NCBI GenBank assembly: GCA_950295325.1
Contig: OX485807.1
Coordinates: 19,503,666-19,567,665, forward strand
Length of the DNA: 64,000 nt
Direction of reading: 5' to 3'
Source: Polytrichum commune
Lineage: Eukaryota > Streptophyta > Polytrichopsida > Polytrichales > Polytrichaceae
Shown: positions 1 to 64,000 of the stretch, piece after piece
Layout: every line of letters starts with the position of its first letter
Position numbering within the stretch: the stretch's first letter is position 1
Translations under genes and position numbers: made by a program
The notes under the pieces: generated by a model
What the model was told of the DNA's origin: nothing
Seen by the model: the letters and a program-made list of their open reading frames with translations, nothing else
The model's database searches: none

Positions 1-2957
1 ATGTAATGCATTGGAGTTATGGTGAGCAGAAAATAAGGATAAATTACAAACTTACACACTCAAATGATTTTTGCAAGCAACCTTCTTTATAAGTTCTTTG
101 TCAGAATCTAGAGAGACAATTTGGGGCTATGATCCCACTTGCATTAGGAATTAGCATTATATTGTGTAATGGGGATAAGACAACACCAAACAACACCGAG
201 TCTTCTTTGTACGCGACAAGATGGTGGGCACAACGTCTATATGCATGGATAAACGCACCTACCCATGAAATAATAAGAAGTCAATTTTTTGGTACAAGTC
301 ACCAACATATCAAAAAATGATTAACATATGGCTTGAAATTTTCAAAAAATAACCAACTTGCATGTTCAAAAGCACCAAGGACAACATAATCAATAATTAT
401 TAAAGCCTCAATTAAAATTTACATTGAATCCGAGTCCTTCTCTTAACCTCCTTTCTAAGGCACCTTCGTGTTTATGAGTTGCATGCTCACTAAAGTGAGA
501 TTAAAGTATATGTCCAATGCCTCCACATCCATCAAATTGCTAGAACCCCACCAATTCTTCGCAACTCAAAGAATAAGAGGTTGCAAACGTTCTCATGTTG
601 TCCCATTCTTTTAAATATTTTATTCTTAGAGACAACAAGAAACAAAAGATTGTCATCAGTGAAATATGCTAAAACAAACTCAAAGAGAGCCTCAATGTTC
701 TTACTCTTATGGATGTACAAAAAAATGCTATTAGGTGGAGAGGAAACATAGTATACTAGAAGATCTTTTGGTTAATATACTATAATTAGATCAAAGCCTC
801 TAAAGACACCTTTCTCTTTCATCTTAAACTCACATGAGAACAACAACTAAAACTGACATTGAAGGCAAACAATTATCCATTTTCCATACAATCAAATTAT
901 AAGAATATAAACAAATGGTCCACAAAATATAGTCAAATGATTTTCTTGACAATCCTTAACATTTTTGTCATATGAAGGTTCTTATCATCACTATTATCCA
1001 TCATAGTTGATCTTCAAGTCTTTCCTATCAATATAAAACAATTTGTTCCTGAAAGTGAGGCCCCTTTTTGTGAAGGGTTTATTTAAATTTTTGGTCCATT
1101 AAGTTTTCTATTGTAAGAATTAAGGATAAAGAATGAGGTATAATAGGAGTTATAATGATTTTAGGTATAGAAATTGGCCTAGATAGATAAGATCCCAAGC
1201 AATGGATAGAAATTCAGATGAGCCACTTGCCCAAGCTATTGATGTGGCTTCATATAACTCCACCTCATGGTAGATAATTATAAGTGGTATATACAACATT
1301 GAATATGGATCATGGTGATTTTACATAATACATACATCATTTAGAAGAAAAAAATTAAAAATTAAAAAATTAAAAAATAAAATTGATACTAGATTATATA
1401 AATTATGAAAAAAAAATACCAACTATGCGTTAAAATGGTTTTGTTCTTTAAGTGATTTCTCATCTATGTGCCAGATTTGAATCGACCGTAATGTAAACAA
1501 TGATTGAAAATGTCTCTTTTTGGGCGTTATCTTGTATTTTGTATATTAAAAAAAATGTTTAAAGAATTTGAAGTTTGTTTCATCATTGGTTCACCCAAAA
1601 CAATTGTCATGATATATTTTTCTTCCTAGTTGGTTCGATACATCTCACCCTTTCATTGCCTTGGTAATGCTTGTGTGACTCATGGTTTCATAAACAATCT
1701 TCGCAAACACCAAACCGACATAAAATACATTAAAAACTTCCAAGTCCATCAAAAAACATTACCAAAAAATGAATGATCGACCTAAAATGGTAAATGCGTA
1801 TGACTAGATGTGGTGACCACATGTTTTGATATAGTTTGTTTGGTTTTATCACTATATTCATTAATTAGAGACTTTGGAAGGTCTCAAAATAAATCCAAAT
1901 AGTTTAATATCTAGTTCAATTTCGTATTATGATGACATGTATTTGTGCCAAGTTGGTTAGTGCTGCCCATGCAAATCACTTTATTAAGTCACATTCAATA
2001 TATTCTGTGTTTTTCTTGTTCTTTATTTGAAAACCACATCCTTAAATAGTCTCAAAATCATGAAAAAATCTTTGATTACCGAATATAGTGATTTTTATGT
2101 GGAAGGAGACATCTCCATCATATGGAGGTTGGAACTTCATCATAACAAAGAAACCTAGTAGAGGTGGGCCAAGAACTGCTTGGATAATTTTAGTAATATA
2201 ATTGTAATATAATCCATATTTTGTAAAATTTAAATGAAACATGTAATGCAAAAGAGACCATTCTCTTTAATTGGCTTTAGGTTATCTTTCAATGAATCAT
2301 GTTAGTGAATAGTTTATTTGACACTATAAATAGAAAAAAATCACATTATTGTACACTACATAGATTGTTTAGGGTATTTAATGTCAAAAGTTTGTGAGAG
2401 GTGACACTAAGTTCTCTACAACTCTAGAGTTGTTAGATCCATTGATTGTCAAAATTACATTGTTTGTCAACACACATCACTTATTGAGTCTTTTAGTATC
2501 GTGACATTTTATGTGAGGAGTAAGGTGCCAAATGAAAAGTACACCTTGTAGACCTCTCCATGCTTATATTTTATAACACAAATCTCAACATTATATAGGG
2601 CTCTTGTGATTCCCTATAATGGAGTGATCTCGGCATGTGGCATTTGCCTCTACTTCTTTACCTTGGGATGAATACTTGTACTTGGACAAACTCACAACAA
2701 CATTCAACCAATCGGGAGCCAACCATACATGTTATCTTTCCATACTCAATATACCTTACGACCTTTCTCCTTGCACACTTCAAATGCAAATTAACGAAAG
2801 TATGAGAGATGTTGGCATCTTCCACTTTTATTCTAGCAACTAGGAGGTCATGTAATTGGAGGATGTTCATGTAGATTGAATTGGCTAAAAACTATTATGT
2901 TGGCAACAAGCTCATGGAAACAAAAACCTACTAAGAAGATGATGAATTCGATACTAA
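1..2957. other. AT-rich intergenic stretch
   Basis: No gene is supportable here. Open frames are all under about 70 codons, AT-rich and without recognisable domains or good splice sites. A-rich runs occur near 1340-1420. I see no terminal inverted repeats or RNA genes. Confidence 0.6.
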
Positions 2958-3333
2958 GGGTCGGTTCACATGGAGTCCCAAGTCCCAAGTCCCACTCATG
3001 TCAGCAAGTCCCAGCTTTTGAGTCTCAAAAAATCATTAAGAAATGGTCTATCTTCATTACAATCGTATCTTGATTATTTTATGCAAAAGAATTGTGGGAC
3101 TTGTGTTGAGAGTTGTGTCTAGCTTTTTGCTCGACCCAACTCTCGACACAAGTCCCAAGCCTCACCTCCATAAATTGTTGCCGTGCAGGCATCCATGTCA
3201 TACTTGAACTTAGGATTTGGGACCTCATGTGAAGTGGTAAATTTCAACTTCCATGCTAACAACAATTGAGATTGCATGGATTGACCTCCAGTGTTTTGGG
3301 ACTTAGGACTTAGGACCTAGTGTGGACTGGCCC
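2958..3333. mobile_element. PIF/Harbinger-type MITE, copy A
   Basis: This non-coding element of about 376 bp is bounded by imperfect terminal inverted repeats of about 36 bp. The left end reads GGGTCGGTTCACATGGAGTC and the complement of the right end reads GGGCCAGTCCACACTAGGTC. It is flanked on both sides by the trinucleotide TAA (2955-2957 and 3334-3336). A 3-bp TWA duplication is the PIF/Harbinger signature. The interior has repeated AAGTCCC words. A sister copy of nearly equal size lies at 37745-38122. Confidence 0.75.
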
Positions 3334-3473
3334 TAACAATAGCACTAACACTAACACTCTAAAAACAATACATGCTATCTTAGGCGGAGAGATATGTGGA
3401 AGTCATGCGCCTTATCAATTGGTGTGACACAAAGTATAACATAAAAAAATATGTTTGAATTCACATAACATTG

Positions 3474-3620
3474 TTAAGCAGTGTGTGTTTGTTCATGTGG
3501 GCCTTGAGAATACAACCATGGGATGCCACAATTAGTGCATATTCAGATTGAATATGCACTAGCTATGACATCCCATGGTTGTATACTTGGGACCCACATG
3601 AATGAACGCATACTACTTAA
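3474..3620. repeat. Small foldback palindrome
   Basis: Two arms of about 70 bp are inverted copies separated by only a few bases. The left arm contains ACAACCATGGGATG and the right arm CATCCCATGGTTGT. The outer parts (GTTCATGTGGG and CCCACATGAATGAAC) also pair. It could be a fully palindromic MITE; no target-site duplication was found. RNA copied through it would form a long hairpin. Confidence 0.6.
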
Positions 3621-3915
3621 ATAACGTGGCTTTAATATGCATTAAAGCCAATTGGAACAAATCACCACATATTTGACCAATGTTTAAGGTTGAAGTCCTC
3701 AAATGCGTTCCGAATCAAAGTGCACCAACATATGTACTTTAAATAACCTAATTGTAACCATTCAATGTGAATGTTCTTCCTTCCTAAAATTAACTCATTT
3801 TGTAGTTCCTTCATAACATTACCCATGCTATAGCATGAGATCCTATCCGGGGAAGGGTACTAGATCTGACGGAATCCCGCAAGGTTAGATTCGTTGAGTT
3901 GGTAACTATAAGTCG

Positions 3916-4296
3916 TACACTAAAACATGATATTTAGTGTCATATGGTATTTTATGTCACTATGGTAACTTTTCGGATGACACTTCTTATGAATAAGTGA
4001 ACGAGTATTGTCATAGATAATGGATGAGTTCATCCATTGGTCAAAACCGTACTTTCTCTCTTCTCAGCAACTTGTGATGAAATATTGTAATTTGGATGGA
4101 AAATCGCTCAGTAAGTGACAGTTGTTGCAACACTGTAAATCCATACCCCCCCCCCCAAATTTAAAAAAATAAAAAATAAAAAATGACAAGGAATGACAAA
4201 TAATGGTGGGTTAACATTTAGTGTTGGTGACACCATACCATGGTTTACCATTAGTATTGAGCAAGACAATTGGAATCGGTGACACTAAATATCTTA
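3916..4296. mobile_element. Short TACACTA-ended element, copy 1
   Basis: The left end reads TACACTAAAACATGATATTT, itself partly palindromic, and the right end is a degenerate inverted version ending ACACTAAATATC. The whole segment matches, in inverted orientation, the better preserved copy at 10446-10803 (shared words include GATGAGTTCATCCA and TTGTGATGAAATATTG). A C-homopolymer run lies inside (about 4146-4157). CACTAAA/TTTAGTG ends recall CACTA elements, but the TA flanks of the sister copy fit Tc1/mariner equally well, so the superfamily is open. Confidence 0.55.
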
Positions 4297-4939
4297 TTCG
4301 AGAAGAAGTCTATGGGCGATGAAAGCAACTTTTGGCTTCTGGTGAGGCCACGTTGCATGTGCTTTCTCGACCGTCGGATTTGACTGATGTAACCCTCCTC
4401 CCCAGATCTCCTCCGTCCACTGCGTTAGTGTAGTTGTCGTGAGCACCATGTGTTGGCCCCACCAGCAAGCTCTTGCTTGCTTGCTTGCTTTGTATTTGAA
4501 TAGAAATATTACTATTTGTTTGGTAACCAAGGTAGGGGAGCAGCCCAATTGTTAGTTCGCTCTTGTAAAATGAGCAATACTTAAGTTGAGTATTGTTCAC
4601 TTTGTAAGGGTAGCCCAACACAAGAAGGGTATGAGTCCCTCAAGATTCATGGCACCAAGGATGTGACACCCTATTGATGAATGATGTTACGTTGTACTTT
4701 TGAACGAATCTTTGAGTTTGAAACGGAACACTTTACTCAAACTTGACGTAGTCCACATCCATAGATAAGGGCATGCAATTCTTGGTTGTTTTCCAAGACT
4801 CCTCACAATTAGTCGTTCATTCCATAGGCCATGTGCATAGACAACTTCAAGGCTGCACAAAGATACATGCATGAGTGTGGCCACTTGTCAAATTGTCAAA
4901 TTTAGATTTTGTCCTTCCTTAGAATTTGGGAGAACTTTG

Positions 4940-5400
4940 TTAGGTGCGAGAGCCTTTGACTCAAAGAGATTATAAAAATATGTGTACATATAAGAGTAAT
5001 TTGTAAAGTAAAGCATATGAGACCATGGGTTTAGTCCCAAACCTCGAGTGTATGAGAATGAACACAAAATCATCCAGGTTTTCTCAATGCTTAATTTACC
5101 ATACACAAAGAGTGGTGTCGGGCTTTTAGAATTTGGCTTTCTAACGTGTCCTACTAGGACAAGTGCGCCAAGCTAGCCATGCATAGCTCGATCTGAGATG
5201 TAGGACAATGGTCTTATGCATAAACCCTATTTTAAATCCTAAAATTCTCTCAAAGTTTGAGAGCCATAATGACGACGTCCCAAACGTTTCAAAATAGGCC
5301 AAGATGTGTGCGATGAGCTAATGAGCTCTTAATAAAAAGTTTTCTCAAAGAAGGATCAAACCCAAAATTTCTTCCCTTCTTGAGGGACTTTACGGATAAC
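4940..5400. repeat. Dispersed repeat, inverted copy at 58.7-59.2 kb
   Basis: Collinear words in reverse complement link this stretch to 58735-59170. Examples are GAGTGGTGTCGGG here against CCCGACACCACTC there, and CTCTCAAAGTTTGAGAG here against CTTTGAGAGAATTCT there. No coding sequence or clear ends are visible. It is probably a fragment of an unclassified transposon. Confidence 0.5.
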
Positions 5401-6642
5401 TCTATTATATTGAAAATTAAGTCCTTAACGGTGCACAAAGTCTAGCCATATCATAATCGTAGAACGGTTCACAAAGACTGTTTACACAACCTAAACTTGA
5501 ATATACACCACTTTGTACATCTTATCATCATTGTTACACATGCCTATATTACATTTCCTCTTTATGGTGGGGTTTGTCAAATATGGTTTCAACCTCATAA
5601 ACCAAGTGTAATTGTGAATGAGACTAGTATACACTACATTGATTATAATACCCAATGTGGATTGAGTTTAATACGACTTACGAGTTCATTACCTTGAGCA
5701 AAACGTTCTAGTGTGGCCCCCAATATATACCATCCCATATGATAATAGTGTACAACCTTACTTCCACTTGTCATGCACCCACCACATAATCACATCCTTC
5801 CACTTCATGTGTTGTGTGGGACTACCTCTATCAATGCTTTGATGCGAAGTTCTATCTCGCTTTATGAGGAACATGTGGAATTGCTTGTTGTTGTGTAGCT
5901 TTGTTTGAGGGCGGGTGCTTGTTGTGTTATGGTTACAGTTGCCACAAAATTTTAACATCAATTTGTACACATATGAATTTGATTCCCTTAGGTTGGAAAG
6001 TCTTGTAAATGCACAATACTTCAATCCAATAGTAATGTTGCAAATTACAACGTGAACCATTGATGTTAAGCAATGTGGGTTGGTAAATTATGTGCATGGG
6101 CCATTGTACTGTCCCTGATGTTTTAGTATATCCTACATTTTTTACCATATTCAACGTAGAGAGCGAGCCATAGAGTGTGTACCGGTGCCTTCAAGGGTCA
6201 AGGATTTGTGTCTTTTGTGAAGTTGAAGGTGACAACAACGGGAGCCTTTCACAAGTCAAAAAGTGATCAATGAAGCATATTTTACACCCCCCCCCCAACA
6301 ACAAAAAAACCCATTGATTTGGATTGTGTACGGTGGTGAGATCAATGTGGAGTGAATCTACATAAGGTAGGTTTTTATTGACTCCCCGCACACCTTGCTC
6401 GAGATGGAACCTCTTTTATGTTTTGAAGGTTAGAGAAGGGCAACAAGACTTGAATGAGGGTACATATTTTCTCGCCCATGGATGTTGCCCATTGCTCATT
6501 GCAATGATCAACCATAGTTAGTAATGTGGGCCACACCCCAAACCAAAGATGTTTCAAAAATGGCATTGAGGTCATTGTGAGAGAACCTCATCATGTGGGC
6601 AACAAACTTTGACACCTCTAGGATAGACATACACTTTAATTT

Positions 6643-6647
<5 letters not shown>

Positions 6648-6674
<27 letters not shown>
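6648..6674. repeat. (TA)n microsatellite
   Basis: An uninterrupted run of about 13 TA units. Confidence 0.9.
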
Positions 6675-7075
6675 GTTATCATTGTTGAAAGTCCACATCC
6701 ATCCCATCATCCAGAATTTAAAAACAATATTTTTCTCCAGTTGCCCCAATTTGAGAATTTTAACTTTGCAACCATTGGATCTTCTCATACCATGTTGTAA
6801 CAAATATATTGTTCTTTGCAGTTTTTCACAATGGAGTTGGTTTTCACATACTAGTGGTTGATTGTACATTTTGTTGATGATAGTGGACTGAATTGCCCTT
6901 GACATTAAGAGTGGTGTGAAAGTTCCAAGTTTGTTGGAATGCATCCATGTAGCAGTATTGGAAATAACTTCGTAATATAGGATGCATGAAGGGATACTTT
7001 CATGCCACCTTCCAATGGGGAGGGTGAAAAACTAGAGAGACAATGTACAACCCAAGGATCATTTAGGGCCGCTTC

Positions 7076-7551
7076 ACACTATGGCCGAAGGTCGAGAGGC
7101 CGTCAATTTCCATTGGTCAGGTTGTAAGAAACTAAGAGTTCGGCCTCTCGACCCTTCACACTAGAGGCCAAGACTAAAGGCCGTTGCAATTTCAAATACT
7201 TACTTTTCGACCAAGGCAACATACTCTTGAAGGGAGTTTGGGTCGGACGGGAATGGAAACCCAAACTATGGTCGAGAGGTTGTCGATTTTTTTTCATTAA
7301 AAAAATCAAACATTGACAAGATGTTGGTTGTTAGATTAGAGGGGTTGTTTTGAACAAGGATTAAAGTGGGATGCTCCTTTAGGTTTGGACTTTGGACTTG
7401 GCCTTTGGAAGCTTCACAATATGCCCGGCCAAAGGCTCCAATTCCTATATTTTATTGGCTATTTTTAGCCCGTTTCTTTGGACTCTCAACAAAGTTTGGC
7501 CACTCAATCCCATGGCCTCTCAACTTGGACGGCCATAATGTGAAGCAACCC
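7076..7551. mobile_element. PIF/Harbinger-type MITE, copy D
   Basis: A non-coding element of about 476 bp. The left end reads GGGCCGCTTCACACTATGGC and the complement of the right end reads GGGTTGCTTCACATTATGGC. Both sides are flanked by TTA (7073-7075 and 7552-7554), a TWA-type duplication. Subterminal GTCGAGAGGCC words are repeated in direct and inverted form. It is related by its ends to copies A, B and C, but the interior differs. Confidence 0.75.
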
Positions 7552-7905
7552 TTAAATTGTACCCAAAGTGATCCCAAAATCGCAGTCAAAGAACCCCAAT
7601 TTTGTCTTGTGGGAGCCAAATTGAACTGAAGTAACACTAAACTTGGGAGGTGTAGGTTTTGAACCGCAAAACCCCGTGGTAGGTGTCGCAATGCAAGTGA
7701 AATCCATGCATGAATGTTGTGTTAATAACTTAATCTCCACATATTATTCCACATAATATTATCTCATTGGAGTGAGTCCCCTACTATTGAGCCTAGAAGA
7801 AAGAAACATGAAAAAAAAAATACACTAGATAGTCTTATCACTATGGACCACATTAATTTTCAAAATCCACATTATTCTCTTATATTGAAATTAGAAGATA
7901 GATAG

Positions 7906-8174
7906 TGTTGAAGATCCAACATTAGGTTGCTCATAATCATAGGATTGTGATTGTTAAAGGTATAAGAATGAATAGCGTATGAATAAACACATCTGCTTTA
8001 TGAAAGTAGGCATTGAGATATTCCAAATGCATTGTATGAACCAAGGAAGAAAAATGTAATAAAGGGCAAGGCAAAGGGTGAGAGTGACCATCTCACTCCA
8101 AGCATTGTTCATATGCCTTTGTGTATGTATATTTGCTTGTGCAATTTGATCTCTAATTGTATTGTGTTTTAAAT
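7906..8174 (+). repeat. 5' LTR of deleted copia element
   Basis: It starts TGTTGAAGATCCAAC and is matched along its length by 9847-10117. It is followed directly by the primer-binding site, which fixes its right end to within a few bases. Confidence 0.75.
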
Positions 8175-8175
8175 T

Positions 8176-8188
8176 GTTATGGGTCCAC
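8176..8188 (+). promoter_or_regulatory. Primer-binding site, half-tRNA type
   Basis: GTTATGGGTCCAC is nearly complementary to the anticodon-arm region of eukaryotic initiator tRNA-Met (GTGGGCCCATAAC), not to a tRNA 3' end. The same word occupies the same position in the element at 41879-47275. Confidence 0.6.
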
Positions 8189-8219
8189 TCATGCAAGTTC
8201 TAGGATTGGAGATTTGATT

Positions 8220-9330
8220 GCTAATTTGATAGGGAGTGGATCTTCACATGTTTTAGTGCTTGGAGAAGCTTTTGAAGTGTTTCATGTTAGAAGTGCATTG
8301 GAACACATTTAGGGTTTTGGTTGGTGTTTGGAGGCTTGGAGGTTTGGAGCATTGGAGATGTACAAATGCACATTTGGAGGTGGTAAGTATTGATTTGAGT
8401 GTTTGTAATGCTTGATTGCATAGTCGATGCATTTGAATGGTGAAATGAGTTGGTTGAGTATATTTGTGCATATTTGAGTGTATCGAAGGTCATTTGAGTT
8501 GAATAGGATTTGATTTAAGGTTGTGGAGTGCAATTGTTCACAATTGAGGGTATTGAGGTCATTTGAGACGAAGTGGACATGATTTAAGGTTGTTAAATGT
8601 AAATATGCATATTGAGAGTATTAAGGTCATTTGAGTTGTAAAGGACTGGATTTGATTGAATTGTGGGTGCAAAGGCACATAGATCTAAAGAGGACTTGAT
8701 TTAAGTGACTTGAGGGTGCATCGACACATTAGAGTTGAAGAGGACTTCATTTGAGTGACTTGAGGGTGCATAGGCACATTAGAGTTGAGGAGACCTTGAT
8801 TTGAATGATTTGAGTGGGCAAGTGCATATTAGTTGAATATGACTTTATTTGGAGGTGCAAAGGCATATTTTAGACCAAGAGGGTTCATTTGAGTTCAAAA
8901 AGATTTGACATGAGTGGATCGAAGGTGTAAAAACATGTTTGAGATCAAAAGGGCTTAGTTGATTTTTTTAAGAATGCAAAGGCACATTTGAGATTAAGAG
9001 GGCTTATTTGAGTTCAAAATGATTTGACTTTAGAGGATTGAGGGTGCAAAGGGATTTGTTTAGGTCCAAAGCATTTGGCTTAAATGGATTAAGTGTGCAA
9101 AGGCACATTTGAGAGCAAAAGAACTTGGCTTGAGTGGATTAAACGTTCAAAGGCTCATTTGGATTAAAGAGGATCCAACTTGAATGGATTGAGAGCAAGA
9201 GGATTTGACTTGAGTAGAATGAGGTGTGAAGACTCTTTTAACTTAAGAGGGTTTGATTGAAGGTTGTGAAGCCTTTGAGTGCATATATTAACTTTTAAAA
9301 AACTGATTTGAGTTGATAGATAATATATCC
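8220..9330 (+). repeat. Degenerate tandem repeats in copia leader
   Basis: Imperfect repeats with a local period of about 50-80 bp, built on words such as GACTTGAGGGTGCA, GGCACATTTGAGA and GTCATTTGAGTTG. The clearest unit is a 50-bp step between 8711 and 8761. The other copia element has a leader array in the same place (46245-46810). Confidence 0.65.
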
Positions 9331-9348
9331 CTAGTCTTTGAGTGTAAC

Positions 9349-9842
9349 ATGACAACACTTGAGGGTGAGGGTGCTAGAGTCATTGACAAATTCAATAGAG
9401 ATAACTGCAATAGTTTGAAGTTCAAATTAGAGATGGGGTTGGCTTCCGTGGACCTTTGAGGCATTATAGATGAATCCGAGGCAGTTCCACCTTCTAATGT
9501 TGTTCCCAGAGTGAGAAATTTATAATAAAGGCGTGTCAAGAAGACAATGTCCATCATTACACTCAACTTGGTGGACAATCAACTGCCGCATATTAGGAGT
9601 TGCAAAGGACTAGTGGAGGCATGAAGGCCTATTGCAACATCCACGAGATGAGAAATTTGTCGAACATTATTTTCATTTGCCATAAGTTCTTCACATGCAA
9701 GATGGAACAAGGTGATGACTTGTTAGACCACGTCAACAAGGTCAAGGCACTTGCAAATCAACTTTCTTGCTTTATTAAAGGGGAATCAAATTACAATCCT
9801 TTGACTACTCGCAAAGTGAGAGTGTTGAAGTTAGAGGGTTAG
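9349..9842 (+). pseudogene. Copia gag relic
   Basis: Read in pieces, this stretch encodes fragments alignable to the gag of the copia element at 44851-46122. The segment near 9400 gives DKFNRDN...SLKFKLEMGL and the segment at 9630-9790 gives CNIHEMRNLSNIIF and HVNKVKALANQLSC. The intact homologue has CNIHETKSLSNILF and HINKVKSLADQLTC. Stops and frame changes interrupt it (for example a stop after VDL near 9460 and stops near 9520). The nucleocapsid zinc knuckle and everything downstream are missing. Confidence 0.8.
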
Positions 9843-9846
9843 ATTG

Positions 9847-10117
9847 TGTTGAAGATTGAGCATTCGGTTGCTTGTAGTCATAGGATTGTAGTTATTACAT
9901 GTATAAAAATGATCGAGGTTTTGAAAAAAATCATACAGTTTGTGGGAAATGGGAGTTGAGATGTTTCATATGCATTGTATGAATCAGGGAAAAAAAATGT
10001 AATAAAGGGTAAGGCAAGGGGTGAGAGTGACCATCTCACTCCAAGCATTGTTCATATCTCTTTATGTATGTGTATTTGCTTGTGCAATTTGATCTCTAGT
10101 TTTATTGTGCTTCAATA
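9847..10117 (+). repeat. 3' LTR of deleted copia element
   Basis: It starts TGTTGAAGATTGAG and ends in CAATA. The CAATA end agrees with the TSD-defined solo LTR at 41011-41283. Confidence 0.75.
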
Positions 10118-10445
10118 TCATAATGACAACTATATGAGTTACATTAATTCACGACCCAAGCTAAATTTATATTAGAAAATTAGCGCAAGCCACATTTTTT
10201 ATTATTTTATTGAAAAATCATCATGAGTGATTACTTCATTTTGCATTGCCTTTGTCCTATAATTGATATTTATTGCGTTGGTAGGAAGTCTTTATCGAGA
10301 CCTAAGGGAAGACCCGGGGTCTTGGACCCATACTAATTTCACTTTGATTACACTGGTTTGTCTAATAAGTATGGGTTACCATTTGGAGTTATGTGTTCTT
10401 ATACCTTTTTACAAAGAGTATCATTCATTACCCAAATAACATAAG

Positions 10446-10803
10446 TACACTAAATATGATATTTAGTGTCACCAATTCTAATTGTCTTGCTCAATACTGA
10501 TTGTAAACCACGGTACAGTGCTTGTCATTCCTTGACAACAATATTTGTCATTCCTTGTAATTTTTTTGGGGGATTATAGATTTACACTGTTGCAATTACT
10601 GTCACTTACCAAGTGATTTTTCATCCAAATTACAATATTTCATCACAAGTTGTTGAGAAGAGAAGGTAGGGTTTTTGGCCAGTGGATGAACTCATCCATC
10701 ATCCACAACAATGTTTGTTCACTTATTTATAAGAAATGTCATATGAAAAATCACCATAGTGACATAAAGTACCATATGACACTTAACATCATATTCTAGT
10801 GTA
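10446..10803. mobile_element. Short TACACTA-ended element, copy 2
   Basis: The left end TACACTAAATATGATATTTA and the complement of the right end TACACTAGAATATGATGTTA form terminal inverted repeats of about 28 bp. If the element is taken to start at CACTA, TA flanks both ends. It is an inverted homologue of 3916-4296 and non-coding. Confidence 0.65.
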
Positions 10804-12601
10804 GTTACTACGCACACCGAAAGAATATGATATAACTTAGTTGGTAAAACATGGCAATGTCGGTTAAAAATTTACAGCAATGTGTAACTCCAAATGGCAA
10901 CCCACACTAAATAGACAAAAAAATTGTTTTGCAAAGTAGTGTGGCCCACTCTAATTTTGCACCCACACTAATAGTACCATATAGTGTATGATAATTGAAG
11001 TTATGATGATGATGATCTTAAAGTAGAAATACCATAAACCGCGAACTACCCTCTACCCGTGCAGTAGACTTCCGTCAGCATAGTGAAGTGTAGTTGCTGA
11101 AACCAATACTTGCGAGGCTGGCAACTTGATATGCGTGTACAACCAGTTTCACCAAATTTGGTCATGTTTGCTACCATCAATCATAGTTTAATGTACTCAT
11201 GAGTTAACCGGTTTAGGTGATGTTATGTGTGGAAATGAGCATTACCGTGTTCGGTTTAAGGAGAATCTAGTGAACAAGTGTGGGGTTTGACAAACTTTCC
11301 ACTTTGAAAAATTGTAGAATTTTTTTTTGCAGGGAATAAAAATACGAAACAACTTGCATTCTTCATGAATCCTTCTCTTCTATCTTGGAAAATTGTCTCA
11401 TGATGTTAAGACCATGATATCTTCCATATCATCACCTTATTTTCACGGTTCATGGTATTTCTACCTTAGTTGCAGAGAGACGGAGAGTCTGACCTCCCCT
11501 CGCTTGGCATGATATGGATCAAGGAGTTTGTGCAGAACGGCACTCACCGGATGAGAGCCTTCAATGTGCAGAAATGGTAAAGAATGCGAGTCATTGGGAG
11601 CTAAAGTGTTAACAATTAGTAGGCCGGAAGACGACCTTGTAAGCTTAAGTAGGTGGAGGAAGCAGACAGGGAAGAAGCTTGCCAACTTGATGGTCGCAGG
11701 GGGGCAAAGTTCCGGCTTCCAGATTGTACTTGAGCACACCACTCGGAGGATGATTCCCTTTTAAAGCCATGGCCTCATTTCCCGGAGCAGCTCCGCTCAC
11801 ATCTACAATATAGATACCATCATCAATTGTTTCATAATAAACTTAACCCTGATCTCACACACATCTTACTGATCTACAGTAGAGTCTGTGCGAAAAAGTA
11901 GTAGTATGTAATTAGTCCATGCCTAACCTCCTCCGTTGAAGGGATTATCACGTGTGGGTACTTAGGCTAAAATTGTTGCAGGAGGTGCCGCAGAGATAAC
12001 TTAAGAAAAGTTAGGTAGGTGCAGGATGGGGAAGATGTTTATTGTTAGGGCGCTGAGTTAGTACTACTTAAGTTACATACCGATGATTCTCCTTCTTCTA
12101 ATCTCTGTGATGAGTTTGTAGCATTTAGCTCCCGCGAGGTGGCTCAGGAATTCAAGCTGGACTAGAAATATAAAAGTTAGCCTAACTCACTCAGTGTGCA
12201 CAAACATCCGAATCATACTTACTTATGTACTTGCATCATATAAATATCCATACTTAACCCTAACATTAGGCAGGGTAGGGCTGCATAAGAATCCAGTCAC
12301 TCCGGGAACTTAGGCGAGGAAGAGTTTTATTTGTTTGTTTGTTTGGTGGATTGAGGTGGGTGGCATGCCAGGTGGTTTGATTTAGTCTTACATCTGTCCC
12401 TCCTGGATCATGAGTGAGTAGTACTGCACATCGGTAGGAGTTTCAGGGATTCGGGGTTTGCGGATGTCAGAGGGGGATGGATCCTCAGTTTGGATTTGCC
12501 ATGAGGGAAGCGAGGTAAGTACGTACTCGGGGACGACTCAGAGAGATGAAAGCATAAGGTCATAGGTTATACTTATTATTACATTCTTGTACAAAGTTCA
12601 C
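10804..12601. other. Gene-poor stretch upstream of the foldback element
   Basis: Base composition rises after about 11450. A + strand frame at 11564-11764 and an opposite frame at 11461-11742 are open, but neither shows a recognisable domain. A possible short first exon with a strong donor (ATG at 12477, GAG|GTAAGT at 12514/12515) lies just before the foldback insertion. Nothing else is supportable. Confidence 0.4.
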
Positions 12602-13776
12602 GGCAGACGATATGCTACCCCCTACGAGCTTTTCGGGGGGGGAATATTCTGTCAGGGGGCAGCCCCCGACATTTTTCCTGCACCCGCCCGAAAACTGCTG
12701 CCCGCCCGCCCGCCCGATTTCGAAAAAACTAGTGTACTTGCATTTTTGAAGGCTACTTGTCCACAAATCCCATATTGAGTGCACTTCATTTTCAAGGTCT
12801 CAAATCCAATATATATGTTCACTTCCATTGAGTAAATAAGCAATTGACTAGATTTCATTTTCAAAGTGAAACCGTCAATAAAGCATGTAATTAACTTGGA
12901 AGTCAAAAATATTACAAAATCCTCATTACCGCTGAGGTTATAATTTTTGTCACTTACAATTGAAGGGACTTTGTCATTCTAAAATGAAACTAAAATTTAT
13001 GATTTATTTTTTTATTTTTTAATAATTTATAATATAGTTAATACCTTCTACTATCACAAAGTTTTCATATGCATTTAAACTAGTTAAGTAAGATTGAATG
13101 CAACTAAGTCTAACATATTCGCGACGATGAAGGACACATGAAAAACGATGAAGGACGATGAATGACATCCATGTTCTTCACAGTGCTTATGTGTTCCTCA
13201 ATGTCCAAAGCCGTGTACTACACCCTATACAGTGTCCTTTTGTGTTTCTATAATTAGGATTAATAAAAAATTATTAGACTTAGTTGCATTCAATCTTACT
13301 TAACTAGTTTAAATGCATATGAAAACTTTGTGATAGTAGAAGGTATTAAATATATTATAAATTATTAAAAAATAAAAAAAATAAAATTTAGTTTCATTTT
13401 AGAATGACAAAGTCCCCTTCAATTGTAAGCGACAAAAATTATAACCTCAGCGGTAATGAGGATTTTGTAATATTTTTGACTTCCAAGTTAATTACATGCT
13501 TTATTGACGGTTTCACTTTGAAAATGAAATCTAGTCAATTGCTTATTTACTCAATGGAAGTGAACTTATATATTGGATTTGAGACCTTGAAAATGAAGTG
13601 CACTCAATATGGGATTTGTGAACAAGTAGCCTTCAAAAATGCAAGTACACTAGTTTTTTCGAAATCGGGCGGGCGGGCAGCAGTTTTCGGGCGGGTGCAG
13701 GAAAAATGTCGGGGGCTGCCCCCTGACAGAATATTCCCCCCCCGAAAAGCTCGTAGGGGGTAGCATATCGTCTGCC
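12602..13776. mobile_element. Long-TIR foldback Mutator-like element
   Basis: Two arms (12602-13112 and 13275-13776, about 500 bp each) are nearly identical inverted copies around a spacer of about 162 bp. The termini read GGCAGACGATATGCTACCCC. The 9-bp direct repeat AAAGTTCAC flanks both ends exactly (12593-12601 and 13777-13785). A 9-bp duplication with long TIRs is characteristic of Mutator-like elements. The outer 120 bp are GC-rich with CCCG repeats, where the arms differ by about one unit; the inner part is AT-rich. No transposase is present, so the element is non-autonomous. Near-identity of the arms implies a young insertion or arm homogenisation. Confidence 0.85.
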
Positions 13777-13785
13777 AAAGTTCAC

Positions 13786-15181
13786 TCCTGTTGCGGACAG
13801 TTTCGTGTAGGGTCAACTTGGGGGGATCCTTATCGTGACGAGGAGGAGGATGTCGGTGCTATGTGGACGTGGTGACGGCTAGGTTTTGACGATGATGTGA
13901 AGAGTTACCTAAGTTAAGTAGTGTGATTTCTATGTGTCTGTAACCTCGGCGGGTGGTGGTGTTGAAGCGCAAGTGACGGATCACACAAATTTGTTTGTCT
14001 GTCGCAACCATACTAGGATTTGCACCGTTTGACGATGGAGTGTGGCAGAGGGGGCGGCGCTCATTGTCATCATCATCATGTGCAGCCAGAGTTGGTTGCA
14101 GGGAGGGTTGAGGGATGGGGAGCTTTCTTTTCGGGCGATTAGGCTTGTTGGTGAGAGAATTTGGTAGATCTGCCTTCTTCTAGTCCGGCTATTTATCAGT
14201 GGTCCTTTCGGCAGAAACTGAGGGTTTCTTGAGGGGTGGGGTCCCCTTTGGATTTTGACAAAGAGGGCGTTTTTGTACAAGTTTAGAGAGATAGAGGTAG
14301 AAGTTGTTCGGAGGGGAAAATCTCACACGTCCCTAAGTAGTGGAGATTGTTGACCCAAGATTTGAAGCTTTATGACCCAAGATTCTTGAAACCATCAACA
14401 AATACAGCTGCTCAAAAAATGATACTCCATAGCCACCACGTGACAACCTCAGGTGACATAATAAGTTTTTGTTAGTTCCAGGTTCTGTCCGATTTCAATA
14501 CTCACTCACTCACTCACTCCCACCTGTTTTGCAACTCAAGCTGCTAGCTTCGTGGTCAAGGGAATTTCCACTGGTAAGCCCAACTTTTGTATGGATGCCC
14601 TACCCTCTTCTCCGCAGACAGACAGAACAAAACTTGGGAAGTGAAAGTCGAGGTTTTCGCAGCTCTATAGCTTGAAGATGAGAAGCAGCCCGGTCAACAA
14701 AATGATCGTGTTCTAAAATTGTTTTTCTTCTCGACTTGCGGAACAGAGTATACCTTTTTCGGGAAGTCCGGAGGAAGCGTGGACTTCATCACTGGTGTCT
14801 CTGACAGCTGAATATGGTACCTAGCCTTGTAAGTCTTGGGTTTGCTTCGAACGGGTTTATCTACATACAAGTGGAGGATATCAAAGACTAAGCAACCTCG
14901 GATGGAGTCATGGGCTCGCTCTTGACACATTAGGGGTTGGATATGATGGCCTCTGGACTACTTTGGGACGCCGCCCTTACCGAATAATCCTGTTCCTCGG
15001 AGCGGACAACTAGAAATGAGTTTTGAAGAAACGATATTCTACACCTACTAGTGTTCGTTACTACAGATTTCTGCTTCCCTAGGTTTTTTATTTCCTTCCT
15101 TCCTTCCTTGAAACCTTTCCCAGCTCAGGAATATGCAATAAGGAAGTCTGCTCAGATTGCCAGCCAGCCAGCCAGCAAAGT
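13786..15181 (+). promoter_or_regulatory. Upstream region of the BOP-like gene
   Basis: About 1.4 kb with no supportable coding sequence. It includes a (CTCA)n tract near 14506-14520, TTCC-rich stretches near 15095 and a (GCCA)n tract just before the start codon, typical of a plant 5' leader. I could not assign a TATA box or transcription start. An open frame on the opposite strand (13981-14280) has no visible domain. Confidence 0.35.
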
Positions 15182-18100
15182 ATGCAGACATCCCAGCTGA
15201 GCTCAATGGCTTCGGAGGACTCCTCAATCAAGTCTCTCTCCACGGATTTGCTTGGCCTTCTTACGAATGGCCGATTGTTCAGTGATGTAACATTTGAGGT
15301 GGAGGGTCAGCATGTGTATGCCCACAGATGTGTGCTTGCGGCTCGGAGTCCCTTTTTCCGTATGATATTTTGTGGAGATGCCCAACTGCACAATGATCAA
15401 CAGCCCAGGCCTGGCACACCACAGATCATTCCTGTGGGCATTGTTGGCTTCGAAGTATTCAAGTTGTTGCTTCAGTTCCTGTATGGTGGAAAGTTCTCCT
15501 TTTCCTCCCCGAGTATTGCTAATGCGTGTAAGGAGAAGCTCTGTCGCCATACCCATTGCACCTCAGCAGTAGAATTTGGGTTGGAAACTTTAAATGCTGC
15601 ACACTTCTTTGGTGTTGATGAGCTCACCACCATCACTCAGGTCAGTGCAATTCCTTACTACTACTGCTACTGCTACTACTACTTGTGGCCATCCTAACCT
15701 TTGCGAGTGCGTCCATTGGAACTCACAGGAATTCCTAGATATATTTTGCTTCAAGATTTTTCGGAGATGGTGCCCTGACTTGAGTTTCCGTGAGTGCAAG
15801 CATCATCGCCTCAAGTCAATCCTATCAAGCTGTTCACTTGTATCTCCTGTTGCAACTACCTCGTTTCTCCTTCTCATTTGTGAACTAGGATCACACCTTT
15901 CTTCTAATGGTTATCCTCCTTGTTCACATTATGTGACCTAGGACTGTAATCTAAATGAGATTTTTGTCAGATGCAAAGTGTTTCAGGTCGGTGCTTATAG
16001 TTTTTCGTCAGCATCTTCAAGTTTCTCTCCTTATTTTTCTCTTGGCGTATGATACTGACATGGGGTTCATCATGCCCTACATTGTACGTGCAATGAGAAA
16101 TTCCAGCGGAATTTGGACCTATTTTGGTGTCACATGCTTTTCATATGTTCTGAACCAACCAAGCTAGTCGGTGCCTAATACTTTTCCGTGAAGCAAGAAT
16201 TACACGACTTTTTCTAAAGAGATGTCTGTATTATGACTTGCAGAAGCACTTAGGCGACATTGCTGGCCAGGCATCGATTGAAAACGTGATGCGTATGCTA
16301 GCAGCTTCACACAAACAAGAAGAAACACATCTATGGACGCTGTGCTCAAACTTAGTTGGGAAGTCAGGGCTTAGTCGAGAAACCCTGAGCAAACATCTGC
16401 CAGGTGAAGTGGTATCCATAATTGAGCAGATCCGACGGAAAACTGGTTTTGGGTATGGAGGTTCCTTGTCTACAGGTGCAATCACAGAAAATCGGACCAG
16501 TCGTATGCAAAAAGCTCTAGATTCGTCTGATGTGGAGTTGGTAAAGTTGATGGTGATGGGAGAGGGGTTGGACCTAGATATAGCCCTTGGCCTCCACTAT
16601 GCTGTTGAGAAGTGCAGCATGTAAGCACATTACTCTGAACCCTTTAATCTGTTAGAACTGTAGCCTCTCTTATAGTAGTTTACCATCAATCTTTTGTAAG
16701 TGGCTTGCAGAATTCTTCTAGTTGATCTGTTCTATAACCTTTTTGTAGTAGTTTACCATCAATCTTTTGTTAGTGGCTTGGAGAATTCTTCAAGTAGGGT
16801 TTTGAGGAGAGTTGAGTAGGGCAATTGCTGTATGGTTAGAATGGAGTGAGTATACTTTCAATTTAACCTGCATAACTGGTGTGAATCTTGTGCTGTGAAT
16901 TTAGGAAAGTTGTAAAGACACTGTTGGATCTGGGAGCAGCAGATGTGAATTTGCGCGGGGAAGATGGTCGAACACCCCTGCATATTGCAGCTGAGAAGGG
17001 AGACCCAGAAAAGATTGCATTGTTGTTGGATCATCATGCAGATCCGTGCATGCAGGCAGCAACAGGTGCAACTGCAATGGACATAGTGCGATGTCGACTT
17101 CAAGATGTTCTTAATGCAGGAGGGTACAATACAAAGAGCGACCAGAGTAGGCTAAGGATGTGCTCAGACCGTTTAGACACAGCAATTGCAGCGCTGCCTC
17201 CCATGCATATAAAACATTGTACAAAAGTGGAGAGCCCGGCATCCATTTTAACAGATCATGGGAGTAGTATGTTGATGCAAGAGGATGGTGATAATTTTCC
17301 ATCAATGAGTAGAATGATGGGGTCTTCACCTCATGGAGTTTTTAGCAACACCGACTATACCTTTCTCTCTCAAGGCACCCCACAAGGGAAAGGTAAGCCG
17401 TGGACACAGCTTGCTGAGGTACTGAATCTCAGAGTAGATGATTTATAAAAAGATGAGGCCAGGAGATCATCTTCCATTTTGAAAGCAATTTGGCAGCTGT
17501 GCTGCTCGTGGCCGAGGGCTCTCAATTTGCTCTTTTACCACATATAGTGTCTGTGGCAAGCAAAGGGATGGTAAAGACAGCTTTTCCTTTCTCTCTCTTA
17601 CACTAGAGTGTGTGGACGTCCAGAATGCCCATGCCAGGCCCACACCATTTTATGTTTAGTAAGTCTGGCCCGGACATCTTTTATTAACGAGTTGGGTCTA
17701 CTTCTGGTCCTATGTCATTTGACATTGGCTTTTCTCAACCATTTTCTACGTTTTCTCTGCCGTTTTTCTTCATTCTTTCTTAGCGAACCTGGTGTAGTAG
17801 AGCACATAAATGAGTTCTGGCTCGTGTGTGTACAATTCTGACTACTTTAGAGATGACTTTTCTGCTTGTATAGCTTCCTTCAGCGTATCATCACTGAACT
17901 TTTATAAAGATCATAAGGGCATTGGAGTTTGACAAGTTCTCTGTTTGTAAAACATAAGTGTGGACAAAATAAATGGGACATTTGAACCGTTGCTATTAGA
18001 GCATATTCACATGCAGTCGACCTTCTTATGCATAAAAAATGTTCTACAGAATTAACTCTTAGGATCCAAACAAGTCTCTGGGTCTCTGGAGTGGCCTTGC

Positions 18101-18793
18101 CACAGCAGTTCTTCCTCTCACTATTTTTCAATTGATTAAGAAGATTGGGTAGATTGGGAATCCAGTCGAGCAGATGTCTGAGATAATGTAGCCAGTTGAG
18201 GGTTGTTTGTTAGTGAGGATGGGGGCTCTGTAGTAACAGTCACCCTCCAACATTTGTAGATCACTTTCATTAGCTCAATTCGACATGTGGCTGCGTGGAC
18301 TAGTAACAGTGTCACCAAGGCAGCCAAAACTTGGAAGATTTGCATGCGAAACTCTTTCCTGTCAATGGGTCTAGTTTGTTTTGTGGTGAAAAAAACCTGC
18401 TAGAGTCAGTGTACCTAAAACAGTGATTATTCCTCACTTTTCACATTTTGGACAGTGCCTGGCAGAGAGATTGAGAGAAGGGGGACAGTTGGCTCCATTT
18501 CAAGGTTAATACGATCGAGCCCCTTAGCGTTTGGATTCCCTGTGCTGCAGCTGCAAGCAGAGTCAAGGACCCTAACTAGTAACTACAGTGTGTTGGAGAC
18601 CTCAAGCTTTGAAGATAGACCTCGCAAAGTGCCGCGTCTGCTAGCAGACTTGAAAGATCTACCTGTCTTGAGGGAGATTGCTCTGAAGGATATTACAAAT
18701 GAAATCACAGACAGCCTCAAGAGTGTTGTTACTCCCAATTCTGCCGAGGACGAGGTGAATTCAGGGTGGCAGCAATATGTTCTCCATGAGTAA
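15182..18793 (+). CDS. BOP: BLADE-ON-PETIOLE/NPR5-like BTB-ankyrin protein
   Basis: Four exons join in phase: 15182-15640, 16244-16620, 16905-17392 and 18456-18793 (1,662 nt, 553 aa). All introns are GT-AG, and the first sits where Arabidopsis BOP genes have theirs (after ...TQ). Residues about 33-108 form the BTB domain (FSDVTFEVEG, HRCVLAARSPFF). Next comes a C-x4-C-x-H-x2-C zinc motif (Cys116, Cys121, His123, Cys126), then the linker helix region (KALDSSDVELVKLMVMGEGL) and ankyrin repeats (LDLGAADVN, GRTPLHIAAEKG, LLLDHHADP). BOP proteins are transcriptional co-regulators that bind TGA bZIP factors and can act as CUL3 substrate adaptors; that role is from the family. If intron 3 is retained, the frame stops at 17448 and gives 459 aa, close to angiosperm BOP length. 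A second in-frame ATG at 15206 is also a plausible start. Confidence 0.92.
17393..18455 (+). other. Intron 3 of BOP-like gene / alternative 3' end
   Basis: The donor AAAG|GTAAGC and acceptor GGACAG bracket 1,063 nt. Read through, the frame continues 18 codons past the donor to TAA at 17446-17448. AATAAA at 17968-17973 could serve as the poly(A) signal of that shorter transcript. No other gene is evident inside. Confidence 0.55.
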
Positions 18794-20599
18794 CTAGAAG
18801 CAAGCTCACTAATATGGCTCACTTTTGTTGTAGGTTCACCAAGTTACTGTCTGGGATTGGCTCAGTGCAGTGACTTGCCTGAGAGCAATGTGCGGTTCAG
18901 CTGATTATTAATTAGTCAATGGAGACTAGGTGGTAGGGGCAGGAAAGTTGACTGGTTTAGACCCGAATTTGAAAGTTGACTGTTAACGGATGTTCCATAC
19001 TGGCACGTGAATTTCCTCAATTAGCAAATAATCCTTCTATGCTTGGATGATCAGGGTTGTGAGATAACCTGGGTGCAATGAGGTTGCTACAGATATAATA
19101 GTTAGGAGGAGCCTCCAAGCTTATCCAGTTGTACATTATTGTAATTGCTTACCCTGTTTTAAAACACTAGCAGATACGTGGAGCATCTAATGTACATTGG
19201 CCCTTCGAATGCACGTAGAGATCCTTGGGTATACATTTTGCAGGGAATAGCTGATAGGTACTAAGTCTGAATTGTTAATAATATGTCTATTTTAAGACCA
19301 ATCGACACTCTGTTAGTTCAATCGTCTGTAACCATTGTCGTAAATCAGGTGGCACACAAGCAGAGGTTTGAGGTACAATGATGGTATCAATATTGGTGGT
19401 AGCGGTGGTGATGCATAGGCCAGCTAGAAGTTTGTCCAAGAAGAAATGCAGAAAGTAGCTCGTATCACTAATTGTATATACTGGAGGTTGTTTCTATGGA
19501 CATAGGTACTGCATTTTTTTCTTCTAACTTGTTTGCTCAGAGTGAGTCTCCGTGTTGCTGAATAATTGTTTAATTTTGCAATACAGTTAAAATTTGTAGA
19601 TAAAACTTGTCGTGTTGTGCAATGTGAGTACTCATTGTATCATTTCATTTTCTTGAAAATAGTTGTACTAGGCATGCCTGAGTGACGACTATCCTCAACA
19701 AGTGTTCTAGATTTTAAGTGCTTTCCAATCCTAAAATTTTGGAGACGCAGTTGCAAATCAAGCCAAGTCAATCCTTGGAAACATTAATAGAGCATCAATT
19801 TTTTGTTTGACGGATGCATATTCCCAAGTTTTCGATGGTTGATTATATGTCATGTCTGTTGTTTTGGATGCTCATAGTCTGTCAGAGTCTTATGTTGCCA
19901 ACGCACCTTGCTTGGTTCTCCAAAATGTGAATACCGAGGTATCCTGGGCATGTTGAGCAAATTCGGAAGCTCTGTAGCTCGGGATGGTGAACTTTTGTGA
20001 CACTGTCATTCTCTTCTTTTTGGTGGAGGCTGTCCATCCTAGTCCTTGATTTTAGGTCAAAGAATCAGAAGTGTTCAAAGAATTTGTGATCGAGAGGTAC
20101 TCTTCAGGCTCCACAAGAAAGACTGGAAGGGAAGCGTTCTAACTAATGATAATTAAAAAGGTTTGACACATTTTTCACTTTCCCCCTTCCATCCAACTGC
20201 AAAGAACTGCACAAAAGTGACCTTCTTAGCATCAAAATGATAAGTCTCTTATCTTCCTGCCTTTTGTATACATGCTACGAACTCTGCCCTTGTGGTTTCA
20301 GTATCTTTATCGAATTTCTGTGAAAAACAATTCTGTGTTTTGCGTGCACGTTCTAATATTCTTATCAAGCGACGGACCAGAGAACTGAAGCCTTTCGTGC
20401 CTCTCATATAGAGTCGATGATGGTTTTTTCTATTCTTCTCCTAACCACCATTACAGTCAACGCAGACAAGTTTACAAGAATCTGCAATTTCTATCGAGAA
20501 AAGACTATGTCCACCAGACATTCAAACAAATCTTTCTCGCCTGTGCAAGTTATGTGTGTTCATACAAGGAAGCAATGTAATACACTATTTATAACATCA
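18794..20599. other. 3' flank of BOP-like gene and spacer to the U1 cluster
   Basis: No supportable gene or mobile element was seen. The first few hundred bases probably hold the 3' UTR of the long BOP transcript. Confidence 0.45.
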
Positions 20600-20656
20600 A
20601 GCGGCTTATCACACCATGGATGGAAACACCTATTTCTTTCCGGCTTAGAGTTGTTT

Positions 20657-20814
20657 GAGGGGGCCGCGCGAACGCGAGCCCCGGCTGCCACAAATTATGA
20701 TGTGTACGCCTCCCGTTGAAAGATACTAAAGTCACCAGGCCCGAAGTGCAATGGGACAGACTCCTCTAGGGAATCCCCTTATGGATCATGGATACACCCC
20801 GCCCAGGTAAGTGA
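20657..20814 (-). ncRNA. U1: U1 spliceosomal snRNA, copy 1
   Basis: Read on the - strand it begins (C)ACTTACCTGGGCGGGGTG, whose ACUUACCUG pairs with 5' splice sites. It contains the SL2 loop CCATTGCACTT (the U1A/U2B''-type loop), the Sm-site context ATAATTTGTGG and the 3' hairpin CGCG-TTCG-CGCG closed by GGGGC/GCCCC. The 3' flank CAAACAACTCTAA resembles the plant snRNA 3' box. SL3 here has wobble pairs and SL1 is changed relative to copy 4, so its activity is uncertain. Ends are approximate. Confidence 0.88.
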
Positions 20815-21288
20815 GTTCGAAGCTTGCAGCTCATGATCTTGTACAAGCCCTAATCGCTCTGGCTCGTGGATACCTAAGGGATAATCCCACACAAGAGGCC
20901 TCGTTCAATTGCTCACTGCGATATGACGATGCTTATGGCATTGTCCATAAGGAAAGTGCATGCTGCAATGATAGTTCAATGAAGCCGATTAAGTCACTTC
21001 CTCAATCGCCTCTAGGATAAAACCCCACACCGAGAAGGAGACTCATCAGTACATCATGGAACAAAAAAATATAAGTTATGCAATACTAGCCAATATACCT
21101 GAAAGTTTGAGTAGTCAGCAGCAGAGCATTCCCAAAGCCTTGAAATTACAATCTCATTCGATCGCAATCCTTGGCATTCAATGTCCATTCAATTGCAAAG
21201 ACTCCTCATTCTAACTTATGGAGAAAATTTTGATCCTAGACATCATTATCGATCTGTGTCAAGAATGTTGTCAATGGTTTGAATTTGT

Positions 21289-21450
21289 TTCCACGTCAGA
21301 CTGTAGGGTTGTGAATCCGGCATGTGGGATGCCGGTTGGGTCCAAGTGTTATACCCCGCAGAATAGTACATCTTGACGTTCCTGCAGTCTTTGGGTTTAT
21401 TCAATGGCATACTCTGCACCTCTCCTGCCTTGGGTCTTTTAGTGTTTACC
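21289..21450 (-). promoter_or_regulatory. Conserved distal block upstream of U1 copy 1
   Basis: This block lies about 475 bp upstream of U1 copy 1 and is strongly conserved with 23141-23303 and 32071-32235. Its core on the - strand, ATCCCACATG (21321-21330), matches nine bases of the plant snRNA upstream sequence element RTCCCACATCG and lies inside the dyad CCGGCAT-CCCAC-ATGCCGG. About 30 bp further on is GGAAACAA, replacing GGAAATACA of the other copies. The position is far outside the usual USE site near -70, so a promoter role is only a hypothesis. Confidence 0.4.
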
Positions 21451-22657
21451 CTTGAATAATTCAGCAATGTGTATGGATAACGCTTCTCGGCAGCATCGAC
21501 AATGTTTCTTGTGTGGACCGTAGTTTAGACCCAGCTGAAGTAAATATGACCCGTCTAAATTACGTGCGTTAGTAACTCAAAAGTTGCATTAATATTAACG
21601 ATTACAGCTTATGGGAATAGTTAACACTGTGCATGAATGTAGATAGGTGAAAGTGGTTCTCAACGATGTCAACATGTTTTAGAAGGCTAGAATCTGTAAT
21701 GTTTGCATATCATTCTGATTCCTCACAAAGAGATCGTGACATTTGCACCTGAGAATCCCAAAAGAATTGCAAGCATGCTCCCAACCTGTAACGTAGGGAA
21801 GACCAACCATGGCCAGTGACCACCAAGCATTTCTTAAAATAAACGGCGTTTGTATCAACCCCGAAATCTGGCCAAAGTGGTCACAATGAGCATCAGGAAC
21901 GCACCATGAATGCACCATTGAACTTGCTTAAGAACCAGTTATTAACTCACTTCCACAATCTAGCTATCCAATTGGCTGCAAGCTTCACTCAGAATATTGA
22001 GATTGTTGAAGTTCTGAGCATCGCCTTCAGTTCCACATGCCATCACAGATAGAAAGGAAACTTAAGCATTGACACCTCCGGGTCGATTGTAGTGAGGTGG
22101 AGAAGCACCAAGGCAAGAGATTTATCACCACAAAATCACATACGGATAATCAGAGGGCTTAACAACCTCGTAAACAAACCAAAAAGGCATGGTAGTGTAC
22201 AAGCTCCTGATCGTTTCCAACAAGGGTCGAGGGCCAAGAAGACCATTCTAGTACGGTTGCATGTTTGTTGATCCTGAGAGGGATTACCAGATGATATGTA
22301 GACAACCTCAAACAGAACAACCACAAACATCATTCTCTACAGTTGTGTCTTGCGAAAATCTACAGAACTGCACATTATCATCATCATCTAAATGCCCTAT
22401 TCATCTCCACCTCTACTTCACAGCCACTCCTATACAGCTCTTTCAATGTTAGTCAGGCATTCCAGCCGGACTGTTCTTCAGATGGGCTCCTCAAGAACTC
22501 AAATTCGCCAGATGTCAATTAATTCCAATGTCTGTTTCTCAAGCTGGATATAGAATTTAGATAAATGAGAATGTGTGGGTCAGCAATTGACTCATTACAT
22601 CACGGATGGAAATACCTAATCCTTGCGCACAATTCTTTCCGGCTTAGAGTTGTTCGC

Positions 22658-22815
22658 AAGGGGGCCGCGCGCACGCGAGCTCCCGCTCCACAAATTATGA
22701 CGTGTATGCCTCCCGTAGGAAGATACTAGAGTCACCCGGCCCGAAGTGCAATGAGGCAAGGCCCCTCTAGGCCATCCGCTTTCTGGATCATGATGCACCC
22801 CGCCCAGGTAAGTGA
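22658..22815 (-). ncRNA. U1: U1 spliceosomal snRNA, copy 2
   Basis: It has the same architecture as the other copies: TTCACTTACCTGGGCGGGG start, SL2 loop with ATTGCACTTC, Sm context ATAATTTGTGG and a GC-rich 3' hairpin. The terminal stem has an A-C mismatch (GGAGC against GCCCC) and the tetraloop is TGCG instead of TTCG. The upstream 400 bp match those of copy 4, including GAATATAGCCC about 25-30 bp before the RNA, a candidate TATA-type element. AAAACCCATAG lies about 33 bp further upstream, a weak match to the plant USE. The 3' flank GAACAACTCTAA resembles a 3' box. Confidence 0.88.
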
Positions 22816-23140
22816 ATGCTCAGTCGTCATCTTCGGGCTATATTCTTACATTCCTCGTTCCTCCCATGCCAACACTATGGGTTTTTCAAATATTTGCCAT
22901 ACTTCTTCAGCGAGTATGAGGTCAATCGTGTAGAAGAAACTCTGTAAGAGCCTAGATTTCACAATCTCACTCGATCCCAGCCTTGGCATTCAATCAACAG
23001 TCAAAGACTCCAGAGCTTACTTAAGAAACAAATTTCGATCCTGAATATCATTCCACATTTGTACCAAGGATGGTGTGAAAAGCTAGAGTTTTTCCAGGGA
23101 GAACAGATCACAAGATTTCATAGTATTAGATTTGGTTGTA

Positions 23141-23303
23141 TTTCCACGTCAGACTGTAGGGTTGTGAATCCGGCATGTGGGATGCCGGTTGGGTCCGAGT
23201 GTCATCCCCCGTGGAATAGTATATCTTTACTTTGCTGCAGTCTTTGGGTTTATTCAAAGACATACCAAACGTATTTCCTGCCTTGATTCCTATAGTGTTC
23301 ACC
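23141..23303 (-). promoter_or_regulatory. Conserved distal block upstream of U1 copy 2
   Basis: This is the second copy of the block, about 330 bp upstream of U1 copy 2. The core ATCCCACATG is at 23174-23183, inside the same 7-bp dyad, followed 30 bp later by AAATACAA. The block also has an open frame (GMSLNKPKDCSKVKIYYS) that is partly shared with copy 1, so a coding origin cannot be excluded. Confidence 0.4.
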
Positions 23304-24645
23304 AAGGCAAGGGTCCATCAATGTGTAGGGGATATCTACTCACAAAAAGAATTGCAATCATTCTCCCAATTGTAATAGGCTAGGGAAGAATCACCAACGA
23401 ACCTTTGCTTTCAAGACATGGCAATTGTATCCACCCCGAAATGTGGCCGAGTGTTAATATTGAACGCACTAAGCATGCGGTTTAAAGATGGAGGATGCTA
23501 ATAGGGATTAAACCTGCTTCTCAACCGGTCACTTTATCACTGCCTCAATCTAGCTCTCCAATGCAAGCAGGCTTCACTCACTTTGTCTTACGAAGCCTAT
23601 TGAGATTGTTGAGAATTACCTCCAATTGTACATCGCCGTATTGTTTAGAGCATGGAGCGGCATCGGAGTTAGGCAGAGTCAGATAATAGCGTCATAGATA
23701 GAAAGGTAATTACAAAAATTTCAGACCTTCGGGTGGATTGAGATTTTGTTTCATTTCTCAACCAACAAAGTCAGTGCTTTGATATGCAGATGAAGGTCTT
23801 AAGCAATAGAGGTCGCTGCTTGATGTAGCAGATCATTCTTCGTCCAAATTCATTGGCAAGTTCAAATTAAACTGCTCAGATGCACATTTTTCTTCTTCTG
23901 AACAGTGCATTGTGGGAAGGAAGGGATTACCATTCTGTCACTAAATATCTTTGCGTCGGTAGTGTCGGTGTGGCCATCTCCTAATTAGTTCATACAAGAG
24001 ACCTACTTGTTCTTGTAGAATTTCAAATACAAGGAGCTCCATTCGTAAACCTTCACCACCGTCGTAACATTTCAACAAAAGTATGCATTTGCGAAACTCA
24101 CATTGCTGAGACTCTGAGTCCACAATAAATCAAGACAATTGGATGTACATGAGACATGGAGAAGCACCAAGGCAAGAGGCCATCACAAAATCACGGGCTG
24201 ATCATTGAGGGGTCTAACAACCTCGTAAACAAATCAAAAGGCATGGTATTATATAAGCTTCTGATCGCTTCTAACAGCCAAGGGCCAAGGATTCCAGTTT
24301 AGTGCGGTTGGATGCTTGGCGATCCTGAGAGGGATTACCAGTTGATACTTAGACAACCATAATGTTCAGTCTATCCAGTTGTGTGTCGAGCTAATCTACA
24401 GAACTGCACATCATCCAAGTTAAATGCCCTATTTACCTTCGCCCTCTACTTCACAGCTACTCCTACCTACAGTTCTCTCAAAGTTAGTTAGTTGGACTAT
24501 TCTTCAGATGGGCTTTATCATGAAATTGATTCACCAGATGTCAGATAATTCTAATGTTTGTTTCTGAAGCCCCATGAAGAATTTGGATATATCTGCGATA
24601 TTGTAGAAGACCTAACTTTAATGTTTGAGGTGAATCATCACCTGT

Positions 24646-25624
24646 TTACAGCTCCATAGCTGTGACACCCTCCTGAAGCTCCTCGACTGTGGGCACAGGT
24701 CCGTTCTCAGTCGTTTGAGAATTAGGTGGTGCGCTGAAGACAATGGGGAACTTGGTGACCCGGGGTTTGTCCGAAAGGATATTTCGCTGAACTCGGTCGA
24801 TGAGGAGTTTTGTAGGCGGCTCCTCACGCAGTTGCTCATCCACGTACTCATTCCTCACGTAGTAACCAACCCTTATGAACTCTTGTCCCATGTAGGAGCA
24901 TGTCAACAACAACACGGTGACTCCCAGGATGTCCTCCTCCGCAATGTGAGCTGCCTCAGGCGGATCGGCCTGTAAGAAATTCATATTTGCAAATCAGGTC
25001 ATGTCATATCTGCACATGAGCAGGGGATTTATGGAGTTTGTTAACAATGAGACCGCCTGCACTGATGAGGAGCTTCAAACTATTGAGATTGTTTGCCTGA
25101 CCACACTCATTGAATCATCACCACCAACAGATTGAATAAATTCCACTCAATTGAGAGTCTCTCCCCTGGAACTCGGACCTCTCAGGAGAGAACACGCAGT
25201 TTGACGGGCACGAGTTTGATGAACAATTGAGAAGAATAGGACGTGCCTGAAAAATGAACCTGTAGTTGCCAACATTGACAGGACCTACCATCACACTTTC
25301 CAGCACTTGGTCGTACTTCTCATCCTCAGCGCAACCTACATATATAAGCTTCCATTCCAAATCTGCAGTGACAGATTAACCATGAGAAACGACAATGGGA
25401 GATGTAATGCATTCTAATTACGTTTCCACTCACTTGCAATTGTGCAACTTAGAAATCGGAAACTAGCCACCTAGGACGAGCATTAGGGATGTGTGGATGA
25501 GAAGAAACAACTGACCGTCCTTCAGCGGGACGAGGCATTCGTAGGAGATATCAAATTGCAAAGGATTGAGGAACATCGACGGGTTGTCGAGCACCATTAC
25601 ATTCATCACATTAATTGCACTCAT
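24646..25624 (-). CDS. ASF1: Histone chaperone ASF1
   Basis: Three exons on the - strand, 25516-25624, 25247-25362 and 24646-24969, give 549 nt and 182 aa. ASF1 binds H3-H4 dimers and hands them to CAF-1 or HIRA in chromatin assembly (family knowledge). The conserved core is almost complete: LDNPSMFLNPLQFDISYEC, LEWKLIYVG, VGPVNVGNYRF, ADPPEAAHIAEEDILGVTV, LLLTCSYMGQEF, RVGYYVRNEY, RNILSDKPRVTKFPI. A short divergent tail with several acidic residues follows. Intron 1 is GT-AG. Intron 2 has to be GC-AG: exon 2 must end ...TTTCAG and is followed by GCACGT, and the acceptor TTACAG|GCCGAT restores the frame exactly. The next GT would add 4 nt and break the frame. The gene faces away from the duplicated U1 unit, which abuts its 3' end. 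Confidence 0.95.
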
Positions 25625-26095
25625 GGTCTCCTATGTGTATAATGTGTGTCGAGCTAATGAATAATCCTAAGCTCTGAACTCCACACCGCAGCAAGTCCTT
25701 GCGGAGAGGGGTCGGAGCAGTTCGTATCTCCTCGCGTGAGACATACGCTTCCGAAGAGTGAGTCTAACTTAACATGTCCCCCGCTGATGGATATTTAACT
25801 ACGTCGTCCTCCAATTGCGCAATCGAAAGGCAGAGTTAATAGCATAATGAGTCAAAGAAGTGCCATAGAATTAGTCAGGGCCGACGCATTGGTGTTTGCG
25901 AGGCTTCTGCAACACGCTGTTGCCTGCAAGCGAAGGTCATGGCCAGCAGTAGGACCAGGCAAAAGCGCAGCTCGATCGGGTGATGCATTGCGAAATCCGG
26001 TAGCTATAACAAAACCTTGCTCCGTGTTTCCTTTGATGTCCCTAATGTCACTTCTGCTTGCGAAATCACTCAATTGCTTCTGACTGGTTTGAAAA
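25625..26095. promoter_or_regulatory. ASF1 upstream region
   Basis: This gap between the ASF1 start codon and the H2B relic presumably holds the ASF1 promoter. The frame at 25847-26083 (+) and its opposite frame are open but show no domain. I could not assign a TATA box or an E2F site. Confidence 0.3.
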
Positions 26096-26293
26096 ATGCA
26101 CTATTCTCTGGATATCTTCGAGGAGCTTGCGCAGGAGGCCGGCAGACTTGCGCGTTAGAACAAGGAGGTCGAGATTGATCACTCCTCGCTAGATCCAAAC
26201 TGCAGTTCCCTTCATTTGATTATGCCCGTGGAGTTGGCCAAGTTTGTTATCTCCGAAGGCGCCAAGGCTGTCACCAAATTGACAAGCGCTTGA
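26096..26293 (+). pseudogene. Histone H2B C-terminal fragment
   Basis: Translation gives DIFEELAQEAGRLAR, then an in-frame stop (TAG) where H2B has the Tyr of ...LARYNKK. The middle matches H2B only in a shifted frame (IQTAV). The end then reads MPVELAKFVISEGAKAVTK and LTSA followed by TGA, matching the H2B C-terminus (LPGELAKHAVSEG...). The N-terminal half is absent. A stop, frame changes and truncation mark a dead fragment. It lies between ASF1 and U1 copy 3. Confidence 0.85.
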
Positions 26294-26727
26294 GTGTTCC
26301 TTCGTTTGCTTTGCACGAAACCCTGGTGTTTCAACATCACCACCGATATTCAGAAACCACGTCTACTTTGAGATGCACTGCTGAAAGTGTGATCGTTTTC
26401 CTGGAACTTAGAGAAGACAAATTCTACGTGATAGATGACGAATTTTGACAAGTAGCACCAGACAAAAGTAAATGCTCGGAATCAGCTGTATCCAATCACC
26501 AGCATTTCCTGTGGAAGGAATACCATCCTTGTTGAAGCAAAGGTACATGTGTGCAAGGGGAAAAAAAATATACATAATCCGCCAATCCGAAAAATGAGCA
26601 AGTTATCAGCGTATGCGTTTCAATGGAGGACTAGCGACGTGAGAGGCAGTGTGGTGATATCGTGAATTACCAAGTGAAACCTTTCACCAATTACGGAATC
26701 AACTTTTGTGCAGATTAGAGTTGTTTG

Positions 26728-26887
26728 GGAGGAGGCCGCGCGAACGCGAGCCCCCGCTGCCACAAATTATGACGTGTATGCCTCCCGTGGGAAGATACTA
26801 GAGTCATCTGGCCTAAAGTGCAATGGGGCAAGCTCCTCCAGGCCATCCACTTTATGGATCATGGATACACCCCGCCCAGGTAAGTGA
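26728..26887 (-). ncRNA. U1: U1 spliceosomal snRNA, copy 3
   Basis: It begins CTCACTTACCTGGGCGGGGT and keeps the SL1 context (CCATGATCCAT), the SL2 loop ATTGCACTTT, the SL3 hairpin TCTTCC-CACG-GGAGG, the Sm context ATAATTTGTGG and the 3' hairpin with CGCG-TTCG-CGCG. One base change (GCCTCC) weakens the last stem. The 3' flank CAAACAACTCTAATC resembles the plant 3' box. About 100 bp of upstream flank match copy 1 (GTACAAGATCATGAGCTGCA), but no distal block is found upstream. Some downstream flank (CAGCTGATTCCGAGCA, near 26475) matches copy 4. Confidence 0.9.
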
Positions 26888-28259
26888 GTTCGAGATTGCA
26901 GCTCATGATCTTGTACAAGCCCTAATCGCTCTGGCTCGTGGATAGCTATGGGATAATCTCAAAGGCGAGTACTGCAATGATCCAGAGAGAGAAGGAGAGG
27001 CCTCGTTCAATTCCTTACTGCGATGTATAAATGTCATTGTCCATAAACAGTGGGCATGCTGCAACACCATTGTTCACTTGCAACATTCAAAATGGGTAAG
27101 TGGAGGACTGCCACAGTAGTTTTGATGACATCGACAAACTCTACTTCGCTTCTCCAAAATGGCTAACACATGAAAGTGTGCCCCACAAACTACTGTATCG
27201 AAGGCACTTTCCTCATCCCTCACCTAGCAGCTAGGGTTCATGACATTATTGACGATGGCCATAGTCAAGTACTTGTCCAAGTTTTGAAAACACTACAAAT
27301 GAACAGTAGTTTTTCAAAAGCTCGGGTTCTTAGGTTCAAGTCTACACTCTAGACTGACTGGTCAATTGACATCCTCAAATACCAAAGAACCTACCATGAT
27401 GGAACCTTTGGCTATTGCTCATAAGAACACCCAAAATCATTCGCAATGAAACAAAACATGGCGGACTCAATGAGGGGTCAATATTGTAGACTCGTAACCT
27501 CATCAATGATATCGAAGTGAGCTTGAGGTCTTATCACTTTAGCATGCTCCAATAAAGCGCATAAATATCATGTAGACGTACGTGATGTCAAACGAGCAAC
27601 ATCTGATATCGAAGTGAGCTTGAGGTCTTATCACTTTAGCATGCTCCAATAAAGCGCATAAATATCATGTAGACGTACGTGATGTCAAACGAGCAACATC
27701 TGACATCTACACACAAGCAAAAACATAGTCATCTCCAATCAAATGACAAACTACAACATCGTTGAAACAAAGTATAAACAGGAGACCACATAGTGGGAAG
27801 CTATGGGAGATGTTCTTCAATGTCACAACACTTGATGAACAAGCCCCTCTATGGCAACATGATTATATTATGGTAGAAACATAATGCATTCAATTTACTC
27901 TCATGAAAGAAGGCGGTGCTTCGATCATGATGTGAGAAAGTAGCTACATGTTCAATATCCTCATTGAACACACAGAGGTAGGTCGAAAGCCATCCATATA
28001 TATATATATCCACCACTAGAGTTACAGAGTGTGATCATGTGTATCTTATTTGATGTCTGCAGCAACTAGCTAGCTCCACATTCCACATGAGGCTCTGAAG
28101 CAGACCATTGTCCATTTCAGAATTACATATAGAATCAAAGACTAACTTGAAGATGAAGCAACACCACATATAAATCACGATGGTGGCAATATCAGAGTCA
28201 TCTCTCTCGAGCAGACAATTAATCCCCACACATATACATCATGACTTGCATCCTCTAGT
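26888..28259. other. Spacer with a 97-bp tandem duplication
   Basis: The first roughly 180 bp are homologous to the upstream flank of U1 copy 1. The rest has no supportable gene; see 27508-27701 for the perfect duplication. A short (AT)n run lies near 27997-28010. Confidence 0.45.
27508..27701. repeat. Perfect 97-bp tandem duplication
   Basis: Two adjacent units (27508-27604 and 27605-27701), each starting GATATCGAAGTGAGCTTGAG, show no difference on reading. In such an AT-rich, decayed region this implies a very recent event or an assembly artefact. No function is evident. Confidence 0.9.
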
Positions 28260-28493
28260 TCAAAGTTCATCATACTGCTCACTGCAACATCCTTCATTAT
28301 TACTCTGCAATTCCACATATTGGGCTGTGGTTTCCACATATGTCACAAGGGAACTGTAAACATGTATGCGGCACGTCGCCATCTTCCATCCCTGTTCACT
28401 TGAGGAGATTGCGTGAGTCGAGCGCTGTAATTCTTTAGCCCTCTTGGATCGATTGAATGACCACAGCTTGTCCTCCCAGTTTCCACACGTTAC
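28260..28493 (-). CDS. Candidate terminal exon, unknown protein
   Basis: On the - strand a textbook acceptor (branch-point word TACTAAC, a pyrimidine-rich stretch, TTTCTGCAG) precedes a 78-codon open frame that ends in TGA. It begins VTCGNWEDKLWSFNRSKRA and contains WKMATCRIHVYSSLVTYVE. The amino-acid mix looks protein-like, but I do not recognise the family. No convincing upstream exon was found at 28500-28900, so it may be the stranded last exon of a broken gene, or chance. Confidence 0.3.
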   Translation of the reverse strand, partial: VTCGNWEDKLWSFNRSKRAKELQRSTHAISSSEQGWKMATCRIHVYSSLVTYVETTAQYVELQSNNEGCCSEQYDEL

Positions 28494-30059
28494 CTGCAGA
28501 AATTGAAGAACCGATAATACGTTAGTACTAGTTTCCAGATCTTAAGAGCTTAAATTTCATATTTGACTGAAGCAAGCAAGTGATGTCATGCGACAGAGAA
28601 CTATACGGATGCACATGCTTTGATAACATAAAGGAGAACAGCTCGATCGAAAGACCGAAATTGTTGAAAGCATCAGTAGCATGAATGCCAAGAATTGATT
28701 GCTGTGTGTTTACAGACAATCGCTTTTTGCACGGACAACATGACCTACCGCACGGGGAGTTCTTGAATGTGACGGTAAGTAGGAGTTCTAAGTACCTCTA
28801 CTTATACCTCTGCTTTCAAATGGGAGTTTTACGGTGTAAATATGAACTTATGAAAATATATTTATGTTCTCTCTCTTTTTAAATAGAGGTGCTACCATCA
28901 TCATTGGAAAGATGACTACATATATTCTCACAAAAACAAGTGCCTCAAATTGATTCTATCTTATCTTCCTACGGACCTTCTTATAATGTTTTCCTCCTCT
29001 CTCTGGAGCCCACCCTTCCTATCTCATGAGTTCTTTATGTCAACCTCATGTAGCCTTGCTTTCATGTGCATTGTGTGCTCTTTCAAATTTTGGTTTTGGT
29101 TATGTGGTTCAAAAAAGAAGAAGATGCATGCAAAAAGCGATGAATATAACCAAAGAAGAATAGAGGCATATACCTAGGTACATTAATTATCACATGAACC
29201 AATATTGTTTTTGACATCTTGGTTATCCAATGCATATTCTTTTAATTTAGTTTCAACATGATCATATGTTTGCATGAGCCCTTGACCCAATAGGTCCCTA
29301 AACCTAAATTCTTTTAACCCCATCCCTAGCTCCCATGCCTCACAGTGCCCCTTCCACTCATTTGGTTGCCCGTTATTTAAATTCTAAATATTTATGAGAC
29401 TCCCCAAACTAATATGAACCCAAATGGAACAAAGCCCACATTTTTGGATCACAATCACAACTATGACATGAAAATGCGGGCTTGTTTGGTCATGGTAGGG
29501 TTGACACATGGAGGATAGCTCATGGCTACACGCGCCTTCTTGTGTTGTGATCTCTTATTAGGACTTTGGATGTTCTTTCCACGCAAAACATTGTATTCGA
29601 GGTAATCGAATCTTACAAGTTGCACGCAACGTCTTGTATACTCTCTTTGTCCTCATAGGTAGTAGAAGTGTCGGTATACAGTTAGAACCAATATAAATAT
29701 ATTTCACATTGTAATAGATGGCCATTACTTTTGCCAAAAAAACAAGAATCAAATCAATTTAGCTAGGTGCTTGGGTGAAACCATACGAACCATAGCCAAA
29801 TCTTGTTGCAATGAAAATATAATATGTGGGCCTTGTTCCATTTGGGGACATGGTGTGGGAGGCCCATAACCATCTACAATTCTTATAACAACAATCAATG
29901 AGAGCAAGCATAATATTATTCAGCCATGTCGGTCAGCTCCATGACCCTGGAATATATCAATTAAATTATGTGCCCCCCTTGAACAAAGTAAGAATATCTA
30001 TTTATTATTCATACATTCAAGTTGACACATGGAAATTCAGGTAGAGTTATACTCCCGGT
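28494..30059. other. Intergenic stretch
   Basis: Only one short + strand segment (28716-28774), flanked by TTTACAG and GTAAGT and open in one frame (NRFLHGQHDLPHGEFLNVT), looks exon-like; I cannot link it to a gene. The remainder shows nothing supportable. Confidence 0.4.
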
Positions 30060-30470
30060 CACGGGGCAGTCACTTCATTGTCAAGTTGAACACCACGTGC
30101 AAACAAAGTTTGCTACCCCTGTATTACATGCCATAGATCATTTTAAATTTTATGATATTTTTTCTACATATAATGAACCATTGATAGTATTTTTTGTATA
30201 TTTTTTTGAATTTTTTAGTCATCCTCATTTTTGTAGTAATTGTTTTAGTTCAATTATGCGTCATTCTATTTAGAAACGGTATGCTTTATCAAAAAAAACA
30301 AATCATCAAATTTGGTTATCATTTTTTACTATGTAATAGATACCGTGTATATCTACTCATGAAAAAAAATTGATAGAAATTTGACCCATTTTGGTGATGC
30401 TTTATGTAAAAAGTAGATTTTTTTTGTTCGCACGTGGTGTTCAACTTGACAATGGAGTGACCTCCCTGTG
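30060..30470. mobile_element. hAT-type MITE
   Basis: The element is 411 bp. The 8-bp direct repeat CTCCCGGT flanks it exactly (30052-30059 and 30471-30478), as expected for hAT elements. The terminal inverted repeats are about 50 bp: the left begins CACGGGGCAGTCACTTCATT and the complement of the right begins CACAGGGAGGTCACTCCATT. Both continue into GTCAAGTTGAACACCACGTG. The interior is AT-rich and non-coding. Confidence 0.88.
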
Positions 30471-31037
30471 CTCCCGGTATTATTCACAAGAACCATTATT
30501 CATCTTGGTATTATTTACTAAAAATGTTATTTGTAGCAGCACACTCACATGAATTCGTACATGCATCAATTTCTTCCTACTTTCTAAGTTTGTTCCCATG
30601 AGGGTAAGATAATGGAGGCCCATGTCAAATGCTAAATATAAAATAGAACACAACCATGCAGTTGAATACTGTTATGATTGACAACCAAATATGGAAGCTT
30701 AGAAAAAGTCTAGAAAACTTTGGGTAGGAATAACCAATTTGTGGTAACTAATAATTGCATGTCTTTGATTTCCCTTGGTTATTTCATCGCCTCTTGCATA
30801 CCTCTATATAGAATGCAAAGAACTAAGGTACACAGAGTAATAGACTACCTGTATACTATATTAGAAAACATAACATAGACTGATGAATAGAAACCTAAAA
30901 GATATGGTTGATAGCAGTCCAACTCCATATCATACAAGATTGAAGGTCAATGACTATATTGTTGCTAATTTGTAGCCAGCGGAATATAGCTCACTTTGCA
31001 GAATTCACAGCAAATTGTAGTCCTACACTATGATTAA

Positions 31038-31538
31038 GGCCCATTTTACACCTAGAGGCCGGGCCAATTCGTTGTGTAAGAGGCTTGAAATCCTCACTTG
31101 TGATTGGCCAAAAGGTTGAAATCAGCCCCAACTCCTTTACACCTAGAGACCGGGCCAATTTGGTGGTATGAATTTTTTAATTAAAAAATGCATGGTGTGA
31201 CACGGCCCGAGCTCATTGAATTGGGTGCACTCAAAATGAAAGGCCAATGTCAAATTTCAATTAAATAAACTTCTTTTTGATGAAATATGATTTTTTTAGC
31301 GAACCATATCCATTGGATTATGTGAGAATATGAACGGCTCTATGCTAGATTATGCTAGATCCATTGGATTATGCTAGATTTATTGAATCGGCCTAGCTTC
31401 TTGGCCCTAAGGCCTTTACATATGGGAAAATTGGCCCCCATTATAATCTTATTATAATGTGTAGTTGAGATCGGCCTCCAACCCAAAAGGGGCTGAAATT
31501 TCGTGTAATTGGCCCGGTCTCTAGGTGTAAAGCAGCCC
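31038..31538. mobile_element. PIF/Harbinger-type MITE, copy C
   Basis: The 501-bp element is flanked by TAA on both sides (31035-31037 and 31539-31541). The left end reads GGCCCATTTTACACCTAGAG and the complement of the right end reads GGGCTGCTTTACACCTAGAG, both followed by a CCGGGCCAATT word. An internal tandem repeat (ATTGGATTATGCTAGAT) lies near 31340-31380. It is non-coding. Confidence 0.75.
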
Positions 31539-31864
31539 TAAGTCTTACCTAATCTGAATCCAATACCTTGCTTTTATTAACTTCAATGATACTATTTCCA
31601 CAAAAGAATGCTTGCACAACTTAGAGCACATGTGCAGTAAATTGGAGAGAGGGAATTATCCTATACAACCATACCTCACATCCATCCAATATAAAAACTT
31701 GACCCCTACAAGTTTGTGGCCGATTCATCTCAATGAACTTGAACTAGACAAATGCACAATCTTTAAAGCTTATTCCGATGTCATATCAATAATAAACAAA
31801 TTATGATCCTCCAGGTTGCATACTATTTCATGGCTTTTATGTTGAATGAATGAGTATGCGATAA

Positions 31865-31892
<28 letters not shown>
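31865..31892. repeat. (CT)n microsatellite
   Basis: A 28-bp pure CT run at the left margin of the U1 copy 4 unit. Confidence 0.9.
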
Positions 31893-31896
<4 letters not shown>

Positions 31897-32070
31897 CCCA
31901 GAAAGTCAGCGCCTACCAACAATCTAACAGACAAATCCTCAGGCATTCTTCTAGACAGGGCGAGAAGGAATTGTTCCTGTTCCTGTTCTTGTCTGCACAA
32001 GATTACATTGTCGTTGCTGCCAACAAACGTTGTTTGCTCATACACATTGCTAGATACTTGCGTTCGTGCA

Positions 32071-32235
32071 GTGAACACTATAAGAGCCAAGGCAGGAGAC
32101 ATGCTTGGTATGTCTTTGAATCAACCCAAAGATTGCAGCAAAGCAAAGTTATATTAATCCATGGGCGATGATTTTCGGACCCAACCGGCATCCCACGTGC
32201 CGGATTCACAACCCTACAGTCTGACGTGGAAATAC
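32071..32235 (+). promoter_or_regulatory. Conserved distal block upstream of U1 copy 4
   Basis: This is the third copy of the block, about 330 bp upstream of U1 copy 4 and in the same relative orientation as in copies 1 and 2. The core is ATCCCACGTG (32190-32199), with one base different from the other copies; the 7-bp dyad is kept except for that base. It is followed 30 bp later by AAATACA. Confidence 0.4.
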
Positions 32236-32566
32236 ATTTTAACCCTATCCCGAGGAGATTGTCGTAGTGATTCCTGCTCGCCAGAAAACTTTTGCAAAGC
32301 TCTACAACATCCTTGACACAGATCAATAATGATGTGTAGGATCAAGACTTGTTTCGTAAGTAAGCATGAGGAGTCTTTGAATGTTGATTGAATGCCAAGG
32401 ATTGCGATCGAGTGAGGTTGTGATTTCGAGGCTCTTGCAGAGTTTCTTCTACACGCTTGACCTCGTACTCACTTGAGAAGTTTGAGAAAGATTTGAGAAA
32501 ACCCATAGCGTTGGGTTGGGCGGAACGAAGAATGTAGGAATATAGCCCTAGATGAAGACAAGGAAC

Positions 32567-32727
32567 TCACTTACCTGGGCGGGGTGTATCCATGATCCAT
32601 GAGGTGGATGGCCTTAGGGGAACTTGCTCCATTGCACTTTCGGGCCGGGTTACTCTAGTATCTTCCTACGGGAGGCATACACGTCATAATTTGTGGCAGC
32701 GGGGGCTCGCGTTCGCGCGGCCCCTTC
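32567..32727 (+). ncRNA. U1: U1 spliceosomal snRNA, copy 4
   Basis: This is the best-preserved copy. In order: CACTTACCTGGGCGGGGTG (5' splice-site recognition), SL1 with CCATGATCCATGAGGTGG, SL2 loop CCATTGCACTTTCGGG, SL3 TCTTCC-TACG-GGAGG, Sm context CATAATTTGTGG, and the 3' hairpin GGGGC-T-CGCG-TTCG-CGCG-GCCCC. GGAATATAGCCC sits about 25-30 bp upstream and ACCCATAGCG about 30 bp before that, a spacing like the Pol II-type USE-TATA arrangement of plant U1 genes. The 3' flank is CAAACAACCCCAA. It is the only + strand copy and lies in an inverted duplication relative to copies 1 and 2. Confidence 0.93.
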
Positions 32728-34491
32728 CCAAACAACCCCAAGCTGGAAAGAAATATGTACAAGAATTATTGGTTTCCATCCACGGTGTAACAGGTCACGC
32801 GATATTCCATGAAACTACAACATTGTTTTACATATTGCTAATCCTTCAATACACAGAAGCTACCATATCTTTCAGACTGGCGAAAATTGTATACTCGCGC
32901 ACAAATCTACATCAGTACTTCAGAAACAAGCATTATTCTCCTACCTCAGGAAATGTATATCGGACATGCCTTCATTCGATGTAGCTGATTCCGAGCAAGG
33001 TCCATCTAGGAGAATGGGGGTGCTCTCGATTTGTAGATTTCCATGAAGAAGCGCAGATTCTCACTAGGGCTTCTTCTTGGAAATATATGCAATTCATGCG
33101 ATCAGGAATCATTCTGTTGGACTATATGACATTTTCTAAACGAGGTCGATGTGTTTGAATGTATGGTGAAGGGCATAAACTCTTCCCCAAGAAAACTATG
33201 CAACCTCGGATACTTGTCGGTGTTCATTGGTATGGCAAATAGGACAAGAAATGCAAGAACTGTCATCGGTTTCATTTCTCTGCTTCATCTCTAGATTAGG
33301 ATGGAGCATGAACACAACAACGAAGGCTTGCAAATTATGTAGCCCATGACTTAATCTTATATCAATAAAGATGGGCAACATATAAATAGCATCTGGACAC
33401 ATCAACATCAGCATCACCAAAGGTTACACACTAGTTTTTCACGAGGCATGTGTGCCTACATTCAAAGAAGCACGTGCTATATTTGAAGCACTTCTCACAT
33501 GCATGAAAGTCGTCCCAAGTTCCAACATGGTTACCAAATGGTGTAGTAGTAGCTTTGGTCACATTTATAATATAAGAGTCGCATACTTCTTCAATCCCCT
33601 CATTCAAGCTTCATGAACAAAGAAAATTGTCTATAATGAGGTTTTGATTGTGTACCTAAAATCACATGTTCACAAGAACTACAAACATGATCAAAAATAT
33701 ATGGCTGACTTAACTGTGATCGAAGTTCAATTAACACCTAGCCACATAAGATAAGTACCACATAGGGTACACTTCTCTTAACATGAACATGAACGAAAGT
33801 TCTACTATGATTGTAAATTCCCGTCAACAAAAACGTCAACAGAACCTATGGGCACGCGTACATCCCTCACTTAAACCTATGCACACAAGACACGTTTCTT
33901 ACAAAAATGGAGGCAGAGAGGACAGATGGAAGTGAAAATTGAACAATTGCAAGTGAGGAAGAACAGATCTGGTGTAGTTGATATACATACAACATCATGA
34001 GTAATACAAGGAGGCGTGCCCTAAGCTTAATCTCTACAACAAGAAATGCACATTTTTGTGTCGGTGCTAATAAGTGCGGGATTCTGTCCTTCCACTCGGA
34101 CCTGCTCATCGCGTGAGAAAATTGCCACAACATCAAGGACGGCAGGAGTTCATCAAATATTTCTATGTACAAATATCGGTCCACTCTCCAACATCGAAGA
34201 ATCTCCTCGTAGTGTTGGAACTTCCTATTTGTCGAGTTTGTAGGCATTGGCCAAACAGTCACCTCGAATGCAGAGTGTTCCAGTTCAACTAAAGCCTTCC
34301 AGGGTTTAGCCTCCTTCCTCAAACCCTTGCCCAGTCTTCGGCTGCAACGGTGAAGATCGCATCAACAAACTGCAGCTATGGCAGAAGCATCAGAAAACTG
34401 ACCATCCTTAACGGTGTGGATAAGATACACCTCCATGAAGTGACGGCACTGAAGAGGGAGCAGCAGACAGAAGGAGATAAAATTTGATGAA
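32728..34491. other. Intergenic stretch, 3' side of the 266-aa gene
   Basis: The first roughly 250 bp are 3' flank of the U1 unit. The - strand frame at 33867-34322 (151 codons) ends about 170 bp downstream of the stop of the next gene and may be 3' UTR; it shows no domain. Nothing else is supportable. Confidence 0.45.
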
Positions 34492-35292
34492 TCATTCAGA
34501 ATCCGAGTCTGAATGAGAACCTGACTCTGACTCGGACTCTGAGTCAACATCGGACATAAGTGCAACCAGACTCTTGTTTGAGCTGCCAGCAGCCGCTTTA
34601 TTTCTGCGATTGCGAGATGCCTTACTCGGTGGAGAGTTCTTTCCTACTTCGGGTGTTTGAGGAGTCTTTGGAGTCGATTCTTGAAGGCGTGCACTTCGCC
34701 TCGTGCTGTGGTTCGGATCGTCCTTCGAAGCTTCCAGTTTCTCCATAAACTCGTCCAAACCATCGTCGCTGTCATTGTCGCTATCCAACACGAGCTCCCT
34801 CTGTGAAGCCTTCTTTCGCCGCTTGCATTTCACCTCGGACGCAGCTGGTTGACTCCGCTTCCTTGGAACAAAAAACTCACACGACGTTCTCCGATTTGGA
34901 GTGATCTCTCCCTTGGAAGTTCCTGGTGACGCCAGCATCCTTTCTATCGGCGTCATAATCTTCGGAGAGTTTGTCGCTTGCGACATTTTGCTGTTCCCGA
35001 AGCTTAGGGCTTGCCTGCCTTTGGCTGGCTTCTTCGGTGACGGCTCCTCCTCGTCGTCGCTCTCGTCCATGGCCCGCAGCTTACTCATGCGGCCTTCCAC
35101 CTTCCCTGACATTCGCTTTCGCGTACTAGAAGTCCCTCCTCTGTTCCAGTTCGCATCGCCAGCCCACTCCAACAGAGCTGCATTCACACCTTCCGGGGGG
35201 TCCACTCTCGCATCGCTAAACTTAACATCACAATATATGCGCGGCCGAGGGAGAACTCTTCCATAAAATTTGGAAGGGTTCAATCCTACCAT
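34492..35292 (-). CDS. Conserved plant nuclear-type protein of unknown function
   Basis: The frame is open from 35553, but the ATG at 35290-35292 is the most plausible start because a compact motif follows it (VGLNPSKFYG, LPRPRIYCDVKF, RVDPPEGVN, LLEWAGDANW); this gives 266 aa. The rest is low-complexity and highly charged: acidic ESDDEEEPSPKKPAKG, several S/T-P sites (TPKTPQTPEVG, NSPKIMTPIE), a basic KCKRRKK that could be a nuclear signal, an acidic DSDNDSDDGLDEF, and a C-terminal Ser/Asp/Glu repeat ending SGSHSDSDSE. The N-terminal block reminds me of an uncharacterised plant protein family, but I cannot name it. No intron is evident. An E2F-like site lies upstream. Confidence 0.7.
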   Translation of the reverse strand: MVGLNPSKFYGRVLPRPRIYCDVKFSDARVDPPEGVNAALLEWAGDANWNRGGTSSTRKRMSGKVEGRMSKLRAMDESDDEEEPSPKKPAKGRQALSFGNSKMSQATNSPKIMTPIERMLASPGTSKGEITPNRRTSCEFFVPRKRSQPAASEVKCKRRKKASQRELVLDSDNDSDDGLDEFMEKLEASKDDPNHSTRRSARLQESTPKTPQTPEVGKNSPPSKASRNRRNKAAAGSSNKSLVALMSDVDSESESESGSHSDSDSE

Positions 35293-35962
35293 CGTCTCTC
35301 CAAGAAACCCCTTCTGATGCCTCTTTATGCCTCTTATGCCTCCCGGCACTTCTTTTCCACCGTCCTTCACCTCCGCTGGACACAGAAGAACCTTACCACA
35401 TCTACAACCTACCGAAAATGCACCAGCAACCAAGATCGAGAAAACTAAGAGTTCCCCTCCGCAACGAAACCCTTCCTGCTCTTCTACTTCGTCTCTCCAA
35501 CAGAAGCGACGTGAAAAAAAAAGCCCTCTTAGATCATAGCATAGCAAATACACTTACAAACCGAGCTATCAAATCACAGAGACAATGCAAGAGAAACGAA
35601 CTACGCGAAATTTGCAAGCAAAGGTCGCAGCACCGATGGCGATGGCGATAACATTCCCTTCAAGTACGTAGCGCCTTCGAAAGCTTTTCGAACCTTCCTT
35701 GTGTGCTAAATCTTCACCTGGGTTAGGGTCTGTCCAGATATCTTCCGCTACGTGGATTTTAGGTCGTAAGGAATTAGCTCACGTGTAGATTTCGAGGACC
35801 TCCAAATTGGTGGCAAAAGATCTGTGTGGCGGGAGACGACTGGCTCCGACTGGCAGGTTACCGGCTGAGTCGGTTCAGATGGTCGCCTAAATACGAATTT
35901 CGCGTACAAATGTGACAGTGTGACAGGTGTTTCCAGGTCACTTCCCGCCCGTTTGGATCATA
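35293..35962 (-). promoter_or_regulatory. 5' leader/promoter region of the 266-aa gene
   Basis: The segment to about 35553 is open in frame with the CDS, but its residues (CWRDEVEEQEGFRCGG...) look untranslated or poorly conserved. A GATGGC repeat lies near 35635. I could not place a TATA box. Confidence 0.3.
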
Positions 35963-35970
35963 TTTCCCGC
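35963..35970 (+). promoter_or_regulatory. E2F-like site TTTCCCGC
   Basis: TTTCCCGC matches the plant E2F consensus TTTSSCGC exactly and continues as GCC. CTTCCCGCC lies 22 bp away and GGCGCCAC about 30 bp further right. It is about 670 bp upstream of the start codon of the 266-aa gene. If functional it would suggest S-phase expression. A single 8-mer is weak evidence. Confidence 0.35.
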
Positions 35971-37744
35971 GCCAGCTTGTATTTCATGTCAGGTTGGCGC
36001 CACGGTGTATCTACGCCCTAGGGTAGAGTTGCACAAATTGGTAGATATGTGGACTAATCCTTTTTAAATATAAGTCGCAACAAGTGGGTGAGACACTAAA
36101 AATTTTCAAAAAAACCTAATGGGATATTCAACATTATATAAGGTGAGTGGGTCTTAAACGGACACTTTTAGCTCTTCACTTCTTGTACATACAAAACACG
36201 CGATTAGTGTGAGATATTTGGTGTATCCAACATACATCCATGGCCATTTTCCTCATAATTTTTGGGGCAAAAAATAATATCTAATCCATTATCAAACTGA
36301 AAATTCTCCTTCTTATTAAACGATCATATATGTTTATGAACCCCAATTATGTTGACTATTGAGCATAGAATGATTAACAAAATTCTTGAGCATGTAATCC
36401 CACCTCTCTTGAAGACATGTCTTTTTGTAATCCGTTCTTAGATACCTAACCACATTTTACTCAAATATAAGTATGTGTTTACGATAAGTGACCAGATTAG
36501 ACCCACTTACCTTATTCACACATGTGACAAATTTTAACATGGTTGTTTGGTGGGGAAAAGGCTAGGCTCGAGATGGCTTCTTACAACGGGAGGTGTTAGA
36601 TTTGGAAGTATTGTTGAGGGCTCTTCATTCCATCTTTAGATGTGGGGGCATTCACGGTTGGGGTACTACTTTTGGGTGTCTAACGGTAAAAGGACTATTT
36701 TAGATAACTTCATATACTTGGTGTGCTTAGATTTGTATTGTGAAGCATATTTTGGATCATACCTACATTTCATACTCCATATTGAGTACACTGACAAAGT
36801 TAATTTACAAGGAATACGGTTACTTAAGATATCATTTTGATTCCTTAAAGGACATTCATGGGTGCTGTCAAAATTGTTCACCTTAGGTTCAAGGAATGAA
36901 AAGGACAACAAAAATTAATCGAAACGATCCCAATTTTTTTCCTCACAATCATCGTTCATGTGTGTATCAATAGAACCAAAAATGTATTGCATACCAATTG
37001 TATAACTTTACATGTGGCACCAAACATGGCCAACAATACACAAAATCATGGCTACATGAAAAATGAACGTTTAGTATTAGAGTTGGACATTAAAAAATAT
37101 ATGTATAGACACATGACACTTACACCAAGGTACTAGGATGCAAAACAAGAAAAAATTGACCTCTGATGTACACTTGAATAGTAAAAATTGCCATTGATGT
37201 GGCCCAAACAACTCATATGACATGTTTACAAGTTTTATGACCTATCTATTCATTTCATAGGGAATTTATCCATTATTGGTGATTATTTAATAAGAAATAA
37301 TATATTTCTTGATAAAGCCTATGAACTACATACTTATTTATTTAAAATTTATTGATCAAATAACAGTAAATCATGATAAACGCCGAGATCCAATGCGACA
37401 TAGTCCTTAAGTCCTTTGTCCCAAAAGTAGTACCCCAACCATGAATGGACCCATGTGTCAGAATGTAGTTTCCACGTTCGATACATGTGAGTCTTAGCGA
37501 ATTTGAGGATGACACGTGGCAAAATTTGAGGGGAAAATCATTTTTTGTGTCATAATAGACAGTCCTCTATGACAATGATGGGTCTTATGTTAGTGACAAA
37601 GTCAAGGTGGAGGGATAGCTTTGTCCACTTTGGTGATTGAAGGTGTGGTGATTACTTAGTGCGTGTGCTCAAATAAAGCATGCGAGATTGCTTGCATCCT
37701 AGTGGCTTTTAGTGAGATGAGGTCAAGCTTTGCAAGCAAAATAA
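35971..37744. other. AT-rich intergenic stretch
   Basis: No supportable gene. Around 36335-36560 some words (GTTGACTATTGA, GAGCATGTAATCC, AGACATGTCTTTTTG) recur near 63120-63200, indicating a decayed dispersed repeat. Confidence 0.45.
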
Positions 37745-38122
37745 GGGCCATTTCACATGGGGTCCCAAGTCCCAAGTCCCACTCATGTTAGCAAGTCCCA
37801 ACATAGGGGCAAAGTCCCAACTTGTGAGCCTCAAGAAACCATTAAAGTATGGTTAATTATCATTGAAGTTGAACCTTGATTATTTTATGAAAAAAATATT
37901 CGCAGGACTTGTGTTGACAGTCTAGCTTTTCGCTTGACCCAACTCTCAACACAATTCCCAAGCCTCACCTCCATAAAGTGTTGCCATGTAGGCATCCATG
38001 TCATACTTGGGACTTAGGACTTGGGACCCGTGTGAAGTGGTAAGTCCCAACTTCCATGCTCTCAATGGTTGAGATTGCACGGATTGACCTCAACTGACTT
38101 GGGTTCCCATATGAACCGGCCC
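37745..38122. mobile_element. PIF/Harbinger-type MITE, copy B
   Basis: The 378-bp element is flanked by TAA on both sides (37742-37744 and 38123-38125). The left end reads GGGCCATTTCACATGGGGTC and the complement of the right end reads GGGCCGGTTCATATGGGAAC. The interior matches copy A (2958-3333) along its length: AAGTCCCAAGTCCCACTCATG, CTCACCTCCATAAA and GGCATCCATGTCATACTTG. Confidence 0.8.
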
Positions 38123-38936
38123 TAAATGTCCAAGTACCATGAGAAAGCATGAAAATTATGGACTAAATAACTACATTGTTCATGGTAGATACCATGGGCC
38201 ACATTATATATGAGGTAACCAACACCAAAAATATTGGGGATAATATTGTGGGTACACATTGTATTCAAACCCATAGCTTGTAACATCAAAGGCCTATATT
38301 GTAGGTCAACGTATTTCAATTGGATGGGAAGAAAAAAAATGTGCATTTGAGAGCCTTCCAACAAAGCAATATGCAATTCCTACCCATCCTACCCAAATAA
38401 TTTTATATTTGGAACTATTATATTAAATTTATTTATCAACATGGTTTCAACCAACTTGAAAATAATCGTCTCTCCAAGATTTTTCTTCTTGAATGTTTCG
38501 AGTATCTAGAGAATAGATGCAAAAGCAAGTTTAAGGTTCCACAATATTTTAATGCGTACAAATGTATATTATGGACTACACTATAGTGCATTGAAGGGTA
38601 TGTCATATTATAAGTATGCCCACAATATTAACCACAAACAATGTACATAGTGAAAGAGAGTGGATGATGAATTGTGGGAGTGACAACTCATCCACTTACT
38701 TGAGCTTGTTACCAATCATAATCGATAAATAAACATATTATGAGATTTATGGATGACATTATGCCTCCATGGGTGAGAAAGTATATGATTTATATTCATA
38801 ACCCTTATGCTCTTGGATGATTGATCAATTGTGTCAAGCGATACAAGAGATCATACATTTATCTACACAAATGGGGATCAACAAAGATGATGACAACAAA
38901 TGTACGTATGGAAAATGTCCCCCTTGGGATCCCCAA

Positions 38937-39078
38937 CTACACTAATTATCCCAATTAGTGTGTGTTATTATTCAAAGTTGTCCAATGCTACAATTATTTA
39001 ATTGAATTCATGAGTAAGTTGTTATTGCACTCTGTAACTCTGAACAGTAACACACACTAATTGGGATAACCGGTGTAG
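38937..39078. mobile_element. Short palindromic MITE, CTACACTA-ended
   Basis: A 142-bp element with terminal inverted repeats of about 30 bp. The left end reads CTACACTAATTATCCCAATT and the complement of the right end reads CTACACCGGTTATCCCAATT, both continuing AGTGTGTGTTA. It shares the TACACTA start with 3916, 10446 and 40607. Confidence 0.75.
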
Positions 39079-40606
39079 TGGAAGCTCCCAACTCACAAGA
39101 GTCACCTAGTAAGTTAGAAGCCTACTCACAAGGTATGTTTGTAATTAACTTTTGTAAAAATAAATAAATTGATGAGCCCTTCCAACATAACCCAACACAC
39201 TCGAAATAAGAAATAAGGTAGAGGGTGTTACGACCAACACCTATAAACACCTCCCAATCGTCAACACTCTACTACCTTGAATTGTTCTCCATGGTGTAGG
39301 AGTGTCCTGCCCCACAGAGTGACGGTTTTAGGTGCCATTAGCGATGCCACCTCGTACCGGCCTCCACTACCTTTATTTTAGGGTAGGTAACATGCCCCAC
39401 TATATCTCATGTTGGTTCAGGGTGGCTTATCAATACCTATTTTAGCCGTTTCATTCACAAAGCCAAGAAGGTAGGCCCACAAAGCACAAAGGAGGTTGAT
39501 TCTCAGCATAAAGGGGGTCGGTACGTGACATGCAAGGTGATATGCAACTGAACCGGGTGGGATCATGGAGGTGGCCATGTGGCTTTGTGAACTGTTGCTA
39601 GTTAGGCTTTGATCTAGGTTGGGTCCAGTACCCAACTATGTTGTGTTGGTTCTAGGCAATGATCGTGAAGTCTTCATCATATGTAAGGTTGTCATACACA
39701 GGGCCTAGGGATTGGTTTAAAGAAGCTAGTGGTTATGACTTTATATATTCATAAAATATTCAATTGAGGCTAATTTTTTTCTTTATACTTTTGTTTAGCC
39801 CAAAAGTTAATATGAATTCTTTTTTACATCAACCACGTAGCCATATTGTATGTGCAATAGCTTAAAGTGTCGGTTCAAGCCCCTCTACCTAAACTTATCC
39901 TTTAAATGATCACATAAGCCCTCCCAATTGTGTAATTTTTATCACCTTCATTAATTGTCAACATGACACTATTTGGATTAACACAAGTAGTTCTTCCAAG
40001 TAAATAACTTCTTTACATTCTAGCTTAAGTTGCAAGGATTGAGAAATGAGGTTTGAAATAAGGAACAAGGCGGCAACTCATTGCATGTGGAAGACCTCTC
40101 CATGTTCATTATGATGAATTAATATTATAACATTGTAAATTTACACATACAAATGTTTTAATACTAAAAACAATTCATCACATGTAACTAATGTTCCAAA
40201 ATGTGGATATAACATATGTATATGAATATTTTAATAGATAAATATTTTAATATTCTTAAAGTAACATTATATCAATTTCATAAGCGAGGCCCTATGCATA
40301 TTTATTAGTGATTCCATTGATACATTGGAGTTCATTACACTTTCTAGACTCGAGCTAGACTCTTTCTTAGTCCAAATTTATATGGAAATTTGTTGTGACA
40401 CTAATTAAAAACATCTTGACAATTAGTGCAACCTATATACATGGCATGCTTCAATTTTAAGGTAGTACTGTAAGTCATAGGAATGCACTTGTGCTTTTAA
40501 ACACCATAAATAGTGTCGCATCTCATTGCTTAAGTTAGTCGGAGGTGCGGCCAGGCTTGAAAGGGAGAGCAAAGTGGACATTGTCACATTTGTAGGTAAT
40601 TTGCCA
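39079..40606. other. Intergenic stretch
   Basis: No supportable gene. The frame at 39417-39635 (-) is open for 72 codons but matches nothing I recognise. Confidence 0.45.
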
Positions 40607-40918
40607 CTACACTAAATAGTATTTTTAGTGTTTGATACACTAAATACCATTAACCCTATGAAAGTAAGTAACATTAAATGTAAACTCAAACACTAAATAT
40701 CAATTATGGTAATATGAGGAAGTTACATGTTTGAATTTAGTGTTAGTAAGGATATGAAAAAATAATAATAATGATAATGATTAAAGGAGAATTTCAACAT
40801 ATCTTCTAGCATATCTTCTAATACTAATTGTGAAGGAATTGAAAATTAGTGTTGAGCAGGGTAGGGTGGTAACAACTTTAAACATAATCAAACACTGCGT
40901 ATCCTATTTAGTGGAGTG
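40607..40918. mobile_element. CACTAAATAG-ended MITE
   Basis: The left end CTACACTAAATAGTATTTTT and the complement of the right end (CACTCCACTAAATAGGATAC) form imperfect inverted repeats of about 28 bp. Internal CACTAAATA words recur near 40650 and 40712. It is non-coding and its superfamily is not certain. Confidence 0.55.
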
Positions 40919-41010
40919 TACCTAGTGAGTACATTTTGAATGCGCATTGGAAATCATTCCCTTAGTGCTTTGTGCATGAATTGAGGGGTGGATTGGCTTT
41001 CGGGGGGATG

Positions 41011-41283
41011 TGTAGAAGGTAGAGCATTAGATTGCTTGTAGTCAATAAAAATGTGATGAAAGAGGCATGAGAAAGAATAAGGTTAGGATAAGGCTATAAC
41101 GCTAGTCCGAAGAGGGATAAGAGTTATCCCATATTGTTTGTATGAACTAATGAAACGGAGAAAAACAATAAAAGGCAAAGCAAGGAGAGCATGAGATCAT
41201 CTCACTCCAAGCATTGTTCATCTGCCTTTGTTTATGTCTATATGCATGTGCAATCTTATCTCTAGTCCTATTGATATCCAATA
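41011..41283 (+). mobile_element. Solo LTR of copia family, with 5-bp TSD
   Basis: This 273-bp segment starts TGTAGAAGGTAGAGC, ends CCAATA and matches the LTRs at 7906-8174 and 9847-10117 (shared CATCTCACTCCAAGCATTG). GGATG flanks it on both sides (41006-41010 and 41284-41288). That exact 5-bp duplication proves both ends, shows that an element once inserted here, and indicates that LTR-LTR recombination removed the rest. Confidence 0.88.
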
Positions 41284-41878
41284 GGATGGGCCACAACAAA
41301 CCAAACCCAAGGGCCACCAACTTTGAAATTGACATTGGCACGTGTGACCTAAGTTATATCAAATAATGTCCATGTCAATTGACGTAAGGTAGCCATGAAT
41401 CTCCTAAATTGGGAACCACGTACAACAAGCTCTAAGGGTGCATTTCCATGGGCCGGGAAAATCAGCGAATACTACTAGGTAACCAAAAAGTTCGGACACC
41501 CCTCTCCATGGAAGTGTGTGTTAAGACAAAATTTTAATGGTTTGTATGATAGTAAAAGTTTGAGGGGGGGAGGTGACCACCTCTCTATCCTAGAAACTGG
41601 AAATTGATTTCCATTTCAGAGATAATAACTTGGTTTCCACAAACATGTTGATGCAAGACTTGAGATTGTTTCATTCACATTGATCATTTTCATATGAATT
41701 CCCATGTTCTTAGTATTCAAGGCTTTGTCCAAAGCCTTCCTAATTTTTGGATTAATTTTTTGTATTTCTAGCATCTCTAGTTACAAAGTTCAATCAATCT
41801 AGTAACGCAACCTCCAAAATGGGTAAGAGTGAGGATAATCACATTCCAACTTGCATGTTGGACAACTAGACAAATCTA

Positions 41879-42070
41879 TATTGGGAAATGAGAGGAAGAA
41901 GCAAAAAGATTAGCGTGGAAGCAAATACACAATACACAATGGTTGCATACAATGGAGAGAGAGGATTAGCTCCTCCCCTTATGCCTTTATTTATATGTGT
42001 AGGTTAGGACCAGCCTTGACAACGCATATGGGACAATGTCACCAATGCAACCTAACATTACCTTCCAATA
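41879..42070 (-). repeat. 3' LTR of the copia element
   Basis: On the - strand it starts TATTGGAAGG and ends TTTCCCAATA. The short terminal inverted repeat TATTGG/CCAATA replaces the usual TG...CA. Confidence 0.9.
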
Positions 42071-42078
42071 CTCCCATT

Positions 42079-43601
42079 TTACGAGGTGGCATTGTACTCC
42101 ATCCCTATTATTTCACTTAACATCTCATGCCTATCCCTCGCTAAAGTCTTTGTACGAATATCCGCTATCATATATTGCGTTGGACAATATTCTAGCTCTA
42201 CAACATTGTTTTCAATTTTCTCTCTAATAAAATGATGTTGCACATCTATATGTTTTGACCTATCATGGTTGGTTGGGTTTTTAGCTAATGCCATAGAACC
42301 TTGGTTGTCGCACATCATGGTTGTCGCCTCCTCTTGTGCACAACCTACATCCTCCATTAGTTGTCTTACCCAAATCGCCTTCCTCATGCATCGGTTCATG
42401 GCCATGTACTCCGCCTCCATTGTGGATTGAGCCACCGTTTGTTGTCGTTTGCTATTCCACGACACGGCCCCGTCTCCAACGAAGAAAATGTATCCGGAGG
42501 TAGACCTTCGGTTCTGCACGTCACCGGCCCAATCCGCATCCGAATAACCTTTAAGGTTTATGTGTTGGCCTCCGATACGCAACTTCATCTCATGATGGTG
42601 CCCTTCAAGTACCGCATGATTCGTTTCACAGCCATCCAATGCATCGGACCCGGTTTCGACATAAACCGACTTACCACGCTTACCGCAAATGCGAGGTCCA
42701 GTCTTGTGGCCACCATTGCGTACATCAACGACCCCACCGCTTCTTGATACGGAATGTCATTCATTTCGTGTGAATGCTCCTCGTATTCCTCCTCCGAAAG
42801 CTTCGCCAATGAGGTCTTGGTCTCGAGCGGGGTTGAGATGGACTTGCAATTAATCATGCCGAATCGCTCCAAAATGGTTTCGATGTAGCTTCGTTGATGC
42901 ATGGTGATGGTGCGCGTCCTCCTATCCCGCTGGAAATGGACTCCGAGGAAGAAATGCAACTCGCCGAGGTCACTCATCTCGAACTCCTTCCCGAGGCTAG
43001 ACTTCAATTCGTTGATCACGTCCACGTTGCTTGCCAAGATGATGAGGTCATCTACATATATGATTACAATCACAATGTAGTCGCAAGTTTGTAGAACATA
43101 CAACAAGTGGTCGGCATGGCTCCTCGCAAAGCCTCTATTCACAAAGAATATGTGAATGCACTCGTACCATGCTCGTCCGAATTGCTTCAATCCGTAGAGC
43201 GCTTTCTTCAACTTACACACGAGATGCTCGCGGCCCTTTTGGACAAACCCCTCCGGTTGCTCCATGTAGATGACCACGTGCAATTCGCCATTCAAGAATG
43301 CGGTTTTGACGTCCATTTGATGCATTTCCAACCCCATGGAGGCCCCGATTGCGAGAATGACTCGTATGGTGTTGAATTTGGCCACGAATACAAATGTTTC
43401 ACCAAAATCCACACCTTCCACTTGCGAGCACCCCTTGGCCACCAACCTTGCTTTGAAACGCACCACCACGCCGTTGGCATCCTTCTTCGTGCAAAACACC
43501 CACTTGCACTTCATGGCCTTGCGGCCTTCGGCAATGGGGCCAACTCCCACGTGGCGTTGGCTATGAGAGATTCGTACTCCTCTTGCATAGCCGACTCCCA
43601 C
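42079..43601 (-). pseudogene. Copia reverse transcriptase-RNase H region
   Basis: The frame 43601-42585 carries the copia RT: KCKWVFCTKKDANG, RFKARLVAKGCSQ, MDVKTAFLNGEL, KKALYGLKQFGRAWY, the active-site YVDD (in VIIYVDDLIILAS) and the downstream DIPYQEAVGSLMYAM. The frame 42639-42079 carries RNase H: GYSDADWAGD, RRSTSGYIF, SWNSKRQQTVAQSTMEAEY and a conserved DNQGSMALA. A frame change at 42585-42639 separates the two, and the RT frame is not the integrase frame. Catalytic residues are present, so loss of function comes from the frame breaks. Confidence 0.92.
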
Positions 43602-44890
43602 CCGCTCGCATCACTCGATTCAAATGCTTCTCTCAAGTTTCTAGGTTGCCCCACGATTGCCATGTTTGCGTGCTCATTGTCTTGGGGTTGAGGAATGTGG
43701 TTCTTCCACCATTCCCCAAGAGGTTTACGTGGCCTATCCGGATACCTAGAATTGCCTATGGTCTCATTGCCATCTTGCGGTGGTGGAGGTGGTTTGGTTG
43801 CGGTTTTCTTACTGGCGTTAAGTTTCGATGCCTCCGCGCTACGAGTGGATTTCGCGGCCGGTACTTCGGCCTCCCACTCGTCCTCAATGTTCGGCTCCTC
43901 CTCGTCCGGCTCCGAAACGTCGCCGCTCGCCTCCAACTCCTCCACTTCCGATTTGGGGGATATGTCCACCTTCACCGCCGGTACTTCTTCAACTCTCCCA
44001 CTTGGACAATCCTCCAAATGCGTTTTGTCTTCGAAAAACACCACGTCCGGACTCTTGATGATTTTCTTCGTCTCCAAGCAAATGAGGCGACACGCCTTCG
44101 TGCCTTCGCAATATCCGAGGAATAAATACTTGACGCCCTTGGCGTCCAACTTGGTTCGCCTTTGATCCGGCACCTTCGCGTAAGCCACACAACCGAAAAC
44201 CCGCATGTGCGAGACGTGCGGCATCCTCCCGCTCCACGCCTCCTCGGGTGTCATTCCTTCAACCGCCTTGGTTGGACACCGGTTGCATACGTACGCCGCA
44301 TTGCACACCGCCTCCGCCCAAAATTCATGGCCGAGGCGTTGGGCATGAATCATGTACCGTGCCATCTTCACAATGGTACGGTTGGCTCGCTCCGCCACGC
44401 CGTTTTGTTGCGGCGTATAAGGTGATGAGGTTTGCCGTGCAATGCCATGTTTGCTCAAAAAATCATCAAATGCCTTTGAAATGTATTCTCCCCCGTTATC
44501 CGACCTAAGAACCTTCACTACGTGCTCCGATTGCCTCTCCACCAAGGTTTTCCATTCTTTGAACCTTGTCAACACTTCCTTCTTGGACTTGAGCACGTAC
44601 ACCCACATCTTGCGCGAAAAGTCATCAATGAATGTGAAAAAATACCTTGCGTCCCCAATGGAAGGCGTTTTCATCGGCCCGCATACGTCGGAATGCACGA
44701 GCTCCAAGATCTTGGTGGCGCGGGTGCCTCCGTCCGTGGGGAATGGTCGCCTCGCTTGTTTGCCCTCTACACATCCTTCGCATGCGAAGGAATGCACGTC
44801 GCCTTGCACCGCTCCCACGTCCATTCCGCTCACCATGCTTTGGAGCAATTTTACGCTATTGGCGTTGAGATGCCCAACCTCTTGTGCCAA
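43511..44890 (-). pseudogene. Copia integrase region
   Basis: The frame carries the zinc-binding end CEGCVEGKQARRPFP and the DDE core with Asp in HSDVCGPMKT, Asp in LRSDNGGEY and Glu in QQNGVAERANRT. It continues with KYLFLGYCEG and a long acidic/proline linker to the start of RT (ESAMQEEYESLIANATWEL). The frame differs from gag-protease upstream (overlap 44851-44890) and from RT downstream (overlap 43511-43601), so at least two indels or frameshifts flank it. Confidence 0.92.
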
Positions 44891-46122
44891 AGCTCCAAAG
44901 GATGCGAATTGGCCTCGGAATGCGCCAAAGAACTTGTTTCGGTCCCATTCAACACGTTGGTGTCCAATTGGTACAAATTGGACTCCAACGATGCCACGGC
45001 CAACATCTCGCCGTTACTCGCCCTCACCACGCATCCCAACGAGTTGAAATGCACTTTCAAACCCCTCGAGATGAGTTTGCTCACCGAAAGCAAGTTGGAA
45101 TGCATTTTCGGCACATGAAGGACGTTGTGCATTCTAATGCTCCGCACACGGCCTTTCACGCGTGTTTCCACTAGTATAGAGCCTTTGCCTACGGCCTCTA
45201 CCATGCCGTTATCACCCATAAAAACTTTGCGACCCGTGACGGGTTCGTAAGTGTTAAAAACATGCTTATGTGGTGTCATGTGTTGCGAGGCCCCCGAATC
45301 CACGATCCATCTAGTGGCGGAGCTTTTAGACGCCCCATCTCTCGCTACAAATGCAAAATCATCACTCGACCTTGCCATGTTTGCGTTCACCTTACGTTTC
45401 ATTCGACAATTACGAGCAATGTAGCCCAACTTACCACAATTGTAGCACCTCGGGCCGTCGCCGCGCCTCTCGTTGTTGTCGAACGCTCGATGTTGGCAGG
45501 ACAACATGGCCGCATCGTCGCCTTGAGGCTCCTTCTCCTTCCTCTTGGACACCTCGTGCATGAGACGTGCGGTGATGAAGTCCAACGTGAGTTCCGAAAT
45601 GGGGCGCGTCTCCAATGCGGTGATCAAATGCTCAAACGAAGGTGATAGGCTATCGAGCAAGGTCATCACCACGTCCTCGTCCTTCATAGCCACCTCCAAG
45701 CATGTGAGTTGGTCCGCAAGAGATTTTACCTTGTTGATGTGCGTGAGGATGCCGTCGCTCTCGTCCATCTTGATGGTGAAGAACTTGCGCCTTATGAACA
45801 AGATGTTGGACAAGCTTTTAGTTTCGTGGATGTTGCATAACATTCTCCATGCTTCCGCGGGTCCCTTGCATCTTTTTATGTGCGCCAACTCCTTGTCCAC
45901 CAAACTCATGGCAATGATGGCGAAGGCTTTCTTGCGTCGTCGCTCGTACACCTTCTTGACTTCGTCGCTCGCCGTAGAAGGTGGTGGCAACTCCGAACCA
46001 TCCACGATCTCCCAAAGATCTTTGGTGGACATGGCCATCTCCAATTTGAACTTATAGAGGTTGAAGTTCTCGCCACCGAACTTGTCAACCGATATAAGTC
46101 CATCGTTTTCACTAGAAGCCAT
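44851..46122 (-). pseudogene. Copia gag-protease region
   Basis: It starts at the ATG at 46120-46122 (MASSENDGLISVDKFGG). The gag core includes WRMLCNIHETKSLSNILF and LDSLSPSFEHLI. A CCHC zinc knuckle lies at residues 226-239, but its His is Tyr (CYNCGKLGYIARNC), which is explained by one C-to-T change at 45423. The aspartic protease active site DSGA is at residues 275-278 (WIVDSGASQHMT). The pre-integrase motif LELWHKRLG lies at the end, and the frame then stops about where the integrase frame begins. Confidence 0.92.
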
Positions 46123-46244
46123 TTTCAAACCGAATGCAAGCTCCCACTCACTCAATGTAGCCCAAGGGTTTAGAAACCCTCAAGGAAGTTAGAAATTGCC
46201 AAAACAAAGAAAATGGACTTAATTTATCATCCAATGTTTTCCCA

Positions 46245-46810
46245 CACTCAAGTCAGTACCTTTCCTCTCAAGTTAGATGCACAATAGCTTCAAAACACAT
46301 CAAAGAGCTAATCTTAGCCCTTTAGCACTTAAATGTCCTCAATGTAGTGTAGAAATGAACCAAACACTCAAGTCAACATCTTTCCTCTCAAGTTAGATGC
46401 ACAATGACTTCAAAACACATCAAAGAGCTAATCTAAGCCCTTTCACACTTGAATGTCCTCAATGTAGTGTACAAATGAACCAAACACTCAAGTCAGCACC
46501 TTTCTTCTCAAGTTAGATGCATAATAACTTCAAAACACATCAAAAAGCTTATCCAAGCCCTTTGGCACTTGAATGTCCTCAATCTAGTGTAGAAATGAAC
46601 TAAACACTCAAGTCAACACCTGAATAATCCGGTTAGATGCACAAAACTCCCAAACACATCAAAGAGCTTATCTAAGCCCTTTGGCACTTGAATGTCCTCA
46701 ATCTAGTGTAGAAATGAACTAAACACTCAAGTCAGCACCTAAATGATCCGGTTAGATGCACAAAACTCCAAAACACATCAAAGACCTAATGTAAGCCCTT
46801 TGGCACTCAA
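46245..46810 (-). repeat. 120-bp tandem repeats in the copia leader
   Basis: The phrase CACTCAAGTCA recurs at about 46245, 46365, 46485, 46605 and 46724, giving nearly five units of 119-120 bp with moderate divergence. They lie between the primer-binding site and gag, where packaging signals would be expected. No coding sequence is seen. Confidence 0.88.
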
Positions 46811-47069
46811 ATGGCCTTCGACAACTCAAATACGGATCTAATGTACACTTAAGCATTCGAAATGGTGTGGACATATACCAAAAGAGATCTAGAATGTAGA
46901 AACACTCTTCTAAGGTCCCTCACGCTGGTCCACTCCTCCAATAATGCTCTAAGGCGCTCCAGAAGCTTCAAGACTCCGCTACAAGCCCTAGAACACCTCT
47001 AAAGCACCTCCAATCAGATCCGGCCCTCTCCAAGCTCTTCCTAAGTCGATCTCCTACCTCTAAAGCAAT

Positions 47070-47083
47070 GTGGACCCATAACC
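47070..47083 (-). promoter_or_regulatory. Primer-binding site, initiator tRNA-Met anticodon region
   Basis: Directly adjoining the 5' LTR on the - strand is GGTTATGGGTCCAC. It is complementary, with one G-T pair, to the anticodon-arm sequence GTGGGCCCATAACC of eukaryotic initiator tRNA-Met rather than to a tRNA 3' end. This is the half-tRNA priming known for Drosophila copia. Confidence 0.75.
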
Positions 47084-47275
47084 TATTGGGAAATGAGAGG
47101 AAGAAGCAAAGAGATCAGCGTGGAAGCAAGAACACAATACACAATGGTTGCATACAATGGAGAGAGAGGATTAGCTCCTCCCCTTATGCCTTTATTTATA
47201 TGTGTAGGTTAGGACCAGCCTTGACAACCCATATGGGACAATGTCACCAATGCAACCTAACACTACCTTCCAATA
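47084..47275 (-). repeat. 5' LTR of the copia element
   Basis: 192 bp, matching 41879-42070 with about seven substitutions. The LTR contains TATTTATATG (+ strand), part of a possible AT-rich promoter element. Confidence 0.9.
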
Positions 47276-47280
47276 ATCTA

Positions 47281-48484
47281 TTCCCTCACGTGTTGGTCAC
47301 CATCCTCCACATGAAAGTGCTAGGGCACCAAGATGCTTGAAAATATTGGTGAAAGCTTCATTGATGTTGGCAAATTCTATTTTGCTTCGCCATAATGATC
47401 AACACACAACAACATGCCCTAAGTAAATTACACTGATATGTGCAATTAGGTTGCCCCATGCTAATATATCGACAGTTCACATTATTTTGAATATTCACTA
47501 CCATAGTATCAAAATACAACAAATATTATTTCATGGTGGTTGCTATATGGATGAACTTCCAAAGTTATAGGTTTTGTAATTTGAGTTCGACTCAACGTAA
47601 TTTGCATGGGTAAAAGGGCAACCTATTCACGAAGGCAACCAAATTGCACATATTAGTATACAATGGGTTTTGGGCCCTCGAAGAGGGAGCAAATGGTCCT
47701 ATGCACACTACTAGTATGGGCCTATGTTGTCCCGGCCCTTTGCACCTGTACATATGTCACACCACTCCCCTCACCTTTCTAGAACGATGGGGAACGGCCT
47801 CGCCGCCACCACCACCACATTGTCCATTATATATAGATCTCCCACATTTCATGCATGCCCTGCAACTTATATATGATTTATTAGTTCTAGCAAACATTGC
47901 AAAGCACCATGGAGGATCGATTGTAGAAGAAGAACTCCGGTCGCCGGAGGAGGCCAAAGTGAATAGAGTATATGTTCGTAAAACATCCGTGGCCACATCC
48001 TAACACTATAACTTATATTGCAATCATTGTCTATTTGAAAGTGGAGCACATAGAGCATAGGAACATGTAAAGACTTGAAGGGAAGTCTATAGAATTGAAG
48101 ATAGCACCTAAGAATATTACATAACTTGATGGGTTCAAATCAAATATTGAAACTACACATAAGAAATAAGAAAACTAACTCATGGTGTTGACTATCATTA
48201 ACAAGTTTCTTCACAATTGCACATGGGTGACACATCATTGACACATACACAAAACATGTGTAACTAGAAGAAAAAAAACCCTACTACTAATTGATCACTA
48301 TAGAATTCAAATAGTCGAGCCACACCACCTAGTTAAGAGAATTAGCTAATTTATGAGGTAATAAAGGTTAGCTAACCAAAATACTAGCTAACTAAAATCA
48401 TGGCCACACCACCTAGTTAGGAGAATTAACTAACTATTTGAATTCATGAAATCAACTAATTCATACACTAATTTATCGCACAAC
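47281..48484. other. Intergenic stretch
   Basis: No supportable gene. A (CCA)n tract lies near 47804-47818. A 13-bp inverted pair (GAATTCAAATAGT / ACTATTTGAATTC) and two direct copies of GCCACACCACCTAGTTA lie at about 48300-48440, at the edge of the large foldback. Confidence 0.45.
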
Positions 48485-50340
48485 CGCACATCTTGGTTAC
48501 CACTAACCAAAGGCTTGACTGACCAAAGTTTTGCTCTACTTGTTTTGAACATGACACTAATTATCATATACTATCATTTTGTGGCCCAAACCATTTATGT
48601 TTCAATGTGATTATAATACAAAATAATAAGTATGATCTAAATTTGAAATTTGAAATTTGAATATTATATTTATTAGTATTTTACAAGTTACATGTATTAA
48701 TTTTTAAATTTATAGATATATGCTAATTCAAGATGGTGTAAAAAATAGTGTAGTCCACCTCGTAGCGGGATAGAGAAGAGATGGGGAAAATGAAAGGCGG
48801 ACAATCAAGAAAAATATCCGGCTACTCATTTGTAAAAGTTAGTTAGCGTTAGGGGCATTGATGAGGTAACATTTCTTCACAAAAGCAAGGTCCCAGAAGT
48901 TAGCTAACTTTTAATTTAAACCCTCATATTGATCAGGTGGTGTGGCCGCCTTGAGATAGATTAGCTCTCATATGGGTTAGCTACCTCATATGTTAGCCAA
49001 TTCTCTTAACTAGGCGGTGTGCACACAATATAACTAATTTAAGTGGTTACTTACTATGACCAAAGCCTTAACCGGGATATGGGTTGGGTCAATTGTGGAA
49101 GTCCTTTAGCATTCATGCAAGTTTTATAGTACTTGAAGTTGGATCTTAATTTTGTTGTTTATAAAGATAAACAAGCCTATAAAAAGGGATTTCCAACATT
49201 TCTTCATATGTAAGGATCTTAGAACAATGTAGAAATTACACAAGCACAAAAGTCAATCTATAGGACGTATTGAGGCCACAACTTTTGGAAGCAAGATGAA
49301 TACCTTTTGGATTCTTAGAGTGTTGCATGTGGACATCCTTTATCATTTTTTTTCTTTCCAAAATTACATATTTCAAACTTGAAAATGTTCACAAGCAATA
49401 GAAATTTCAGACTTGTGGCTGAAAAATATTGTACCTCTACTTCACACTATTAAAACATGTGTAGGCTACTTTGGTTTTGGTTTTAGTGTTAGTTACTAGT
49501 TGGAGTTATGCAATACTAAAGTATATCATTATTGTTATTGAGAATGTAGTTTCTCACCAAGTAAAGTTTTTTTTGTTCTATAATGTCCACACAACCTACT
49601 TAACTTTTCTTGTTAAACATGAAATTTACAATACAAAGTCATGGAGGTCGTAGAATTATGTGATTCCAATATGTAATTCCATAAAAGGGTGTAATTTGCT
49701 TAACGTCCATCTACCTTGTAGCTGCCCAATTGCACATCCCGGTTAAGGCTCCAGTTAGAGTAAGTAACCACTTATATTTTTGTTATATTGTGCCTATATT
49801 GCCTAGGTAAGAGACTTGGCCAACATGTTCGAGAGCTAATCTATCTCAGGGCCACACCACCTAGTTAAAATCAAGGTTTAAATAAAAGTTATCAAAGTAG
49901 AAATTAGCTAACTTTTGGGAACTTGCTTTTGTGAAGAAAAGTTAACTCACTCATACCCCTAATGCTCACCAACTTTTACAAATGAGTAGCCCAAGTTTTT
50001 GTCTTGAATGCCCACCTCTTATTTTCCATTATGCTACGAGGTGGACCACAATATTCCTTACATCATCCTATATTAACATACATTGTAAAATTAGCATACA
50101 TGTTAAAACTATAAATTATTTTACACATAAAATAAAATAAAATATCAAATCAATGTTCAAACTTATAAATTAATATTTAATCATAATTATAGTATTTTAT
50201 ACTATTTTAATAATAATGAAACATCAATTGTTTGGGCCACATAATTATAATGCATCATAATTAATGTCATGTTAAAAACCGGGGCACGTTGAGCAAAACA
50301 TTAGTCAACCAACCTTTGGTTAGTGGTAACAAAAGGTTAT
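48485..50340. mobile_element. Large old foldback element
   Basis: Two arms of about 600-650 bp (about 48485-49100 and 49685-50340) are inverted, diverged copies around a loop of about 585 bp. Matching landmarks from the outside inward include GTTACCACTAACCAAAGG, GTCCACCTCGTAGC, CTACTCATTTGTAAAAGTT, CTTCACAAAAGCAAG, GAGATAGATTAGCTCTC, AGTGGTTACTTACT and GCCTTAACCGGGAT. No coding capacity and no clear duplication were found. It is probably a decayed long-TIR DNA transposon. Confidence 0.8.
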
Positions 50341-50500
50341 GCAGCTATGTGCTCAGTTAGGGTACGCCTGCAAATTGAGCGGGCGTACCCTAAAGTCTTG
50401 ATCACTATGCAAAATCTTTTATTGCAAAATTTTGGTGTTCTGACACTAAACATACGGGCGGAACGTGTGTATAAAACAACAACTTCAATTACTGTAGGGT

Positions 50501-50882
<382 letters not shown>

Positions 50883-51614
50883 CAGCGTCCGGCAAGAGCC
50901 TAAGGTTAATACAAATGCAGCCTACAAAATTTGTAACTTAGCCTATAAAATTTTGAAAGTGTAGGACAAAGAGCCTATGGCAATTTTAAAACATAGGATA
51001 TCAACCTATGTGATAAAAAACATGTAGGAAATTTTGCCGACAAATTTTTTAAAAGAGAGGATTTTAAGCATTCATCCTTCTTCAAATTGGGAAATTAGTT
51101 GGCCTAAGTACATATCTTTAGGCTATATCTTGCAGGAAGAGTAGAGGTTGAATCAGAAGATGGTGAGGACTTTCACCCTTAAACTCAATTGAATTTTAGC
51201 AAACTTTCATAAATTATAATCAACTCTTTAAAAAAAGAGTTGGTTAATCCTTGGCCTTCAAACGTGGTGAAGGGCTTAGCCAGGTTCAATTCCTGCCAAG
51301 GATACCACTTAGTACTCAAATTTTGAATTTAAAGCCTACAACATTAAAAGATATGAAGGATTTTAACCTACTAAAAATTAGTTTTGAAGGCAATTGGCGG
51401 GTAACTTAAAAACTCAAAAGGTTTTTAACTTACAAAAATTTGATATTGTAGGATGCAACCTATGCCATGAGGGAAATAGCCTAAGCCCTTTTAAAGAGGT
51501 AGGCAATTAACCTTAATAACTTCAAAAACTTTTCGGACGTTGGACTCCACTCGACTGTGGGGATCATTGCAAACTTTTTGCCCCGGAAAACCAGGGTCAG
51601 TCACATGCACTATA
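50883..51614. other. AT-rich stretch with repetitive words
   Basis: Loose repeats of CCTA(T/C)...AAAATTTTG and GATTTTAA words occur. GGTTCAATTCC at about 51281 resembles a tRNA B box, but no full tRNA fold fits. No gene is seen. Confidence 0.4.
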
Positions 51615-51902
51615 TCCCCTCCCTCCCAAAATGATGGTCCTACTTCCCGGACTTTTTTGTCCAAAAATGATTGTCCGGTTTATATGCCCGGCTAGAAATT
51701 TGAGGTTGAAAGTCCAATATTTTTGCGCTAAACTTTCCTTATCAAGAAGTCTTTTAACACGGCAACTTCCGGGGGTGTTGCAAAATAGTTGTTGTTGTCT
51801 TCTATTTTAAGAGTCATACTTACCACTACTTGGTCAATGATTAGGGGGCCTTACTCTCGCGAAAGTTAGAAACATAGACAATCATTTTAGGACGGAGGGA
51901 GT
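51615..51902. mobile_element. Stowaway-like MITE (Tc1/mariner type)
   Basis: The left end CTCCCTCCCAAAATGAT and the complement of the right end CTCCCTCCGTCCTAAAATGAT match the canonical Stowaway terminus (CTCCCTCCGTYCCAAAAT). TA follows the right end, and TATA precedes the left end a few bases out. It is about 288 bp and non-coding. Confidence 0.8.
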
Positions 51903-54360
51903 ACCATCAATGGTCAAAGAAGCTTCTGCAATATTTGTAGAGACAAAAAATCTTTCGACCATGACTATTGGACTATCGGACTATTGGACCTCTCGGGCTA
52001 GTTTGCTACTTGCATCCTCAACCTCCTCTTCTCCAATTGCAAAGGGCCTAAACTAGATGCCTAGAGGTCTTAAATTGTCATGTCCGCTAATTGCCAATAT
52101 GATTCCATTGGTCAACATAGATGAATTCTTTACGTGAAAAATATCTACATTGTGACATTTAGAGTAGCTGGCACATTGCGGTACCTTAGATGATAGTCTT
52201 GCGTTTAGTATACAAGGTGAGGATGTTTTTGAGCATACTCATGGCGACCGTCATGAGGTGACGCTCTGGTGAAGTTGTTAATCGTGAGTGTAACCTAGGA
52301 AATGCCTCAAAATAGGGTAAGTGAGTCTCTTACGCATGTGATCTTAAATACCATAAAAGGTGGACCACCTTCTTAAGGAGGGCAAATTGGCTTGCGCCTA
52401 TCTCACCCTAGGGCAAGTCCCTAGGTCCCCACATAGTCGGCTAGAAATATCCAATGAACTCAGACACACCCACTATGCTTGGGTGGGCCGTAGGGGTAGG
52501 GTGTGCCACAAAACCATGTCCTAGAAATGTCATTGGTCCTAATACTTTGTGGGTTTTGGATTGCTTAACCTCAAAATTTCTAGGAAATGTGAATTAAGCC
52601 CTTGCCTTGGGTGAAGATGAGGTTTAGACAATATTATAGCCATATGTCCTATCTTTGCACATTGCCATGATATTTTGTAACAAATTTAATGTTCCAAGAC
52701 ATCCTTAGACGAGGCCCCACCAAAGGTTCATTTATGTCATTGGGAGCAAACACATAAAAATGGACAATCTTTGATCCTTGCACTCATTTGTTGTAAGTGA
52801 ATTCACCACTTGTTAATGTCATAGAACATGGGAGGGAACATGAGAGAACATAAAGGGAACCGCATTGAACATGGACGTTTATTGCACTCTATGTCACATA
52901 AAGTACCCATACGTTTATTATAAGCCTACTTGATATGCTTTCTAAACCCAATGCTTCCAAAATCGAAAGGAGCCTAAGTTCATTAATGATTGTATGAAGA
53001 TTTACAATGAATGATGATAAAAAAAATTGGATGTTTTTCCATGATTCCCTCGTTAATCTCACTTGCATTCCTAGTGCTCCTTGCACTAGAACTAGTAGAT
53101 ATAGCATTTTGTTCCAAAAAAAAAATCAAAAATTTTAAATATGTTATAAAATTTATAAATATATAATAAAGTGGAAATTCATTTATCATGACCTCTGTGT
53201 AAATGATATAATGAAAATTCCAAAAAGAATGGGGAAAATGACTTAATTTGACCCTTCAAATAGTTATCATAAGTAAAGTTGTCAAATATGTGTTTCATGC
53301 AAGTGTTTCTTACACCGAAATAGATGGTTTTGTTCATTTTTTCCAACACATATGTGCATATAGATATGTTTAAGGTCATTATATGAAAATTCTAATTAAT
53401 ATGTTGTTAAGAGACTAGTCATACGTCACTTTCAACCACTTGCAAATCGTAACAGGTTTGTATAGGTGTTGAAAAATGATATATAGATATTCTAAAATAC
53501 ATGTTTTATTCACTTTTATTTCACTCATTTGATGTTCATACTAGTGTACTATAACAACAATATTTCGATATTCATAGAAAAATCACACTTAAATTTAAGA
53601 GTAGTTACTTTCTAATGGCACCTCCAAATTTACATAGACGTACATGGGTCACCATGAAATCAAACGTCCTTTATTCAAGAAATTTATAAAAGTAAAAAAC
53701 AAATATATGTGTATCAATGGCATAGTAGAAAATAGACTCACGCATTCGTACGAAGTTTTTCACTTTAATGTGATGAATTCCTACACTAGACATATACAAA
53801 TCATGAATGGGATATTCCTTTATTTCAAATAAAATCCACTTTCACTTTGCAATGAGAAAATCGTTCTACATTTTTTCCATCCATAGCATGTAAGTGAATG
53901 ATTACATCAAACAAACAAATACAAGAGCACAATAACTAGTACACAATCTAAAGAGCAAAACTGGAGGGAGCCGACGAGTGCTCCAAAAGCATCCGATGTG
54001 TAAGCATCTAGAATCCAAATGCAAATCCTAACAAATCGGGAGATGGTAGTCATTGAAGTTTATCAATATATGTCAACAACATGTGAAAATGTGAATTGGA
54101 TAAAACTAATACATTTATTGTCATTGTTTTCTCTAAACCTTAGGGCCTTTTTTTGTACATATACCTTCAGTCTATTCTTCACAAAAATTTAAATGTCTAA
54201 AACAAACAAAGATCTCTCTCCTATGCATGCTATGTATGTTGATACCTCCAAAAAGAAACTTTTTTTTAGTTCACGTTAACTTTCGTACGTGGCATGCAAA
54301 GTTCATTTTTTTGACGATTAACTAGTTGAATGCATGAACTAACCTTGAGAATATACTAAA
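51903..54360. other. Intergenic stretch, 3' flank of the NLR gene
   Basis: No supportable gene. Open frames of 60-75 codons near 52889-53380 and 53644-53832 are AT-rich and featureless. Confidence 0.45.
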
Positions 54361-57300
54361 TTAGTACAAAATTTGAAGTCGGGAACTGTTTGTGAAGCAT
54401 GGAAATTCTTTCAATGCCTTACAATGCTTTATATCAAGCAATGCAAGGGAACCCAATGCTCCCATGGCATCCGGAAGCTGAGTGAGTGCCACACATGAAT
54501 CAAGATAGAGCCCTTGAAGGGACCCCAATCCTCCAATGCTCTTCGGAAGCTCTTTCAACGCCTCACAATAGCTCAGATTGAGGTGTTGAAGGGACCCCAA
54601 TCCTCCGATGCTCTCCGGAAGCTCTTCCAACGCCTCACAATAGCTCATATTGAGGTGTTGAAGGGACCCCAATCGTCCAATGCTCTCCGGAAGCTCTTTC
54701 AAAGCCTCACAATTGCTTAGAACGAGATGTTGAAGGGACCGCAATCCTCCGATGCTCTCCGGAAGCTCTTTCAACGCACCACAATAGCTCAGAGAAAGAT
54801 GTTTAAGGGACCCCAATCCTCCGATGCTCTTCGGAAGCTCTTTCAACGCCCCACAATGGCCCAAATCGAGGTGTTGAAGGGACGGCAATTCTCCGATGCT
54901 CTCCGGAAGCTCTTTCAACGCCGCACATTCCCACATACTGAGGTGTTGAAGGGACCCCAATCCTCCGATGCTCTTCGGAAGCTCTTTCAACGCCCCACAA
55001 TGGCCCAAATCGAGGTGTTGAAGGGACGGCAATTCTCCGATGCTCTCCGGAAGCTCTTTCAACGCCGCACATTCCCACATACTGAGGTGTTGAAGGGACC
55101 CCAATCCTCCGATGCTGTCCGGAAGCTCTTTCAACACCGCACATTCCCACAGATTGAGGTGTTGAAGGGACCCCAATCCTCCGATCCTCCCCGGAAGCTT
55201 TGTCAATGCCACACATTCCCACAGATAGAGGTGTTGAAGGGACCCCAATCCTCCAATGCTCTCCGGAAGCTCTTTCAACACCTCACAACAGGTCAAATTG
55301 AGGTGTTGAAGGGACCCCAATCCTCCGATGCTCTTCGGAAGCTCTTTCAACGCCCCACAATAGCTTAGATTGAGTTGTTGAAGGGACCCCAATCCTCCAA
55401 TGCTCTCCGGAAGCTTTGGCAATGCCATACAAGACCTCATATCGAGGTGTTGAAGGGACCCCAATCCTCCGATGCTCTCCGGAAGCTCTTTCAACATTCT
55501 ACACCAACTCATATTGAGTTGTTGAAGGGACCCCAATCCTCCAATGCTCTCCGGAAGCTCTTTCAACGCCCCACAATAGCTCAGATCGAGGTGTTGAAGT
55601 AACCTTAGCGTCCCAATGGTAGAAGGTATTTTTTTCAAAGTTGTAATTAAACGTAGTTGCATGTATTTAATGTTGGCCATATTTTCAAAGAAGCCCTCTT
55701 CTATGACACATTCTTGTACGCATGAGTGTGACAATGGAAAGGATGAAAAATCACTAATCATGCATATTGCCAACTCTGGAGCTATGAAGTTGTTGGGAAA
55801 TCTATTGATATTCTGGCCAAGTAATGACATCCTCTTTACCTTCAATGATTTCCCTAACCAAGTAGTCGGAAATTGCTTCAAATTTTTCATTCCGGGCTTG
55901 AACAAATTCTCGCGTACAACCTCCTCACCTTCTTTTGTCATATGCATTGCAAGATCACGTAAAATGTCATGCATTTTGACACACTCATCCCAATCAGTCT
56001 TGCAATCATCAACTAATGATCGCCTCCTAAGCTCATTCAAAGTAGAGCGCGCTTTATCCAAAGCATCCTCCGCATCAAGATCCTCGCCAAACAAATCTTC
56101 GGTAACCCACATATCAAATAATTCCTTTGGTTGTATTTCCGAATCTTCAGGATAGGCTGCAAAATATAAGAAACATCTTTTTGTGGGTTCGTCCAATTGG
56201 TCATAGCTGATTCGGAGGCGATTGAAAAGTTCTTGTTCAATGCTATTGTCAACCGTTGCATTGGACGTCCGTAGATCTTGCAATGTTGATCTCCATTCCG
56301 CAATATCATCCTTACTCTTCATTGCCGCCCCAATGACTTTCAAAGCCAACGGCAAGTGTTTGCATTCATTGCACACATCTTTAGCCAATTTCATCAATTC
56401 TTGGTTTGATGGAAGCCCATTGGTACCAAATGCATGCGTACAAAACAATATCCAACTGTGCTCCTCTGAAAGCAATGAAAGAGGATAAATACTTGCATTA
56501 ATGCGGCATGCGATCGACGAATCTCTTGTAGTGACCACTGTCACACTCCCCAATCCTTTTGCGATGTTGAACCATTCTACCATCCTTCTATACTCGTGCA
56601 CATTATCCCACACGTCATCCAATATTAACAAAACTCTCCGATTTGAAAACACATTCATCAAATGTGTGCGTTGGTCTTCAAGAGGTGTTTCGCAACTCAT
56701 TTGAACACCTAGATACTCCCTCATCCGTACGTAAAGGGCTGAAACGGATGCATCACGTCCAACCGTGATCCAAAAGATGGAGTCTTTCCCAAAACATTCT
56801 TGGATTTCTTCATTGTTGTTCACCATTTGTGCAACCAAGGTTTTCCCACATCCACCCATGCCTTGGATGGCAACGCATCTACCACTTTGACTCACACTTT
56901 GCCTTTTAATGATTTTTGATTTTAGTCTTTTGAAAACATCCCCCATTCCAAGAATCTCTTGGGGAACCTCTTGCATCATCACACTAGTGCCCATGTTGGA
57001 TTTGCTAATACTCTCGAGTGTCAAAAGTGCCATGGTTGATATATTCACATTTTCCTTGATTTTATCTATTAGCTTCGATATTTGAAGCCCATATTCCACC
57101 TCACGGATCCGCTCCCAATTAGAGCCATCTCTACAATTTTCCAAAATCTTGTTCGCATCTTCAACACACTTTTGAAATGCATCCAACCAATTTTTCAATG
57201 CTTCCTCGGATTGACATTGATTGGATATTTGTGACAACATAGGTTTGATCTTCTCCAAATATTCTCTTAAAGATGTGCATTCTTCCTGGCAATGGTGAAC

Positions 57301-57405
57301 AAACTTCAATCCTTCAATCACCTTTGCAAGCAAGGTCCAAACGCCTCCAAAAGCGACACCAAATGCAGCACCTAGCGTTGCGTTCACAACATCTGGATTT
57401 CCCAT
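54361..57405 (-). CDS. CC(RPW8-like)-NB-ARC-LRR immune receptor
   Basis: One uninterrupted frame starts at the ATG at 57403-57405 (MGNPDVVNATLG), 1,014 aa. The N-terminal 140 or so residues are helical and resemble the RPW8/CC type (EECTSLREYLEKIKPMLSQI). NB-ARC: P-loop GMGGCGKT (182-189), kinase-2 LLILDDVW (259-266), RNBS-B VTTRDSS, GLPL-type KHLPLALKV (349-357) and VKMHDILRD (477-485) with an intact MHD. From about residue 588 to the end there are about 17 leucine-rich repeats of 24 residues (consensus LKELPESIGGLGSLQHL), unusually uniform. NLRs sense pathogen effectors in the cytosol and trigger immunity when ADP is exchanged for ATP (family knowledge). All key nucleotide-binding motifs are present, so the gene looks functional. 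Whether the N-terminus is truly RPW8 needs a profile search. Confidence 0.93.
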   Translation of the reverse strand: MGNPDVVNATLGAAFGVAFGGVWTLLAKVIEGLKFVHHCQEECTSLREYLEKIKPMLSQISNQCQSEEALKNWLDAFQKCVEDANKILENCRDGSNWERIREVEYGLQISKLIDKIKENVNISTMALLTLESISKSNMGTSVMMQEVPQEILGMGDVFKRLKSKIIKRQSVSQSGRCVAIQGMGGCGKTLVAQMVNNNEEIQECFGKDSIFWITVGRDASVSALYVRMREYLGVQMSCETPLEDQRTHLMNVFSNRRVLLILDDVWDNVHEYRRMVEWFNIAKGLGSVTVVTTRDSSIACRINASIYPLSLLSEEHSWILFCTHAFGTNGLPSNQELMKLAKDVCNECKHLPLALKVIGAAMKSKDDIAEWRSTLQDLRTSNATVDNSIEQELFNRLRISYDQLDEPTKRCFLYFAAYPEDSEIQPKELFDMWVTEDLFGEDLDAEDALDKARSTLNELRRRSLVDDCKTDWDECVKMHDILRDLAMHMTKEGEEVVRENLFKPGMKNLKQFPTTWLGKSLKVKRMSLLGQNINRFPNNFIAPELAICMISDFSSFPLSHSCVQECVIEEGFFENMANIKYMQLRLITTLKKIPSTIGTLRLLQHLDLSYCGALKELPESIGGLGSLQQLNMSWCRMLKELPESIGGLGSLQHLDMRSCMALPKLPESIGGLGSLQQLNLSYCGALKELPKSIGGLGSLQHLNLTCCEVLKELPESIGGLGSLQHLYLWECVALTKLPGRIGGLGSLQHLNLWECAVLKELPDSIGGLGSLQHLSMWECAALKELPESIGELPSLQHLDLGHCGALKELPKSIGGLGSLQHLSMWECAALKELPESIGELPSLQHLDLGHCGALKELPKSIGGLGSLKHLSLSYCGALKELPESIGGLRSLQHLVLSNCEALKELPESIGRLGSLQHLNMSYCEALEELPESIGGLGSLQHLNLSYCEALKELPKSIGGLGSLQGLYLDSCVALTQLPDAMGALGSLALLDIKHCKALKEFPCFTNSSRLQILY
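54810..55097 (-). repeat. 144-bp tandem duplication inside the NLR LRR array
   Basis: Two consecutive units of two LRRs each (containing ESIGELPSLQHLDLGHCG and KSIGGLGSLQHLSMWECA) are repeated with no difference seen at DNA level. The word CCACAATGGCCCAAATCGAG occurs at 54851 and 54995. This points to very recent unequal exchange. Confidence 0.9.
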
Positions 57406-58734
57406 CTGACATGCAAACAAATATTACCCAGGTTGGTTGTCAATTCCAATGATAGTACCAATATGTTTATTACAATATAATGTTGATGGGACTTGAGATT
57501 TGAGCACCACCAAAATACATGTACCATGATAAAGGACATCGAGTTTGCATATTACTATAATGACATACAAACACAACAAACTCTTGGAATGCAACCGACA
57601 ATATTCAAATTTGGTCCAAATCTAAACCTCAAAGATCTAATAACCTAACAAATCATTTCTACTACCGACATGCCACATGAATTTGGCTAAAAATTTGAAA
57701 GGAATAAAAAGAACAATGTGTGCAACTTGAGCAACGCGTCTCCATCAAACAATTGAGCATAATAGCACATTCTAATCCAACACTCTCTCACGTGCTTCAT
57801 GAAACCTCAAGCGCTAATCAATCCAAATCGAGCAATTATTTCAAACATCAACTAAATTTAAGGTTTAAAGTTGAAAGAACCCAAGAAGTCATTCACACCG
57901 TCCATCAATTATATATATATATATATATATATAAACGATGTGATCCACTATACTCTCTACATTGACCACGATCCTACACAATCCACACTGTGTCAGAGAT
58001 CAAATAGAGCTCAAATATACCAATCCCATCGTGTACTAAATTGAATGTACTAATTCGAATGCTGAAGAGCCAAGGTATTATTAAAAAACCGTGCATTCCT
58101 GTGACCCAACTTGCACCATACTACTATGAAATGCCATATTGGCTCAATCTGTTTTGTCAAGGGATGTTTGGCATCTCTTTAGGACCCATTTCCCTCGGTA
58201 AGCTACAGTATACAACCTTGACGGAGCTCAAACAACAAAGGTGAACGTGCCCAATTCTGTCACTTGACTTAATCAGTCACCTATATTTGTGTGGTGTATG
58301 GTTGCGTGTGCATCTAAAATGGAAACCAAAAAGACACTTGTTTAAAATAGATCACACTACGTGCTCAAATTATGGTCAACATTCTAAGCTCAATAGTCAA
58401 CGTAATTGCGGGGCCTATATGACTACTCAATGAGTATGCAAATCTTGACTTTGTTATTGATCAACAAGATATTCATATGAGCTCAAAAATTATGACGAAA
58501 ATGTCTACAGACCCATACCCCAACCTGGATTTGCTAACCATCTCGTATTGATCTCATAAGCTCATAGATGTGGGCTAATCAAGTTACCTAACCCGTGAAG
58601 ACCCTTCTACTTTACCTATAACTTAATTGGTCACCTACACTTGTGTGGCGTATGCTTAGGCATGCAATGGATACTAAAATGGCACCCGTTTCTTACGAAC
58701 TTGCATTGGACTACGTCCTCAAAACATGGTAGAC
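57406..58734. other. NLR upstream region and spacer
   Basis: It contains the presumed NLR promoter, which has no assignable TATA box, and a (TA)n run at 57909-57933. No other gene is supportable. Confidence 0.4.
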
Positions 58735-59170
58735 GTTGGATTTATCCATGAAGTCTCTCAAAGAGGGACTAAACCTTGGGTTTGATCCTTGTTCAGAAAA
58801 CTTCTTTACGAGCATTCTAGGTCGTCTTGTATCGGAGTCTATTTTCAATGTTAGGTGAAATTTTTGAGATCTCCTCTTTCCTCTTCGCAAACTTTGAGAG
58901 AATTCTGGGGCCTAAACTAGGTATGCACATGGGACCCGTTGTCCTAAATCCTGCAACAGCCAATGCAAGACCAATTGGACCCACCCATCCTAGTAGGACA
59001 TCGAATCTACAAAGCCGGCTTCTAATAACCCGACACCACTCTATGTGTATGATAATCTAAGCATTGAGAAAACTTGGTGACTTTTGTATTGATCCTCATA
59101 AACTCACGGCTTGGGACTAATTCCGTGGGTTCATTTGGTTTACTTTACAAATAACTCTATTCCAGGCTCA
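58735..59170. repeat. Dispersed repeat, inverted copy of 4.9-5.4 kb
   Basis: This is the reverse-complement partner of 4940-5400. Shared words include CCCGACACCACTC, AAGCATTGAGAAAAC and a GGGTTTGATCCTT region. No coding sequence is seen. Confidence 0.5.
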
Positions 59171-59399
59171 CTACAGTAGTCCACATGAGTGGGGGACCCA
59201 CGAGACCAATTAAAGAGCACAAGAATCTTGCCTTTGATAGCAATAAACAAGACACCCACATGAGCTCCAAAACCTGTGAGGACATCGTTCACGGCCCCGA
59301 TTTGGAATTGCTAACCAGGATCTTGTACCGATCGCGCGTTTCATACGCTGGGGAAAGTGGGGTGATTGGGAGAAGTGACAGTGGAAGACCCATCTACCT

Positions 59400-60063
59400 G
59401 ACCTCATGTAGCTAACGACTCCAACACACACGGCGCATACCACCAATCACCTCCACGTGACTGCATCCCCTCAGGACACTCACACGGAGACCACGAGCAC
59501 GATTGCCAATCCACCCAATCACTCCCCCGCACTTCCCAACAACCATTGCAATAACACAACAAACATGAAGAAGAAGTGGAATGTAATCATACATTTCCTA
59601 ACGCCCGAGCTTCACCAGGGGCTCACCTTCTCGCGGATGCAGAGGAGCCAGCAGTATCCGATGCTCCTCTTCCCTGAAACAGAAGAAACATGGATCTAGT
59701 TATACTGTGAGTGAACGAAAGTGTTGCACACGAAAGAGACGAGACAAAAGACGACGGGGACAGGGGTTTAACCCTGCACTTCATCCTCACCCCTTTGCAC
59801 TCCGAAGCTGCTGCAGAATCGACACGGCAGACGTCGTCAGCACTCCGCAATCAGGCCCACAAACAACTACCAAGTTCGTTAGCTGCTGATCCAATCACAC
59901 GCCCTCCACCTCGTCTTTGGCATCCGTTCTAGGGTAATATTGCATGTCAAAGCTTTCGATGCAACCTCCGCTAGTGCAAGCACTCGAACTGAACTCCCTT
60001 CATGCAGTTTCTTCCACTGAGATCCGAGCGAACGACACTACTTGGAGGGGAGCAGAGGATATA
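59400..60063 (-). other. Possible unrecognised gene or exon cluster
   Basis: This stretch is richer in GC than its surroundings. On the - strand a TATATA word lies at about 60056-60063. A frame from about 59804 (MKCRVKPLSPSSFVSSLS...) resembles a Ser-rich targeting peptide. A short segment at about 59632-59676 has a strong acceptor (TTCTGTTTCAG) and a donor-like AAG|GTGAGC. No domain is recognisable and the exons cannot be joined with confidence. Confidence 0.25.
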
Positions 60064-62559
60064 TAGGAGGCTAGATATTAATAATACAGACTAGGGGCTC
60101 TACCTACAAGGTTCTAGAAGTTGTAGATATTCTCGACCTGCCCGCCTGCATGACTGCCATGCACACCCTGGCTTGCGCCCACTTTTCACTTAATAATAAC
60201 TAAAGATGCCGCCTCCTCCTTTCAAGCATGCACTTTAACGCTCTCCGCTCTGGCTGCCCGATCTCCTTGGGCCAATTCTCCTTGGGCGTCACGGTCAAGG
60301 TACGTGCTGAAAAAAAACTCATCCCAAAACCGATTTGGAAATGAAATACTCATCTTGCAATACATATAAATAAGTCTCTTACAATGGTGGTAATTTAAAA
60401 AAACAAAAAAACAAAGCAGAAAAACCAAAGATTTTGACATGTGACTGTTTGCACTTGGAAACAATAGGATCTTCACAAATTATGCCTTCAATGCTCGTCA
60501 GTTATCTATCTTTTGCTGTCGATTCTCATCTTTCTAGTAAACCCCATTCTAATTTCCTCTGCCACCATCATTTCTTTTTATTTCTTGTCCTTCAATCTCC
60601 CATTTCTTTCCCCACACTCTATCTTCAAGGTGTTTCCATCACCCATTATCGCCCGTCGTCACCATCCGCATTGCCTCCACAAGAGGGGTTTTTCTAGACA
60701 AAACCTAATGAAAAAGTCATCTACGTGCTAGTTTGAAGTTAGAGACTTTAGATGGTTTGATGTGCATTTCATGTGCAAATATTTGAGTTGAAAACATGAA
60801 TTGGAATGCAGTGATGCTTGTTTGGAGAAACATGAAGGATAGGAGAATTCATCCACTTCTTTGAAGGGTGAGTAGCTCTTTATTTTTAAATTTTTGAACA
60901 TGTTTATGTATACTAACTCTTATTCAATTACTAAGTTTACCTTCAATTATAATCTTTGGCATTATGTTAAAAAGCTTCTAGATTTTGTGGTTGATGAATT
61001 AATGTATGCAGGTGTATCAAGCACTTCAAGATGGATATTTTGATTGGGTATTAGTGGTTTGATTGCATTATGCTTATATTCACATGTCATATATGATTAT
61101 AATGTAATTGATATTTGTACCAATTATATTGTTTGGGAAAAAATATCAAAACAAATGTTATTTTTAGAACCCGTCCAAAGTGAATTTGACACGTCCAAAA
61201 ACCGGTTCATTTTCTAAGAACCCGTCCACTCGAAAGGTTTCTTTTTATGAACATGTCCCTGGACAAGTTGGAGACCTTGTGAGAAATCACCACTGCCTTC
61301 CTGTCGGCGTGAGGTATGTTGCGCCCTGCAGAATCCATGCACGCCACTGTGCACCTCCGGCATCGAAAATGGTGCAACGATGAAGAGGGAAACGAGAGTT
61401 TACTGCGGGTAGAATTCGGAGAAATTCAACCACTAGTTACAAATGGGCCAGCCGGCGGGAACTAGCGGGTTCAAGTTCACTATTTGCACTTATATCAACA
61501 TCTATTTCACTTAGAGAAATTCTTGCAATAGATGTTGATTTAATGAAAGGAAATCGAAAGATATCAACATAAGGTAACGTGTCTTAACCCTCCACCTCCC
61601 AATCTTATGAAAGGGTTGTTTTAAGTGCATTTCGTTCAATGTTGGTTGATGAATTTACATGGACTAGTTTTGAGATTAAAATAATTTTTGTCTGTAGGAT
61701 CTTGAAACATGGGAGATGAGCTATAACGAGAGGGGAAATGTGCACAAATAATCCTTGGAATTTTTAGATTATAACAAGGAAGGGATGCACAAGAAAATTT
61801 CATTCGCGAGTGTCCAAATGATGAATTGAATGATTGATGTGAGCATGAAGACCATTTCTACATAGACATGAAAAAGAATTTCGGTTTTATCAAAATAATC
61901 ATCTTTGATGTTCATGCAAAATATTGCATTGACGTGACAACTATTGATTGGAGTCAACACCCTCACATGAGCTCCCAACACAACGAAATCATGACCACTT
62001 CCCACTTTGACATATTTTTACTCATTCTAATCATCTATAAATTGCATGGCTCATGTGTCTATGTGTACATATCCATGTTGGCTTGATGTTTATAGTTATT
62101 TCGATTGTGGATGAATGAGTTGGACGGACTTAATATAGGGAAGAAGCTACTCATCAACCAGAAATGGGCTCCCTGAGAAGTTAGGGGTTAAATGGTCAGT
62201 ATTTGTTGTTTGCCACGATTCTCAATTTGGATTCCAAAAGTACGGATTACTTTAGAGTAATATATGGAATATATCTTGACATAATAAAGAAAACCCGAAA
62301 GATTACAACATGTAATGGGCTGGATTTGGGAACACTAGGATCTTGACCGATTATGCCCAAAACCATCCTCAGAGATTGAGGCCCTCTGTGGTCTTCAGTC
62401 TCGCGGAGAAGGAACTTACCAATGATATTTTGCTCATTTTGTAGTAATGTGTCTCAAAACGATTAGTTTTTGTAGTTTGCCGTGATTCTCAATTTGGATT
62501 TCAAAGTCATGATTCTTCTTGGATGCGCAAATGTGATATAAGATTGAAGCAACATGTAT
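60064..62559. other. Intergenic stretch
   Basis: No supportable gene. GAACCCGTCCAAAG near 61168 and GGAACTAGCGGGTTC near 61458 might be the ends of a small transposon, but the match is short. Confidence 0.4.
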
Positions 62560-63320
62560 GGAATTTACTAATCTCTCATGCTGATGTTGTGAATTTTCAT
62601 AGTCAAAGTAATGGGAGCTGTAAACGACCACCTAAACCCCCCCAATTGTGAAGATAGTTGACCCTAGAACACTTAACAAATTTCTTAGCTCGTACTCCAA
62701 TGTTTTTCAAACACGTGTCCTAGATGGGGCCTTTCGCCCTTTGTTTACAGAAGGAACTTTCCAACAATATTCTGCCATTTTCCCACTGGTATTCAATGCA
62801 GGCTACGATTTGGAGACCTTGAGTGGATCCTCCACCCTGGAGTTTGCAATGGAATTGACCCATTGTGGGCAATCAAAATTACTCTTGTACAAAAGGTCTA
62901 GATAGAACTTGTTAGTAACTGGAAGGGATTCCAACGCACCAAAGTATGCCATTTTTGAACTCCATTCAAATATGTGTCAAAGTTATAAGGGTTCAAAGTT
63001 TTAGTAATCAGAGATTATGGTAACAATCTATGGATTATACCGATTTCTCATGTTGAAGTTATGATTTTTCAAAGTCAAAATAACTGAAACCTTAGAACAA
63101 CCACCTAAGCCCCTGATTATGATGACTATTGACGCTAGAATAATTTTAAAAACTTGAGCACATAATCCAATCACTTTCAAACACATGTCTTTGTGGTATC
63201 CACCGTTAAGTCCACACCTAACCGCATACCACTCAAATATAGGTGGCCAATTAAGAGAAGTAACCGAATAAGGCACATTCACCTTAAAAACAGTTAAATT
63301 TGGAACACGTGGGTGTCCAA
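62560..63320. repeat. Two diverged copies of a dispersed repeat
   Basis: Words at 62570-62720 (CTCATGCTGATGTTGTGA, CCACCTAAACCCCCC, GTTGACCCTAGAA, TTTTCAAACACGTGTC) recur in order at 63045-63190 (CTCATGTTGAAGTTATGA, CCACCTAAGCCCC, ATTGACGCTAGAA, TTTCAAACACATGTC). A third weak copy lies near 36340-36430. No coding sequence is seen. Confidence 0.55.
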
Positions 63321-64000
63321 CGGTTTTGGCTAAAATCTACCAGGACGCTCAGAAAGTAAGGGAAGCGTCTTGAAAGTAAGTTATGCACAAATGTTGAAAG
63401 TGTAGCATTGTGTCTAAGCATCCAATATGGGTGTTAGTTTTAGGTCACCTATATTTGAAACTTTAAACCCTTATAACTTTTGGAGAAGATGTCCAAACGA
63501 TGTGCTCTTTAGTGCATTTGAACCCTCTTGATCGTGCAAAACACAAAATAAACACAATCAACAAGCATACTAGTAAAAAACTATGCTCGTCATTTATTCT
63601 ATCAATTTTAGACATACTTAGCTCCTCGGGGGGTCACTGGCAAAAATCATAGAAACAACGGGTGATAAATAATAACGTCTAATACATTCATTATAGATAA
63701 GATTTGCAAAATAACATACATATAATATAGTGGGTTATAAAATAATGAAACATGTTTACATGTAAAATACCATCACATATAATGGCCTCTTTTATCTAGT
63801 CAGTACATGTATAATAATGTGGAAACAACGACTAAGGGTAGCGGGTCTAGGGTAGGGTTTGTGCTAGTGGATGAAAAGAGGTAGTATTTTGTTGAAAAAG
63901 CTTGGATGAATGACTTCGCAAGCTGGTTGGTTTGAATGTTACTAAACCTACGTATCCAGCATGGAGTCAATGTTCTCTACCTACATGTTGGGAAGGGAAA
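63321..64000. other. AT-rich window end
   Basis: Nothing supportable was seen in this stretch. Confidence 0.45.

Follow-up and report, generated by a model that had tools for sequence, protein, structure and literature searches.

The window analyzed here is a 64-kb stretch of the Polytrichum commune genome. It contains exactly four full-length matches (model positions 1-166) to RF00003, the Rfam covariance model for the U1 small RNA, which marks intron starts. In a cmscan search at Rfam gathering (69.5 bits for RF00003), all four copies lie above the threshold, and the window contains no Rfam match other than U1 and thus no U4. The cmscan coordinates and strands, three minus and one plus, agree with those of an earlier note on this DNA, and the RF00003 scoring proposed there as a check places every copy above gathering instead of returning low scores for all four. 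As that note also stated, the U1 genes surround an ASF1 gene, which lies on the minus strand between the second and third of them (genes b and c). The spliced ASF1 frame is complete, encodes 182 amino acids and is intact; gene c lies 1.1 kb upstream of its start codon on the same strand.

Table 1. Positions in the window of the U1 genes, their upstream elements, ASF1 and the duplicated segments (C5 coordinates refer to paralogous sequence outside the window).
Feature	Position	Strand	Remarks
U1 gene a	20657-20814	-	RF00003, 101.0 bits
U1 gene b	22658-22815	-	RF00003, 83.6 bits; lowest-scoring window copy
U1 gene c	26729-26887	-	RF00003, 103.4 bits
U1 gene d	32567-32727	+	RF00003, 109.7 bits, E=9.2e-27
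USE-like element, gene a	20875-20880	-	CCCTTA (one change), at -66
USE-like element, gene b	22876-22881	-	CCCATA, at -66
USE-like element, gene c	26947-26952	-	CCCATA, at -65
USE-like element, gene d	32502-32507	+	CCCATA, at -65
TATA-like box, gene a	20838-20843	-	TACAAG, at -29
TATA-like box, gene b	22838-22843	-	ATATAG, at -28
TATA-like box, gene c	26910-26915	-	TACAAG, at -28
TATA-like box, gene d	32540-32545	+	ATATAG, at -27
ASF1 histone chaperone gene	24646-25624	-	Coding exons 25624-25516, 25362-25247, 24969-24646; PF04729 in all three
ASF1 downstream flank	24157-24592	-	Repeated at 22098-22566, 75% over 474 columns
Copy of ASF1 downstream flank	22098-22566	-	Adjoins gene b on its downstream side
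Gene b segment (U1 and upstream flank)	22595-23327	-	Either gave rise to the inverted segment at 32041-32790 or is its sister
Inverted gene b segment, contains gene d	32041-32790	+	Matches 22595-23327, 80% over 753 columns
Gene a with type I (c-type) proximal promoter	20637-21067	-	Matches type I gene at C5:17185265-17185736
Gene a distal upstream part, type II (b/d type)	21136-21875	-	21276-21875 matches C5:17175482-17176055

The word ACTTACCTG occurs four times in 64 kb, every time inside a U1 gene, against 0.41 occurrences expected, and none of 100 shuffles reaches four; together with the cmscan scores, these counts rule out chance or artefact as the source of the four matches. The earlier claim that ACTTACCTG, the U1A-type loop and the Sm site are kept in all four copies stands unchanged. 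The 5' end ACUUACCUG, for 5' splice-site pairing, is present in every copy, none of the four has a change in either the SL2 loop (AUUGCACUU) or the Sm site (AUAAUUUGUGG), and the U1A-binding SL2 loop AUUGCAC and the Sm site AAUUUGUGG are likewise unaltered throughout (Sm nonamer form as given in an excerpt of PMC4383343). The 3' hairpin is also kept, as claimed, but in gene b its tetraloop is UGCG instead of UUCG and one base is missing directly after the Sm site; in addition to that deletion, gene b has one base deleted in SL1 and one inserted. An SL1 loop of GAUCC was considered as a mark of lost U1-70K binding and rejected, since GATCC, GATCT and GATCA loops are all present across the family and the A29-A36 closing pair described in PMC4383343 can form in each window copy. 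Mutual identity of the window U1 bodies is only 88.4-92.3%. On the evidence of the RNA, these four genes encode U1 spliceosomal RNA.

Upstream of the U1 bodies, a USE-like word CCCATA with at most one mismatch is found at -68 to -64 in 61 of 62 copies across the genome (38 exact; the copy L043 is without it); control windows (n=92) gave 1.3 on average and 6 at most. TATA-like words occur exactly at -31 to -27 in 32 of the 62 (control mean 0.3, maximum 4); the words for both elements were picked after inspection of the alignment. The CCCATA-type word also precedes other spliceosomal RNA genes of this genome, at -67 to -71 in 7/8 U2 and 4/4 U5 copies and at -63 in 5/6 U6 copies, and its longer form GTCCCACATCG is found upstream of one U5 copy only. 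By their upstream elements alone, the window genes would belong to the plant-type, RNA polymerase II class of snRNA promoters. Only two of the 62 copies contain, within bases 140-230, the angiosperm consensus CAN3-10AGTNNAA of the plant 3' signal; with 60 lacking it, the 3' signal of this lineage may differ from that of angiosperms.

The genome-wide family comprises at least 63 U1-like copies spread over all seven large contigs of the 408-Mb genome, which rules out a cluster unique to the window. These copy numbers are lower bounds, as 42 of 8811 candidates were scored in one genome search and 40 of 75 in another. Sixty-one of the 63 lie above Rfam gathering (L048 and L049 fall below), and the pair, promoter and tree counts cover 62, with L054 left out. 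Thirty different SL1 loop sequences occur among the 62 copies; a variable SL1 loop is thus a feature of the whole U1 family and does not by itself indicate decay.

The window block is paralogous over several kilobases to two blocks at C5:17.17-17.19 and 17.33-17.34 Mb. Both are collinear with it, in the order type I U1, ASF1 sequence, type II U1, where types I and II denote two clearly distinct proximal promoters that precede U1 genes in all three blocks. ASF1 is found only in pieces in both 17-Mb blocks, whereas the window ASF1 is intact. The local duplication and inversion proposed in the earlier note are well supported by the inverted gene b segment and by the repeat of the ASF1 downstream flank; that the duplication was purely local is contradicted by the recurrence of the U1-ASF1 unit in the 17-Mb blocks.

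In the window self-comparison, 20645-20889 (gene a) is 89.5% identical to 26715-26961 (gene c), and the distal flank of gene a matches the type II sequence near gene d, with 21136-21271 corresponding to 32433-32304 and 21276-21513 to 32244-31996. On these matches, gene a is a mosaic of type I proximal and type II distal sequence, with a join between 21067 and 21136. Between genes a and c the RNA body is less similar (88.5%) than the preceding 80 bases (94.7%), whereas a constrained RNA would show the opposite pattern, yet this fits a decay of gene a.

U1 retropseudogenes are common in animals, and each window copy could in principle have arisen by a separate retroposition or transposition without block duplication. 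We regard this origin as highly improbable because the homology extends for several kilobases, through the promoters, the distal flanks and ASF1, and a retroposed RNA carries neither its promoter nor kilobases of flank. The RNA body tree was rejected as a guide to the order of duplication because its resolution is too poor: 31 of 54 inner branches are open and the bootstrap has not settled. In this tree the four window copies do not form one clade (two changes are needed).

The state of each copy was assessed by counting base pairs broken in SL1, SL2, SL3, SL4 and helix H relative to random mutation. This test takes the family consensus as the ancestor, treats substitutions as independent and omits pairs lost to gaps; it is weak for single copies, and its P values are uncorrected for four tests. 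The window copies carry 8-13 substitutions each relative to the family consensus. Gene d, with nine substitutions and two insertions, has no broken pairs against 3.9 expected (P=0.01), and gene c has two against 4.8 (P=0.085). In gene a (13 substitutions and one deletion) four pairs are broken against 5.6 expected (P=0.25), and in gene b two against 3.5 (P=0.22); each has lost one more pair by deletion. Two-sided compensatory changes are absent from all four copies. The three core motifs carry no mutation in any window copy, against 7.9 expected together.

These counts bear on the possibility that all four copies are pseudogenes and that U1 is supplied by better-scoring genes elsewhere. Their covariance scores rank only 35, 52, 58 and 60 (gene b) among the 61 copies above gathering, and their low mutual identity points the same way. 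Set against this are the unbroken pairing of gene d despite its substitutions, the untouched core motifs, the exact promoter words of genes b, c and d, and the fact that, each time a window copy is compared with a 17-Mb paralogue (four comparisons), the body is better conserved than the flanks (for gene c and L009, 91.8% versus 71-78%). We thus consider it unlikely that none of the four is a working gene. The pair counts instead suggest that gene d is sound and the best candidate for a working gene, and that gene c is probably usable as a source of U1. Genes a and b, in which pairs appear to be broken at about the rate of random mutation, are probably under relaxed constraint; gene a, mosaic upstream and with an altered USE, is probably decaying, and the status of gene b is doubtful. 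Gene b retains an exact USE-like element and an intact TATA-like box, a poor match to plain decay. The mixture of functional, variant and decaying copies put forward in the earlier note is compatible with the sequence, in that the plus-strand copy has no broken pairs and two minus-strand copies behave about as expected at random. These assignments of single copies are less sure than the block duplication.

In a further reading, the four copies would be retained as U1 isoforms, used in different tissues or stages and switched by promoter type. The two distinct proximal promoters in three blocks would suit such a role, and developmental switching of snRNA isoforms is described for Drosophila and vertebrates in an excerpt of PMC4291461. 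However, L009 and L010 in one 17-Mb block have different promoter types and U1 bodies identical over 157 bases, so promoter type is no marker of RNA type, and two of the four window copies lack detectable pairing constraint. The odds are, in our judgment, clearly against tissue- or stage-specific isoforms. In a related reading, the fates of the U1-ASF1 copies would differ: the four bodies beside the intact ASF1 would have drifted, five of eight beside ASF1 pieces would have stayed nearly identical, even where their promoters are unrelated, and the diverged copies, with their distinct promoters, could be isoforms that are expressed independently and have SL1 and SL2 tuned for protein binding. 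In the 17-Mb blocks five of the eight U1 bodies are indeed 98.7-100% identical, and seven score 116.6-120.3 bits (L056, 108.4). The other three bodies (L006, L016 and L056) are 86.6-96.8% identical to the rest; the related reading is weakened by these three, which are as diverged as the window bodies or nearly so, and we give it a slim chance, slightly below that of tissue- or stage-specific isoforms.

We conclude that the cluster very probably consists of block-duplicated plant U1 genes of a known kind. An ancestral unit of type I promoter U1 gene, ASF1 and type II promoter U1 gene would have been copied several times on one chromosome, as the paralogous blocks at C5:17.17-17.34 Mb indicate; the window block would have kept ASF1 intact and then gained the inverted type II segment with gene d and the mosaic gene a. 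The USE-like and TATA-like elements are predicted to direct transcription of each U1 gene by RNA polymerase II. In the resulting RNA, ACUUACCUG would pair with 5' splice sites, SL1 would bind U1-70K, SL2 would bind U1A, and AUAAUUUGUGG would carry the Sm ring; usable U1 would come from gene d and probably from gene c.

Clustered and partly degenerate U1 families are already known from Arabidopsis. In an excerpt of the ASRG survey (PMC545797), Arabidopsis thaliana has 14 U1 copies, its U1 clusters are U1-U4 pairs, and U1 is the most divergent major snRNA, with active copies averaging 87% identity. The two families are alike in being multi-copy, dispersed and in small clusters, with USE and TATA promoters and some copies judged to be pseudogenes; they differ in that the present family numbers at least 63 U1-like copies, the window has no U4 and the linked gene is the protein gene ASF1. 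A mixed snRNA cluster like the U1-U4 pairs was rejected, as the window has no other Rfam match at gathering. The animal snRNA isoform families of Drosophila and mouse, as excerpted from PMC4291461, similarly include several U1 paralogues that differ at few positions, but the five Drosophila U1 genes have three variable positions, in contrast to the 8-13 substitutions of each window copy. U1 copy terms are absent from PMC11489095.

The copying of a block together with ASF1 is an ordinary route for U1 gene multiplication, and the locus is otherwise ordinary. It suggests an snRNA array that spread together with a neighboring protein gene. One genome offers U1 copies kept identical beside U1 copies that are drifting. 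If the window copies had indeed gone their own way and become isoforms, they would represent a natural experiment on the conditions under which an snRNA gene leaves concerted evolution; together, the window and the 17-Mb blocks are a case in which the start and the end of concerted evolution among snRNA genes can be put to the test.

A search of the 64-kb window against Rfam at gathering threshold yields four matches, all of them full-length U1 genes (RF00003; cut-off 69.5 bits), and their coordinates and strands are identical to those of the four U1-like genes that an earlier note had placed around ASF1. The covariance scoring called for in that note puts every copy above the cut-off. ACTTACCTG occurs 4 times in the 64-kb window against 0.41 occurrences expected, a count matched by none of 100 shuffles, and no tRNA genes are reported in the same 64 kb. 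On the genome the window occupies C5:19503666-19567665.

U1 genes of the window and neighbouring genes identified by domain matches
Feature	Position	Strand	Evidence
U1 gene a	20657-20814	-	RF00003, 101.0 bits
U1 gene b	22658-22815	-	RF00003, 83.6 bits
U1 gene c	26729-26887	-	RF00003, 103.4 bits
U1 gene d	32567-32727	+	RF00003, 109.7 bits
BTB exon + ankyrin exon	15083-17448		domain matches
NB-LRR gene	54361-57423		domain matches

The neighbouring genes are plant-like. The ASF1 coding sequence is split over three exons and reads as a full 182-aa frame; its second intron is of the GC-AG kind, with the donor CAG|GCACGT at 25247. The domain order of the BTB-ankyrin gene suggests an NPR1-like protein, and the NB-LRR gene is RPW8/Rx-like, one long single frame with numerous similar leucine-rich repeats. 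A perfect 97-base tandem duplication lies upstream of gene c (27507-27700), and a Ty1/copia-like retroelement (42079-46179, minus strand) was recognised solely by visual inspection of the ORFs.

Constraint on the RNA was assessed against a manually drawn U1 fold (helix H and SL1-SL4) in which all consensus pairs are standard, taking the consensus as ancestor and 1000 random placements of the equal number of substitutions per copy as the null. Across these few tests, with P values uncorrected, gene d (9 substitutions, 2 insertions) breaks 0 pairs against 3.9 expected (P=0.01), gene c (11 substitutions) 2 against 4.8 (P=0.085), gene a (13 substitutions, 1 deletion) 4, plus 1 through the deletion, against 5.6 (P=0.25), and gene b (8 substitutions, 2 deletions, 1 insertion) 2, plus 1 through deletion, against 3.5 (P=0.22). 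The three core motifs carry no substitution in any of the four genes against 7.9 expected jointly, and the pair test finds no two-sided compensatory changes in these genes. All 62 U1 copies compared across the genome together break 65 pairs against 247 expected, and carry 22 core-site substitutions against 111, a low count favoured by some copies having been found via these motifs. The bodies of a and c are 88.5% alike and their proximal 80 bases 94.7%, which runs against simple constraint; the lower likeness of the bodies fits decay of a.

In the aligned upstream regions, the USE-like word CCCATA, with at most one change, stands at -68 to -64 in 61 of the 62 copies (38 exact); 92 control windows farther upstream give a mean of 1.3 and a maximum of 6. 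TATA-like words, a set of four picked from these same U1 genes, occur exactly at -31 to -27 in 32/62 (controls: mean 0.3, maximum 4). Within the window, b, c and d carry CCCATA and a carries CCCTTA, the TATA-like box is TACAAG or ATATAG at -27 to -29, and the proximal promoters are of two kinds, type I before a and c and type II before b and d. The same USE-like word precedes 7 of 8 U2 copies (before the remaining one its sole occurrence is at -80), 4/4 U5 copies and 5/6 U6 copies, there at -63. One U5 copy is preceded by GTCCCACATCG, the plant form of the USE. The ASRG paper gives the USE as RTCCACATCG (PMC545797); the plant 3' signal quoted there, an angiosperm consensus, is present in only 2 of the 62 U1 copies.

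A covariance search of the genome (407.8 Mb, ~406 Mb of it in seven large contigs) places at least 42 U1 genes over the cut-off, gene c among them, with scoring applied to 42 out of 8811 candidates; a DNA search scored 40 of its 75 candidates, and an exact pattern spanning the 5' end to the Sm site matches 54 times, its reversed control 0 times. In all there are at least 63 distinct U1 copies, window included, on all seven large contigs. Among the 61 over gathering, d ranks 35th by covariance score, c 52nd, a 58th and b 60th. Because U2 (at least 46 over cut-off), U5 (at least 47) and U6 (at least 41) are numerous too, a large U1 family is nothing unusual in this genome. One copy elsewhere in the family (C4:19131300-19132456) has an additional T within the U1A loop (ATTTGCAC), scores only 72.4 bits and is likely a pseudogene.

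Self-comparison of the window aligns the b segment (22595-23327) with the surroundings of d as an inverted repeat (80% over 753 columns) and a with c (89.5% over 248 columns); the downstream flank of ASF1 recurs downstream of b (75% over 474 columns). The first 250 bases upstream of gene a are type I and the sequence from 21136 onward is type II, so that gene a is a mosaic of the two types. A genome search for ASF1 (18/18 candidates scored) also places fragments of the gene next to U1 copies, at C5:17.180 Mb and C5:17.341 Mb. Chromosome C2 carries two more ASF1 genes, at 3.48 Mb and 3.50 Mb, and none of the at least 63 U1 copies compiled is near them. The window is collinear (type-I U1, ASF1, type-II U1) with the stretches C5:17174000-17188500 and C5:17325000-17344999, 34.5 kb in all, where ASF1 is found only as fragments, one of them interrupted by a stop and another by a frame change. 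Shared flanks, U1-ASF1 collinearity and the mosaic together indicate that an ASF1-U1 unit was block-duplicated, with rearrangement. The earlier note, right in its observation, had proposed a mixture of functional, variant and decaying copies made by local duplication and inversion. In outline this would stand, given 0 broken pairs in d, near-expected numbers in a and b, and the inverted b-d repeat; as an origin it is too local, as the blocks recur at 17 Mb. Mirror-image U1 pairs, two plus two inverted, are seen at C4:7301294-7306743 and C6:15650848-15658277, and the two 17-Mb blocks are likewise mirror-image; inverted U1 duplication therefore recurs in the P. commune genome.

The eight U1 genes of the 17-Mb blocks score 116.6-120.3 bits, L056 alone lower at 108.4. 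Five of their bodies are mutually 98.7-100% identical; to these five, L006 is 95.5-96.8% and L016 and L056 89.8-91.7% identical. Two genes of the 17.18-Mb block (L009 and L010), one type I and one type II, have identical bodies over 157 bases, and their proximal promoters align no better than shuffled sequence. The window bodies are 88.4-92.3% identical in all six pairs. Gene conversion that acts on part of the 17-Mb bodies and spares the window genes, L016 and L056 would explain this pattern most simply.

Five copies at C2:11.48-12.95 Mb (L028, L029, L034, L041, L042) form a single well-supported clade (100/99). Each carries 21-30 substitutions and 2-5 two-sided compensatory changes but breaks only 1-4 pairs where 8.8-12.0 would be expected; two of them, L029 and L034, adjoin U6 genes. 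As candidates for a U1 isoform under maintenance, these five surpass every window gene.

In the human U1 structure, the SL1 loop is contacted by U1-70K, and AAUUUGUGG serves as the Sm nonamer (PMC4383343). Apart from the angiosperm 3' signal, the window genes match the known U1 kind in the tested features; the stems of a and b, where broken pairs come close to the random count, would fit it less surely. Arabidopsis has 14 U1 genes, 10 of them judged likely active with a mean identity of 87%, and some lie in U1-U4 clusters (PMC545797). Compared with Arabidopsis, P. commune differs in family size, at least 63 copies against 14, and the window genes in having ASF1 as a linked gene. The four window genes are further members of the known U1 gene kind.
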